NCBI GenBank assembly: GCA_000310025.1
Contig: FN648686.1
Location: 8,365 to 72,364, forward strand
From: Ectocarpus siliculosus
Lineage: Eukaryota > Sar > Phaeophyceae > Ectocarpales > Ectocarpaceae
Length of the DNA stretch: 64,000 nt
Reading direction: 5' to 3'
The notes beneath the pieces are model-generated. The model had not been told where the DNA came from and made no database searches. It saw only the letters and a program-made list of their open reading frames with translations. Below, in pieces: positions 1 through 64,000 of the stretch; positions within the stretch are counted from its first letter, which is position 1, and every line of letters begins with the position of its first letter. Both the position numbers and the translations under genes were made by a program.

Positions 1-1030
1 CTCAGCTGCTGCATGCACTTCAAGGTCACGCTTCCCCGCGTGTACTCGCTGTTGTTGAGAGAGCAGCAGCAACAGCACCCGAGAGAGCAGGCGGGAATAA
101 ATTTTTTTGATGTGTACTGTAGACCGCCATATCCCATATACAGAAAGAGAGGGTTCCGGCAGGGCCACAAGTAAGACGGGCGGTAACGTCTTGCTGCTGG
201 TGGCGTTCACATGTACAGCAGTAGTGGACGTCACCCACCTCCCTCTAGACTATGGAGTATTCTACGTTGCGCGGCCTTCCTGCTTTTTTTTTCCTGACTT
301 TGTTTTGGACCGCACCGACCGCCTGTCGCGCCTACATACTATAATACCGTTATCCTTCTTCCTTCTTCCCTCTTCCATCCCTACTGCTGCTGCGTGTACG
401 TCTTTAGACTAACCGACGTGCTGCGTGTGTATGTGATTCGTTTGGGGCGTGTGTGAGGAGGCGAGATATAGTCTCCGACGTCCACGCCGTGTAGGACGTC
501 ACACACACCCGTTCCGGCTTCTTGTTGTGCAGGTAGGTGTACAAAAAAAGGGCTCGTTCTAAATACGGCGAGACGCAAGAAGAATTCAGATACGTTTGTT
601 CCTCCCATGGGGGGTACGGTACTGCTGCTCACTCTAAAACAACGGCAGCATGTCTGCCAGCCAGGTACCACAGCATGCACACGGCAAAGGTAGGGACTTA
701 CCTGCGCCCGGTAGGAGCGCCGACGCGGACAGTCGATTCTTTGGGAGCTTGGACGTGCGGTGTGCGGTGTCCCCGATAATGCCATGCCGTGTTGATTGTC
801 TTTCCGTTGTTCTCGGAATTAATTCGCACGGTTGGTTACAGTAATTCCGGACCGTTCTTCGGAACGGAGTCCGTTACTCCACACGAACTCTGAACACTCT
901 CCGTGATGTAATGCAAAGCAGAAACTAAGTTAAAATCAACCCAACTAAGGCGAATATTAGTACAGAAGAACTAAGCGAGGCATCTACATTTATTTTGTAC
1001 ATTAAATTAACAGAAACTATAACTGTATTT
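1..1030. other. No supportable gene
   Basis: Short open frames exist on both strands, but none has a recognisable domain, convincing splice sites or a clear composition signal. The stretch is of mixed base composition with CAG/CTG-like clusters near its left end, and it becomes AT-rich towards 900-1030. Confidence 0.5.
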
Positions 1031-1400
1031 TCCGCAGTTCTTCTTTATTAAAATACACGTAGTTCCTTCGTATAATAAAAATAATGATGAATATATATTT
1101 ATCATAATAATTAATAAATATTTTATCATAAAAATATTAATTAAATAATTAATATATTCATAAAATTAAATATATATATATAAATAAATTAAATAAATAT
1201 ATTTTATAAAAAATATATATTATTATATATATATAAATATATAAATATATAATATATATATAAAATATATATAAAATATGTATAAATAAATTTAATAAAT
1301 ATATATACAAAATATATAGAAATAAATATTATTACAAATAAGTATTTATAAATTATAAATATATTTTTATTATAATAATATTGTTTTCAGGAAAAAACTA
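1031..1400. repeat. Extreme AT-rich block
   Basis: About 370 bases consist almost entirely of A and T, dominated by TATA, AATAT and ATAAAT runs, against a surrounding composition near or above 50% GC. It directly abuts the CATG-palindrome array on its right. No open frame or known element could be recognised in it. It could be a degenerate AT microsatellite, a matrix-attachment-like region or an organelle-derived fragment; the sequence alone does not decide. Confidence 0.8.
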
Positions 1401-1424
1401 CATTATTATTACATAATATCATAT

Positions 1425-2275
1425 AATGTTTCTCATGGTAGCTCATGGTGCCCCACCGTCGTACATGCGTGAGGTTTCTCATGGTGCCCCATGGCCAGCA
1501 TAAAATTGGGGCCCATGGCCACCCATAGTGCACTTCGTCGTCACCCATGGTGACCCTCGGTATCCCACGGTACCCCATGGGGTTTCGAAGATAAGTTTGA
1601 AAAAAAAAAAATCCGACAGGGAAACGCGTAATATTATAGGAAATAAATAAAATAGTTAGTAATTTAATTATACCCCGTGGGTTCTCATGAGGCGCCATGG
1701 GGAGACACGACTTCCTCATGGACCCCCATGGGCTACCAATTTTATTGAAATTAACAAAATAAACTGGTAGACTCCACGGTGACCCATGGTGCCCCATGGG
1801 GCCTCATGGGGCGCCATCAGGCCTCATGAGGCCCATAGCTTTTATTTTATTTCCACTTTTTTCGCTTTTTATCTTTTGTTTCTCATGGGATCTCATGGTG
1901 CCCCATAGCACGCCATGAGGGCTCATGGCGAACGATAAAAAAATATATTTACGGACCCCATGGCAAATCTCATGGGGCACCATGGGGTGGTTTTCCATGG
2001 TACCCCATGAGATATCTCATGAGACTATCGATTTTTATCGTGGTCCATGGGGACCCATGGCTCCCATGGACCCCCATGACAATACATGAGATTTCTCATG
2101 GGGTCCCATGGGATTCTCATTGGACTTCATGAGGACCCATGGGGGCCCATGGGTTCCCATGAGATTGTTCTCATGGGGGCCCATGGGACCCATGGACCCC
2201 CATGGGTCACCATAATATCGACCTCATGGGGTTCCATGGGGGGGGCCCATGGGCGCCCATGAGATATCTCACGGC
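1425..2275. repeat. Dense CATG/CCATGG palindrome array
   Basis: Roughly 850 bases contain several dozen CATG tetranucleotides, most embedded in CCCATGGG, CTCATGGG, CCATGGGG or CTCATGAG contexts. They are interrupted by short AT-rich or homopolymer stretches, for example at 1590-1680 and 1830-1880. The spacing is irregular, so this is not a simple tandem repeat; it resembles a swarm of short self-complementary elements. Open frames through the region (1387-1797 and 1804-1998, minus) only reflect the repeat. A second, smaller CCATGG cluster lies at 58706-58860. Confidence 0.85.
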
Positions 2276-4403
2276 GTTACACAAAAATGTCAAACCCCCG
2301 AAAAAAGCATATTAAAAAAAAAAAAAAACAGGATGCGAACATGCACCGGTATACCCCTTTGGGTGTGCTCCTAGTTAGTGAAGCACACTACATCATTCAG
2401 TGGTACCTGCCAACTTATGGCTAACCTATCTAAGATGGTTGAACCACTGTCTGTAGTGGCGTAGTGGCCCTTGACCTTGCAGACGTACATATGGTCGTGG
2501 CGCACAAACTACTTGTTTTTACGACTTTACGACTGACTCTGTGTCTTGGGTATCGGAAAAGGTATTTTTTGCAGGGCGGCCATGTGTACCCATCGTGGTA
2601 CTGCTGTAGTGCAGACAAAAACATGTATCACAAATTTCAACAGCTGCCACATTGTTGCTCATGTACAGCGGATAAGATGGGATAGCTGTGTGTAATTATA
2701 TAGTCATAAGGACCAGGTTATGGAGTGTGGAATAATCTCGCGAGAGTTGCGCAGTCGCCTACACAGATGTTGAACACACAACCTGATCTAGACATGATGT
2801 TGTGACCCACAAGTACATGAATCAGCATCTTTTTTCCCTTCAGAAAATAATATACATCGAGGAACAGTAAGACGGGCGTTTGTATCTTGATCTTTTTTCC
2901 CGTGCAGGCCACACACACACACACACACACACGCCCCCACCCCCCGACCTAGAGAAACAAAAAAAAAAAACTCCAAAATAATCAAGACTCGGCCTGAGAT
3001 TAAAAAATGCCTGAAGGGACCGTCAGAAGGTCGTTTGGTTACTACATGGATCATTATTTCCTTGCAGACCAAACCCCCTCGACCGAGAGCAAAAAAACGT
3101 GTTCGGAATAATCACGACGTAACATACACAAATATAACAAGGTGCGTCTTCAAAGCGAACGCGACTGCCCACTCGCTTTCAAATGTTGTCTGTCTTTTTT
3201 TTTTTTTTTTCGGTGCTGCTCCAATGTCAGCAAGTTCCTCTCACGCGCACGCATTGCTCTTCATGAGCGAGATAATACGTCCACACTACACGGTTTTGGC
3301 TGGTGTGCGACCAACAAGACACCGAGCGCCCTGTTAATGGGTCGCCTGCCGAGGGCATGTGTATCGTCGCACGCTATCGGCCGCAGTTTTATGGATGTCG
3401 TCGGCGAAAGGCGTCACTCTGATGGCATGCGTTGTACACTGATCAAACTTGACTCGTATAGTAGCAAGAAGCAGAAAATAAAGGCAACGTCCGAAAAAGG
3501 CAACACCGAACCACACCTCGGTTAACGTTAGCAGGCCGTGTTTCTGGGACGCGAGCAGAGGGTATGAGTATGACCACACCCCATTGGCTGCAGTTTGTGG
3601 ATGCCGACGGCTTAAGGCCTCTCTCTGGCGTGCGTTTTCAACTGGTCACATGCAGCAGGCGCAAAACGGCTCTTTTCGGCCGAAAGGCAAACGTCAGCAG
3701 AGCTATGTGGTACATGAGCGTGTTAACCTAAAGCAGCGAAGTACACGCTAACCCTTCCCATCTTCTGACACTGGAGGTGAATGAGCGTGTGTGTTGGTAA
3801 GTGCTCTGATATAACAAAGCAGCAAGGGCACGGATGTCGTGTGTAATCTTTGGATGCTTGCTGTCATGCGTGAGGGCCCGTTGTGGTTCCGATGCCATGC
3901 CAACGGCCAAAACATGCCACCTCGGACAAACAACTGCTGACGACGGACACACAGAGGATTAAGTTAGGAGCTTCTTGAGATCAACTGGCTGACTGGCGCG
4001 GAAAACAGACAGGACGCCGTCTCCACCGCGCGCTGTCTGGTGTTAAATGTTGACTTCATTCTTTGTGACAAAAAGTTGCGGTCGTGGAAAACATGTGGAC
4101 ACAAAACGCCGTGCCCCAAGCTAAAGAGTTGACGCACCTTGATCTACTTCTCCAACGGACCATCCACATTGTGCTTCGAAATCTGTGGCCATGCACCCCT
4201 TTTCAATCTCACCCAAAACCTTCGGCTGCAGGACCCCCCCGACCCCTCGTACGACGCCCCTGGCGAAACGCCATCTGGACCAAACACGATGGATATGACC
4301 TAACGTGCTACAACACTATTATATAATATACTCACCCCTCTCTAACCCTGCGTTGCACGCAAGTGATAAAGACGACCCCACCCGCGTCTGTCGTTGGATG
4401 GCC
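2276..4403. other. No supportable gene; one (CA)n microsatellite
   Basis: A (CA)11 run lies at 2911-2932, and several poly-A/poly-T runs of 9-14 bases are present (about 2312, 2959 and 3196). No frame shows domain-like composition. Weak self-similarity between about 3340-3530 and 3590-3720 hints at an old duplication, but it is too diverged to claim. Confidence 0.5.
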
Positions 4404-6005
4404 CTAGGGGTGTTCCGGCCTACTGAAAAACCCTTGACCTACCCGCAAGCCATAGGTGCAGCTATCCAAGTCTTCTTCCGCATACCTGTTTTCATACGTG
4501 ACCCCCTCAATCGGTATGTCGTCTAGGTAAACGCTCCCCTCGTCTCTACGTTCAAAGAGCAAGACTCCCCCCCTCTTGAGCGACCTGGGCCACATGCAGT
4601 GTTGGCTGGAAGCGTCATCGAAAGATATCCCTTCAAACTGCAGGTCGGCAATAGCTGGAGGCCACTCAACGGACCATAACTCTCCCTTGAATTTCTTTCC
4701 AAACGACAGCTCCTCCAAGGCTGGAGGCCATACCCCTCCTAGACCTGTGATAGGCTGCTTGTACTCGTGGCCGAAGGCAAGCGACACCAGGCTAGGCGGC
4801 AACATAGCCCCTTCCATGCTCCCATCGAAAGCGCCCCCAAACACCAACTTCTGCAGGGTATCAGGCCAAGTGGTAAGTGGTACGGCGTCGTTCCATCCCT
4901 GACCAACCTCCAGCTCACGTACTGTGTGCGGCCATTCGGTGAGTGAAAGCGAGTCGTACTTGTCGAAACTATCTCCAAACCGCACTACCTGCAATTTGCC
5001 GGACAATTGCACAGCATGTACCTCCTGGTTGAAGCGCCCGGCGAACGATACGACTCTGGTTGCGCCCGGCCATTGAACGTTACGTAGTGGCATGTTGAAA
5101 AGACCTCCGAACTCTATGACCTCGAGCGTCTGAGGGAGGCTCACTCCTTCAATGCTACCGTTCCAGTTTCCCCCGAGCGCTAGGTGTTCAAGACGAGGAG
5201 GTAGTACTACGCCGACCATTCCAGTATCGAACCGATTCCCGGACTTGATACTGATCAATCCCTCGGGCCACTTGTTGCAGGCCAACGGGTGGCTAAAGTG
5301 CACCCCAAAAGACAAGTATTTCAAGGACGCGGGCCACTGTACTTGAGCGATTGACTGGTTGAACATCCCTCCAAGATGGATGACCTCAAGCGTAGCCGGC
5401 AACTCGAAATTGGCAATGGGTGGATTCATGCAGGTGTCAAACGAAAGCTTTTTCAACCTAGCAGGCCAAGTGACGTAGTCTAGTGGCTTGTCGTAGCCCC
5501 TTATCGAACCACCTACGAATGACATCTCCTCGACGGTTTCCGGCCAAACCACATCGTCGAGGGAGTGGTCGAAAATTCCGCCGAAACGAACGACTAGCAA
5601 ACCGATTGGAAATTGAATCTCCGAAAATTTGCAGTTAGCCGTGCCGTGGATGTCTCCCACGAGCGAGAGCACCCTCACACCTCGCAGGTTATCCTGCAAG
5701 GGAATTATGTCGCTCGCAAATGAATCGTCCTGCCATTCGAGGTTAATCCCTGACAACGGAAGCAGGTCCAACAGACGCGGCTCCACTTCCTCCAAGTTCC
5801 CCCTTCTGCCCATGAACTTAGTAGGTCCGAAAGGCTCACTCCTGTACAGGGGATCGATGGTGTTGGTGTTGTCGACGACGACATTCGCAACCGGGTGTGC
5901 CCTCACCAATGAGGCAACGTCGAAGGACACGAGTTGCAGCTGCCCGGTCGAGATGTACCATGACGTGTCGGACTCGTCGAGCTGAAAGAGGGCGATCTCG
6001 AGCAC
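4404..6005 (-). CDS. FNIP-type (WP-x-x-L) repeat protein, 5' end incomplete
   Basis: A 533-codon open frame encodes about 14 tandem units of roughly 22 residues. Each follows P-x2-L-x3-x-F-G-x2-F-(N/D)-x2-(I/L)-x2-V-x-(W/L), from about residue 150 to residue 480. Examples are PATLEVIHLGGMFNQSI and PPRLEHLALGGNWNGSI. This is the FNIP variety of leucine-rich-repeat-like solenoid, known from amoebae, giant viruses and algae; such repeats usually mediate protein binding, and no catalytic domain is visible. The first codon of the open frame is GTG and an in-frame TAG lies just upstream, next to an AG. The true start is therefore probably on an upstream exon or at another site; a good ATG lies at 6118-6120 in a different frame. 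The frame ends with TAG at 4404. The N-terminal 140 residues and C-terminal 50 are unlike the repeats and unrecognised. Confidence 0.8.
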   Translation of the reverse strand: MLEIALFQLDESDTSWYISTGQLQLVSFDVASLVRAHPVANVVVDNTNTIDPLYRSEPFGPTKFMGRRGNLEEVEPRLLDLLPLSGINLEWQDDSFASDIIPLQDNLRGVRVLSLVGDIHGTANCKFSEIQFPIGLLVVRFGGIFDHSLDDVVWPETVEEMSFVGGSIRGYDKPLDYVTWPARLKKLSFDTCMNPPIANFELPATLEVIHLGGMFNQSIAQVQWPASLKYLSFGVHFSHPLACNKWPEGLISIKSGNRFDTGMVGVVLPPRLEHLALGGNWNGSIEGVSLPQTLEVIEFGGLFNMPLRNVQWPGATRVVSFAGRFNQEVHAVQLSGKLQVVRFGDSFDKYDSLSLTEWPHTVRELEVGQGWNDAVPLTTWPDTLQKLVFGGAFDGSMEGAMLPPSLVSLAFGHEYKQPITGLGGVWPPALEELSFGKKFKGELWSVEWPPAIADLQFEGISFDDASSQHCMWPRSLKRGGVLLFERRDEGSVYLDDIPIEGVTYENRYAEEDLDSCTYGLRVGQGFFSRPEHP

Positions 6006-6129
6006 TGTTCGAAGGTGCTACGGATCCGTCCTGGAGGGGTGTAGTCTTAGCGGAAAGCGGCAGCGTAGGATACCAGAGAGAGAGAGAGGGAGGGATAGAG
6101 AAGGTGAGCTGCTCCGTCATAGGCAATTA

Positions 6130-6853
6130 AGGGTGAGTTTTGAGGCGCCGAACGTGCAGCCGGTTCCTGACCGGTACGGCCAGCGGTCTACGTCGTGTTA
6201 AATAAGACCCAGATAACGGATTGTAAGGAGACTGCCAGACGCATGCCAGCTCGAACGCGGGCCTTGGGACGGAGGTTCTAGAAGGGGCACCGCATACACT
6301 GTTGGTGGACACTCTGCGTCGCCGATCAGTGAGTGCAGCCCGAATAATGTATGGGGTTGGATGTAGGTTGGGGCAGCGGCGTGGTGGGTATTCTGATGCA
6401 GGAATGGGTTATGGGTGAGGCTTCGAACGAGTAGATATACAGGTATGGAAATTGTCTAATTTCCGCCGGACGTAGTTACGGCATCTGCGGCCCGCGGCAG
6501 GTAGGTGCGCTGGTCCTCGGTGGCGAGTATACCTTGGACACATCGGTAAAAAAGTCACCGCCAGGTTCATACATGCTATGCGAACTATGCGGCGAAAACT
6601 TATTCATCTCTAGGTCACATGTAACCCACGCTTGTCAGCACGAAGAATTGCGCGTCGACCTACAAACACATTGTTGCCCATGAACAAACAAGGATAACCC
6701 GCCTGACGCGAAGCAAACCGAAGCGACCACGGACCATGGGTCGTCTTTCGTTTCCACTGTATGCCTACTGTAAGTACCCTTGTAAAATAGGAACAGTTTA
6801 GTGACACAGGAAAACGACCACTATTACAAGCAAAGTTATCGCGTTTGATGTAC
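6130..6853. other. Intergenic, nothing recognised
   Basis: An (AG)n-rich tract lies just left of this stretch at 6076-6103, near the presumed 5' end of the FNIP gene. No domain-bearing frame or repeat was recognised here. Confidence 0.45.
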
Positions 6854-7016
6854 CTGCGATACGCAAATCCCGGGCAGCAGGAGGAAGAGGCACTATGCGG
6901 CAACCCGGTTTCCGTTCATCGAACGGGATCTTAGCCGGCCACTCTAGGCCCGCCCTTTCCAACGCGTCGTTGATGGGTTTCCGTGGATATCCCCTGTTCA
7001 CACGACGAAAGGGTAG
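6854..7016 (-). CDS. Isolated exon candidate, unknown gene
   Basis: On the minus strand a 163-bp open segment is bounded by an acceptor (TGCAG at its 5' edge) and a donor (GCAG followed by GTACAT). Its translation is polar and proline/arginine-containing, with blocks such as RRVNRGYPRKPINDALERAG. This looks protein-like rather than random. No family is recognised and the flanking exons were not found. It may be a remnant of a broken gene. Confidence 0.3.
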
Positions 7017-7924
7017 CTGCATTCGTCAAACATGTTGGTCTGTTGATTGTCTATTTGGTTGCGTGAATGCGGCAATTATTTCAAATCAATGGTCGGTGGA
7101 ATGACACGAGTACGGACTGGCCTGATGGACGAAGACGCGCTTGTAGAGGTATGGTGCACGAACAACGCGCGTGCGGCGGAATTGTCCACGGCTACTGTTC
7201 GTTGTGTACGGGGTCGATGAAGGGAGTGTTAGCTTTTTTTTAGGGGCCTTGGCTTTTGTTGGGATTTCCTGTGTTTACTACCCATCCTTCATATCTGGCA
7301 CGCTACCAACAATGCACAGCCCTTCTCGTACCTTCCTTTCGCAACGATTCACACGCCGCCAGATACACCACACACACCCCTTGCGAGACCGCTTCTGTGC
7401 TAGTGCAAAGACCGTACGTTTATTGGGCGAGCGTAAACAAAGACCACGACGTGCACGCACGTAACATGAACGAACCCATCCCACGCACGACTAAATGCAA
7501 AGATTAGACAGACTGAGCATTTCTCACCATGTTTTTGCGACATTAACGGAGGTCCCGCTGACGATGGACGCGCCGTCGAAAACGCGTGACATCCAGTAGG
7601 TCGCCACGCGAGAAGTTTGGTTGTGCATGTGGCCCCTACTTTCTCCGATGCCAAGTTGAGCGAGGTATTGTTCCAGGTACCCCGTGGCCTGTTACGAGTG
7701 AAGGCATCCCCGAGGCGGGAACGGTGGATAAATTTTGAGTGGTTGCGACGTTGCCATCATCATCTACTCCGCGCATGTACAAAATACGTATTGGTACGGC
7801 CAATAGGATGGATGGGCCTTTCTTCCCGATCAAACACCTTCTCCCGTGGTCACGACAAGAACACCGCATACATCCATCCTAGACTCTTCTTCTCATTATT
7901 ATTGTGAAGTTAAAGCTAATGAGT
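7017..7924. other. No supportable gene
   Basis: Only short overlapping frames on both strands are present, with no recognisable domain, repeat or convincing exon. Confidence 0.45.
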
Positions 7925-9279
7925 AGTCGCTCGCCCTCTCGATCTATTTTTGAGACTGGCTATAGCTTCTGTATGTTTCTAGCTCGCCCTATTTCGAGAC
8001 AGGCTAGTGCTCCTTTATGCTTTCCGCTCGCCCTCTCAATCCCTTTGAGACTGTCTCTTTTTTTTTTTGTGTTGCGTACTTTATCGCCCCCGTTTGTCAC
8101 TTCTCGGTCGGTGGTCTAAATTTGTCGCTCCCCTTTCCCTATTTTTTTTAGTGCGACCTAGGTTCGTCATTAGTTGCGGTGATCCCAAAACTTGGTGCTG
8201 CGTCGTTTGACTTTCCCCCCTATGGTTTGCTTTGCATCTTTTATGGCCCAACGTTCCGCCGGTGCGTCTATTGCATGCCACGGCCAACGTATTACACCGT
8301 GCTACTTTCTTGATCATTTTTCTGCGTGCAATTGGCCTTGACGTACAAGTAGGATTGTTCTACTCGCTCCACCCCGGACGCAACCACGTTGTGTCGTGAC
8401 ATGCGAACGTTTGTTTTTGGCGTTGGTTCCTGTCCTCTTATTTGGCCGTTGTGTACGCTCCCCGGAACCCCCCTTATTCCATACTTTTCTCGATTTTGGT
8501 CAACCCTTAACTGTTTTCCATGTCGTTTTAGCTTTTGCATGCTTGGTTTTCGTTTCACATTTTTTTCTGTTTTCATTTCAGACCTCGATCGCATCGTAGC
8601 CCCCCTTCTCGCAAGGTTTAGGCTTACTTGATTGCGTTTTCGATCTGTTCTTTCGTGCGAGATCGTTTGTGATTGTCCCTTCACGATTTTGTAACTTCGT
8701 GTTATGGCCTTTTCTGTCCGTATGTTTTGGTTATATTTCGCACACATGTGCCTTTTTCCTATTTTATCCGCCGACTTTGCCGCCCGGGCTTCTTTGTTTT
8801 CTTCTTTCTTGGTTTCGCTTCTGCTTTTGTTTGGTTAACGGAGAGGTGCGGGTGAGGGGTTTGAGTTGTCGTATCTTCGATCCATCCCGCAATCCTCTTG
8901 ATTGACTAGAGTCCCTCCGAGTTTTGCTTCTGTATCTGCATCTACGTTCACTCAGGGTGGGATATATTGTTATGGTATTTGGAGGTCAGACATGTGATCG
9001 TGGTTGATCATGGTTATTTGGCGCCGTCGGATGGTAAGACGTGATGTCATGCAAGATTCTGGGTATAGGCCGAGGCATGTGCCCTTCTGTCCAGTGTGTG
9101 CGTGCAGACGATCTATGATCGTGTGTGCGTGGGATATTGTGAGTTGTCTTGGGAAGCGTTAATCAAGAGAAAGAGAACAAGGGAAAGCAACAACAACCTG
9201 CTACTACTGTGGTCGGACAAGAGAGTTCCACACTGCTGAAGGTGATTGATTCTGAATGAAGAGGTCAAATACCATTACA
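7925..9279 (+). mobile_element. Truncated Ty3-type retroelement: 3' noncoding region plus 3' LTR
   Basis: This stretch matches the reverse complement of the 3' end of the complete element at 29115-42517. It holds the degenerate 51-bp GCTCGCCCTCTCGA-type repeats, the T-rich 3' region, the short frame ending in a shared SCRIFDPSRNPLD segment, the conserved ACTCAGGGTGGG tract, and then a full LTR at 8970-9279. All internal coding sequence is missing, so the copy is 5'-truncated. Divergence from the complete copy is clear (many substitutions and small indels), so it is the older of the two and inverted relative to it. Confidence 0.85.
8970..9279 (+). repeat. LTR of the Ty3-type family (older copy)
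   Basis: The sequence begins TGTTATGGTATTTGG and ends ACCATTACA, which are the same termini as the 309-bp LTRs at 29115 and 42209. It is about 310 bp long and carries scattered substitutions, including TGATGTCA where the young LTRs have TGACGTCA. The ACTCAGGGTGGG tract precedes it at 8952-8963. Confidence 0.9.
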
Positions 9280-10293
9280 GTAGCCTCACGAGATCTGTCT
9301 GCCTTTCGTTCTTGTTACTACTACTGCTGTATGAGTTCGATCTACCTATCTATCTATCAATGATGCGCGAGACGCGTGCTGTTACAAGTATACATACAGG
9401 GAGGGGTGCACAGAGAGGGGCCGAGATCGTATACGAAGTACGTTATTATTAGACCAATCAATGGTTGCAGGTTTCTGCGTACCTCTTCTACCGGTCGGTG
9501 TGGATGTCCCGAGAGCACGTTACACAGTCGTATTTATTCAACCCAGTTGTTAAAAAAGCGAACAGAACGCACACACGCATTCTCGTGCTTGCTCCCTGTA
9601 TGATCGTCTAAGGCATAGACTACACATACCAGACGCAATCATCTTCTCATTCCTCGACCAAAATGAAGTACCCCTGCGCAGCAGCTGTATATAAACGAGT
9701 CTGCGGGAAGCACGGGACGTTGAAGCGTGTGCGTCACACTAGGCTATAAATAAATGGTTGGTGTGGAACATGGGGGACTGCCGGGGTTCTGAAACATGCT
9801 AGCCTCTAACTTGGAAGGATGGGTGTTTGAGGCCAGAAGATCGTCACGCAATCGGCCGCGAAAATAAATATGCTACATGTCCTAAAATAAACTGCTGTTG
9901 TGTAGACTTGTTGCATTCGGGGGTTTTTGAACAACATGTATGACACCTATATATGTGTGTTCGATTAGTGTTGGGGCTGGCGAGAGGATGCATCAACAGC
10001 ATCAGCCGCATGTATACGAAAACCACCCCACATGCATACACAGCAGCAGTAGACTAGTCGGGATCGGGACTAGTCTAATCACCTTTTGCCTCTTGTAGAA
10101 CATGAGCTCCCTCGACTCGCGATCGCTTCCCCCATCTTGGAGCAACTTAGGAAAGGTCGACGTCAGCGAAATCAGCGGCGAAGCACCAAGACGACCGTCC
10201 ATGATGTTCTGTGGTGTGCGTCGACACGCACGCGTCCGTCTTACCAATGGGCTGTAGAGCGACAGATAGAGAGAGGGCACGGGATCTAAGCAG
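9280..10293. other. No supportable gene
   Basis: There are short frames only. No domain, splice-bounded exon or repeat was recognised between the LTR and the tandem duplication. Confidence 0.45.
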
Positions 10294-11377
10294 AGGATAC
10301 CCCACTCCTGATGCACGCAGAAACAGGAATGATGCACGTATATTCGGCCCACACGCCACCGTTTTTTTTTTCTATGTACTCCCCGTGTGTCAACCTACAT
10401 AAACGCCCTCCCGTAGCAAACGTCGGGGCCCCTGTCAGCTGCCCGTCCTGCTTTACACCTCTCACCTCCCTGACTGCTGTGCTGTACATTCCCGAGTTTC
10501 AGGTGAGGCTCGGTCGACCAGGGGACAACGCCAGGCACCAACCTTGTCTGCAGGGAATTATGAGCGGGGTTGTGATCGATGGCGCGGCTCTCTGTGATGT
10601 CAACGAGGACGAGTTAGCCGGGAACGTCAGCAGTCATACGTGTACCTTGCCAGTCGGCTCGATGGACACCCGAACTGTAGGCGACCCACGACAGGACGAC
10701 GCGGTGGAGGTCAGATACTTCGGTTACCATAATCTGCACTAGTTGACGACTGTATGGGGAACCAGTTTGGGTGCACACAAGCGTGACACAGGGAGCACTA
10801 GCGTGTGTGCGTGTGCGCGGCCGAGTGAGTCGTTGGGGCCGAGATATGAGGCTACCCCACTCCTGATGCACGCAGAAACAGGAATGATGCACGTATATTC
10901 GGCGACGCCACCGTTTTTTTTTCTATGTACTCCCCGTGTGCCAACCTACATAAACGCCCCCTCTTGTAGCAAACGTCGGGGCCCCTGTCAGCTGCCCGTC
11001 CTGCTTTACACCTCTCACCTCCCTGACTGCTGTGCTGTACATTCCCGCCCGAGTTTCAGGTGAGGCGCGGTCGACCAGGGGACAGCGCCAGGCACCAACC
11101 TTGTCTGCAGGGAATTATGCCTGGGGGTGTGATCGATGGCGCGGCTCTCTGTGATGTCAACGAGGACGAGTTACCCGGGAACGTCAGCAGTCATACGTGT
11201 ACCTTGCCAGTCGGCTCGATGGACACCCGAACTGTAGGCGACCCACGACAGGACGACGCGGTGGAGGTCAGATACTTCGGTTACCATAATCTGCACTAGT
11301 TGACGACTGTATGGGGAACCAGTTTGGGTGCACACAAGCGTGACACAGGGAGCGCTAGGGTGTGTGCGTGTGCGCGG
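10294..11377 (+). repeat. Direct tandem duplication, about 0.53 kb per copy
   Basis: Copy 1 is 10294-10820 and copy 2 is 10848-11377 (period 554 bp), with only a few percent differences plus small indels. Both copies keep a stop-free plus-strand frame ending ...YFGYHNLH: 10503-10742 in copy 1 and 11060-11299 in copy 2, about 79 codons in copy 2. The few differences include conservative coding changes such as LAGN to LPGN. The frame has no recognised domain and could be an exon or only an open accident of a young duplication. A poly-T run (9 T) lies about 50 bp into each copy. Confidence 0.9.
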
Positions 11378-12723
11378 AAGCTAGTTTGTCGATTTTTTGT
11401 ACTTAACTTGAGGCTTGTGTCGTTGCCTGCCCAAGTCCCAAGTCTTCCTCGCAAACAATGGCAGGTGTGTACACTCCGTTGAACTAGTCTACGATGGGGT
11501 GCCCACGTACTTGCCGACAATTCAAGTCCAGTGTGCATCCCTGGCGTATTGGACGATGGACAGGATTGAATACCCCTTTGGCAGTTAGGCTACAGCAGTA
11601 TAGTTGTGGGACGCTAATGCCGAGGTTACCATATGCAACGAAGTCGCACCGCGTCTGCCTGCGTATACTTTGGTACCGAGCTCTGCTGCTCTACTACGAT
11701 CATATAATAATACGATTGCGCGTGTCATTATGTAGGGATCAGACCGTTGCTTTGTTTGTGTCCACGCCGCCGGTCGGGAATCGCCCGAAATACGACGCGT
11801 AGCAGCAGCATATGCAGCTGCACAATGGGACGCACGCACATTGACAACACACGATACAACCAGCGGTAGTGCACACGAGCCTGAAGGACAGCCAAACGCA
11901 TACACACGTCATCGGACGCCTCGGGTCCGACTGTCGGACCCAGTTCCCTCCTGCCGGCTGCACAGAAAGCTATTTGTGCGACACCAACGCACCGAAAATT
12001 CGACGCCGTCGGCTCCAATTGGTGGTCGTCCTCCGTAGGACGATTTTTTTACATGTATCTTATTCCCACGCACATGCACCCCCAAAAACAGGGACAGCAG
12101 TGACACGTAAACAGGATGTTGACCAAGGGCGGCCAAACCATATCCATACGCACGCATGACCTATCGGGGGCGATTTTTTTAAGTGTGGTGCCTCTTGCTA
12201 CCAGCGTTGGCCAATGCAGCAAGCCCTGGACATCCACACCGCCGCAACAGCGGCGGCAGCTAGCAGCAGTTTTGATAGCTCTCGTCCACACCACCCCCGA
12301 ACAACACGCTCGGTCGTCCCCGCCCTGCTGCTGAACAGAAGTCCGCCGTTAACGTTAGCGGTGGCGAGTAGAGTGAGTTGTGGGCGTGTGCAGTGGCTTC
12401 ATCCATCGGCCGGCATATATATAAGCCTGTTGGTCTATCTCCCCGCCAAACATTTAGTTTTGACGCTTCGTGCAAAGTTGCTTGAATATCGGTTGGGCTC
12501 CTATATTTGGGCGTCGAGACACATCTGTGACGAACACCTAATTAGGAATTCTGTTGATGCCAGTGGGGTAAATTTGTCGAGGGCCTGACTGCGGGGTAGT
12601 GGTTACAGACGAAACCGTCGACAGTTGAAAACAAACTGGGAGAGAGTACAAAAGTAGTCAAACTTATGTCGTAAGTGCTGAGCAAGGCATACGAAGTGGG
12701 GTGTACTGAATGTGTGGCGGTTG
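11378..12723. other. No supportable gene; a TATA-like box
   Basis: No domain-bearing frame was recognised. TATATATAA at 12416-12424 on the plus strand is a good TATA-box match about 300 bp upstream of the gag-only element, but no transcript start can be shown from sequence. Frames such as 12214-12588 lack recognisable features. Confidence 0.4.
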
Positions 12724-12968
12724 TTTGTGGTACTTGGATATGAGTCCGATCTGTGCATCCTCTGTGGGGGATACGCGTATTGGAAGTATGGGTGTGAGGG
12801 TATGTGTGCGGTTGTGGCCCAACTGCGGGGCCCCCGGGAGCACACGGCGGTGTGCTCCCGGCACTTGCCTGAGGGGCTTGCGTGTCGATTACCAGCTTGC
12901 CTGAGGGGCTTGCGTGACGAATATATACGATACATGGTCCTTTTTTATCAGCTGTTCCTGGGATAACA
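12724..12968 (+). repeat. Possible 5' LTR with hairpin and 21-bp direct repeats
   Basis: The segment begins TGTTTGTGGTACTTGG and ends GGATAACA, a short TGTT/AACA inverted terminus. It contains a perfect 12-bp stem with a 4-base loop at 12834-12861 (CCGGGAGCACAC paired with GTGTGCTCCCGG). It also holds two exact copies of CTTGCCTGAGGGGCTTGCGTG-type sequence at 12864-12884 and 12896-12916. The LTR identity rests on the 15-base match at 17719-17733 beside a purine tract. Confidence 0.4.
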
Positions 12969-13060
12969 TAGTCCCCAGTCTCAACACCACAGACCGCTGA
13001 GGGCGGCAGTGCACTAACACGATATCGTGGAGCCTAGCTAGGCCAGGTGTTGGTACAGCG

Positions 13061-13486
13061 ATGACGGAAAGCGAGAGAGAGTTGTTGGAAGAAAGAACGA
13101 AGAAAGCGGAAGCCGAGAGTGCGGAGTTACGGAGGAAACTTGAGGAGGAAAGGGAGCGCAGTTCAGCGGGGAACGCTACGAGAGATAGGGTGGATGGCGC
13201 TGGGTACGCGTCGGGGTATTATAGGGGTGGAGCAGCCGGGGTGGCGGACACCTTTGGAGCCGGGGGAGCGGCTACTTCTTTTCGAGATGGTCCAGTGCAA
13301 CAGCAGTACAGGGACCGCAAGCCACCAGTGTACGACGGCAACTTCCCGCTCTTCAAGACGATATTCGAGGTCTTCCTCGCCGGCGAAGATCTTGGGCACA
13401 CACTCACTCCGCCGGCGAGTCCTGACCAACGCATCTGGCTCATACACACATCCAGGAAGGAGCGAGAACATCAGATTCCACAGTGA
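13061..13486 (+). CDS. Copia-type Gag, N-terminal part
   Basis: The frame starts with ATG at 13061. Residues 1-40 are a charged coiled-coil-like segment rich in E, K and R. A glycine-rich linker follows, and then at about residues 85-125 a block resembling the start of copia-type Gag, with PPVYDGNFPLFKTIFEVFL. The frame runs into a TGA at 13486, whereas the rest of the Gag fold continues one frame over. A frameshift or a short unrecognised intron near 13470-13490 therefore separates it from the next entry. Gag would form the particle shell of the retroelement. Confidence 0.6.
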   Translation: MTESERELLEERTKKAEAESAELRRKLEEERERSSAGNATRDRVDGAGYASGYYRGGAAGVADTFGAGGAATSFRDGPVQQQYRDRKPPVYDGNFPLFKTIFEVFLAGEDLGHTLTPPASPDQRIWLIHTSRKEREHQIPQ

Positions 13487-15645
13487 GAAGCGTGTGCGTG
13501 ATCACGAGCGTGCTTTCGATTACTTGAGGCGAGCCACGAAGGGGGCGAAATTTCAATCGACAATTCTTGCTGTAGGGAATGTGTCGGGGGCATGGGAGGC
13601 GGCCCAGGAGTTTTGTCTTCCGATGAGTAGCTCTGAAAAGGAGGCCCTGAAGTTGTCTCTCGCTAACATGAAGATGCAGATCGGCGAGGACCCGCAAGAC
13701 TACTTTCTGAGGTTTAACAAAGTGCTGAATACGCTTCGCGCTGTCAACGGTTATGAAATCCCGGAAAGTGAGGTCCTTGTGACTTTACGTAGAAGCCTCT
13801 CGGCAGACTACGAACAGGTCAAGATCGTGCTCATGCATGATCACACGCTCACACGCAGAAGCTTAGAGATTCTTGTGCGTAGCCACCACGTTGAGAAAAA
13901 TCTCGGTGATCGTGCGCAGCGGACGGCCGCGCCGGCTAGCGATCCGCACGCTCTCCGTTTCGGCGGAAATTCACGGCCCAACGGTAATGGCGGCGGCGGC
14001 GGTGGCGGCGGCGGCGGCGGTGGTGGTCCGCAGCGGAGGACCGGTGGGTTTTCCCAAGGCAGACAACAGGGTAGAGATGGACAGCAGCAGCCGGGGTGGG
14101 GAGGGGGAGCTCAAGGAGAGTACAACGGGGGATATCGCCCGCAGCTGCAGCAGCCGCAACAGTCGTTTCATCAGCAGGCGCCGCAGCAGCAGTATCAACG
14201 GAGATTCCCTCAGCATTTTCCGCAGCAGTCGTTTCAGCAGCAGCAGCCCCAGCAGCAGCAGCAGCCCCAGGAGTTCACTCCCGCAATGGCGATGGGATTC
14301 GTTCCGGGTGGTCCCAGGGACCCTGGGCGGAACGCAGCGTGGCCGCAGGAGGCGTCCCCCACTCCCCCGGGATCACCGATGTGCGCCGTGCCCATGTGTG
14401 GTCGCTGCGGTCATGTCGGGCACACGGCCATCATCTGCCAGGCTCCTCCGCGATTTTATGGTAGGTGTTCTATTTGTGGTGAATCCGGCCACACGGCGCG
14501 CAACTGCAAATTTAACACATCCAACAATCTGCAGCAGCCGCCGCGCCAAAACGCGGCGGCCAACACGTCTCAGGTACCCCACCTCAACGCTGTAATGCCC
14601 CCACCTTACCAGCCTTTCGCGCAGCAGCCTTTCCCCCAGCACTCCCATCTCAACAGCGCGGAGCCGGGGTATTCGGCAAGTTGTGTAGACGGGTCGATAG
14701 CGCACCATTGGCCCGTGTCGGCGCCTCTTCCGCAGCAACACCTTGCCGTGGTACATCAGGATGCTTCCAGCGGAGGTGTGCAGCCATGGCAGGGTTCCGG
14801 CAGCAGCGGCTATGGTGGTGTGCCCCAGCAGCAGGAGCCGCAGCAGCAGCTGCAACAGCAGGAGGGCCGCGCGTGGGGGGATGCTTCCGGCGTGGATACA
14901 CAAGTCAGTGGCGGTGAGGGTGAATGCGTTGATGGAGTAGGGGGGGATGGTCATGCCGGTTCGTACGGCACCGTAGAGCCGGTAGGTTCCCCCCCCGATC
15001 GTAATGCTCTTCACGTTTTCTGCCAACACCGTCACCCTGTAGCGTATCCGCCGGCCCCTGTCCCCACTTTGCTGTCGGCGTCTGGGCGTACCGACTGGTG
15101 GGTTGGTCATAGTGCCGCGTCTACCCACCGCACTAGCAGCACCGACTTCGTGTCGTCCCCGGCCGCCGCGATGGCCCCGGGCACCTCGACGGACGTAGCA
15201 GCGGTGGCGTCGGCGACGGCGACGGGGGGGGCGGCAGCGGCGGCAGCAGAAGCGTCGTCCCCGGTCGCCGCGATGGCCCCGGGCACCTCGACGGACGTAG
15301 CAGCGGTGGCGTCGGCGACGGCGACGGGGGGAGCGGCAGCAGCGGCAGCAGCAGCGTCGTCCCCGGTCGCCGCGATGGCCCCGGGCACCTCGACGGACGT
15401 AGCAGCGGTGGCAGCGGCGTCGGCGGCGGGGGGGGCGGCAGCGGCGGCAGCAGCAGCGTCGTCCCCGGTCGCCGCGATGGCCCCGGGGACCCTGCCCTGC
15501 AGCAGCAGCGGAGACGACGGCATCTGCGGTTTCGAGAGGGGCGCGTCGTACCCTTTTGACCCTGGAGGATTTTATACGCTGGAGGTGCGTGTGGATGGAG
15601 AGGAGAAGTATGGTGGAGAGACGGATGACCGGAGCAGCGGCGGCC

Positions 15646-15690
<45 letters not shown>

Positions 15691-15824
15691 GCCGCAGCGG
15701 CGGCGGTAGCAACATCGGTGACGGGGGTAACGGCAGCGGCGACAGCAGCAGCGGCGTCCCCGGTCGCCGCGTTGGCGTCGGGTGTCCAGACGGCCCCAAG
15801 GGCGGCGACGAGGGGTTGCATTAA
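13482..15824 (+). CDS. Copia-type Gag, main part with two zinc knuckles and low-complexity tail
   Basis: This is the useful part of a long open frame. It contains a UBN2/copia Gag-like helical region with MKMQIGEDPQDYFLRFNKVL and LRRSLSADYEQVKIVL, then a Gly run and a Gln-rich tract. Two CCHC knuckles follow at about 14397-14440 (CGRCGHVGHTAIIC) and 14467-14508 (CSICGESGHTARNC), which would bind RNA. After these come a second Gln-rich tract, three and a part copies of a 34-residue Ala-rich repeat (15152-15490), a Ser run encoded by (AGC)n, and a Gly/Ser tail ending with TAA at 15824. The length far exceeds a usual copia Gag because of the tails. No protease or polymerase motif is present. The upstream part lies in another frame. 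Confidence 0.65.
15152..15490 (+). repeat. 102-bp in-frame tandem repeat (3.3 copies)
   Basis: Units start at 15152, 15254, 15356 and 15458 with a constant 102-bp period. They encode an alanine-rich 34-residue unit containing MAPGTSTDVAAV. The last copy is partial. Purine-pyrimidine bias and GC content are very high, so slippage or unequal exchange could account for it. It is followed at 15646-15690 by an (AGC)n microsatellite encoding a serine run. Confidence 0.95.
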
Positions 15825-17710
15825 ACCTGGAGTGGAGCCCCGACGCACCCTTTTGATCCCGGGAAGACTGAGGAGGAAGTGAGCTGCAGCAGCAGCAGCA
15901 GCAGCAGCAGCGAGGAAAGCGGCGGTGATGGGAACGGGGGTGAGGGGTTAGATGAAACCTGGAGTGGAGGACCGACGCACCCCTTCGACCCCGGTAAGAC
16001 ATCTTCGCGTGGCGCGAGGAGACGGGGGGCGGTACCAGGGGTGGCGTACCCCTTCGATAGGGGCAGGAACGGGAGTGGCAGCTCCAACGGCGGCAACGGC
16101 GGCCGCCCCGACGGGAGTGGTGGCTTCGGCCAGAGCTCCGGCCGCGACACCGGCGGCAGCAGGAGCAGCGACGAGAGTGGTGGCTTCGGCCAGAGCTCCG
16201 ACGGCAGCAGAAGACGGCAGCGGCGGTTTTGGCCAGAGCCCCGTCGGCGGCAGCGGCGACAACGGCGGCGGTGGTAGAGGCGGCAGCAGCGACGTTACCG
16301 GCAGCCGTGTTGGCTCTGGAACTCATGACGGTCGTGGCGGCGGGGGAACGACATCGGCGGCGATGGCAGCGGCGGCCTCACTTTGTTCCAGCCAAGTGGG
16401 AAATCATGTGAAACGTTTCCGACTTTGTTCGGTTTTGTGAGCAGGCATGGACGTTTTAGATCGCCATTTGGCTTCGTATTATTATTAAGTTTTTGTTCTG
16501 TTTTTCCTTGCAAGCGCACCGTGCACTTTGATGCAGAAAGACGTGTGCCACGGCGTGTGCGATTTTTTTTTTTTTTCTCTGTACTTGGTTTCATGATAAT
16601 AAATGTTCGCTGCGACAAGATAAGCATTGCCACAACCTGTGGAATAGGAAGCAGCAGGTGGGTTTTTATTTATTTTTTTCCTTGGTTCTTCGTATGTTTT
16701 CAGTCGCGTTTTACCTTGCAGCTGAATGCTTCATATTATTTCCCTATTCTTTGGCGGGAGTACGTTCAGTCGCGTTTTGCGCTTAGGGTGTTTCGATACT
16801 TTTGGTTTTTTTTTTTTATGTTAGGTCCTGAGTTAAGCGGTCGCTCTCTGCGGTGTGTTTTTGGCCGCGCGCAAGAAATGGGATGATAGCGCGTTGCTTG
16901 ACGTGCGTGAAGGCATGTGGCTCAGGGAGCAGGGTAGCTTTTGGAGTTCCAGTTGCAAATACAGTTTTCATACGGTACGAACTTTCCGGAGTTTGATGCC
17001 ATGAGTGTAACGTGTTTTCATGTTTTGCTGCTCTTGCATCGAAAATCATGGGGGGGGATGTCATGTATGACCATGATTCTAGAGGGCGTGAGCAGCAATC
17101 GAATTGGTTCGTTTTCTGGCCTTGTCTATTTGTGTTTTAGGTGAACGGCAAAGCAGGGGGGACTGTTGACATCGAGATATTAGCTCGGGGTGAATTTTGG
17201 GAGCTGACAACAGGGGGGCTGTTTGCGTGGATGCTTGCTTATATTTTCTATCGTTTCTTGGACAACAGCGACGGTACCGATTAGCGGGTGCGCGCTGTTT
17301 AGGATTTGGTATTGGAGGAAGGGTTTGACATGTTTTGACGATTAATGGTTGGGGCCATTGTGCTTTCCGAATTCTCGTTTTGATTGGTCAAGAAGTTGAG
17401 TTTTTGTTTTGTTTGAGGATTTGGTGTCAACTCTTTTGGAAGTTGTTTTTTCCAGAAATGTCCGTTTTCGTTCCGACGCCTTTCTGATGTAGCACAAATT
17501 TTTGTTGGATACTTTTCTGAGGATGATTCTTTTGTGTCAACGGTTTGAGATTATTTCCAGAGACGAACGCTTTGGATTCGTGAATAAACTGATGGAGACG
17601 CTTTGTGTTGGATGCGTAGCCAGTTTTGTTGAATAAGTTTTCTCAAGGGGTGTTTTTCTATGGTTGCTGATTGCGTTTTTGCATTGGTTGCAAGATCGTA
17701 CATCGTATCA
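15825..17710 (+). other. Low-complexity tail and T-rich noncoding region of the gag-only element
   Basis: From 15825 to about 16440 the AGC/GGC-rich sequence continues with repeated blocks encoding (T/S/A)-(H/Y)-P-F-D-P-G in shifting frames. This suggests that indels broke a longer tail. From 16440 to 17700 the sequence is T-rich, without a domain-bearing frame. Two further purine-tract-plus-TGTT motifs occur, AGCAGGGGGGACTGTTG near 17153 and ACAGGGGGGCTGTTT near 17210, besides the one at 17711. Confidence 0.5.
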
Positions 17711-17733
17711 AGTAGGGGGGCTGTTTGTGGTAC
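17711..17733 (+). promoter_or_regulatory. Polypurine-tract-like site and start of truncated 3' LTR
   Basis: AAGTAGGGGGG is followed by C and TGTTTGTGGTACTTG, the layout expected at a retroelement polypurine tract/3' LTR junction. The downstream sequence does not continue to match the proposed 5' LTR, so the LTR would be truncated here. Confidence 0.4.
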
Positions 17734-18969
17734 TTGCGGTGTTTCAATTCAAACTACATTCTGAAAGAGGAGAGTGTCGTATACAGAATTATATCACAGC
17801 AGGAAAATAATGACAGAGTACGGTTCGAGGGGTCACGTAAATAAATTGTTGTAATTAAGTACCGGCGGTGCCCGCGAACAGGGCAAACAATCGAGGTCCG
17901 GTGGGAGGCAACCTGCGCCAGCCGCGCCCGTGTAGTTAGTGGTCTCCCTTTGTAGAGGCGAGGCTTTTTACCCCGCGGCACTGCGAGGGGTCGAGGTTCA
18001 GGTGGAGTTGATAAACAGAAACGTACCTCCACACTACTATTGTATGGCACCCGACATTAAACGAACCTGGGACAGGTGCCCAGCTTTCTGTCGACACCAT
18101 ACACCCCCACATTAACTACACATTTCGGGGCAGGGAAACGGGAACAGTAGTTCGGAATTATGGTCTGATTGGCCAGCGGCACAAGATAACTTTAATGGAA
18201 ACACGATTTGACATGCACGTCCCTGGGCTGAGGTGGCCATGCCACCCCATAATTATGATCCACTTAATCCATGATAACTAGCCAACAGACCGTAGGGAAC
18301 TTGGAACTTGGAACGCGGGCTCTTCGTTGGCCATCCAGTACGTCGCGGCATGTGCATGATCACTCTCGGGCATGTGGCTGTACTGCAGTATCTAAGTTCA
18401 ACCCGAGTAGGCATTGCCACTATAACCATGTGTTTGTCTGACAACGAAAAGGGGTACGGGTGCTCGTATAGACGTTTTCTTGGAGGACACAAGGCGCCGA
18501 GTAGACGGCAAGCCGCCGAAGACCGCAAATAAAAAAGCAAGCCTTCTAAAGCACTCACAAGGGAGAGGATTGCACGACGAACAACCCTGTTCTAGCCGAT
18601 ACCTATCACATGGGTTTGATGTACGCTCCCCAACAGCTCAATTGGAAACCTACACCACCCCTCCTTCCTCTACCCCCCACTAATCTTTGTGCGTCGAATT
18701 GTTGTATCTGTTGCCTTTGAGTGCCTGCGAGCCCCGTGCGCGTGCGCTCAACTGTTCCGTGTTCCCTGGGTTTGTGGTGTATGTGAAGCCACAATACATC
18801 GAACTTGGGACAGGGACTTCCGAGCTCCCGGTCCCGTATGTCCCCTGCCTCCCAAAGTGAAGACCCGCCCTAACACACATACACACCCATACACACACGC
18901 GCACAACTACATAGATACAGACATACACCATACCCTGACCCGACACCAACCCCCATCCGTTCCTCTCAG
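17734..18969. other. No supportable gene; CA-rich microsatellite
   Basis: There are only short frames. An imperfect (CA)n tract lies at about 18873-18905. The pyrimidine-rich sequence just before 18970 probably belongs to a splice acceptor. Confidence 0.45.
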
Positions 18970-19207
18970 GATGGAGTCTGGACGTACAATGCCCAAAGGT
19001 TACGCGCGAAGCTTGCGTCGATTCCTACGCAGGGTATGGACATGGGCGAGGTCACTGCCAACGTGAAAAAAGTATGCCGCGAGGAAGGGGTTCACGTGGC
19101 CACCAGTGATTCCAGGAAGGGCAAGGATGGTCGTTGGGTGTCTCGGGAGCTAAAGTGTAAGCTCGGTATGCGCAATCGACAGAATGACCACAAGGCAAAG
19201 GATGGAG
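18970..19207 (+). CDS. Exon candidate, basic protein of unknown function
   Basis: A 238-bp open segment is framed by a pyrimidine-rich acceptor (CCTCTCAG) and a good donor (GGAG followed by GTGAGG). The encoded segment is lysine/arginine-rich and helical-looking, with AQRLRAKLASIPTQGMDMGE and RELKCKLGMRNRQNDHKAK. It would fit a nucleic-acid-binding or transposon-derived protein, but no family is recognised and neighbouring exons are not identified. Confidence 0.35.
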
Positions 19208-22150
19208 GTGAGGGCATCAACCGCCAAGGGGAACACACGTATTAGTTCTTGGGATTGCTGCTGTGCATAGTGTTCGTCTGTTATGCCGTTGTCGTGCACT
19301 AGTTAGGGGAGCATAGGAAAATAGTGTGAGTGGTGTCCACGGGTTGGTAGGGCATCTCAGCCTGGGATAACAAGGCAAAGCGGGGAACATGATGCCTTTT
19401 CGTTCATGCTCTGGGTTGGGACATGTACCGGCCCTGCGTACCAAGAAACGAGCGGGCATTGAGTTCTCCACCGCGTGCTGCCCGACCCTATCGAAGTAGC
19501 TGGCGTTGTTATTGTGTGCGGCCCCTCTGACACGATCCTCCGCGCGCGTCTTGCCCCGCGCACAAATGCCATTATCAGGTAAAACTGTCCCCAAGATCCT
19601 GAGAAAATCGCAACGAATAGGCTGTCCATTCAAGGTGGCCGTGATGTTTGTTTCATCTGTTAGGCCGTTGACGTAGGGTTGGCCAAAGCCTGACTTCGTG
19701 AGGCTGGCCCGCGCATTTTCCACCAGCGAGTTAGGTGGACGGAAAGCACTTGTAGGCAGTGACTAGCCGTCGAGGGCAAGTAGTGTGCCTCGGTGCGCGC
19801 GTTAGAAACAACGGCGTACAGTGGAGTCACCCATTTCACCGTGGATGCGTATAATCAGGTGGCGATCCGATGGCCCACCAAACGCAAAGCAAGAGAACAT
19901 CCCTACCTGTCCGAGAGGGCCACTACACTGACCCACAACCACACGGTTACCAAGGATGTCGACACAATACGGCAACCTAAGCGGAAGGAGTCTTCGGACT
20001 CTCTTGTGATGGCCAATCCCTACAAGCTCCGAGGTGACAGTTACGTCCGGGTGTGCATTAGGAGTATCCGCCAGCGCGTGAAAAGTATGTGGCACCGGAT
20101 TGCACAGGCAGGATACATACCGTGGTCTGGGGTCGGGTCGGATGTGTATGATGTCGATCCTCCACTGCTGACTGCTGTAAAGTTACACTGCATTTGTACT
20201 CGCGTACATTGTCCTCGGTTGGCGCCAGGGTCTACTAAAATTGCTCAAGGGCGTTCCTCGCGCAACACGGGGTACAGGCGTCATAGGCAGCCTTCCCGCT
20301 CTAGGGTTGGGGTGTACGTGTTCGACGGCAGAAGTACTGAGAATAGTGAGTGTACGACGAACTGGCATGTGCGTGCGACACGCGCTGACGAAATATCACA
20401 CCCACGCGTCATTCTTGCAGAGTCGGAAGCGAAACCTCCGGGACACGAGACCAGGGACGACAGGCGAGACCGGACAGAAGGGCTACGAGCAACGGCGTTT
20501 GACCCTCAGAAGGTTAGGGCAAACACGAGTGAGATGTATACCGTGCGGGAAGGGTCACAAAGGTTCCGCTTCTGTCGCTGAATTTCACAAGACCTATATT
20601 CGATTTTGACCCAACATTTCGTGACTCCAAACATGTGACTACGCAAACATTACCTTACAAAGAAATGATTCATATATAGTGACCCCACGCTTGGTGGTTC
20701 ATGTTATTTTAGAGTGGGTGATGACCGGCCTCTTCTCGAAAAGCAACTTATTTATCTCCGGGATAGGTTTCTCGACATTCCGTTCACATATTATGGTGTG
20801 GGTTGGAAGAGGTGAACCTCGTGTCCGTTTCTGACAAGGCGTCCGTTGGTGTATGTCTAATTCGTAGTTCGTAGGGGCAGCGAATGCGAACACCCCAATC
20901 CCCCCACTTGTCGTAACTCGAGCCGCACGCCCACGGTTGGCTAAGAACATGCAACATGGTCGACGAATTAGGACACACCTTAGTGAGCAGCAACCAAGCA
21001 CCCAATACCCACTAAGAAGCACGGCGCTGGAAGTGAGTATCATATAGATAGCCGAAACGAAGGAATCAGCGCGTTGAAGGTCTTCGTGCCGTTGCTGTAG
21101 TCCTTCTACTGTTGCAGTGTTTGCTATTTGTGGTTGGAAAGGAATCTCCAGCACCAACAGCAGCAGTTGAAGACGAGAACACCACGCACTATATCGTTTT
21201 GGACCAAGAACGGACTGAACGCGGCTTCTGCCGCTTGTCCGTCTCCACATTAGACCTGGACGCGAGTCTAGCAGGGCTTGCGAGCGTTCTCTGTGATGTT
21301 ACTTCTCCCGCGGTGCGCCTGCCCGAGCCTGCCCGACCCTTGTGTCCAATTTTTACGATCCGCGAAAGCAGCAAGCCCCAACAAAAAAAATGCTATCTAC
21401 TTTCACGGATCGGGGGGGAAACGCCTCCATGTATTTGCAAGATAGCACGATTCCGTTATAATTTCCGTGCTGTATTGGTCGTTAATAATAGGCCTTACTT
21501 CCGTGGCACGACACGTTTATGTTCAGGATATATCTGTAGAGATGACCCTTCCTTTTGTGACCCGGGTGGCAACAAAGAGGAGGGCTTCAGTTGAGGCCGA
21601 CCCCACCCGAGGGCTGTAGACAACGAAAACACTAAACAGGTGATACTTAACCCATGCTACTATTCGCGGAGTTGTAGTTCAAATAACGCCAAGTACCGGC
21701 GTGTGGGAATAGGCGCTGTTGGTGTCACTCGTAGTAATTGCGCGTGCGACAGCGGCGCTAGGAGGTTCGCGCCTATGTTCGGAAAGCAAAGAGATACCCG
21801 AAGTCGAAGCAAACGCCAGTGGTGTGTATCGCCCGTGCATGGGGTCGCCATGTTTCACGATACGCGAACTCTGGGTGTTGTCGGTTCGAACTCCCAACCC
21901 CATGCCAACATGGGTGTCTGGGCAGCACAGCAGACTAGGCAGCAGGTAAGGTGTTGGCGTAGCCGCTGGGGAACGCTGCCCACTACGTGTAGTTCTGCCC
22001 TCTGATTCTGAAGTATCGGAATGGTTCGCCAATTTTGTCGCCACAACAGTCTTGCTGTCGCGACTGGCGGAATCCAAGCACTAGACGCACGTATCCACGT
22101 CACGGGCCCCACAACTGAACTCCTCCTGCATTTTATCCCCCGATTCAGAG
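19208..22150. other. Unassigned region with long but unrecognised frames
   Basis: Open frames of 160-262 codons occur on both strands (19793-20581 plus, 19217-19723 minus, 20699-21250 minus, 21112-21594 plus). None shows a domain, repeat or splice-supported edge. Some may be exons of unknown genes. An upstream exon of the 22151-23508 gene probably lies here. Confidence 0.35.
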
Positions 22151-23508
22151 GCAAAAGGAACAACCGAACGAGAATAGACGTAGCGACATCAAACGACGCA
22201 TACTCCGCTCTCAAGAGGGGGGCCTGGACAACTACATCTGCGAGTTTCTGGTCGACATATGGGAGAAGGGAGAGCTCATTGACGGCACGGAGGGCTTCGG
22301 TAATGGTGCTGACGGTTTCGACAACGGTTTATTTTGCGGTTACCTTGACATGGCGAACGCCCCTCCTTACGTGCCCGGTAGAAGAGACGACCCTACCGTC
22401 GCGTTTTGGAGCAAGGGCACGGACAGACTAGAATATACTGAGCACGCGTTCAAGGCGTGTTTGAAGGCCCATTTTCCGGTTATTTTTGAAGGAGATGACA
22501 CATACCGGTCCGTGATGGGAACCGCTTGCAAATCGGCTCTTGCAAGGAACCTGACAAGGATAGGGGGGCTTGGAGGGAGGAACGGCACGTCGATGTTCGG
22601 TGTGTCACCGTCATTCGTCGAGAGCTGGAACGAAGGGGTGATTGATGGCGACGAGCTTAAAAAGGCTTTCGGCACAAACCCCACGTGGACTACTCAGAAT
22701 TTCGAGGTGAGTGTCTCTCTCTCAGAGTTTTATCGTAGTGTACGTACAACGGTTGTTTCTTTTTTGTTGTTCAGTCCTCTGCTGCTGGTTAACGGGTGAG
22801 AGAGTAACTGGTGAAAGCGTTGCATGGTTAAAGCGTTGCAGATCGAAACACTTGTCGCTTAGGGTGAAGTTAGATCGTCTACAGGTTGTCTGCCATGTTT
22901 TGCGTTTATGCATCGTCTCCCGTGTACAGGAGGACGATAAGGTGGACGTTCTATCCTTCAATACCATCGAGTGCGTCGGAGCTTCGGACCTCGTTCGCAA
23001 CACCAGGATGGGGGGCTTGTGTCACCCAGATAGACCCCCCACGAGAGGGGGCGTCCTGACGGGGACGACGTCGGTGCGGGGAAAAAGCTGGTCAGGGAGC
23101 GAAGTAACGGCATTCGCCATGAGAACTGGTGGTGTAACCCACTCTCACGTAGATCCCCAGATGGTCCACGGGGAGCACTTGTACCTGCCGGCAGCTGGTA
23201 CCATGCGGTCCGTAAACCGGAGAGGCAGCGGCCCGGCGAAACGAGCCATTTTGATGTGTGCGCACGACATGGACCGAGTCGTGGATCTGCTGGGACTAGA
23301 CGTTAACAAACCTTCCTCTAGTCAATACACAGGGGCGATTGTAGATCTCGAGGGTCTGGCCACTCGGCTGAGGGTAAACAGCATCCGGTTCGTAGTTGTC
23401 GACTTTCCCGAGTATTGCTCGTACGCGATTCCCGCGAGATGCGCCCACATGTTCGTGACTCTTCGCCTAGTTGAATCATGCGCATGGCACCCAATCCTGA
23501 ACATTTAG
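22151..23508 (+). CDS. Two-exon gene fragment with a possible JmjC-like domain
   Basis: Exon A (about 22151-22706) starts after a pyrimidine-rich acceptor and ends at a donor, TTCGAG followed by GTGAGT. Exon B (22930-23508) follows the acceptor GTACAG and ends in a TAG stop. The 223-bp intron is phase 0 and the frame is continuous across it. Exon B contains GGVTHSHVDPQMVHGEHLYL and, about 90 residues later, YAIPARCAHMFVTLRLVES. The spacing and context of H-x-D and the distal H resemble the iron-binding triad of JmjC-type 2-oxoglutarate dioxygenases. This is a by-eye resemblance, not a domain hit. No start codon is assigned; an upstream exon is expected. Glycine-rich, weakly conserved-looking exon A is unrecognised. 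Confidence 0.5.
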
Positions 23509-24550
23509 CGTGGGGATATCGGGTTAAGATTTCTGCAAGTGTGTCTTTCTGGATGGGGGGGGTGGGGTGATTGGGTGGTGGGCGGTGGTGGGAGGCTGAC
23601 GCGTACATTACCGTCCTTTGGGTACCTTCTCTACATGGCCGTCTTGATGAAGAATAAAACACTAAAAAGGAGATGTTAGCCTCTACGTTGACCAAGGAGA
23701 CACACCCCTTCACTTCATGCCATTCATAAAACGCTGGACGTTTCCATTTTATCGCGACCGGGCTTTGCTGTGTTGGTCAGGTACCATCATCACCAGGGCG
23801 AGGCACCAGCACCACCACAGTGTCATGGCAGCCTTCTCAAATATTTTGTCGATTTATTGTGTACGCAGCCACATAGTTAGTAATGTAGAGGGGAAACCCG
23901 CGACAGTCGGACCGCAATATCTTCTTACGTACTTCTTGTCCTTTCGACGTGCGTGGTGGATGAATTAACGAATGGTGCCATGGTTTCTTTTTCATTATAT
24001 TATACCACACTCTACTGCTACTTCTTTCTGTGTTACTCCTGTACATATTATGCGGTGCCGGCGTTGTTGTTCGAGTATAAGACTGTACGAGAACTTCATT
24101 CAGCAAAAACAATTGTTGTCAAAAAAATCAATTGGGGAAGCAGCCGTGGGCACACGGCAATCTATTCATGTAGAGGGGAAACCGCGACAGTCGGATGAAA
24201 CCCCCCTTGCCTCCATCTAATACAATCCGTAACCCACCCAAGCCACTCGGTCCGGAACCATACGAAATGACCAATGCGATAATCCACCCCCTACGGAGTA
24301 CCACTACATCCGATCTTCGTCAACAGCTGGAACTTCTTCAATACATAGCTTGTCGAACAAGACAAATCTCCAGCCATCTAAATGCTGCATCAGTGGGAAA
24401 GAGCACCAGCGAACCCGGGATAACAAGTGTCTATGGACCTCACGCCTTCCCTTGTCGAAAACTAAAACACTTGCTTCGTTGGCCAACAACATATGACCGA
24501 ACAAGACGCGATCACCACTGGGATGTACGAAAATAAGATAATAAACCTCC
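23509..24550. other. No supportable gene; a short dispersed repeat
   Basis: The string TGTAGAGGGGAAAC followed by CGCGACAGTCGGA occurs at about 23884-23912 and again, with one base less, at about 24169-24196. Both copies read in the same direction, 285 bp apart. No domain-bearing frame was seen. Confidence 0.5.
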
Positions 24551-25150
24551 CTTCGATACGGGACACTTGTTACAACCAGCGTCCTCCCGACCAGCTTCCT
24601 CCCTCCGAGTCGTGGAGACAAACAAACAAAAAGAACAACCAACAACATCTGCTTCCAGATGGGGGAAGAACCCTTGGAACAAGGTATACCATTGTGCTAC
24701 CCCTCCTCTGCCCAAAGTCGGAAGCCGGACGTTCTACCAAACGCATATGTCAACGGCAATAGGTTCATTCTCCCGTGCAACCTCTAAAACCGAACATGGA
24801 CAATTGCGACAGCCACAAAACATTGTTATCTGGGCTAGGCCAATGACAAACAAAACTACTTCCTTCGATACGGGACAAGTGTTGCAACCAGCGTCCTCCC
24901 TTGGAGTCGTCATGGACACAGACAAACAAAACAAAATAAACAAAAAAACGAGAACAACGACCAACACCTGCTTCCAGATGGGGGCAGAACCCTAGGAACA
25001 ATATATGCGATTATGCTAAACCCCTCCCCACCAAAACCCGCAGGCTGGAGATTATACCAAACGCACAGGTCAACCGAATGTCGTTCATTATCCCGTGCAA
25101 CCACCACAAAGGAACATCGACAAACGCGACAGCCACTAGCCAATCTAATG
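24551..25150 (+). repeat. Diverged direct tandem duplication, 312-bp period
   Basis: Copy 1 starts at 24551 and copy 2 at 24863, both with CTTCGATACGGGACA. They share ordered blocks: CAACCAGCGTCCTCCC, a run of AACAAAC, TGCTTCCAGATGGGGG, ACCAAACGCA, TCCCGTGCAACC and GCGACAGCCAC. Divergence and indels are substantial, so the duplication is old. No coding function is apparent. Confidence 0.85.
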
Positions 25151-25853
25151 TGGGGAATCAACCCGACGAGAGCGTACGGAAAAAGAAAAAGTTCACATAA
25201 CATAGAGAAGACGTACGTACGAACTCACTGATTTACCGCAATCCAAACTAGCGCACGACGAGGCGACTTTGATTATCCCATACTTCACGGTGAGACCAAT
25301 AAGCTGTAAACTCAAGCGCTTCGAACGCCCCATTGCCCAACGCCGAGGATACTCAGCAAACTCAACACTTCCTGCGCGCCAGGCCGTTCCCAACAATGAC
25401 GTGTCGGATGCGCCTCTTATTGACGTCCGTCCACGGCTATTACGAGCCACAAACAAACCTGGGTAGCATCCAAACCACATTTGCGTAGCGAATAACTCCC
25501 AAGAGATAAATACGGCCACACTAGAAATGCCACAAGGAGACGAGAGTCTGCCAGAGGCACGGAGAACACGTTGACCGTCCCAGCACTTCCACGGCAAGGG
25601 TGTCGTAGCCCTTGTGCATTCGCTCTACTAAATGTGTGGCTAACCCTTCCTAGCGGCTTTGATGGGATGGTCGTTGTCGTATCCCTCGAACGCGGCGAAC
25701 TCTTTCAACCACCTGTACACATTGCGGGCCGCAATGGGCGTAAGCGCTTAACCCATGACATGTTTAAGGTGGTCGAGTACGGTAACAGTTTAAAATACGA
25801 CAACAGGGTGGACTTAAAACTACACGACCACGCCGTCGATGGTTGTTACATTG
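25151..25853. other. No supportable gene
   Basis: Overlapping frames on both strands (25193-25597 minus, 25571-26005 plus) have no recognised domain. A terminal exon of the 28456-25854 minus-strand gene may lie here, but no clear acceptor was chosen. Confidence 0.35.
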
Positions 25854-28456
25854 CTACACCTGCGTGTGTTCGAAGCAACGCAACCGAACACTCAGCAGTC
25901 TACAGTAGATACATAACGTGTTCGACCAAAACGCTGAACGAATACAGGAAACATGGCAAAAATCGAACCTTGTCATCGTCGTGTACGCAATGCCTGCAGC
26001 ATTGAGATACTTGAGCCGGTCATGCAGCTTCTTGCCGGTGCGGGTTCTGCTGCATTCGCGGTACGCCCTGACAACCCGGCGCAGTCCTCCCACAGTCCGG
26101 CTCATCTCGAACTCAAGCTTCGCCGCCCGAAGCTTTGCCAAGGGCTCGTCTGCGGAACCAAGCCGTCGGGGTGAGCATTATCGTTTGACAAATTAGGCAT
26201 CTAACAAGGTGTGGATTGGTGAGCTTCAATAAATACAAAGGTCCGCAGAAGTGGGTCGTCAGGGTCGGCATCAACGACTACCTACAACACAGAGCCGCGG
26301 CAAACTACGAGTTTGAAATTTCGAGGAAATCCGTAGGGGCGTTCAGACCGCAGATCGAAGACACGCAGAAAACTGAAACGAAAACCCATCTTCAACATCC
26401 GACAAACAGACTACGGTAACTCGTGTACTCACCACCCTCGAAGACATCGCCCTTGGGGTCCGTCGCAGCGTCCGTGGATTGCTGCCTAGCCCCACTGCCC
26501 GTTGAGCTGCCCATGTCCTTCAGGCGGGATTCCGACCGGGATCGTCCCTGTCGTGGGCTGTGCTGACGGCTATCTCCCGAGGGCGACCGGGCAGGATACC
26601 CACCCGCGCCACCGCCGCCGTCGCGATCGCTACTCCTGTGACGTCCGCGGGTGTCTCTTGGAGTGTCCTTCAGGCTGCGGCGCTGTCGGCTTGGCGAGCG
26701 CTCCCTACTGTACCACTCGTTGTGACCGTAGGAGGACGGATGGCGGTAGGAGCGCGGGCGACTGTAAGAGCGTTGGCGGTGGTGCGGCCGATGACGACTG
26801 TCCCTCCTGCTTCCGTTGATCCGTGAGTGCCTGGATCCTGAGCGCGAACGGGAGTACCGGGAATATTCGTACCTTCCCTGATAGCGCCTTTCGTCGTCTT
26901 CGTAGCGACCGGCGTAGTGCCTACGGTTCGATCGAGAACGCGACCGCGAGTAGCGCCTGGAAACCCCCTTTCTCCTGCCGCCGCCGTCCCTCGGGCGACT
27001 GCCGTGACGGCCCCTGCTCGAGCCTGGGCTACGGTAACGGCCCCTCCCGTTGCTCCCGCTACGGTGGCGTCCACGGTCGCCGTCGGGTGACCGCGACCGG
27101 TATGTGCTCGTGCCTCCCCGCCTTCCGGAGCGACTGTCCGACCTCTCCCTGTAGGTAGACGAACGTCCCTGCCGCCCTGGAGAGAGAGGGGGAGTCTCCG
27201 TGGCGCCGTTAGGCCCGAGTGTGGCCGATTGGCTGTTGACGCCCCCTTCATGCTGGTCTAACCCGTGCGCGGGCCGCATTTTCGTGCCGTCACCCGGCAC
27301 AGCAGTACTCGGCCCTCCGGTATTGGGCGTCTTAGAGGGAAGGTGCTTCGCTAGTTCGGCCTGGTGGATGGAAGTTGGAAGGTAGGGGCGTAAAAATAGA
27401 GCACAGGATAAGACGAAAACAATTCGACGTCCTCGTGTACTTAGGAAGCATGTACCGACTAAACGGCAGAGAGAGACAGGCAGGCCCACCGTAAGGGATG
27501 TTGTACTACTCAACGTTATGGACTTAAACTTGAGCAGGCGGTTTGGCATGACATGTCACCCTTAGGAGGCAGGGCCGCAAACGGGAATCACTTATGAAGC
27601 AGGCAACCGAACCACCAGACTTCTTGAGCTAACCCTATCATCACCTGCAATGCGTCGTCGTTTGCCTTCCTCACGTCCGCACGCTCGCCTTGCCTGCTCT
27701 GCTTCTTCGTACGACTATTGTAGAGTGCGTCCCACTTCTTGTCTTTCTCGGCCAACAGAACCTCCATGGCCTTCTCCCTGGCATCCTTCTCAGCCTCTGT
27801 TTCCTTCGCACGAGGAACTGGCTTGCCCTTTTTGCCCTTGCCTTTCGCAGCCGAAGTCGAACCAGCTGCGGCCTTCCGCTTAACAGGCGCCCCCCCCCGG
27901 TTTATCTTCACCGAAGCAGGCGCCTTCGATGAACCGGCCTTACTCTTACCAGGCGCACCGCCGCCATTCTTCTTCGCCGAGGCGGATGGGCCCCTCACCG
28001 TTGCGGGCTTGCTCTTCGCCGGCCGCCTTCCTGCCGGCTTGCCTGTGGCGTCCGACACCTCCACAGACTCGACGGACGACGACGGGCAGAGGGTTTTAGC
28101 GGTCTGCCCGCTCGGCTCGTCTTTGTGGCACGCTCCGGCATGATCTCAACGTCCGAGTCCCAACCCAACGTATCTGACTCCTGTTGCGCCGTCCTCGCCG
28201 CAGGTTTGCGGCCAACAGGAGGCCTCCCGGGCCTACCCCGGCTGTTGGCGACGAAAAGCTCGTTGCAGAAGTCGTCGTCCTCATCCTCTTCCTCTTCCTC
28301 CTCCTCCTCCTCCTCCTCCTCCTCCTCCTCCTCATCCCCCTGTTCCTCTTCCTCTACCGACTTCGTGTCTCTAGCACCGTCTAGCCCGCTGCCCTCGTAA
28401 TCCCTAGAGTGACGCACGTGCCCGAGGGTGCTCCTGGGCGGCTGTAATTGCTTCAT
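25854..28456 (-). CDS. RS-rich nuclear protein gene with acidic run and AT-hook-like motifs
   Basis: Three consecutive minus-strand exons join in phase. Exon 1 runs from about 28456 (ATG) to 27645, then GTGATG. Exon 2 is 27360-26433, after a pyrimidine-rich acceptor and before GTGAGT. Exon 3 starts at 26149. The introns are 284 and 283 bp, phases 0 and 1. The product has a run of about 20 Glu/Asp, SRGRPGRPPVGRKP (AT-hook-like), a Lys/Ala-rich stretch, a helical KKWDALYNSRTKKQ segment, and a long Arg/Ser domain typical of SR-type RNA-processing factors. A helical C-terminal part follows with RAAKLEFEMSRTVGGLRRVV. Within exon 1 the frame shifts near 28060-28140, so a small indel, an assembly error or a tiny intron must be there. 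The 3' end is uncertain. No RRM is visible. Its role in splicing or chromatin is inferred from composition only. Confidence 0.55.
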
Positions 28457-29110
28457 GTCTGGGCCGTTCAAAGGAGAGATATAAACAGAATAGACGAAAC
28501 GGGACGATTGTAATCACTAAAGGTTGCTACATAGGGGATGGGGTGGGGGTCCTTCTTTGCGTTTAGAGGCATCACGGTGTACATGTTCTCGAGCAAGTTC
28601 ACTGGCTTGTCGATGCAAAAACGAAGCGTGTTCTGTGGTTAGGGTTAGGACGAGCAGGGTGGAGGGAGACACCCGCCACGGGAGATAACAACAGGAGCAT
28701 GTGACTTACACCTTAAAGGGCCCAAACCTTAGCTAAACGTGGACCGGAGGTGAAGATAAACGGATTTTTTTTATATTTCGTCAAACGATGTACATGAAGA
28801 TGTTAACACACAAACACACACACACACACACACACACCACACCACCAGCGAGCGTCGATTTGCATGGCTCGGAGAAATGGGCGTGCTTACACCGTTAGGA
28901 CCTTCTGAAAAACAGGAAGATGGATGCGGGAGCGAGTTGCAAAGCACAGGGGTTGTGCACATTAAGCTTAACCTACCGGATTGGGGTGTTGGGGGTAACA
29001 TGCGGGTTGATCGGCCCTAATAAATACGACTGTTTCAGTTATCAATAGCTGGGAAAGCAGATCGGGGCCCACTAACGCGCTCCCCCTATACGCACAACCA
29101 AACATGATGC
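28457..29110. other. Upstream region of the RS-rich gene; (CA)n microsatellite
   Basis: A (CA)n tract lies at about 28808-28837. No gene was recognised. This stretch separates the 3' LTR of the large retroelement from the minus-strand RS-rich gene, so the LTR sits about 0.65 kb upstream of that gene and in the same orientation. Confidence 0.5.
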
Positions 29111-29114
29111 GGAA

Positions 29115-29423
29115 TGTAATGGTATTTGACCCCTTCCTTCAGAATCAATCACCTTTGAGCTGTGTGGAACTCTCTTGTCCGACCACAGTAGCAGGTTGTT
29201 GTTGCTTTCCGTTGTTCTCTTTCTCTTGATTAACGCTTTCCAAGCCAACTCACAATATCCCACGCACACGCGATCATAGATCACCTGTACGCACACACTG
29301 AACAGAAGGGCACATGTCTCGGCATAAAGCCCTGATCTAGCATGACGTCACGTCTTATCATCCGACGGCGCCAAATAACCATGATCAACCACGATCACTT
29401 GTCTACCTCCAAATACCATAACA
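29115..29423 (-). repeat. 3' LTR of the complete retroelement
   Basis: Read on the minus strand it begins TGTTATGGTATTTGG and ends ACCATTACA. It matches the 5' LTR over its whole length except for one base near the end (TGTAAT here against TGCAAT at 42209 on the plus strand). The palindrome TGACGTCA lies at 29343-29350. Confidence 0.97.
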
Positions 29424-29427
29424 ATAG

Positions 29428-29435
29428 CCCACCCT
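29428..29435 (-). promoter_or_regulatory. Candidate polypurine tract
   Basis: AGGGTGGG on the minus strand lies four bases upstream of the 3' LTR. The same ACTCAGGGTGGG precedes the LTR of the truncated copy at 8970. It is the best candidate for plus-strand DNA priming, though short and separated from the LTR by a few bases. Confidence 0.5.
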
Positions 29436-30609
29436 GAGTGGACGTAGATGCAGATACAGAAGCAAACCTCGGAGGGACTCTAGTCAATCAAGAGGATTGC
29501 GGGATGGATCGAAGATACGACAACTCAAAACCGTCACCCGCACCTCTCCGTTAACCAAGCCAAAGAAGCGGAACCAAGAAAGAAGAAAACAAAGAAGCCG
29601 GAGCGGCAAAGTCGGTAGATGAATTCGGAAAAAGGCACATGGGTGCGAAAAATATCCAAAACATCCGAACCGAAAAGACCATAACACGAAGTAACGAAAT
29701 CGTGAAGAGAAAATCACAAACGATCTCGTACGGATGAACCGATCGAATACGCAATCAAGTAAGCCAGAACCTTACGGGAAGGGGGGCTACGATGCGATCG
29801 AGTGCTGAAATGTAAACATAAAGAATAAGAAACGAAAACCGAGCCTGCAAAGGATCAAACGACATGGAAAACCGTTAGGGGTCGACCAAAATCGAGAAAA
29901 GCAGGGAAAGAGGGGGTTTCCGGGGAACGTAAACAACGGCCAAAGAAAAGGACAGGAACCAACGCCAAAAACAACGTTCGCATGTCACGATACAACGTGC
30001 TTGCGATCGGGGTGGGGCGAGGAAAACAATCCTACTGGGACGTCAAGGCCAATTGCAGGAAGATAAATGCTAAAGAAAGTATCCAGATGGAACACGTTGG
30101 CCGTGGCATGCAATAGAAGCACTGGCGGAACGTTGGACCATAAAATATGCAAAGCAAACCATAGGGGGGGGAGTTAAATGATGCACCAAATTTGGGTGTC
30201 ACCGCAATTAATGACGAACCTAGGTCGCATTGAAAAATAGGTAAAGGGGAGCGAAAACTTTCGACAACCGACCGAGGAGTGACAAACGGGGAGCGAAAGT
30301 ACGCAACACAAAAGCAAGAGCCAGTCTCAAAGAGATTGAGAGGGCGAGCGGAAAGCATAAAGGAGCAATAGCCAGTCTCGAAATATTCGAGAGGGCGAGC
30401 TAGAAACATGCAGAAGCAATAGCCAGTCTCGAAATATTCGAGAGGGCGAGCTAGAAACATGCAGAAGCAATAGCCAGTCTCGAAAATAGATCGAGAGGGC
30501 GAGCTAGAAACATACAGACAAACATACATAAACACAAACATGTAACACACAAACATATACACATACATATACATACACATAAAACAAGGAAAACAAGGCA
30601 ACAGTGCTA
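29436..30609 (-). other. 3' noncoding region of the retroelement
   Basis: This is the 1.2 kb between the end of Pol and the PPT. Minus-strand frames here (30032-30601 and 29484-29717) have a strange Cys/Phe/Tyr-rich composition. They are partly shared with the truncated copy at 7925-9279, so the sequence is a family feature. Long coding function is doubtful because the first frame lies mainly in tandem repeats. Confidence 0.6.
30316..30520 (-). repeat. 51-bp tandem repeats in the element's 3' region
   Basis: About four copies: two identical units of 51 bp at 30370-30420 and 30421-30471, flanked by a degenerate copy on each side. Each contains AGCCAGTCTCGAAATATTCG and GAGAGGGCGAGC. The truncated plus-strand copy near 7930-8060 has two or three diverged units of the same repeat. 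Confidence 0.9.
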
Positions 30610-33600
30610 TCAGGCATCTATAGCCGTACCACGCGACTCGTCTACATTGCGTAAGATACCTCGCATGAAGGGACTACTTCGGTGCAGCTGAAGGCACCAA
30701 GAACCACAAACAGCTCCCAAAGCTGTCGTGTAGCGCGAAGGGGAGAGGGTGATCTTGACAGGTCCAGGGTCATCCAGGAAGCGAACGACGAAGACGTTTG
30801 TAGTTGGAGTATGTCCGGAGATTTTCCCTAGCCACCATAGAGCGTCTTGAGCCTTGTACCAGAAGTGTGCGCCAACAGGCAGCACGGTGTTGCGAAAACG
30901 GCGGGCCCAAACATCGCGGGGAACATATTCGTACCCGGGCGACGAGGACCGCTCGCCTTTCATGCGAGACAGTTCACGTTCCGCTGGGCCAATGCGCATG
31001 CGACGATACAGACGGTTAGTCTGCCGGTGTTGGTCGGGTGTACCAGCCCAATACAGAAGAATCTGTTTTCGGGAGTGTTGGAGGTCCATTTCTCGTTCCC
31101 ACGAGGGCCGCAGAAGACCTTTCCAGTGGGTCTCGTACATGACTGCGATAACGCCGCCACGTCCTCGAACCGACTGGTGTCCCGTGATTTTCTCAACCTC
31201 GAGCCTGCGGACAGGCGCCGAAACATCGTCCGCGGTAACATGGTACGGCGGAGACTTCGTCGTGAAGTTGTTGAGAACATACTGCGTGAGGCCTGCAGGC
31301 AAGAACCGAGGCATGTCGTCACTATCGTGCGGGTTCGCACACGGTTTGCAACGAGCGACAGAAACTCGGCGCTTGGCATCCACTCCGGGCATATCGGAGG
31401 GAAGATCCAAAAACAGGAGCTTGTCAGCCATCGGGCTGCCATCGGGAGCCTTGTTGCAAGGACCGACTGCTAGGATTTTAAAAGGACCTGCCCAATTCAA
31501 GGACAGCTTCTTCTTGAGTACCTGGGAGTCAGCGTCTGCGCGGGCCTTGGAAGTGAGTTTGGCACCTTGGCGGATGGTAGCCAAATGGTTGTAGACCCAC
31601 ACCCAACCACCGGTAGCGTAAACGGGTAGTTTGTGTAAGGCATCAGACAGTTTCGAGTTCCGTCTTTCCATACGGGAAACTGTGAGTTCGTGTTGTTCAC
31701 GCACTAGCTCGTAGGAGCGCCGTTGCCGATCGGCGGCAAGGTTGCAATACTCGAGCTGATCGCGGGCAAGCGACTGGTGACCACGAGCGTAAATGTTGTC
31801 AAAAACGGTCAGTGGAAACCTGGGAAGGCGCGCCATATGCACCTCATTGGGCGCCAATCCTGTGGCAGCGCTAACGGAGTTGTTGTACGCGAATTCAACA
31901 TGAGGGAGATGAATGTCCCAATCATCTTGTCGTTCGTTCACAACCATTGCCAGCATCTGGGCCATGGTGTGGTTCGCGCGCTCAACTCCTCCGTTGCCGC
32001 TAGGGTGGTACGCGCTCGTCGTAATTTTTCGGACGCGTAGCAATTTTAGGATGGCAACCGACAGTTTGGAGCAAAACTGCAATCCGTTGTCAGAAAGAAT
32101 GCTGAGGGGGCATCCCCAAACAGGCATGTATTTATTGACAAGGACGTCAGCTGTACCTTCAGCGGTGAACTCGGCGTCAGTCACTGCGTACATATTGGCT
32201 CTCCGACTGAAACGGTCAGTGACTAGCAAAATATACGAGAAACCTCGCGGAGTTGTGGGAAGCGGACCAAAATAGTCGACGCTAATCGCGACCCCTGGTG
32301 CCGAAGGCAGAGGGATCGTGAGAATCGGCCAGCGAATAGTCTGGCGCGCAGTTTTGCGGGCCTGACATTTCAAACATCGCCGAATCCACCAACGAGTACT
32401 GATACTCATCCCAATCCACCAGTAAAACCTCTCAAGCAAGCTGAGCGTGCGAGCGGTACCAAGGTGGCAGAGGGCGTTGGCATGACAAGCTTGCATGACC
32501 CAAGGTCGCATTAACATGGGCACGTAAATACGAGTGGGTTCGTCATTCAACAGACGTGCAGCTCGTCCTCCGGGACGGTTAGAAGAGACCGGGGGCTTGG
32601 TATTCTTTCGTACCAAGAGGCAAAGGCCATCGTCAGTGACGAGGCGTCCTTTATCTGCAAGCTCTCGAATATCCTCCAACGAGGGTCTATGCCTGGAGTG
32701 ATATGACACTCTGGCAAAGAAATCGACAGGTAGACTCTGAGGGCGTTTGAGGAGAATGTAGCGGATGGTGGCTTCACACACCGGCTCTTTCTGCTGTTCC
32801 CGCGCCCAATCGGCACGCGTGTAGCGTTCGACGGACTGACGGAATTCTAACTCTGCAGGATTGAGGACCATGGAATCCACTGCGGGCGTTGCCTTACCAG
32901 CTGCAGCAGCCGGTTGTGACAAACCCAACAGAGGACCCGTAGGGGCGTCGGTAACCGTCTCCGGCGGTGCTATAGGCACCGTTGGGACAGGTTCGACAGC
33001 AGGCTCAGGCGTGGTGGCAGCTGGTGTCACTCGTGTTTGACGACGAGAAGCGCCTGCACGCGGAACGTGTGGGGGGATCGACAAATCAGGACCGAAACCG
33101 TAGTTTACATCGGGTTGAGGCTGACCCGCAGCAGCCGCGGTTCGGCGACGCGTACGAGTAGAGATCAGTTCCGACGGATCAATACGATGCGGTTGCAACC
33201 GAGAGGTCGAAGGCGGCGGCAATGAGTCGGCGGCATCCAAACGATCAGAGTGGGAGCCGGCGTCGACAGTTGCGGTCGCATGAGACACGACAGGGGGCAA
33301 CCGAGAGTTATCGTCGGCGGTCTGTGTGTCGTGGACAGGGAGCGCAAATGCAGCTGTATCCGTGTGGGGTCGCGCAGACGGTCCGTAAACCGTGGCGGCG
33401 TCCCTATACAATGGTCTAATCGGAGACACAACAGGAGAAGCTGAAGACCGGAGTGCCGGCACAGCGCCCTGTATTTTCTGGGTTGCAGCGGAAGTAACCT
33501 CAGGCACCGCAAATACGGAGTGGTCGGTGCAAGACAATGCACGATCGTCCGCAAGGTGTCGCAAAGGTCCTCGCGCATTGACGTACGGAAAAACACGAGC

Positions 33601-36108
33601 GACGAATTCTCCTGCAGGAGCATCAAGATCGTCAATCCTCCTTCGAGGCCCGTGTTTGCGAAAATCCGCAAAATCATCGGAAGTGAGGGGTAGCCCACCC
33701 AAAGCGGCGTTCTCGCTCGGGGGCGCCAGCCCACCCAAACCAACGCCAGGCGTGGTTTGTCCGGGTGGTGCGTGACCTGTCGCTCGGATCAGATACACAC
33801 CAACGTCTTCTGGGGACGTCAAACGACTGTTACCGTTGATGTCGGCGGCAGTAGGCTCAATCGGCAGACGAGACAGCATGTCAGCGTTTCCGTTGGAGGC
33901 ACCTCGTCGGTACTCCAACGTGTAGCTGTATGCTTCAAGGAACTCAATCCAGCGTTGGACGCGTGGGTTGTGCTCGCTGATTTTTGACAAACTTTCCAGC
34001 GCCTTATTGTCGGAAAAGATGCGGAAGTGTGTGCCACGAAGGTATTCGCGGAGACGCTTGATCGCCCATACAACGGCTCCTGCTTCGAGATCGAGAGCGG
34101 TCCAGTTGCGTTCAGCGTCGAGCGTGGCTCTGCTGATGAAAACGATCGGCCGTACCGAGCCGTCTTTCTGCTCTTGCTCCAGCGCGGCGCCGAGACCGTC
34201 GGAGCTGGCGTCACAGCAAAGACGTAAAGGGCGTGTACCGTCCGCAATAGCGTCCCAATCAGGAAACACTAAAATGGGCGGTTTCGCGAGCTCAGCCAGT
34301 AAGCTGCGAACAGTTGTTTCCATGTCGCTCGTGAAAGCGAAGGGAACACCTTTTTTGAGCAAGTGCGTAATGGACTTCACACGCTTGGCCATGTCTCTGA
34401 GGAAACGTCGGTAGTAGCTCAGACCACCCATGAGTGACCTGAGTTGCTTGACGGTCGTCGGCATGGGCATACCTGCCAGGGCGGCTACTTTACGGGCGTT
34501 GGGGAGGACACCTTTCGAAGATATGGTGTGCCCCAAGAAGTCAGCCTTGGTGGTACCGATGGTGGCTTTCGAGGGAGAAAGTTTGAGGTCGTACTTTCTC
34601 AACCGTTCGAAGAGCGTGCGCATATTACGGACATGCTGCAGTGGGCCTTCGTCAAAAACAACGACGTCATCGAGGTATGCCTCGACTCCATCGAGTCCTT
34701 TGATTACTTCGTTAATCACTTTTACAAAGTGGCCTGCGGATTGGCTAGCACCCATCGGCATGCGGAGCCATTCGAACAAACGAGTGGGGGTCGCAAAAGC
34801 CGTAAGGGGGATAGTGTCCTTGTGGACAGTGATCTGGTGGAAAGAACCCGTGAAATCGAATAACGAGAAAATCGAACCTCTGTTGAGTTTCGTTAGAATC
34901 TCGTCGACTCGGGGGATGGGAAGTTGACCAAAGCTGCTGATATGGTTCAACTTTCGGTAGTTAACCGTGATGCGTATTCCACCAGACTTCTTTGGTATAA
35001 CCACGATGGGGCTGGAATAAGGAGAGGTCGAGTGCTGAATTAGGCCAGCAGCTAGATACTGGTCCAAAATGGCATCGACTTGCTTCGCAACCAAAGGATT
35101 CATACGGTACGGTTTGGACGTCACCGGGGGACAATCCGGAGGTACTTTGATCTCAAACGGCATCAGGGAACAGGACCCTAAATCCGTCGAGGATGTGGAA
35201 AACACGTCTTGGAAATCATGCAAAAGATCACCAAGTTCTGTGATGACCTCTGGTGACCAACCAGGACCGTGTAAATCAAACTTAACCAACTTCAGGTGAG
35301 GCGGCAAGCGATTCCACAATGACTCAAAGCTAACTCGCTGTTCAGCGCTCAACCGCTCCATCACATGCTGTGGTGGCGGCGAGGGCGAAGTGTGAGCGGG
35401 GGCAGGGGCCGCAGGGGGTGATTTCCCTGGGTCCGGCACAGGAGGATCGGTGGATCGTAGGTTGTGCACGAAGGGATCGTGGCAACGCACCTGCGGATCG
35501 ACGGTCCTGTCCGCGATATCCTCGGTAGAACCCAAAATAGGTCCAGGCACCGAACATGAAGTGTCAGCTTCGTCACTAAACTGTTGCTCTAAATGCTCTA
35601 CCGGGACGCGCATCAGCGGGGCGGCAGCAGTACCGAGCAAGTCTCCTGGCTCAAGTTCTGCAGCGCCCGCGAGCGGCACAAACTGACGTCCGTCGGAGAC
35701 AAAGATCTCTTCGTTCGACGAAACATCAGGCAACATGTCGACAAGGTATTGACCGGTCAGAGCCGGTGTACCGTTGGAACGCACCAAGTTGACTTCAATC
35801 ATTTGGTGGACGTCTGACAATGAAGTACCCGTTGGCCCTGCATAACGGAGCTGGAATTGGTCCGCCGGGGCTGTGAAATCGGGCACATACGCGACGGCAC
35901 CAGAATCATCCTGGTGGGCAAGCGTATATTCACCAAAAACGCGATTGTCCAGTGGCCTCGGAGGCAACATACGGTACGTGCGAGTGTTAAATCGCATGAA
36001 ACTATCGCGTCCCAATAGGATGGGAAACTGCATGGTGTTTGCAGGGACGATGTGCGCCCAAAACGGCAAGAGAAGCCGAAGGCGTATCACCGTGGAAAAA
36101 TTGCACAC
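30610..36108 (-). CDS. Pol: protease C-terminus, RT, RNase H, integrase, chromodomain, Tudor-like domain
   Basis: This is an uninterrupted 1832-codon frame whose first codon is GTG directly after a stop. It is probably entered by frameshift from the NADAR-protease frame. Residues 20-40 hold the protease C-terminal strand with FPILLGRDSF. RT spans about 320-530, with the catalytic YLDD at 478-481. RNase H follows, with CCDASSDGLG at about 631-640 and FSDNKAL near 698. Residues 751-1090 are a Pro/Ser/Thr-rich linker. The integrase has H1209, H1215, C1245 and C1248 for zinc, and D1278, D1340 and E1376 with the typical 35-residue D-E gap. A chromodomain-like block follows at about 1636-1690 (YETHWKGLLRPSWEREMDL). 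A Tudor-like block lies at 1743-1795 (GAHFWYKAQDALWWLGKI, VVRFLDDPGPVKI). It would copy element RNA into DNA and insert it. All key catalytic residues are present, so it could be active. Confidence 0.95.
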   Translation of the reverse strand: MCNFSTVIRLRLLLPFWAHIVPANTMQFPILLGRDSFMRFNTRTYRMLPPRPLDNRVFGEYTLAHQDDSGAVAYVPDFTAPADQFQLRYAGPTGTSLSDVHQMIEVNLVRSNGTPALTGQYLVDMLPDVSSNEEIFVSDGRQFVPLAGAAELEPGDLLGTAAAPLMRVPVEHLEQQFSDEADTSCSVPGPILGSTEDIADRTVDPQVRCHDPFVHNLRSTDPPVPDPGKSPPAAPAPAHTSPSPPPQHVMERLSAEQRVSFESLWNRLPPHLKLVKFDLHGPGWSPEVITELGDLLHDFQDVFSTSSTDLGSCSLMPFEIKVPPDCPPVTSKPYRMNPLVAKQVDAILDQYLAAGLIQHSTSPYSSPIVVIPKKSGGIRITVNYRKLNHISSFGQLPIPRVDEILTKLNRGSIFSLFDFTGSFHQITVHKDTIPLTAFATPTRLFEWLRMPMGASQSAGHFVKVINEVIKGLDGVEAYLDDVVVFDEGPLQHVRNMRTLFERLRKYDLKLSPSKATIGTTKADFLGHTISSKGVLPNARKVAALAGMPMPTTVKQLRSLMGGLSYYRRFLRDMAKRVKSITHLLKKGVPFAFTSDMETTVRSLLAELAKPPILVFPDWDAIADGTRPLRLCCDASSDGLGAALEQEQKDGSVRPIVFISRATLDAERNWTALDLEAGAVVWAIKRLREYLRGTHFRIFSDNKALESLSKISEHNPRVQRWIEFLEAYSYTLEYRRGASNGNADMLSRLPIEPTAADINGNSRLTSPEDVGVYLIRATGHAPPGQTTPGVGLGGLAPPSENAALGGLPLTSDDFADFRKHGPRRRIDDLDAPAGEFVARVFPYVNARGPLRHLADDRALSCTDHSVFAVPEVTSAATQKIQGAVPALRSSASPVVSPIRPLYRDAATVYGPSARPHTDTAAFALPVHDTQTADDNSRLPPVVSHATATVDAGSHSDRLDAADSLPPPSTSRLQPHRIDPSELISTRTRRRTAAAAGQPQPDVNYGFGPDLSIPPHVPRAGASRRQTRVTPAATTPEPAVEPVPTVPIAPPETVTDAPTGPLLGLSQPAAAAGKATPAVDSMVLNPAELEFRQSVERYTRADWAREQQKEPVCEATIRYILLKRPQSLPVDFFARVSYHSRHRPSLEDIRELADKGRLVTDDGLCLLVRKNTKPPVSSNRPGGRAARLLNDEPTRIYVPMLMRPWVMQACHANALCHLGTARTLSLLERFYWWIGMSISTRWWIRRCLKCQARKTARQTIRWPILTIPLPSAPGVAISVDYFGPLPTTPRGFSYILLVTDRFSRRANMYAVTDAEFTAEGTADVLVNKYMPVWGCPLSILSDNGLQFCSKLSVAILKLLRVRKITTSAYHPSGNGGVERANHTMAQMLAMVVNERQDDWDIHLPHVEFAYNNSVSAATGLAPNEVHMARLPRFPLTVFDNIYARGHQSLARDQLEYCNLAADRQRRSYELVREQHELTVSRMERRNSKLSDALHKLPVYATGGWVWVYNHLATIRQGAKLTSKARADADSQVLKKKLSLNWAGPFKILAVGPCNKAPDGSPMADKLLFLDLPSDMPGVDAKRRVSVARCKPCANPHDSDDMPRFLPAGLTQYVLNNFTTKSPPYHVTADDVSAPVRRLEVEKITGHQSVRGRGGVIAVMYETHWKGLLRPSWEREMDLQHSRKQILLYWAGTPDQHRQTNRLYRRMRIGPAERELSRMKGERSSSPGYEYVPRDVWARRFRNTVLPVGAHFWYKAQDALWWLGKISGHTPTTNVFVVRFLDDPGPVKITLSPSRYTTALGAVCGSWCLQLHRSSPFMRGILRNVDESRGTAIDA
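36002..36108 (-). other. Overlap where a +1 frame change joins protease to Pol
   Basis: The Gag/NADAR/protease frame stops at 36002, and the Pol frame is open from 36108, shifted by +1. The protease fold reads naturally if the switch occurs near the sequence encoding ...AVLGAH in the first frame and ...HIVPANTM in the second, around 36050. Programmed +1 frameshifting is known in Ty-type elements. A mutation or sequencing indel would look the same here. Confidence 0.6.
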
Positions 36109-38095
36109 TCAGACGGACTGTATCAGACGTCTGAAGAGACTCGGATTTACCAAAACCTCCCCAAGAACGTGAGTTACCGTGCGAGATGCAAGCCTCTGAG
36201 ATGGCTCCCATGGCTTTGAGGGTACCGACAGCGTTGCTGTTGATGAACGTGGCCGGTGATCCTGAATCGAGCAGAGCGGCGCAACCATATTGTGATTTGG
36301 CTGGCCCAGCGTGGATTTTGACTCGAGTCGTAAATGAAGCGTCGTCAACTGTAACAACACCACCTACGAGGCAAGGACCATGCTCAGCGAGCAACGGTAC
36401 ACGATCTTCCTCATGATACTCAGCGGACGTAACCGCGAGAACTTCAGCGCTGTGATCCCTTGGAACATGCGCTGATTTTATGCGGTAACCTGACGACGGG
36501 GCGGCCTCCTCGGCGGCAGCCGTCGAAATACGCTCTTGCGTTGCAGGGTTAACCTCATGTATTGTATTCCGGAGCTGAGCGTCGGACGAAACTTGTGGTG
36601 GAAGTGTCGGCGTCGGCGCGTGCTCTCGGAGTAGGTCTCGAACAACCTGCAGTGTTTTGCCAAGCAGATTGGAGCCCCGCCATAAAGAGGGTTGGATTGC
36701 AGCAGGATCATCCGCGCGATGTCCAATGCCCCATATGGCATCGAATGGGCTAGCTTCGACGAGCATTTTGTCGCCGGTGCCCAAAAGATGTTGTCGCATA
36801 GCGGGATTTTGCGAAAATTTGTAGTAGGAGGCGACACGCACCACGTTTTCACGCTCGCGCTCCCAAACAGCTTCATCAAACCCTTTAACTTGGCGTCCGT
36901 AACGCTTATGTTTAATCGGGTCAGAAACACGCATAATCCGCCGCAACGTATCTTGGTCGCCAAAGAGACGAGCCTTGGCAGCCGCGAAGAATTGTTCTCC
37001 ACAAGAGTATTCCACACCATCTACAGTAAAGATGGAGGGCGTCCATTGCGAGAAAACCGATGGGGCTTGCCAGAACAACACCATGTCAGGTGTGCAGTAC
37101 TCCTTGCTCGGATCAAACGCTGGTGGTGAACACCTGGCGTCGGTCGGAGGAGGAGGGTAGATACGAATACCAGCTATAGCGGAGGAGGGGGATGTCTGTT
37201 TCCCCAAGTCCTCTACTCTTCCAACAGCGCAACCCGGTGGGGGTGTATAGTCTGTAGTGCTTTCGCTAGAATCCATCACGTTGGAGACATGACGGACCTC
37301 CCTTGACGAGGGTCGCGAGTTTTTCGCTGTTTGTTCAGCGAGGGGCGCAATCGGAGCGTCCTCCGAATACGGTGTTGTCAGCACCTCCGTGGTCGCGGTT
37401 GGGGACCGCTCAGTTTTGGTACTCCGCGAATCGCAAACCACGGGAAATCGACGCGTATTTCTTTCAACGCAATCGGTCATACTCGCTTCACCGTGCGGCG
37501 AGTGACTTTTATTACCGTCTCGAGTTCCATCGGCTGTATCGCCGCAGGCTGTCGATGACCCGTACGTAGTGGACATGTCCAAAGCATCGCTCGAGGTGGC
37601 TAAACCCGGCGACACTTCATGTATTGTCGACAACGTAGGTGTCCTAACGGTCTTCCACGAGGACGTCTGAGCGGACCTCTTGGGCATGCTCGACAATCCC
37701 GACCTTCCGTACCCGCACCTCAAACCGACCCTTGCATTCGTGTAGCCAACACGTAATGGTTCAGGCTGGTTTGCGGGCGGCAACGTGGTGTAATCGTGGG
37801 TTGTGCAAGCTGCTCGAGCTGTGTTAAAACTCGGGGAGCCGCCTTCAAGACAGGTCGCTCCTTGAGTTCCTAACCTTGGGGTATATGCATTGACGACAGC
37901 GCTGAAGCTGCCGTGATCGGGAGTGTGGGCTACACCATCTTCACCCGATGAGGTCGAAGCACTACCGCTTGTAGCGGAAGTGTCGGTTGTAGGAACAGGA
38001 GTGGTACACTCGACCGTACCTACTATACGCGCATCCTGCGACACATATCTAGCTGCTCCCTGTTTTGCCATCGGCGGGTCGGGGAGTAACGACAA
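36002..38095 (-). CDS. NADAR (YbiA-like) domain fused to retroelement aspartic protease
   Basis: The 697-codon frame is in phase with Gag. It is separated from it by one TGA and has no ATG at its start (TTG is first), so readthrough is the likely route of expression. Residues 1-330 are Ser/Thr/Pro-rich and disordered-looking. Residues 335-492 (about 36620-37093) match the NADAR/DUF1768 family. They carry the ordered hallmarks SQWTPSIFTVDG, YSCGEQFFAAAKARLFGD, DPIKHKRYGR, YYKFSQNPAMRQHLLGTGD, LVEASPFDAIWGIG and NLLGKTLQVVRDLL. Family members cleave N-glycosidic bonds of riboflavin intermediates (YbiA) or remove ADP-ribose from guanine bases. Residues 605-690 are the retroviral-type protease with ALLDSGSPATFI. 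Its last strand lies in the next frame, +1 relative to this one, overlapping over 107 bp. The NADAR role in the element is unknown. Confidence 0.9.
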   Translation of the reverse strand: MSLLPDPPMAKQGAARYVSQDARIVGTVECTTPVPTTDTSATSGSASTSSGEDGVAHTPDHGSFSAVVNAYTPRLGTQGATCLEGGSPSFNTARAACTTHDYTTLPPANQPEPLRVGYTNARVGLRCGYGRSGLSSMPKRSAQTSSWKTVRTPTLSTIHEVSPGLATSSDALDMSTTYGSSTACGDTADGTRDGNKSHSPHGEASMTDCVERNTRRFPVVCDSRSTKTERSPTATTEVLTTPYSEDAPIAPLAEQTAKNSRPSSREVRHVSNVMDSSESTTDYTPPPGCAVGRVEDLGKQTSPSSAIAGIRIYPPPPTDARCSPPAFDPSKEYCTPDMVLFWQAPSVFSQWTPSIFTVDGVEYSCGEQFFAAAKARLFGDQDTLRRIMRVSDPIKHKRYGRQVKGFDEAVWERERENVVRVASYYKFSQNPAMRQHLLGTGDKMLVEASPFDAIWGIGHRADDPAAIQPSLWRGSNLLGKTLQVVRDLLREHAPTPTLPPQVSSDAQLRNTIHEVNPATQERISTAAAEEAAPSSGYRIKSAHVPRDHSAEVLAVTSAEYHEEDRVPLLAEHGPCLVGGVVTVDDASFTTRVKIHAGPAKSQYGCAALLDSGSPATFINSNAVGTLKAMGAISEACISHGNSRSWGGFGKSESLQTSDTVRLSVQFFHGDTPSASLAVLGAHRPCKHHAVSHPIGTR

Positions 38096-38110
38096 GCCGC
38101 CGTTGGGCTG

Positions 38111-38113
38111 TCA
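38111..38113 (-). other. In-frame TGA between Gag and NADAR-protease
   Basis: The minus strand reads GGT AAC TGA CAG CCC, with the same frame open for 465 codons before and about 702 codons after. A single stop in an otherwise open 1.17-kilocodon frame suggests translational readthrough, as used by some retroviruses and Ty3/gypsy elements between Gag and Pol. A chance nonsense mutation is the alternative. Confidence 0.6.
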
Positions 38114-39508
38114 GTTACCAGCATTATACGTTCCAGGAGTGCGGGCATTTGGGTTGGAGTCTACGGGGAGTCGGCTGTTGATTCTTAACGCCGGCTGCGC
38201 GTGTGTGGCAGACGCTGGAGCAGTACCTGCATGAGGCTGGTATGCTACCAATGTGTGCTGTTGGGCTGGTGCACTAGATTGCAGCAGGCCCTGTGGTGGC
38301 GGTTGATGCCACGTCTGAGTGTATTGTTGCGGGTTTGGAGCGTTACCAGCGTATTGAACTCTATGAGCTGGTCTGTGGGAACGGCGCCGGTTTTGTTGGC
38401 CATTCGAGTTGCGTGAGCCGTGTGTTGTGGCAGTCGCAGGCTTAGTCCTCCAGGACCGCAAGCGCTCTTGCCACAGGCGAAACATGTCATCACCATCAGT
38501 CAGTGCACCTAAATCTGGGTTCAGGACACCACTAGCATTGGTGAAAGGCTGTTCACAGTGTTTGATGGAGTGGCCAGACCCGTGACAGTTTAAACAACGG
38601 CCAGCATTCGCGCTGAACGCTTGTGCTCGGTCAGCTCTAGTCCTAAGGAGTGGTGTCCAAAGGGGGGGGAGTTGACGTTTGAAACCACTGGAAACAACAG
38701 CATGCACTGTCTCCCAATGATCGTTGGTGGCCAGCGGCCAAGCATCGTAGCTAACACAAAACACATCATGAATTGGCTCTGCCTTAACACGCATGACCGA
38801 TTTGCCACGTGCTCCCTGGGAGCTCCAAGGCTGCTGCGATTGCGTCGTCGAACGTCCTTGAGAACGACTACCGCCTTGCGAATGCAACGATAATCCACTA
38901 AGCGAGAGCGCAGCATATTGCTCGCCATTCTCTGCCTTAACCTTAGAGGTCGTGAACTCATTCAGCACTCGCCACATCTCATCCAGACTACTGTAGGGTT
39001 CTGCCGCGGTACGCTTTGCACCCGGAAAACAGTCAGACATCATCACAGAAAACTGGTCGTTGATCTTATTCCTTGTGATCCCGACAATCCAAGTCTCGTT
39101 AGGGCTAAAAAGACTGGAATAGTGCGTGATGTTGTTCACGGCAGTACGATACTGTCGCAAAAATTCTCCAAACGTAGTTCCGTTGGGAACACCGAACGCA
39201 TTCAGCGTTGTCAAGGCGTCTCCACGGTCTTCATGCTTGAAGTGGGACGCGATCAGACGAAGAAGGTGCTTGAAAGCTTCTCCTCCGTTCATACCGTCGT
39301 CCATACGCTGCTTCACCTGCACAAACATACCATTGATAGAGCTGATAAGGTCACCAGTGGTTTGCTTGTTTGGGGATACGGCGCTAATGATGGCTTTCTT
39401 CAGCGGGTTTTCCCACCCGCGAACCCACGTATCGGATTTGTCAAAATCGATGAAAGGGTCAGCCTGTTGCAAGACATCTAAGGCTGCAGCCTTGATAGAA
39501 TCTAACAA
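38111..39508 (-). CDS. Gag, capsid and nucleocapsid part
   Basis: The 465-codon frame opens directly after a TAG and begins with TTG, so its N-terminus must come from upstream frames or another start. Residues 1-200 are helical and capsid-like, with LDSIKAAALDVLQQADPFID, LIASHFKHEDRGDALTTLNA and TFGEFLRQYRTAV. Residues 305-318 form a CCHC zinc knuckle, CLNCHGSGHSIKHC, expected to bind genomic RNA. The C-terminal 140 residues are Gln/Pro/Asn-rich. It ends at the TGA discussed separately. Gag would assemble the particle in which reverse transcription occurs. Confidence 0.8.
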   Translation of the reverse strand: MLDSIKAAALDVLQQADPFIDFDKSDTWVRGWENPLKKAIISAVSPNKQTTGDLISSINGMFVQVKQRMDDGMNGGEAFKHLLRLIASHFKHEDRGDALTTLNAFGVPNGTTFGEFLRQYRTAVNNITHYSSLFSPNETWIVGITRNKINDQFSVMMSDCFPGAKRTAAEPYSSLDEMWRVLNEFTTSKVKAENGEQYAALSLSGLSLHSQGGSRSQGRSTTQSQQPWSSQGARGKSVMRVKAEPIHDVFCVSYDAWPLATNDHWETVHAVVSSGFKRQLPPLWTPLLRTRADRAQAFSANAGRCLNCHGSGHSIKHCEQPFTNASGVLNPDLGALTDGDDMFRLWQERLRSWRTKPATATTHGSRNSNGQQNRRRSHRPAHRVQYAGNAPNPQQYTQTWHQPPPQGLLQSSAPAQQHTLVAYQPHAGTAPASATHAQPALRINSRLPVDSNPNARTPGTYNAGN

Positions 39509-39511
39509 CTA

Positions 39512-40878
39512 ACTGCGGCACTGCCTGTTTCAGGTTTGCCGGCCAAGGGATCGATGGTTGTATACGAATATCCCTCAACTTCGTCTTGATGTACTTCGCA
39601 CTGATCTCTCTGATTCGTGCAGCTTCTGCAAGCGCGTCAGCCTTGTCTCTACTTGGCGAGCACGAGCAGTCGTTGACGACAACGGTTGGGCGTTATGGCC
39701 TACGAATGCACTATTGCGTGACATCAATGAGTGGTCGCTGGCTGCAACATCACCCAACAACGGTACTTGCCTGTCGTCACGCGGGGCTGTCAGGGGTTGG
39801 TCCAGACGCTCCGCCAGTTTGGCGAGCGCTGCGGAAACACAAAAAGTCTTTGGCATTGTCGAAGGCGGGAAGGTACCAGTTGACCTCCGCCGGGCGGTAG
39901 CCACCTGTAAGGTTAGCGTAACCTCCTCTGAGCCCGTGCAGAAGGCGCGTTACCGATTCGACTAATGGGGCGTCTACCTTAGGGGCATGAGCGACGTGAT
40001 GCATGAATTCACGGAGAGTGACCGTAGGTCTCTCCGAGCTTTCTAACATCGTCGTCAGCACTGTAGCCGCCTTGGTGACTGGTATTCTGCATGCTTCCGT
40101 GAAGGCCTGCTGGTGCACGTGCGCGAAGTTGGACACCGGAATGTCAAAGAACAATTCATCCCCCGTTCGGAGGCTGAGGTCCGGCGGTCCTTGCGCCATT
40201 TGGCTGTATGACGGTTGGGCCGGGGGCGGTACCACATAACCACCTCTAGCGATGGACAGTGGTGGTTTCAGCAACAGCCCTTGCTGCTGGTATCGTATGG
40301 CAGACCGTACCCCGCAGGGCCGGCGTGCTGGGGCTCGGAACCAAGCTTATTCGAGCCGGTGAGCGCCATGTGCTGCGAACCAAATCCCGAAGGACCGGTG
40401 AGCGTGTGCTCCGCACCGAACCCCTGTGGGTCGATGGGAGAGTTTCGCGTCGAACCAAATCCCGTAGGATCGGTGAGCGATGGCTCCGCACCGAACCCCT
40501 GTGAGTCGGTGGGAGGGTTTCGCGTCGAACCAAATCCCGTAGGATCGGTGAGCGAGGGGCTCTGCGAACCATACCTCGAAGGGTAAGTGCGAGCCTGCTG
40601 CAAACCATGCTCATTAGAGCCGGTGAGCTGTGTGAAGGTCCAACAGACGAGAGTGCATTACCATGGGGTACAACTGGGTGTAGTCTTTTTTCGGTAATTT
40701 CATGGGCAGGCACAGGCCGCGTTGGGGCGGCCGTTGACCGTGCTAGATCGATTTACCACCTAGACGCCGTGACCGTCTAACAACAGGCATACTCGTAGTT
40801 TGCACACGTGTGGGCGAAAATGGGAGAGGAGGGGCTGCTGTAGGGGTACGATCTTCGTCTACGGCGGGTAAAGATACA
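39512..40878 (-). pseudogene. Frame-broken N-terminal Gag/leader region
   Basis: Protein-like segments occur in alternating frames. 40603-40268 has repeated DPTGFGSTRN and GFGAEPSLT. 40274-39777 (starting LLKPPLSIARGGYVVPP) has a folded-looking stretch with FFDIPVSNFAHVHQQAFTEA. 39904-39575 has AALAKLAERLDQPL. A further segment just before the Gag frame reads as ADALAEAARIREISAKYIK. Each looks coding, yet none joins the next without a frame change, so at least three shifts are needed between 40.6 and 39.5 kb. Introns, indels in this copy or assembly errors would all explain it. Given the near-identical LTRs, heavy decay is not expected. Confidence 0.5.
40400..40549 (-). repeat. 75-bp in-frame tandem repeat
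   Basis: Two units of 75 bp (40400-40474 and 40475-40549) differ at only a few positions and are flanked by shorter, more diverged copies. In the minus-strand frame they encode a 25-residue unit containing TDPTGFGSTRN and GFGAEPSLT. Confidence 0.9.
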
Positions 40879-42087
40879 CTAGATACAGGTTCTACGTCTC
40901 TGCCTGCAATTGCATCGGTCGGACAGGGGCAGAAGCATGGTTGCCGGTCGGAACATATTCACTATCTGTGTATTCACGTGATTGTGGACGCGGGTACACA
41001 AGTGCACAGCGTCGCTTGCATCATGCGCGGCACCAGGCGGGGCAGGGTTGCTGGAAGCAAATGAGCCGCTGGTGGCTTGCGGTGTCTCACCATCAGCGGA
41101 TCTCAGGGTATCCGACTGCTGTGAGGTCGCAGTGGTTCTCAAACTTTGACAGCGAGAGCCATCTCCATCCATCTCCGAAACATTTGTGTTGTTCTCGGAA
41201 TGCGATAAAGAAGGGGTGTCGGCATGCAGCCGAGAGAACGTTTTGATAGTTTCTCGGGGGCTTGCGACAGCGAGACCAGGGGCAGAATCGCTCGAGGCGA
41301 CTGCTCCGCTGGTGCGTTCTGACGTGCGTTCGACGGAGCTGCTAACTCCAATCGAGTGCGTGTGTGAGGCATCGATCAAACTCGTGGAGTGAGAGCCAAC
41401 ACTATCCACATTCGGCACATACCCGCGCTCGGAATGGGATGCAGCCGGGCTGGCGTCGGAATAATTCAAACTCTGAGGTTCAAACATGCCGACAGCGACA
41501 GCTGGGCTACCAGGGGCAGGAGTACTAGACTCGACCGCGCCACTGGGGGCGTCCGACACGCGCACAATGGAGCTGTGAGCGTCATTCGTGTGCGTGCGTG
41601 AGGCTTCAATCAAACTCGGAGAGCGAGAGCCTTCACCATCCAATTTCGGCACATTGCTGTGTTCGGAATTGGATGCGGGGTGTGAGTGTGCGCGTGGAAC
41701 CACCGAGCGCATCTGCATTTCTGCAGGTGTCTCAAGGCGGTGTGCCACATCTGATGACCAGCGGCGAGCTGAATCACGAGAGGGTACAGACCTGGAGCGC
41801 GGCGCGCGACCAAGGCCTTCAGTGTGCGATCGTGCAACATCATCTTCCTGAGAGTCTACGTCTGCTAACGTGCGTTCGAACTGCGATCGCGATCGTGGCT
41901 GCTGCTGCTGCTGCTGAAAAGTCCGACCGCGAACATGCAAGAAGGCATTCGGCGAATCCTTATCAACACGGAGCGAGCTACGCGAAGCATGCGAATCATC
42001 ATCATCAGGAGTGTTGTGCGGCGACAAAGGGAACGGGGTCGAAGCAGCAGAGTCGCTGCTACCTCGCGGCTCATCAGGAGCCGACAT
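40879..42087 (-). CDS. Serine-rich leader ORF with three ~75-residue repeats
   Basis: This is the first ORF of the element, with a true ATG at 42085-42087, 122 bp downstream of the 5' LTR. The 402-residue product is Ser/Ala/Pro/Thr-rich with a short Gln run near residue 60. From about residue 135 to 365 there are three diverged repeats. Each holds a SHSE-like start, a (V/M)D-x-x-GS segment, SLI-x-ASxTH, a SGAVxSS-xAPG block and a Phe/Leu-containing end. No catalytic motif is visible. It may be the N-terminal, disordered part of Gag or an independent accessory protein. It ends in a Cys/Arg-rich tail (SDRCNCRQRRRTC) that may already be out of frame. Confidence 0.65.
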   Translation of the reverse strand: MSAPDEPRGSSDSAASTPFPLSPHNTPDDDDSHASRSSLRVDKDSPNAFLHVRGRTFQQQQQQPRSRSQFERTLADVDSQEDDVARSHTEGLGRAPRSRSVPSRDSARRWSSDVAHRLETPAEMQMRSVVPRAHSHPASNSEHSNVPKLDGEGSRSPSLIEASRTHTNDAHSSIVRVSDAPSGAVESSTPAPGSPAVAVGMFEPQSLNYSDASPAASHSERGYVPNVDSVGSHSTSLIDASHTHSIGVSSSVERTSERTSGAVASSDSAPGLAVASPRETIKTFSRLHADTPSLSHSENNTNVSEMDGDGSRCQSLRTTATSQQSDTLRSADGETPQATSGSFASSNPAPPGAAHDASDAVHLCTRVHNHVNTQIVNMFRPATMLLPLSDRCNCRQRRRTCI

Positions 42088-42195
42088 GCTGAAGCAGGGC
42101 CAAGGCTGTTGCCCTGCCGCTATTCAGCAGACGACTGCAAAAAAGCGAAAAAATCAAAATCAATTGAACGCAAGAATCAAGCAACACGACCAAAA

Positions 42196-42207
42196 CCAAC
42201 AACGCCA
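42196..42207 (-). promoter_or_regulatory. Primer-binding site
   Basis: On the minus strand TGGCGTTGTTGG begins one base after the 5' LTR. TGG at the start pairs with the CCA end of a tRNA, and the position is canonical. The tRNA species is not identified from sequence; it is not the usual initiator-Met PBS (TGGTATCAGAGC). Confidence 0.75.
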
Positions 42208-42208
42208 G

Positions 42209-42517
42209 TGCAATGGTATTTGACCCCTTCCTTCAGAATCAATCACCTTTGAGCTGTGTGGAACTCTCTTGTCCGACCACAGTAGCAGGTTGTTGTTGCT
42301 TTCCGTTGTTCTCTTTCTCTTGATTAACGCTTTCCAAGCCAACTCACAATATCCCACGCACACGCGATCATAGATCACCTGTACGCACACACTGAACAGA
42401 AGGGCACATGTCTCGGCATAAAGCCCTGATCTAGCATGACGTCACGTCTTATCATCCGACGGCGCCAAATAACCATGATCAACCACGATCACTTGTCTAC
42501 CTCCAAATACCATAACA
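42209..42517 (-). repeat. 5' LTR of the complete retroelement
   Basis: The 309-bp LTR begins TGTTATGGTATTTGG on the minus strand and ends ACCATTGCA. It is the partner of 29115-29423 with one mismatch. It should contain promoter and polyadenylation signals. No classical TATA box or AATAAA is evident, but a perfect TGACGTCA lies at 42437-42444. Confidence 0.97.
42437..42444. promoter_or_regulatory. TGACGTCA palindrome (CRE/bZIP-type site) in the LTR
   Basis: The perfect 8-bp palindrome recognised by many bZIP factors lies about 75 bp from the LTR start in both young LTRs (also 29343-29350) and in the truncated LTR (59207-59214). The older LTR at 8970 has TGATGTCA. It may drive induction of the element; this is inference from motif alone. 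Confidence 0.5.
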
Positions 42518-42804
42518 GGAAGCTATGAACACCCCTATAATTTCTTGCGTGCGAGGACACCGTCTACTACCGTCCGACAACTGCCGTATCTGGTCAAGTT
42601 TCGTTCTTGTGTCGATAACATCTCGCAGTGCTATGGCCTCGACCAACCTTTTGTAGCAAGACCAGTATCTATAGCACAAAGGATATTCCAAGTTCAACTT
42701 GTTGGATTTGGTGGTGAGCGTCGGGGTATAATGGGTAACTTAGTCGAGCGAAGGGAGATTTATAATCTGGCCTTAGGTCTCCCCGCAATATAGGACCCCA
42801 TCAA
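42518..42804 (-). CDS. Host flank: exon remnant next to the retroelement
   Basis: A minus-strand frame over about 42525-42697 has a protein-like stretch (LVEAIALRDVIDTRTKLDQI, RCPRTQEIIGVFIAS). It runs straight into the retroelement at the GGAA duplication. The retroelement therefore probably interrupted an open frame. The right part abuts the hAT target duplication (CCCATCAA at 42797-42804). Function is unknown and the exon boundaries are not defined. Confidence 0.3.
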
Positions 42805-44183
42805 TAGGGTTGTCACCCGGTCAATCTAATACCCGGTCGGTTCCGGGTACTGATTTTGATACCCGGGTATTGTCGGCAATCTAATACACGGGTACCCGGG
42901 TACCCGGGTCACCCGGGTATCTGGCCTTTTCGATACACGGCGCCCCCAAAGTGCACGCAAGGCTGCGCACACAGCAGACACAAATTACAGCACACGCACA
43001 GGGAGCCACACCCGTTACTAAAACACCCGCACAGCGTACCCCTACTGTACCATGAGCCAGCACCTCGCCTTCCCGGAAGCGTAAAAAAATAGTGCAGCAA
43101 AGCCAAGTAAACATACGGCAGAGAAGGAGGGGGGATGACTACCTGCTGCTGTACATAATGTCGAACAAGAAAAGGGGGGGGGGGGGTTCCGGAGCGTGCC
43201 GCTAGATAGAGAAGCGGCACATGGCGTAACCTTCTGCCCCTTCCTTATTGTTTTTTTCCCCAATAAGCGATATCCGTAAATAAATGGGTGCCATTATTCC
43301 ACATGGGCCTCAAAACACTCGTCGTGCTAAGCGCCTCCGACACTTGCCGTCCAGTGTCGATACTGACACAATGAAACGCCTTGCGCCTCAACCTGTTTTT
43401 CACTCTCTGCGGGTCTTGCGCGCTGCCCGCACCCCCCCGAGGGGGGTGTGCGAAGCACCCTTGTACATGGGGTGGTAACGTTTGCCAAGTCTTGCAGCTT
43501 GCAGAAGCAGAGAAAATAAGCAAAGCGATGACTGCTGTTCATCGTGTAGGGACATGAGACATAAGACATTATTATTAGTATTATTTTTGTTTGTCTTCAC
43601 TTCAAATCAGCGCTCACAGCACTAGTGGCGTTTACTCCAACCCGTGGTCACACAGAAGAGCCCCTCTCTACCCTCCCCTCTTGCGGTACTTTGCCTTCGA
43701 TTTTTAATGCGAGAAGAGTTCAGCACTCTCTTCCCTCTGTGTACACACGAACTAGCGCTATCCACTGGACCAGAAGCGGAAGCGAGAGAAAAACTAACTT
43801 TGCAACAAAAGCTCGCCTACGCCGGGATTCGTTTCCCTGACCTGACCTCTAGAAGATTCCGAGGCTACCAACTAGACCACCGGGGCGACCGGGTATTATG
43901 TAGACATGGGACAGAGGGAGGCGCGGATTTTGTTCGGCATGGTCCTCGAATCAGGTCATCCCTGGTCACGCCCCCGAGGCCAATGTGCCCTTGTCAACCA
44001 GCGTATGGATTGCACCCTTTGTCATGTCCTCAAGGCCAAAAGTGCCTCCAATACCCGGGTGACCCGGGTACCCGGGTACCCGGGTATCCAGTTTGACCGG
44101 GTGACCCGGGTATTGACCGGGTACACCCCCGCAGACCTCACTGGGTACCCGGTTCCACTCAGATTGACCGGGTGACAACCCTA
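42805..44183. mobile_element. hAT-type non-autonomous DNA transposon (1.38 kb)
   Basis: Inverted 23-bp termini begin TAGGGTTGTCACCCGG (42805-42827 and 44161-44183) and match perfectly by eye. Direct 8-bp duplications CCCATCAA flank them at 42797-42804 and 44184-44191. An 8-bp TSD with T/CAGGG-type TIRs is the hallmark of the hAT superfamily. Subterminal regions are full of ACCCGGGTACCCGGGT-type palindromic repeats (42860-42922 and 44051-44150), also typical for hAT transposase binding. The interior carries no transposase-like frame, so it must be mobilised in trans. Inside it are a G run near 43175, a short CCCCCC-CGA-GGGGGG hairpin near 43432-43447, and a tRNA-like sequence (43813-43890). 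Confidence 0.92.
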
Positions 44184-44191
44184 CCCATCAA

Positions 44192-44447
44192 GACGAGAAA
44201 GTCTGCCGCGCCGTCTGTTCGGTTTTGGTATTCTTTTTTTTCCGACCACTCCGTGGATTGCTGCCGAGGACACACGCACTGCGGGCGACACCACACAACA
44301 GACAACACACGCAGAGCAGACTGCGTACGCACATCAGTGCCTGGACATACAGCAGGCAACGACAGCATCTGGGCTCGATGCCGCCGACCTCCCTCTCTTG
44401 TGTGAGTCGGCTATGTTTTGCTGTCGCGCACGTACCACTTATTTTCG
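44192..44447. other. Flank of the hAT element, nothing recognised
   Basis: About 250 bp between the hAT target duplication and the next exon candidate hold a short poly-T run and no recognisable feature. Confidence 0.4.
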
Positions 44448-44720
44448 TCAAGTTAAACTGACAGCAACGTGAGCACAGCTCCACATTTGTTCTTGGAACC
44501 TAGGACGCCGATCGCCATCGCACCTCTTCGAGCGTGTGCCCCATGGTGGTATATCTGGTCGTGATAGTTGGATTGGGATGCCTACGTTATCCACTCTGGC
44601 GAAGTCTAGAGCGACTTTGTCAAATCCTTCGCCCGGTATAGCAGCGTAAACTTTGGATGTTAGAGCTGGCTGCGGATCGGGCTTGAAGCAGCAGCCCTTG
44701 CACTTTGGATAGCACCGCAT
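44448..44720 (-). CDS. Small cysteine-rich exon candidate
   Basis: The 90-codon frame opens with ATG at 44718-44720 and begins MRCYPKCKGCCFKPDP, a tight cluster of four cysteines. A mixed, protein-like sequence follows (FDKVALDFARVDNVGIPIQL, PPWGTRSKRCDGDRRPRF). It may be the first exon of a minus-strand gene truncated by the hAT insertion just downstream. Family unknown. Confidence 0.35.
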   Translation of the reverse strand: MRCYPKCKGCCFKPDPQPALTSKVYAAIPGEGFDKVALDFARVDNVGIPIQLSRPDIPPWGTRSKRCDGDRRPRFQEQMWSCAHVAVSLT

Positions 44721-45310
44721 TTGCCAGATTCTAAGCGAAAACAGGCCAAACCAAATGTCTTCGCGTGTACAACACGACAGGCTTCAGGCATCCTGGAAGT
44801 TTTATGTCACGCAGCTACCTGAGTGAGGAGCACCAGCTGTGACAAAGGTGTGCACCAGATGGTGCGCTGGGCAACCCCAAATGGGGCCTTACGAGGGGTA
44901 GTTTTTCGCGGATCCCCTAGACTATAACGTATACCAGTATTGTTTTTTTCTTGTGGACTTGCCACACGGGTGAAAACGTAGCACGCTGTACATACAATAG
45001 TGGCGGCTACGGGGGAAGAGGGGGATATCAGATGCCAGTATTTCACTCTCCACCCCGATTTTATCGTAAACCGTACTGCTGTGAAATGTACGTATTTTTC
45101 ATGATCATCACAAGGCAGTATTTCTCATGATCATCACGAGATGTGTTATAACCCTCCAAACGGATCTTTCTCTTCAATAATAGTCTCTCTTAAATCGTAC
45201 CCGCCACTGCTGTAGCGCAGAGCAACCCTCGCTCGCAAAAGTGTTGAGGCTAACGACCACAGCGACGCACTGTTATGGGAGGATGCTCTTTACAACCAGC
45301 ACTGGTCGCC
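44721..45310. other. No supportable gene; short direct repeat
   Basis: TATTTTTCATGATCATCAC near 45092 recurs with small changes near 45119. No coding signal was recognised. Confidence 0.4.
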
Positions 45311-45832
45311 CTAGATCACCCACTCACCGAACTCGGGATCGACATACGGGGGCCACAGGTTCTTCAAACGCCCGACGAGGGCGATGGCGTGGAGTTCCTG
45401 ACGGTTGACTGCCACATGTCTCCGACCGTCTTCTTCCCGCCCGACAACACCGCCGCCACCCGGATACAAGCAGCGGGCGATCAGTAAGATCTGCTGATCC
45501 TTGCGACTGTGCACACTCCGCGTAGTGTGCGGGTGTGACGACGCGGCGTACAGGGGCCTGTTGCCATTCCCCAACAGAACGGAAGCAGCTACGGCGACTT
45601 TAGCAAGCTGGTCCTCCAAGAGATTGTCGAGTCTGCATCCTCCCAGAGGGATGCGGTGCTCCTCTCCGGCGATGCCTGACCCCCCGCAAGAGTCGATAAA
45701 CACGCGACTTTCGGTAGACGCACTCTCCAATGCAGCCTTCGACGCAGTGACGTAAGGCAGAAGTAGGGGATGCATGTTGTACGGATGAATGAAATGGTTC
45801 GATGTGGAATTTGATGCACCCGCAGCCTTGCA
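45311..45832 (-). CDS. Exon candidate, unknown protein
   Basis: An open minus-strand segment of about 174 codons ends in TAG at 45311. A plausible acceptor (GCAAG followed by GCTGCG) precedes it near 45832. Its composition is protein-like, with HFIHPYNMHPLLLPYVTASK, DNLLEDQLAKVAVAASVLLG and LKNLWPPYVDPEFGEWVI, unlike random frames. No domain is recognised. Confidence 0.35.
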   Translation of the reverse strand, partial: CKAAGASNSTSNHFIHPYNMHPLLLPYVTASKAALESASTESRVFIDSCGGSGIAGEEHRIPLGGCRLDNLLEDQLAKVAVAASVLLGNGNRPLYAASSHPHTTRSVHSRKDQQILLIARCLYPGGGGVVGREEDGRRHVAVNRQELHAIALVGRLKNLWPPYVDPEFGEWVI

Positions 45833-47754
45833 TGACGTACCAACACATAGATTTGGGTAAACACGGGGCACACACTACCAGGAAAGGGGTGGTTGGCCCC
45901 CCGTAGCTTGACGACCCGACGACGCGACCCCTACAGTAAGGTTGGACAGCGTAACCTATCCATGTCAGGGAGAGGTGGGGTGGGGTGTTCTTGTCTACAA
46001 AAGGTAAGCGCCGATGAACGATCGACTACTGACTTGTGTTTTACCGCACCGTGCGTGGTACGCTGCTACAGCAATACGATGTACATATTGTAGACCCACC
46101 TCAGCAGCCATCGGGAGCACCCGTCGATGCGGCTGTGGTAGTGCGCAGACGGGCTATTGTGGCTGGTGTGTGTCCTGTGTGCCCACATGGGTCCAAGCTT
46201 GAGAGCCAACACTACATAGGATCTTTTGTTCACTTTGGTCGCATGCGGGGTCCGCCGGTAGATTTACATGCGGGATCCACCCAAGGTGGCGTGACTTCGT
46301 TAGGCGTCCCGTTTACACCCTAATATATATGACAAAACAAAAAAAAAGGCGGTATCAAAGTGTATCGACCAACTCATAGGTGGAATGGACCGTACGCCCT
46401 ATTTGACAACACGACAATGCACGCACGCTAACTCTACAACTACCCTCCCATGCATAAGTCCGAAGATTATGCAGGATGTACGCCTCCTCTGCAGCGCGGG
46501 CATGGGGTCGTATAGGGTCCACTCACCTCCTTCCTCTCCTTGCATGTGCGCAGCTGGCAGCAGTCGAGTGCCTCAAAAATCATCTGCGGACAACCCATGT
46601 ATCAGGGGTCCCGTTGCCCGCCATTGGGCGAAGGCAGATTCGTCTCCTTGTTGTGGGTTCGTGTGTAGTATGTCATCGATGTGGACTGCTGCCGTGCTGG
46701 ATATTGGTCTTCTGTGCTGGTGTGGCCAATCATCCAACCTCGACATGATTTTTTGTTGTATTTTTCAAAGCTGATTTTTCCCAGGGCTCGGCTGTGGTCG
46801 TTAAATCCTCCGAGGTATTTATACCGCAGTAAAAATAAAACCGCGGGAATTACCGCGTCCCGCGATCCCGTGAAAAAGATAATTACCGTTCCCACCCAAA
46901 TCATCGTTTTCGAAATGAGAAATAACGTTCCCATCCAAAACGTTTACGTGATGAATTGATTTAGCCCACCTCCTTCAATTGTCAAGTACAGCATAGTTAC
47001 TTGTGCCATGTACCGTATACGACACCAGATATAACACCCACAGAAGATAAGACACCCCCCACAGAATAGAACACCCGCGGTGCTAAAATTTTTGTATCTC
47101 ATTGAAGAGCCAAAATACCACCCGCGGGTTACAAAAAAGAGAGAAAAAAAGAGAGAAAAAAGAAAACGTGTGCTGATGATACAGAAGAACAAGAAGAGTC
47201 CATGCGCACTACAGTTAGCCCTCTACGACGAGGACTTCTTCCTTTACTAATTATAGCTAGACCCGGGGCGGGGGGTAATGAATGGAAGCTTGAGCTTCCG
47301 CCTCGCAGCGCATTGATCGTGGGTTCTTAGATGCGCGCATGCAACTCAGCTTTTATTTTTCCCGCCTTCTCGGCGTATTATCTATAGAGTCAGGCGTAAC
47401 ATCTAGGTCAGGTTGTGATATATATATATGTATATACCACATTCCGTTCGACTGTGGGCATATCTCGAATGGGTAGTCTTTCTGTGCGTGTATTAATTTA
47501 TTCTTAATACGACTATCTATAGATTTGTATTTCGTAGGTAGGGCTGTAAGCTGTAAGAAGACTTTGCACTGATTCTCAGCAGCTGTCGCGTCGTGCGTCG
47601 GGCCAGTCGTGACATGTCTCATCGAACAGCCCGGCAGAAGACTACCCATTCAACCAAATACGTACGCAATGACAGCTGTTTGCCACGTTCAACCACATAC
47701 CGACAGTTGATTGGCCACACCAACAAGCACGTCAGAACAACCAGCACCAGCTGG
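45833..47754. other. No supportable gene
   Basis: A plus-strand frame at 46036-46323 with a CPVCPHG motif is the only mildly protein-like piece. Sequence at 46865-46900 (AATTACCGTTCCCACCCAAATC) has a similar copy near 63467, hinting at a dispersed repeat. The rest is AT-richer intergenic sequence. Confidence 0.4.
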
Positions 47755-48004
47755 CGCCGCTCAATCAATTCATCGTTCTGCTGATGATGGCCATGAGGCC
47801 ATGATTGAGTCCGACTGCTGAATGAACTACATACACGACTAGTTCTTCGTTGCCCATTTCGAGGGTGTGTGTGTGTGTGTGTGTGGAGAAGAACAGGAAA
47901 ACACGTCTTGATGACGCCGCTCAATAATTTCGTCCTTCTTCTGCTGCTGATGATGATGGCGATGAGGCCATGATTGCGTCTCGGACTGCTGAACAAACTA
48001 CACA
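47755..48004 (+). repeat. Direct tandem duplication, 160-bp period
   Basis: Copies start with CGCCGCTCAAT at 47755 and 47915. They share CTGCTGATGATGG, CATGAGGCCATGATTG and GACTGCTGAA blocks. A (GT)n tract lies between them at about 47865-47885. Confidence 0.8.
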
Positions 48005-48060
48005 CACACAGAGTCAGCCCCAAGTTCGTAGTTTCCAGCAGCAGCAGAGCAATGTATATG

Positions 48061-48430
48061 TCGTGGTAGTGTCAGCAGAGATGGTGAGCAGTGCACACAT
48101 CTCGTGCAGACTGCCGAGACCGACGTCAGGAGGCCGGCACGCCGGCAGATAGATGCAATCAATGCGAATATTTTCACATGTCCATCCGATCGGCTGCGGG
48201 CTTTCAACCCCCAAAAATCCAGAAACTACTTATTTTTGCAGCAAAATCCTACAGAAGGATCTCTTTTAGAGTATCGATGAAAAAGCTCGTGGCGGTGTCA
48301 GCAGAGATGCAGAGCAGTGCACACATCTCCGTGCAGACTGCGGAGCCAGAGGTTGTGAGGTCGGCATGCACATTTACACATACTACATAGATCCATCCGC
48401 GCGTCTGCGGGCTTTCAACCAAACGAAATC
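48061..48430 (+). repeat. Direct tandem duplication, 226-bp period
   Basis: Copies start near 48061 and 48287 and share GTGTCAGCAGAGAT, GCAGTGCACACATCTC, GTGCAGACTGC and CTGCGGGCTTTCAACC in order. They differ by substitutions and indels. This second, independent duplication directly follows the one at 47755. Confidence 0.8.
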
Positions 48431-48703
48431 CTGAAAAAAACGTTGAAAATGTTATTATGAGCTCGCGCCGACCTGCCGCCAATCCTTTGATACGAAGCTA
48501 CCTATGCGTACGTTTTTATTTACTGCTGTCGTTTCTCTGCTGGTAGCTTATCCCATGTTCTTGCATCACCCCTTGCCGCCGTGCTCTCTTTACCCCACTC
48601 CGGAGGGACGCCTTGTATGTTTATATGGTATATATTTTTCTCGTTGCGTGGCAGATCAATCTTTCATTCGCTGTAATTAATTGATGAGAGCGCTGTTGGC
48701 GTT

Positions 48704-48728
48704 CATCACCGGGATGATCCCGGTGATG
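48704..48728. other. Perfect hairpin
   Basis: CATCACCGGGA and TCCCGGTGATG form an 11-bp perfect inverted repeat around a 3-base loop. Further GATGATCATGTGATCA palindromic sequence follows. No gene end is known nearby, so it is not called a terminator. Confidence 0.7.
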
Positions 48729-48829
48729 ATCATGTGATCAGCAGGTTTATCTGGTCCCCGGTCATCACCCCTGCCCACGCTTCCTACGTACCAATGCCCT
48801 GCAAATGCGGCAGCAGTACTATCACACTC

Positions 48830-49130
48830 GCTACACGTGTTCTTTGTAGGCGCCAGCACACCCTTCGGCGGCCCCTAGTGTGCGGCAGTGAGTGGTATCA
48901 CATCCCCTGAATACGACACCTATATGGCTATCACAACCTCTGGGTATCACACCCCTTTGGTACCACGCCCCTTTGCTACCACACACCTTTTCGGTCACCG
49001 CAAGTGTGTGGCAGGGGTATGACACCCCCTAAATATCAGCCCCCCTCCATGGCTACAACGGCCGCACTTTATCACCTGGGCTACTACATAAGATATCACA
49101 CACCCACCGAATACATCCTGCCGCTCTAAC
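48830..49130 (+). repeat. Degenerate short repeats (TATCACACCCC family)
   Basis: Phrases such as TATCACATCCCC, TATCACACCCCTTTGG, TACCACGCCCCTTTGC and TATGACACCCCC recur every 20-30 bases. A longer direct repeat of about 40 bp (AGTGTGCGGCAGTG... and AGTGTGTGGCAGGG...) lies at about 48877 and 49009. No coding function was seen. Confidence 0.6.
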
Positions 49131-50057
49131 CACTATGATTCTGTTGTCTCGAGGTTCCTCTTTTAATGTGTGGTGTGGATACACACCCCTTCAACCTCTG
49201 GTGAAGAGGCTGAAGGTTACGGCTAGTTGTGAGAGTGTCAGGTGGGGAGCAACCTTGTGTTGAAGCAAGGTTAAGCATCCATCCCACACTGACTCTATAT
49301 GTGGCAACACCCCGAAGGTAGATCTCCGACAGGTCGTCTGACGTCACAATCGACGACAGTCTGAGGTGGCATTCACAGTGATGATATTTAGAAACGCCAA
49401 AACGTTATCCCCGGGGTGTGATTTTTTGTGTCGTATACGGTATGCTGCATGCCTGACCTAACAAGAAATATAAAAAAAGTTGCGTGCTGTTAGTCCTCCG
49501 GCGATTCTTCTTATTTTAGCCCGATCCTGATCATTCATTGAGAATAAAACTTTTAATTGACAACAACTAAAATTTTTTGTCGAACCAAAAAAGGACCGAA
49601 ACATTTATTTCTGGTTACTACTGGAAACAGGTCAGGCCCTCCAACCTACACTGTTTTCACGCGTCGTAGACAGAGTGGCCGGAAGGTCGCCATAGCCTAG
49701 GAATGAATGTTGTCGACTTGATCCTTCGGGAGCACAGACAATTCAACGTTCGTTGTGCCTGGTACTTCGTAGGTCTGTGTTTGCCGACAAACACAGTTAG
49801 TAGTTGTTGCCAATCAACCTACGAAGCCTACAATTACCTGTAGCCTCGAACAACGCGTAATTTCTCAACCTTTCCTACTTATGCCGTGTCAATGACACAT
49901 ACATGGGCTTTTCCTCCTGCTCGCTCTTCAAGTTGCTACGGAGCCAACCCCCGTACTTCAGTCGTGCTTTTGTTGCTGCTGTACTCTGTTAGTGGTGGTG
50001 CTCCAATGTTGGAGTATTTATTGGTGGTGTTATAGGTGTTTGTTAAGGAGGCCCCGA
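49131..50057. other. No supportable gene
   Basis: There are only short frames; no domain or repeat was recognised. Confidence 0.4.
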
Positions 50058-50385
50058 TTCGCAGGGTATCCGTCGATTGACTTTTACCAGAACCAGTACA
50101 CCTTCGCATGTGGCGTCAGCGGCAGGCAGGATGATACTCATTCGAATCTCCTTGGGTGCACAATTTTTCTCCTGGCTTGGACATTTTCCCATGGACACAA
50201 TGTGTGTCAGTCCTGAGAACACCTCTTGGAATCGATCCTATAAAGAAAACCTTGTGACACTTCCATCGAATTACCCATCCTGGCCACAAGAAGTTCGTTC
50301 CCAGTTGAGGGTAAATTCTGTGGGTGGAGAGTTCGCAGGGTATCCGTCGCTTGACTTTTACCAGAATCGGTACACCTTCGCATGT
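50058..50385 (+). repeat. 54-bp direct repeat, 274 bp apart, open in one frame
   Basis: TTCGCAGGGTATCCGTCG starts both copies (50058-50111 and 50332-50385); they differ at only a few positions. Both encode FAGYPS(I/L)DFYQN(Q/R)YTFAC in the plus strand. It may be a duplicated exon remnant or part of a dispersed repeat. Confidence 0.8.
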
Positions 50386-52652
50386 TATTGATCGGGGAAG
50401 AATATGTTGTTATCGTTCGTTGCGCTATTGCATACGACTGCTGCTGTGTCTAGCCTACTGTAACTATTGCGACGAGACGCGGCCCACGACGTGTTTAATG
50501 CCCACACGGTCAACTCAACACTCGCGCGCGACAATATCCGGGCGGGGGTCGTATCATATCATCCCCCCCTGTTCGGGACCGAGGAGTGTGAGTTTGGAGA
50601 TGGACACCAGCCTCCTCCTATTCTGCTGCGGCCATGCTTCTGTGGGTTACGACCATGGAGCGGCTAGGCGGACACGCAGCAGCAGTGCTGCTATAGACCT
50701 TATGACCTTGAATGATGATGATAGCGGATACGTCCTTGATGCTGCAGAGCGCGAGGGGTGGCGTGTGTTGTCAACGTGTTCAGATGCGGATCATGTGATG
50801 GGAACTAAAATAATGAAACGGACCTGTGGAGGACACCTGTCAGGAGTAGAACCAACCATGTGTGCACATACAAAGTGTAGGAAGATATGGCTCCGTCGGG
50901 GTATCTTGTCACAAGGAGAGTGACAGGAAATGCACCGTCGGAGATGGATATCTTCCGAAGCCCCTGGCCACTTGCCGAAAGTGGAAGCGGAGAGTCTTCC
51001 ACACTCCTGTCCCTCTGCCCGCTATGTATGGCCACTCTCTCTTTCTACCCTCTTCTCCTCGTTTACACATCACGAGAGGAAACAGCCTTCCCCTGGCAGT
51101 GGGATAATACTGCCACGGCACCGGCCTCTGTCTGACCGGCCAAACAAACATTTCAGGGATCGGATCCGACCCCTGGAAAGCGGCGGACGTACTTTTCACT
51201 GTTTGGGATTTTGAAGGAATGGCTGGTGGCAAGGAACTACAGAGATATGTCTCTCGCAGGAATCCAAATCCGGACTGTTTCCCGTTGGGGGATTATTTCC
51301 CAGAAAGAATAAAAGCAATACATGTAGCTTTAATGGTCGCAACGCCGTTCATCGAAACAGTAATATCTCTATCCATCCATGGTTGTTGGAGTCCCGAAAA
51401 CAACCTATTCAGACGAATTTGATAGAGTCTATTTTGTCTGCGCGGATCCGCGCGTCGAAACTCTTTGCTCCTCCAAAGTGATGTGTGACGGAAAGAGAGG
51501 CTCTGACTTGGGATGGATCTCGTGACTTGAGTGGGTCTATCTAGGCATGTGCTTGTGGCCATTCGTGGCCACAAGTCCAGGGTTGTGTGTATAGGAAGGG
51601 AGTCACGCTTTCCGGAATGATTACCAAAAGCTACCGACCTGATGGTAGCAGCCTCTCGATCGGTACCAAGTTCGAAGGTGCGCGCTTGAACAGCAGTAGA
51701 GGAAGCCTAGGTGTAGGCTTGTGGAGCGTGGAGAAGATCTCCAGTCGGGGATACGGTATGCACTTTGATTATTGCTGAGCACTGGATACCAACAGGAAGG
51801 GTAAGTAAGATAAGGTAAGTAAGTGGACTTCGTGCGGCAGCACGAAGCCCGAGATTAGGGGTTCCGCAATTGTACAGAACTGTCAACACCACCCTATGGG
51901 AACAACGCTAATCCCGAAGGGTGCAACTCCCTGTACCGTAAACTATGTAACCGTAACAGATGTTTGAGGTTCTGTATGTGGCAGTTCATATCGGCTGTCA
52001 TGCCTACCCTTTCTCGCGGAATATCTCCTTCTCTCTCCCTCTCTGTGTACTTCCATACCGGGCCACCCCATGGTCTTCCGTCCAGACACTCTCCTCGCCT
52101 TGTTCGGTGCGGCACCTCCGTCGCATTCATGCCCTTTGTCATGCGCTTTCTCGCGGTGCAACTCCTGTGTGTGGTGTTTAAGACGTCAATATCCAGGCGT
52201 GACCTGGCGAGCGAATGCTAGGCATCCTGGGCAACGTCCGATGGGGCACGCGGTAGTTCTTACCCCTAATACTACACCATGACAGCCCGACGTTGCTGGA
52301 ATGTTAAACCTGAAACATATTCGAAGCAGACTCCCATGAAATTTTCTTTGGGAATTAACTCCATGCTGTAGCGTTCCATCTGCACAGAGTTAAGCTGCAC
52401 AGAGTTAAGCTGCAGCAACTGTAAAGCTAAACCCACGAGCAATGGGGATGGTCCGTAAACGCAGCAGAATACATAGACGACAGGGCCATGGGAGGAACGT
52501 ATGTTGTAGCGTCCACAGTAGTGAACAGCACGCAGACAAAATGCCAACCGTAGCCCGGACACCGTCTTGATAATTCGAACGAACTACCCTCCTGGACTCT
52601 CACACGACAACCCCCACTCGCTTTTCGTCCGTATCTATACCCAAAGTCAAAA
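50386..52652. other. No supportable gene upstream of the KDZ gene
   Basis: Overlapping frames on both strands lack domains. A two-copy 16-base repeat GCACAGAGTTAAGCT lies at about 52383-52415. Promoter elements of the KDZ gene were not identified. Confidence 0.4.
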
Positions 52653-55600
52653 ATGCCTCTATTGGAGGAATTGCTTTCAGCTACAAGTGTTGGTGGCGCA
52701 CTCTTCGGATTTTCCCTGCGAAAAATCATGGAGCTCTTCGCTTCACTTGCCTGCCATGACCACATGCGGGTGCACCCGGATGGCCGTAGGACGAACAAGA
52801 CCCAGCGGCGCCTTCTCGAGACGCCCTTCATCGGTCGACACGGGTTGTCTTCAACGCAGTACGACTTCCTCGTTGGACTCTACGAGGGGAGCGAACTAGA
52901 AGGGTTCGGCCTGGGGATAGATGAGACTTTAACTGTAGACGCTACTACCGACGCTACACACTCGTTGGTAGGTAGGTACTTCGCCTGTGATTTCGGCCCT
53001 ACCTGCTGCGGGCGGTCAATGAAGGTTGTTGAACTTGACGCCGTGGCCCACACGATAGGCAAGTCGTTCGCGGCGAAACACGTTACGAAGCGGTGTGTTG
53101 GAGACTGCAAGAGCGTTTTCTACCTCAACAAAAGGACGCACCACGAGGACCTCGGAGAAGATGGGCTCACGACGCACACCTTCTACCCATGGATACACCG
53201 AGAACCAGAGTGGATTGCCTCGAAAAGCGGGAAAACGATTATCTCAACTTCTCTCCTGCCGAAATTCGCGATGGCGCAATGCACTCTTAGGTGAGGCTCC
53301 GTTTGAGACCCCTCCCGCACGTGTCACGCTGACCGTGGTGCAGAAGGGCTACCTTCGAGGGCAAGTGTACCCTAGCCACAACGAAACTCTCCTTCGTTGA
53401 CTGCAAGACCCACGGGTTTTCACAGCTGGAGTTCAATATTTACGTACACGGAGATGCGGGTTCATACCTGCAAGTTCCAAAGTGGGTGCTCTACGCCTCC
53501 TGTTGGCACTTTATATCCCACTTTCGAGTCCATATTTGGAAAAAGACAGTAATCCACGAGACGCGCTTAATCTTGACGCCCACCGCTGCCACCCAACGTG
53601 CTTCCCAGGGCGGGCTTCAATTCCTACGCCGAACTGCACTCCAACACGGTCAGCCTGGACGTCGGCACCGGGCGGAAGTTTGTACTACGAGGTTCTGAAC
53701 TGCTCCAGTGCTGGGAGATCTACGCCGTGCTTAAGGACGTCAATGGAGTCGGTGAGTAACCTTCATTCAGTGAACCAGTTACGACTACGGGACTACGACA
53801 AACTACATATCCCCGTCTTGCCCGTCTTGGAATTGTATTTACATAAATGGCGAATTCGATGGACTCTGCAGTCCCTGAGAAAATATTATGTGCAGGGTAT
53901 TACGCTTGAACAAAACAACTTTGTTTTCCTGTTCAAAGAAGATATCAACGGAAGCAACAGGAGTAAAGTAAACTTGATTGAGGTGTCTTCCAATACAATT
54001 ATTCACTCGAGTTCGTTCTGGAGTGCTTTCACCATCTTCATCATCTTGTTACCTGCCTTTCGGCAGTTATTCTACGGCCCTGCGTCGTTTACTGCGGAGG
54101 AGGTCCTATAGGTTGAAACTCCGAAGTGTCTTTGTTGGGAAGGCGTGAGAAACGCACACCCTGCCGAACCCTCCTACGAAACGAACACAGATAATGACAC
54201 ATTCGGGACTATTGCAAGAAACGTAAAAGAGTAAACACAACCCCCCGGGGCACGGGGTGAAACCTACACTTGTAACAACCTCACCCCGGATTGGATGGTT
54301 TCACGCTTGAGAGACAGAGGAGCGGTATGGAAGGGCTTACCGTTACTCAAAGTAACTGCGGTTCATGGGGTTTTTATAATACCTTATACTACGACGGCGC
54401 GGCGGGGTTCTAAGTATTAGGTGGCCCCCTTCGCTGATCGCTGTGCTCAAGGCCACTCGGTGGGGCCATGTCCCGGACAGAAGAACCTGCGCGTACTCAC
54501 CTTCTGTCCTCGGTGTGTGCATGCTCAAAACCAGACCACTTTCTGTACGTACTGTACTAGATGTACTTGCATACCTTACCCTCATCGACGACGTCCCTAC
54601 CCATCTGTGCTTGAAACGCGCAAGGTCCACTCAAGTGGCACACCTGGCCCGGCCAGGCACTGACGCCTAGGGATCCCAAGGCCTGCGATGTGTTTGATAG
54701 GAGAGGCGAGCAGTCGGGTTGCAACCGTTGGGAGGGCCTCCGACGTGTCGAGGAAGAATTAAACGAACGCTACTGGAGGAACTCCCCGTGGGTAGATCAC
54801 GCTTGCGATCTTTGCCGGAAAAACACTCCTGTCGGAGGAGAAGAGTTTTTGACGCAGGCGGCCGCGATCGACGGCAATACCTCCACGAGATACTTCAAGG
54901 TATGAGTTTTGTTGTTTCGCGGCCAAAACTCCGTCGACGTTGCAGTGGAGTTTGTCTTGGTACCACGAACACCCGTTACCATTACACATTTTCCATGCCT
55001 GCGTACAATTCGTTGCGGTAGGCATTTGAGCAGTGCTAACCTAGCGCCTACAAACGTTCGGCCGGGATAGACACGCAGTACGCGTAGAACATTTTTCCTT
55101 CGTACCAAAGTTTCCCCTCGAGCATTGCGAGGGGCATGTGCTAATCGATGTCCTCAACGTACATCCTCGTATAGCGCTACAGTGTGCATAAAACGTAATG
55201 GAGGGGGGGGGGCGGCGCTCGCCAGGCGCGTTAAGTACGTGACCAATTACTGTCCCAGGAATATCCTTCTATCTAACGCTCTCGGATAAACTTTAGCGCC
55301 CACAGTTGACCACAGTATTCGAGGGAACCATGTCCGTGACGATGTATCCAACCACTATACTCCCACCCTACCCTTCAAACTTATCGCCATCACCGCACAG
55401 TACTCCTTCTACAAGTGCGACCAGGACATTGCCGGACTTCAACCTACCCAGAGGTATGTCCAAAATTTGCCTGACAAGGTCAAGATCGAGCACTCAACCA
55501 CAACCCCTACCCTAAACCGAACCTTGGTCATTGTGTAGACGGGTAGGGAATTTAGTGTCTTGCCCACGAGACGTCGGTAGCAGCAGGTAGTTGTGTTTAG

Positions 55601-57935
55601 CCGGTACCCAAGTAAGTGTTGTCGGCTGCTGCCTTTCTTTCGATACGTGCGTCTTGCACGGAGTACTTGAGCTTTAGAGTGTGATTTCTATCATCGCTGA
55701 AGGGAGGCGGCGAGCAGGTCTTTCAAACGCGACGTGGAGTAGTAAGTAAATAGAGTTATTTCCAAAGGTTTGTCTAATGCGGATAGATGGTTTCGCCATG
55801 GGCACGGCGAGGAAGCATTCTTTGTTCGCAGGGATATCCCCCAGCAACCCAATCATCTGTACCAAGACAAATGGGGGAGGAACTGTCGTCCAGCTCACCA
55901 CATATTCGTCAACCAATTACTACCACGCCAATTATCCGTGTCGAAACAAGGCAACACATAAACAAAACCTCGTGGCCTTTTAATGTCAGATACGTACACG
56001 CTGCCGTACACGGGCACAAATGCGCGTTCTGGGTCGCGCACACACCTTGCGGAAACTGTCGCGAACACAACAGGCTAACGTGCGCAGAGCACAGGGCACA
56101 AGAGGACGAGTTCAACCGAAGGAACAAAGAGGCGACGTGGACTGCTGCACAGCGAGCGCGATTCCTGGACTCAGAGGTGCGGTAGGAATACACCAATTGT
56201 CAGGTGGCACTAATTTATGTAATTTTGTGGGAACACCGTTTCTACTGTGTCGACCCTCCCATGTGTTACTAGCCTGATTTCTTTCGTGCTTGCATCAACA
56301 CAGCTTCTCGGAGCATGCACGAACTACACATTTTTCATCGCGTTACCACAAATAGTTCTTGCACGAGGCCGTCGACTTATCAAAGGTTCGGGTGGTGTTC
56401 CCATACCCTGACTCTCTAGAGCTTGGTTTGTGAAAACATAGCCGCAGGCCAATGAGCCGCTTCCGTCCGCGACGTTGATTTGGGGTAGGCCGACGAGGAT
56501 AATATGTTTCGGCAAGAGATAGGACTTGCTTGTATGCTAACCCTAAGAAGTACGTACGTGGTAAGGCGGCCGCGTTACAACATGAGTGTGGACCCCACCA
56601 CCCCACTCTTGTGGCGCTCCGCCCACACACTTCCTGGGGGCCTGCGTTGAAGTCTACCGTCTTGCGTTGCATTTGCGTACTAACATTTCCAATTTCTGTA
56701 GACCGTCGCGGACTGCCGCTTGTACCGGCTTCTACTCTGAGGCTTATACGTACGTCGTCGCAGCTGGAGGATTGATCAAAACGATCGGCCCCATTTGACA
56801 TCTCTCACCCGTCCGTGCGACATTGTGCATGCGCCGAGCACGTAGCCTGAGGACATGAAAATGCTCCGTGGCATCTTAGGAAGGAAGAGCAGCTGGGGGA
56901 GTCTTTCCGCGAGCTGGTCTTGCGGGATAATCTGCGGGATAGTGCCCCTCCTGGAGGCGGAAGGCTGTGCCGAGGTGGACGCAGCCCTGAAACTTATTTT
57001 TCCCGATGAGGATCGACGCCCGACCGTTCTCTTTTACGACAAGGCCTCGCTACCTGAGTGGGCGAGGAGATCTGACCTGGGCTGGGACGCTGCTCATCGT
57101 GGACCGGTAGAGAGAGGGTGGTATCTATGCAATGAGATACGACGTACAGCCAGACAGAAGGCGGGCCCCCTCGACGGTAGCGCTTAACTGCTGAAGTCGG
57201 GCCTAAGTATCCACACTTAGTAGTCTACATTTCATATGGTCATGGTGGCGTTCGTTACGTCAAAGCTGCACCTATCCTAACTGTAACAGCCTTTGGTTGT
57301 TCCGTGTGTAGTGCTATCGTACAAGACCCATCTCCAACTAGACAAACATTCATGTTGTCGGCTTATTCCTTGTACCAACGCCGACAGGTTCCATTACCGG
57401 GGGCATAAGGAGCTAAGGTGCGCTCTCTTCAACTCGCCAAACGACTACGACAACCCTTTATTATGGAACCTGGAAGGAAACATACCCGAGTTCTACTGGA
57501 ACTCCTCTATCGCAGAGTCTAACAACGGGTGGCTCAGCGGTGCGTCAGCCCAGGCCGTCGTCGAATGTTTAGGAGTTTGGGCTGCGCAGCGTACACGTAC
57601 TCCCAACGTTGACGTCTTCTGCCAAAGTCTGTTTTGCGGTTAAACTAGCCTGGTTGTGTTATTCTTGCCATGGTTCGCTTCAATTAATTGCTTGTACATT
57701 TCGCGACAGTCACGGACTCTTACTTGCGACTGGGTGGAGATTACCCACACTGCTCTACCTTACTGTACTTTCTGCTGCCGTGAACGACGCTTTTTGACCG
57801 ACAGGGTTTCGACATGTGGTCATGGGAATGCCCAAGGTGCTCAACCGGTTCGTCTTGGACAACAACATCTGCTTCAGGAACGAGCTGCTGCTGACCAAGA
57901 AGCTGTGGTCCCAGCACCCGACGTTTGACCGGTAG
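52653..57935 (+). CDS. KDZ-family DNA transposase with CxC-type zinc motifs (multi-exon)
   Basis: Exon 1 (52653-53290) starts with ATG and ends before GTGAGG. Exon 2 (53344-53481) and exon 3 (53609-53751, before GTGAGT) join it in matching phase. Later pieces include a Cys-rich exon ending at 54899 (WVDHACDLCRKN, AAIDGNTSTRYFK). Next comes a piece ending at 55453 (KLIAITAQYSFYKCDQDIAG), which joins in phase to 55990-56176 (KCAFWVAHTPCGNCREHNRL, then TCAEH). The transposase core is at about 56876-57110 (CGIICGIV, RRPTVLFYDKASLPEW) and 57370-57640 (DRFHYRGHKELRCALFN, SSIAESNNGWLSG). The last exon ends at 57935. The YDKA, FHYRGH and AESNNGWL blocks resemble KDZ (Kyakuja-Dileera-Zisupton) transposases; the upstream Cys/His clusters resemble the CxC domains that accompany them. 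The first intron (53 bp) is unusually short. Some middle exons remain unresolved. Intactness is uncertain. Confidence 0.65.
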
Positions 57936-58705
57936 TGAATAACGTACCAATTCAAGAGGATGATCATCATGTTATATATATACTTACAGGATGGTCGTCG
58001 TTTTTTTTGTCAACCGTGGATGATCAACGACTTTTCCAGGCTATGTGTGTACCGCTTTTTGTACTGTGGGTGAAGCGTGGATTTTCGCGAGGCCTAGTGG
58101 TCCTCGACGGCCGTCGCGCCGTTGTTTTTCTTTGTGAATATTTTCTTTTCGGTCCGCGTCTTACCTTTGGATTGCCTGCGTTTGTTCCCGCTTTGGCCGT
58201 CCTATAGTCTTGAGGCTACGTTGTTGTTAGTCTTCGTGAGGCGTCGTAATGGTGCTAGGCGTAGCGTCACGTAGTCGACGTGTGGCGACATTTATTCGGG
58301 CGAAGCGAGATTTCTAGGCTGGCCTGAACTCTCGCACCAATATGGGACTCCATCAACAACAACAACAACAACATCGTCGGTCTCTCGGATTAATATATGT
58401 TTTTTAGTACTTGACTTCAGCACTGCGGGCGACACCGCGCGTGCGCCGCTATCTTTAATTTCTTCGTTGTATCGGCAGTCCGAAATAATTTCAGGATACA
58501 CTTTGCAATGGGGTTCATACCAGGCCTTCGCGAGTTACGACGTCTGTCTTCGTTCCCACAGTTAAACTTGCTCGCACTCGATTTAAGCGTCGTATTCGCT
58601 CCTTCGTTACATTTAGCTGTACAGTTTGTTTTCGTCTTTTCTCCTCCGTGGCAACATACGGTTCATACATAGAGAATCTCCGTGAGTATGAGACAAATTG
58701 ACAAC
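57936..58705. other. No supportable gene; short shared sequence with 42.75 kb
   Basis: A stretch near 58297-58358 (GCGAAGCGAGATTTCTAGGC... CTCCATCAACAAC) resembles 42745-42804 (GCGAAGGGAGATTTATAATC... CCCCATCAA), suggesting an unnamed dispersed repeat. An (AAC)n run is at about 58353-58369. No gene was recognised. Confidence 0.45.
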
Positions 58706-58860
58706 CATGGAGAACACGATGGCTTCCATTCATATCCATGGAGCAATCACCATGGCATGGTTAACCATGGTGATCGCCATTGAGTCTCCATGGCGATCAC
58801 CAACAACGCCATCCATGAACAATCAACATGGGTTAAGACGGTTTTCCATGGACAACACCT
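58706..58860. repeat. Second CCATGG/CATG palindrome cluster
   Basis: Within about 150 bases CCATGG or near matches occur around eight times, for example CAACCATGGAGAAC, TATCCATGGAGCAATCACCA and CCATGGTGATCG. Several arms are mutually complementary, so it can fold. It is a smaller relative, at least in motif, of the array at 1425-2275. Confidence 0.75.
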
Positions 58861-59133
58861 GCTGCACACACAGTACTACGTGTGTATGTATTCTTTCATG
58901 ACGAGGTCACCAAAGATGGCAACTACATGCACGACGCGCGAGGCTTCAACATTCATTCGCAGCATTCGGGGGTGAGCATTCGCTTTCAAGACATAAATGC
59001 TGTTAATACTGACTGATGTAGTGAAGAAACTGGAGCAAAATTTTGGCTCTCTGTTGGGGCTGTAAGCGGCATGTGCACTACTTAAGATGGCCATCGATAT
59101 CCGACGATTACGGTTTCGTCATACATACATGTA

Positions 59134-59372
59134 TGTTGTGGTATTTGGAGGTAGACAAGTGATCGTGGTTGATCATGGTTATTTGGCGCCGATGGATGAT
59201 AAGACGTGACGTCATGCTAGATCAGGCCTTTATGCTGAGACATGTGCCCTTCTGTTCAGTGTGTGCGTACAGGCGATCTATGATCGATCGTGTGTGCGTG
59301 GGATATTGTGAGTTGGCTTGGAAAGCGTTAATCAAGAGAAAGAGAACAAGGGAAAGCAACAACAACCTGCTA
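59134..59372 (+). mobile_element. Truncated LTR of the Ty3-type family
   Basis: It begins TGTTGTGGTATTTGG and follows the 309-bp LTR closely for about 239 bases, including TGACGTCA at 59207-59214. It breaks off after AACAACCTGCTA, so the last 70 bases of the LTR are missing. No internal element sequence adjoins it; it is a truncated solo LTR or a fragment. Confidence 0.92.
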
Positions 59373-60480
59373 TAGCTATCGTAGCCACTTTGCTCCGCCT
59401 TTTGCGTACCCTGCGGGACCAACACCCTGTACACACCCTGTCCAGACCCTGTCGAGACCCTGCCGGGGACTGTTGTTCTACAAGGTCGCCGTACCGGAGA
59501 CCTTGTGGAGAGACCACCCTGGTCAGGGGTGCATTGCCTATACCCTGTGCCACCTGGCATGTATTTAGAGTGCCAAAAGAGGCACCACCATTGAAGAGTC
59601 CTCACCCGACGATATGTGTTCGTATTATACTAAATATGGTATCAGAATATGCATACTCCGGAGTACGATGTGTTTTGATTTCCAGAGGTGGTCTACGAGT
59701 ACGGAAAAAAAAGAAAAAGATCCGCAGCACGTACCGGAGGTGACACAAGATACCACGTCCCCTGAACCGCTTTTCAGAGCTCGATTTTTCTCCGCAAAAC
59801 AGAATTAGTGGTAGCGCCGAAAACGGCGGCGTTGAAGAAGCCGTCTCGTCAAGAGCTTTCCCGAAACGTGTCGTTCCATTTATGCAATATATCCACCAAA
59901 AAAAAAGGAAAACATTTTGAACAGACACCAACACGGACACCAATGAAATTCCCCAACAAGAGGTATAGTAGTTCAGATGTCACACGGTTACCGCGGTTTA
60001 ATCTGCTAAATACAAAGTGTGCAGCACGCAAGGATACGCAAAAAAGCTTCGATGAACGACACTTGGCGCAAACTAAAACAACGGTCCGTACAACGCGCGA
60101 ATATACAACATACAACCCAAACATGTGGTGCTACTTTGTCGATGATGAGCATGAGGCCGAGGGCACTATTTACCCTTTCCCTCGAGGTTTGTCTCCCTCG
60201 GGGTTTGTCTCCGCCACGTCAGGTCCATCAGAACCGTCGATCCTGTGACGTCAATGCATACAGGACGAAACGAGTCGTTGTCAAAAAGGAAGACGACAAA
60301 ACAACATCTACAAGCTCTGCGGTGGCGACGTGTACTCGTACAAGTATACAGTGAATTCAGGGCCCGTACAATTTCTACGTCGACGAAAAATTAATGCGTG
60401 GCTCGTACAATGAGGGCCTTATTTGGCCGCGTCCCGGCCCAACATCCGAATGTTGAGAAGCATATAGATCCATTCCCACC
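59373..60480. other. No supportable gene; CCCTG-rich short repeats
   Basis: Between about 59405 and 59475 ACCCTG recurs roughly every 12 bases. A plus-strand frame at 59808-60248 has no recognised domain; a 15-base duplication (GGTTTGTCTCCCTCG-like) lies near 60187-60215. Several A runs are present. Confidence 0.45.
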
Positions 60481-61936
60481 TCAAACGAAAGTGTCCTGGT
60501 TGACGCTGTGGTGAACCTCGTTTAAAAGGTACCTATCGTAGCCGTTGTGGGAGCCCGGATGTGCCAGCCTCAATCTGTGGTGCCAAGCGCGCGTGGTTTG
60601 ACCCTCCCCTTGGGTTTGTTCGCAAACAAAAGCCTCTCCCGGATCGACATCTCCTCTCCTAGGGCATTGGTGATAGATGTGCACTTGGCGTCGGATGGCG
60701 TCCACGGGGAAGACCAACGGAAGCCCCCGACCACGCAGGAGCAAGGTTGGGTGCCCCGTGATGGAATCGGGCACACGTTCGTTTCCTTCACCAACCCCCA
60801 CATACTCGTACCCGAGCACCCACCAGGTAAGCGGAGGCGGCTCCCCGCTCAGGGAACGAGGGTTCCCCTCGTGCAGGAAGAAGTAGAGGATCTTGACCAA
60901 TGTCAATTGGTCCGTTGCAACAGTTCCAACGTCAGGTGGTGGCGGTGGCCCGTTGTATACCTCAACATTATCACCACCTCCGCCCCCCAAGGCCCAGTCA
61001 TCGCGCGGCCCGGATCTGTCCGCGGTTTTGGCATCGCCGCCCTTAAGCGACCCTGTCCGCAACTGGCCAAGAGGGGGACGCGTATATATGTAGAACACGC
61101 GATCTGGTTGACTTCGAGCGCTGAGGCATGACCGTCGTCCCAGCACGAGGGACATCGTAGGTTCTCGCACGGCTCTCCCCTCCCGCATCCGTAGTACGTC
61201 TCGTAAGCCACAGACAAAGTTTCTTCGTCGGGTCGGAGATGTCCTGACGCCACACGATCCATCCAGGTCCCAGCGACGTTGCACACGTCCCCGTCTTCGA
61301 ACAGAGTCGCCGCCCATACTGCCGAGCCCGGGAACTGTCCCTTTAGCTGGCCTGGCGATTGGCTGCCTTTGCTTTGATGTCTATAGGCACGCGATCGTGG
61401 CCAAGGCTAGGGCCGAGCCATTGCAACATCCGAACGCAAGCAGACCGGGGCTGACCTAGACAACCTCGTGCGTCCTGGTGCTGTGGTTGTACTTCGTCAC
61501 TTCGTACTGCAGGCCGTTGGCGAGTGCCAGTATGGCGGCATTGGTGTTGGCGCGCACAGCATAGTGCAGCGGAGGGTTACGTCCACAGTCCGACTTGGCG
61601 CCAGACTTGTTCTGCTGGTGCGCGAATTCCCCGGAACTCGCGTCCGGGACACCTATATACGGGGGAGGGTGTGGGCGGAGATGAAGCAACTTTGTGAGGG
61701 TCTACGTAAAAGTATCTTCCCAGAGCACAGTCCCACACAGATTGTTGTTGTTGAGGGGGTGTTGTATATATAATTGTCCATCCCAGGTAATCCCACTCTG
61801 CTATGTGAAGAATCATCCCGCGGGAAAAACGATACATAGCACCAACCACAGGCAGAACTGCAGTATCTCGTTCGGTTTTACCCCCACGGGTTTTCGACTT
61901 GCTACTTCTGGCTCTACTACTACTTGCCGTCGCCAT
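60481..61936 (-). CDS. Multi-exon gene of unknown function
   Basis: A good ATG at 61934-61936 opens a basic N-terminus (MATASSSRARSSKSKTRGG). Downstream protein-like segments follow: about 61660-61470 (NPPLHYAVRANTNAAILALA), about 61325-61070 (RPDEETLSVAYETYYGCGRG, CENLRCPSCWDD), and about 61090-60481. The last segment holds TLVKILYFFLHEG, TWWVLGYEYVGVGEGN, LVFPVDAIRRQVHIYHQCPR and YDRYLLNEVHHSVNQDTFV before the stop. The change of frame near 61090 and the gaps between pieces imply introns or indels. The middle part faintly recalls BAH-like modules, but this is not firm. Its placement beside a KDZ transposon may mean it belongs to mobile DNA. Confidence 0.4.
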
Positions 61937-62512
61937 CAGGAACGAGGATAGTTCGATAGAATAAATCTCTTGGAAGGAAGATCAAGTTGCAGGCTGTGAG
62001 GAAAGAGGACAGATGATGATGGAGCCATGGAGCCCTCTCTCAAGCCCTCTCTCAAGCCCTACGCCCATGGAAGCGGCTAAACTATTGACAGACGCGTCCC
62101 GATAAGAACCAGTATCAAAAGGGCAGCCAGCGAAGCAAACACGCACACGGATAAAGTATTAGTCTCCCTCCCGACTACTGCTGTAGACCGCAGGTACACA
62201 TACCGGTTGATTCGTTACTACCCCTACAACAACAGTTCTTCACTGACTGTCGTTTTCCCCTCATCCGTACTCAAACTCTTCCTCGTCTTGCGAGAAAATG
62301 GGCACAGGAAAGGAATCAAATTCCGACCAACGCACTGAAGTGCAAGAAAGGTAACTGCCGACTGCCTTGCCCATGAATCGCTCAGTCGCGCCGTGTTTCT
62401 CAGTCGCGCGCTGGGGATGTCTGTCGCTCGAACGGTCCGATGCGGTCCGACATGACACGTCTCATCAAGTCTCTGTGGCGTATATTATCAAACGCAAACA
62501 TGCCGCAGATAT
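61937..62512. other. No supportable gene
   Basis: A short duplicated phrase (CCCTCTCTCAAG) lies near 62032-62060. No other feature was recognised. Confidence 0.4.
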
Positions 62513-62605
62513 CCACGCGTTTCCGTAAGAAGAGATCCATCATGTTGCCCTTGCTTTCGATCACCCCACCCGTTCCGTATTGTGCGCCGCCCTTGTCTCT
62601 GTCTT

Positions 62606-62680
<75 letters not shown>

Positions 62681-63097
62681 CTTTTCCGCGGCTGTCGTCA
62701 ACCATTGTCTTTCGGTTTGAGTTCAACCAGTTCAACGCTTCCTCTCTCTTTGGGTTTTCCGAACCTTAGTTCACGCATTGGAAATGAAATACCGAGACCA
62801 TGCTTGCGAGAGCTTGAAGGGGTGTGCCACGCGTTTCCGTAAGAGGAGATCCATCATGTTGCCCTTGCTTTCGATCACCCCACCCGTTCCGTATTGTGCG
62901 CCGCCCTTGTCTCTGTCTTTGTCTCTTTCTCTCTCTCTCTCTCTCCCTCTCTCATTTTCTTTTCCGCGGCTGTCGTCAACCATTGTCTTTCAGTTTGAGT
63001 TCAACCAGTTCAACGCTTCCTCTCTCTTTGTGTTTTCCGAACCTTAGTCCACGCATTGGAAATGAAATACCGAGACCATGCTTGCGAGAGCTTGAGG
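62513..63097. repeat. Tandem duplication with (CT)n microsatellites
   Basis: Copy 1 (62513-62826) and copy 2 (62827-63097) start with CCACGCGTTTCCGTAAGA. They are almost identical outside the CT tract, which is about 75 bp in copy 1 (62604-62677) and about half that in copy 2. On the minus strand the same frame is open through both and reads through the tract as alternating Glu-Arg, with conserved ends GKENER and DKGGAQYGTGGVIESKGN. That may be coding or merely a by-product of the duplication. Confidence 0.9.
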
Positions 63098-64000
63098 GTC
63101 GCAGGCTACCAGACTGCAGCCAAATCACCTCTATGATCTCGGTTCTGGCCTTGCGCGAGAGATGACACACAAGACATACAATACATATATATTCCGTTGC
63201 ACATGCTACATGTAACGAAGACAATACCATATACATGTGAGAGGTGTTCGCTATATCTTATACATCGCTTCGTTCGTTCAATCAAGCCCGTGGCTACAGG
63301 CTAGCCGCACGTTTTCCACCAGTCAGACTAGTCTAGTCTAGGTGTAGTCTCCCTCTCTCAGACTGCAGCACGCGCACGTACCATTCCCGTTCATATGTCG
63401 TTGAACACACCACAGCTGGCGGTCGTCGGAAATTTATCCGCAGATATTTTCCCGCTGTCAATTGGAATTACCGTTCCCACTCAAATCGTCCGGGTTCCCA
63501 TTCATTACCCCCAAACAGTTTCCAACAAAATTAAAGTGCGGATATCATCTGTGCGAACGTCGGGTGGGTAACGTCGTCAGTGGTTGGGACCCAGGTGACC
63601 TGCTGTCTTTTATCTTGCCCACAATGTTTGTTTCGATGTTAACATTTTCGTACTGCGGTTGTTTTATCCAACCTCAAACAGATTCCTCTCGTCACGCCGA
63701 CCAAAACTCGCATCATATGCCACACAGACAGATAGACGGACTCCCTGGGAAAAAGGAAAAAGTTCCATCACTTGAGGCCGGGGCTATATGCCTACACACT
63801 GCTGTTTTTGTCATGGATTGTTATCGGGCATTAAAAATCGGTCCAAGGGGGTGCGGTATCTTATGCAACATACGGCACTGCTTCTCGGACTGCAGCGATA
63901 ATGTCTGTCTATACACTGCTGTTCACATGAAATATTTACCTGGAGGCGTTCGAATTGACGAAGCCGTTCGGGTCGCCAGCTCGACGACTCCACTACCCTC
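63098..64000. other. No supportable gene
   Basis: A short stretch near 63465-63500 (GGAATTACCGTTCCCACTCAAATCG-like) resembles 46865-46900. TAGTCTAG repeats occur near 63330. No coding signal was recognised up to the window end. Confidence 0.4.

What the first reader, a model, noticed from the sequence alone, without database searches (positions are those of the whole stretch)
36620..37093. NADAR (YbiA-like) enzyme domain embedded in an LTR retrotransposon polyprotein
Seen: the frame between Gag and protease holds all the ordered NADAR hallmarks (GEQFFAAAK, GR, KFSQNPA, LLGTGD, WGIG, NLLGKTL), and the frame is intact in a copy with near-identical LTRs. Known: NADAR proteins hydrolyse N-glycosidic bonds in riboflavin precursors (YbiA) or remove ADP-ribose from guanine in nucleic acids as antitoxins to DarT-like enzymes. 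Inference: the element packages a base or nucleotide repair activity, perhaps to undo host ADP-ribosylation of its RNA/cDNA. This is the best candidate here for an undescribed system.
Basis: partly seen in the sequence, partly recalled or inferred. Interest (0 to 1): 0.95.

Follow-up and report, generated by a model that had tools for sequence, protein, structure and literature searches.

The report
NADAR enzyme inside seaweed retrotransposon Pol
A family of jumping genes in a brown seaweed carries an intact-looking enzyme domain of a kind that removes ADP-ribose from guanine, probably made by reading past a stop signal between its coat and copying proteins; such carriers were already reported in the seaweed Ectocarpus, so this extends a known oddity and makes its purpose testable.

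Summary

It is not an undescribed system: PMC12477816 (2025) reports NADAR at the N terminus of Pol in one Ectocarpus Gypsy lineage. The host here is a brown alga too.

Added here: (1) seven NADAR families in this genome. (2) NADAR is constrained (pN/pS 0.12-0.31 in three families, 0.63 in the window's) while the adjoining linker drifts (0.74-1.09). (3) ADP-ribose-contacting residues are kept. (4) UGA-C stands at the Gag/NADAR-Pol junction in 40 of 40 copies spanning it, from seven families, with both sides in one frame in six; this suggests stop-codon readthrough. A downstream stem is possible but weak. (5) The window copy itself is broken in gag and near the protease/RT boundary.

Best guess: a Gag-Pol-borne hydrolase that strips ADP-ribose from guanine in element RNA or cDNA. 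The substrate is untested.

The parts
42209..42517 (-). 5' LTR, 309 bp, TG...CA
   Evidence: 1 of 309 positions differs from the 3' LTR; 40 full-length LTR matches listed in the genome, both of this element included, 40 of 222 candidates scored
29115..29423 (-). 3' LTR, 309 bp
42518..42521 (.). target-site duplication TTCC, 5' side
   Evidence: flanks printed
29111..29114 (.). target-site duplication TTCC, 3' side
   Evidence: flanks printed
40879..42123 (-). Gag-region frame piece 1 (414 aa), not joined to the rest in this copy
   Evidence: in copy C91 the same region lies in a 1,663-aa frame
39777..40346 (-). Gag-region frame piece 2 (189 aa)
38114..39508 (-). Gag frame piece 3 (465 aa) with a CCHC zinc knuckle at about 38555-38596
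   Evidence: motif CLNCHGSGHSIKHC found by regular expression; no Pfam match over its cut-off
38111..38113 (-). in-frame UGA (followed by C) between Gag and NADAR-Pol
   Evidence: UGAC in 40 of 40 junction-spanning loci of 45 examined, 7 of the 40 being the queries themselves, 7 families
38072..38102 (-). possible readthrough-aiding stem, arms 38097-38102 and 38072-38077
   Evidence: RNAalifold gives these 6 pairs on 17 of the 40 junctions; 93.3% of cells paired, 2 pairs with double changes, mixed controls
37097..38110 (-). unconserved linker (338 aa), open frame
   Evidence: pN/pS 0.74-1.09 in four families
36620..37096 (-). NADAR domain (Pfam stretch 36626-37075)
36005..36610 (-). aspartic-protease region (LLDSGSPATF)
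   Evidence: motif by eye; no Pfam match; the region follows NADAR directly in 128 of 150 listed NADAR loci
34522..34998 (-). reverse transcriptase RVT_1
   Evidence: E 1e-23
33928..34236 (-). RNase H (RT_RNaseH)
   Evidence: E 6.6e-31
32350..32523 (-). integrase zinc-binding domain
   Evidence: E 5.1e-13
32002..32301 (-). integrase core (rve)
   Evidence: E 3.7e-09
31048..31200 (-). weak chromodomain-like stretch
   Evidence: PF00385 E 0.0052, 17.1 bits, below the 25.1 cut-off

Best explanation
This is a Ty3/gypsy-type LTR retrotransposon of a brown alga whose Pol begins with an active-looking NADAR domain of the YbiA subfamily. Gag and Pol are one reading frame split by a UGA-C stop; a minority of ribosomes probably reads through it and makes Gag-NADAR-Pol, so that NADAR enters the particle with protease, RT and integrase. 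There it most likely hydrolyses the N-glycosidic bond of ADP-ribose on guanine, in the packaged RNA or the new cDNA, and so keeps the template copyable when host or foreign ADP-ribosyltransferases act. Shown here by computation: the domain, its fold, kept ligand residues, purifying selection, the shared frame in six of seven families and the invariant UGA-C in all seven. Inferred: readthrough itself, packaging, catalysis, substrate and benefit. My confidence by step: NADAR identity 0.98, selected function 0.9, readthrough 0.75, guanine-ADP-ribose as substrate 0.4.
For: Identity and fold. Residues named around ADP-ribose in 8bau (PMC11543638, section 12 read): E43 in 59, K50 58, R79 58, W89 58, R93 58, E125 61, W133 60 of 61 copies, damaged copies counted. 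E125 is the Glu that marks the YbiA subfamily. Selection: NADAR pN/pS 0.12 (F2), 0.16 (F4), 0.31 (F5), 0.63 (F1), against 0.74-1.09 in the linker of the same frame and 0.11-0.57 in protease. Between families NADAR keeps 52-77% amino-acid identity (the near-identical F2/F2b apart) while dS is above 1 or beyond estimate. Expression: UGA-C in 40 of 40 spanning junctions, 33 of 33 without the query copies; NADAR's frame runs unbroken up to this UGA in 22 of 44 copies, in 6 of 7 families; shared residues (SQD.R[VI]) come before the first Met in F2 and F4. Chemistry: among the hydrolase families tested, only NADARs removed ADP-ribose from guanosine in RNA (PMC11833690, passages).
Against: No activity, expression or particle was tested. 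F1, the window's family, shows only weak constraint among its copies (0.58, 0.63), F3 likewise (0.56, 3 copies). In 22 of 44 copies NADAR's frame meets another stop before the UGA-C, both F6 copies among them. The stem is thinly supported: 96 of 500 shuffles reach the number of double-change pairs, 494 of 500 the number of further pair types, a +3 slide scores higher on covariation, and single-sequence z-scores run from -0.76 to -3.07. No source of guanine ADP-ribosylation was found in the host: DarT 0 matches, PARP 4 short matches, ART 0 in a search whose controls also rang nowhere. NADARs outside DarT operons protect poorly from DarT1 in cells (PMC11125620, passages). Ectocarpus also has a 391-aa NADAR protein tied to abiotic stress (PMC7922944, passages), so the domain may serve other ends in these algae.
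Confidence: 0.5

Rival explanations
1. The NADAR domain acts on a small molecule (free ADP-ribose derivatives, cyclic ADP-ribose, NAD-derived signals) and blunts a host alarm, not on nucleic acid.
For: The same ligand pocket would bind free ADP-ribose derivatives; PMC9503650 argues that phage NADARs mainly target low-molecular-weight ADP-ribose signals (passages).
Against: The same paper argues that NADARs inside polyproteins of eukaryotic RNA viruses, the nearer analogy, target macromolecular ADP-ribosylation. A soluble signal gives no reason to link the domain to Pol.
Confidence: 0.25
2. The domain keeps its ligand pocket but serves as a binder or structural part of Pol (for example RNA or ADP-ribose binding), without catalysis.
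For: Conservation of fold and ligand residues does not prove turnover. In Tx1 LINEs of the oyster a NADAR is reported in ORF1 proteins (PMC12477816, passage); that ORF1 binds RNA is recalled.
Against: E43, K50 and E125, whose counterparts in E. coli C7 NADAR matter in mutants (PMC11543638), are kept in 59, 58 and 61 of 61 copies.
Confidence: 0.15
3. NADAR-Pol is made by re-initiation at an internal ATG or from a spliced RNA, not by readthrough.
For: The region after the stop has an early Met in some families (residue 14 in F1, 32 in F7, 37 in F5, 47 in F3). No RNA data were available.
Against: First Met lies at residue 381 (F2) and 221 (F4), behind shared sequence. Gag and Pol share a frame in six families, and the same UGA-C persists in seven, which splicing or re-initiation would not need.
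Confidence: 0.2
4. Passenger: a captured gene fragment with no function in the element.
For: Named bacterial entries outside the elements reach 60% identity; in F1 and F3 constraint is weak.
Against: pN/pS 0.12-0.31 in three families beside a linker at 0.74-1.09; 62 of 159 residues invariant among 7 family representatives; element rows form one group.
Confidence: 0.04

Closest known systems
NADAR-bearing Gypsy lineage of Ectocarpus (e.g. Gypsy-12_Ec32), PMC12477816, 2025
   Same: YbiA-type NADAR at the N terminus of Pol, Ty3/gypsy order, brown-algal host, chromodomain-like Pol C terminus. Proteins of Ectocarpus sp. CCAP 1310/34 match families here at 83-91% over the domain: P0134 to F3 90.6%, P0141 to F2 86.8%, P0126 to F3 83.3%.
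   Different: For the window's family F1 the best of these three named proteins reaches 64% over the domain. The selection contrast and UGA-C layout are added here; the paper's main text holds none of the words readthrough, read-through, stop codon or frameshift (supplements not read).
Phytophthora nicotianae NADAR (8bau) and E. coli YbiA (2b3w)
   Different: Both were solved as single-domain proteins of 189 and 168 residues; this one is part of a retroelement polyprotein. YbiA differs at K75 (Ala) and R93 (Lys).
DarT1-associated NADAR antitoxins (BC4488 subfamily)
   Same: Superfamily; Glu and Lys of the pocket.
   Different: The window domain has Glu at the position that is Asp there, and no DarT was found in the host.
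NADAR domains in polyproteins of animal RNA viruses (PMC9503650)
   Same: An ADP-ribose hydrolase-type domain carried in a polymerase polyprotein; a like role is argued there.
   Different: Unrelated replicon type: RNA-dependent RNA polymerase viruses. Sequences not compared.
Tx1 LINE ORF1 NADAR of Crassostrea gigas (PMC12477816)
   Same: A NADAR domain carried by a retrotransposon.
   Different: A LINE, in ORF1; described there as divergent. Sequences not compared.
Ectocarpus protein Esi0017_0056 (PMC7922944)
   Same: A brown-algal NADAR (DUF1768) protein, residues 132-291 of 391.
   Different: Described as a stress-related protein; the paper has no mention of retro- or transpos-. Its sequence was not compared, so I cannot say whether it is a host gene or an element remnant.
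Stop-codon readthrough in gypsy-type elements (rice RIRE2, cited in PMC2754532)
   Same: Candidate readthrough in a gypsy element.
   Different: Known to me only as a citation; sequence not compared.

Membership tests
NADAR superfamily (PF08719) | Match over the curated cut-off | tested here: met
   160.2 bits against 35.1
NADAR superfamily (PF08719) | YbiA-like fold | tested here: met
NADAR superfamily (PF08719) | Conserved pocket Glu and Lys (E43, K50 in 8bau) | tested here: met
   Window E34 and K41 of the domain; 59 and 58 of 61 copies
NADAR superfamily (PF08719) | Hydrolysis of guanine-ADP-ribose | not testable with these tools
   Needs purified protein
YbiA subfamily | Glu in the last strand (E125 in 8bau) | tested here: met
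   E114 of the domain; 61 of 61 copies
DarT1-associated (BC4488) NADAR | Asp at that position | tested here: not met
   Glu in 61 of 61 copies
DarT1-associated (BC4488) NADAR | Genetic link to DarT | tested here: not met
   PF14487 0 matches in the genome, exon by exon; the control rang in 1 of 14
Ty3/gypsy (Metaviridae) LTR retrotransposon | Paired LTRs with target-site duplication | tested here: met
Ty3/gypsy (Metaviridae) LTR retrotransposon | Order PR-RT-RNase H-integrase | tested here: met
   Pfam order; PR by motif only
Ty3/gypsy (Metaviridae) LTR retrotransposon | RT phylogeny within Metaviridae | not tested
   No reference RT set at hand; the placing of the NADAR lineage is taken from PMC12477816
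NADAR-Gypsy lineage of Ectocarpus | NADAR at the N terminus of Pol, one clade | tested here: met
   Layout; the Ectocarpus proteins and the seven families fall in one group against 76 other rows, support 99/89, in all 200 bootstrap trees. Unrooted sense only; the paper's own consensus sequences were not held
NADAR-Gypsy lineage of Ectocarpus | C-terminal chromodomain | tested here: inconclusive
   PF00385 E 0.0049-0.093, below cut-off, in 5 of 6 families tested; structure model useless, pLDDT 33.6
Programmed stop-codon readthrough | One conserved stop between two in-frame coding regions | tested here: met
   UGA in 40 of 40 spanning loci of 45 examined; same frame shown in F1-F5 and F7, not in F6
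Programmed stop-codon readthrough | Leaky context (C after the stop) | tested here: met
   C follows in 40 of 40. That UGA-C is leaky is recalled; for a leaky UAG in plants, changing that C to G abolished readthrough (PMC2754532, passage)
Programmed stop-codon readthrough | Stimulating RNA structure | tested here: inconclusive
Programmed stop-codon readthrough | Readthrough product seen | not testable with these tools
   No protein or ribosome data

The most novel reading that the evidence does not exclude
Brown algae, or something that attacks them, ADP-ribosylate guanines in retroelement RNA or cDNA as a defence, and a whole Gypsy lineage has carried a Gag-Pol-delivered NADAR eraser against it for long evolutionary time. 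To my knowledge that would be the first retroelement counter-defence that works by removing ADP-ribose from nucleic acid, and it would imply an unknown nucleic-acid ADP-ribosylation system in these algae.
Probability: 0.25. Interest if true: 0.9.

Novelty: new member of a known kind. Interest (0 to 1): 0.5.

Why it matters
An LTR retrotransposon lineage that keeps an enzyme of NAD/ADP-ribose chemistry under selection is unusual. Here seven families of one genome keep a NADAR pocket, and in the families tested the linker next to it drifts, so the enzyme matters to the element. Because NADARs remove ADP-ribose from guanine in DNA and RNA, this points to guanine ADP-ribosylation, known to me mainly from bacterial and pierisin-type toxins, as a pressure on eukaryotic retroelements. 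That can be tested with existing assays. The UGA-C junction gives a concrete account of how the enzyme would reach the particle.

Tried and rejected
Host NADAR genes: I looked for NADAR loci without the element's protease. 128 of 150 listed NADAR matches have it within 1.5 kb, 22 do not; 19 of 150 listed protease matches lack a listed NADAR. Both searches scored 150 candidates only (of 230 and 268), so the unpaired ones prove nothing. Esi0017_0056 of Ectocarpus (PMC7922944) was found at the end and not compared.

NADAR-less relatives: three protease loci without a listed NADAR were read. L083 does hold a NADAR, in two frames. L082 and L084 carry only the later part of the region with unrelated or rearranged sequence before it, so they look truncated. 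Two public proteins, P0160 and P0165, show no NADAR upstream of the protease, but a protease tree leaves gain against loss open. P0146 I read by eye as an out-of-frame NADAR, not a loss, although the tree counted it among the three rows without NADAR.

Chromodomain/Tudor: the Pol C terminus is well conserved between six families, but Pfam gives only sub-threshold Chromo and the structure model failed at pLDDT 33.6. A Tudor reading is my eye only.

Host ARTs: PARP gave 4 short matches (E 4.5e-6 to 4.3e-4; 0 of 14 controls rang), DarT none; the ART search rang in no control and shows nothing. Donor: genome contigs gave 8 bacterial relatives at 38-52%, viral contigs 3 at 39-43%; no donor is named. 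Protease identities that involve F3 (0.21-0.27) were set aside because that copy's frame is broken. The first tree count set the element rows only against the two PDB rows and was no test; one search repeats it against 76 other rows, with 8 rows left out because the tree had placed them inside the element group. A first count of UGA-C was biased, because it kept only matches that began at the stop; one search repeats it with upstream flank and gives the same 40 of 40. Foldseek pdb (asked once) and viral (asked twice) were never run, machine busy.
Full report

THE ELEMENT. Two 309-bp LTRs (42209-42517 and 29115-29423) differ at one position and are flanked by TTCC on both sides. Pol holds RT, RNase H, integrase zinc finger and integrase core in that order. 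Gag carries a CCHC motif. Similar NADAR DNA at 95% or more occurs at 25 full or nearly full-length places in the genome, the window included (40 of 42 candidates scored); 40 full-length LTR matches are listed (40 of 222 scored). The whole genome (189 Mb, 492 contigs) gave 150 NADAR matches, 150 of 230 candidates being scored.

THE HOST. The mitochondrial nad2 protein is 97% identical to an unnamed entry; the best named ones are Cladosiphon okamuranus (88%) and Pleurocladia lacustris (86%), both brown algae, and the named entries that follow closest are brown algae too. The host is a brown alga; its species is not settled, and I cannot exclude an Ectocarpus species.

PRIOR WORK. PMC12477816 (Genome Biology, September 2025; passages seen) reports that the families of one Ectocarpus Gypsy lineage all have a YbiA-family NADAR at the N terminus of Pol, that blastp mostly finds bacteria, and that oyster Tx1 LINE ORF1 proteins also appear to hold NADAR; it suggests processing of RNA intermediates. 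NADAR domain with transposable element, and YbiA with Gypsy, each found this paper alone. NADAR with retrotransposon found 104 papers, 40 listed, many by authors' names; three were opened and this was the only one on point. The library holds open-licence papers only. Three Ectocarpus sp. CCAP 1310/34 proteins match families here at 83-91% over the domain. So the finding is a new member of a known kind. PMC7922944 (passages) describes a 391-aa Ectocarpus protein with this domain, linked to abiotic stress; I did not compare it.

SEVEN FAMILIES, ONE GROUP. I sorted the domains of 61 loci (60 genome copies and the window) by eye into seven families, F1 (window) to F7: 53 copies assigned, 8 damaged or partial ones left out of the selection counts. 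Between families the domain keeps 52-77% amino-acid identity with dN 0.17-0.50, while dS is 1.0-3.2 or beyond estimate; the one near-identical pair is F2 with its offshoot F2b. In a tree of 120 rows, 36 rows that I labelled as element (8 from this genome, 28, labelled by their match to the NADAR-protease query) are parted from 76 others by one branch (support 99/89, in all 200 bootstrap trees). Eight further rows lie on the element side and may be element fragments. The tree holds top hits only and is midpoint-rooted, so the direction of transfer and the donor stay open.

ACTIVE SITE. Using 8bau numbering, which I matched to the paper's residues by an offset of two, the residues that PMC11543638 names around ADP-ribose (section 12) are kept: E43 in 59 of 61 copies, K50 58, K75 56, G78 57, R79 58, W89 58, R93 58, E125 61, D130 60, W133 60; Y84 is Phe in 57; D86 varies, Glu in the window. 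Frameshifted and partial copies are counted. The Glu at 125 marks the YbiA subfamily; the Asp of DarT1-linked NADARs is absent.

SELECTION. In the same open frame the 140 or 220 residues before NADAR have pN/pS 0.84-0.92 (F1, 15 and 12 copies), 0.96-1.05 (F2, 4), 0.96-1.09 (F4, 5) and 0.74-0.85 (F5, 5 and 2). NADAR has 0.63 (18 copies), 0.12 (4), 0.16 (6) and 0.31 (7); protease 0.57, 0.26, 0.11 and 0.20 (pairs that differ at 15% of bases or more were dropped, as misaligned). A second count on more copies gave NADAR 0.58 (F1, 19 copies), 0.24 (F2, 8), 0.33 (F2b, 2), 0.56 (F3, 3), 0.17 (F4, 8), 0.31 (F5, 10) and 0.18 (F7, 2). Between families NADAR identity (0.53-0.65) is above that of protease (0.48-0.57) in all six pairs without F3, and well above the linker (0.24-0.39). 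So the domain is kept about as tightly as protease, a core retroelement enzyme. In F1 and F3 constraint is weak; drift of copies after insertion could explain that.

HOW IT IS MADE. In F1 the stop between Gag and NADAR is the same TGA in 19 of 19 other copies. With upstream flank, 40 of 40 junction-spanning loci of all seven families read TGAC, 33 of 33 if the seven query copies are left out; 5 of the 45 loci examined do not span the junction. NADAR's own frame runs unbroken to this TGA in 22 of 44 copies (F1 10 of 20, F2 3 of 4, F3 1 of 3, F4 5 of 6, F5 1 of 7, F7 2 of 2, F6 0 of 2); in the rest another stop comes first. Of the 20 such copies, 19 have the Gag CCHC motif in that same frame. 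In the window the frame after the stop is open for 338 codons (chance about 3e-6 from base composition). Shared residues come before any Met in F2 and F4 (first Met at 381 and 221). One F1 copy has a 1,663-aa frame over the Gag region; its length fits an end exactly at this TGA if it begins where the window's frame does.

THE STEM. RNAalifold on 17 of the 40 junctions (15 distinct) proposes a 6-pair stem 8 nt after the TGA; 93.3% of cells pair and two pairs show double changes (C-G to U-A, G-C to A-U). Controls are mixed. For: 14 of 500 shuffles reach the pairing, 1 of 500 the cells with double changes, 3 of 500 the covariation score. Against: 96 of 500 reach the number of double-change pairs, 494 of 500 the further pair types, a +3 slide scores higher on covariation (0.284 against 0.248), F2 and F7 lack the outer pair, and the seven z-scores run from -0.76 to -3.07. 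I read UGA-C readthrough as likely and the stem as possible. The Ectocarpus paper's main text holds none of readthrough, read-through, stop codon or frameshift.

THE WINDOW COPY. Against all 19 other F1 copies compared it carries a one-base length difference near the end of protease that puts NADAR-protease and RT in different frames, and its gag region is in three frames. 9 of the 19 stay open from NADAR past that boundary to the end of the fetched piece, and two run from NADAR to the Pol C terminus in one 2,537-aa frame (C237 and C25). The window copy is thus young by its LTRs but defective.

MECHANISM. NADARs remove ADP-ribose from guanine in DNA (PMC11543638, section 12 and passages). Among the hydrolase families tested they alone did so in RNA, while the tested NADAR was inactive on phosphate ends (PMC11833690, passages). 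At the head of Pol behind a leaky stop, the domain would be packaged at Gag-Pol level. I therefore favour repair of the packaged RNA or cDNA. Against this, no guanine ADP-ribosyltransferase was found in the host: DarT none, PARP four short matches, ART search uninformative. The substrate remains a guess at about 0.4.

BACTERIAL CONTEXT. Public proteins that join NADAR to QueC-type (PF06508), DUF4326 (PF14216) or ADP-ribosylglycohydrolase (PF03747) domains turned up (accessions from the call; names partly recalled). They fit a role around guanine or ADP-ribose chemistry but are no test of it.

Noticed in passing
13065-15824 (+): A 919-aa frame with weak copia-type gag (PF14223, E 2.1e-5) and zinc-knuckle matches, both below cut-off; maybe a gag-only Copia element like those reported in Ectocarpus.
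   Followed up: no
4404-6017 (-): A 537-aa frame with FNIP repeats (PF05725, E 8.4e-29).
   Followed up: no
30312-30518 and 40376-40555: Tandem repeats inside the element: 51-bp units (4 copies) between Pol and the 3' LTR, 75-bp units (2.4 copies) in the gag region, where the window's gag frame breaks up.
   Followed up: no
L077-L081 and window 30613-31431 (-): Behind the weak chromodomain the Pol C terminus has a conserved block (WYKA.D.LWW.G.I...VRFLD.PG) that looks Tudor-like by eye; no Pfam match and no usable structure model.
   Followed up: partly
P0154, P0155, P0156, P0159, P0163: Public proteins, apparently bacterial, that join a QueC-type domain (PF06508, 7-cyano-7-deazaguanine synthase) to NADAR.
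   Followed up: no
P0160, P0165: Relatives of the element's protease region without NADAR upstream; they could date gain or loss of the domain.
   Followed up: partly
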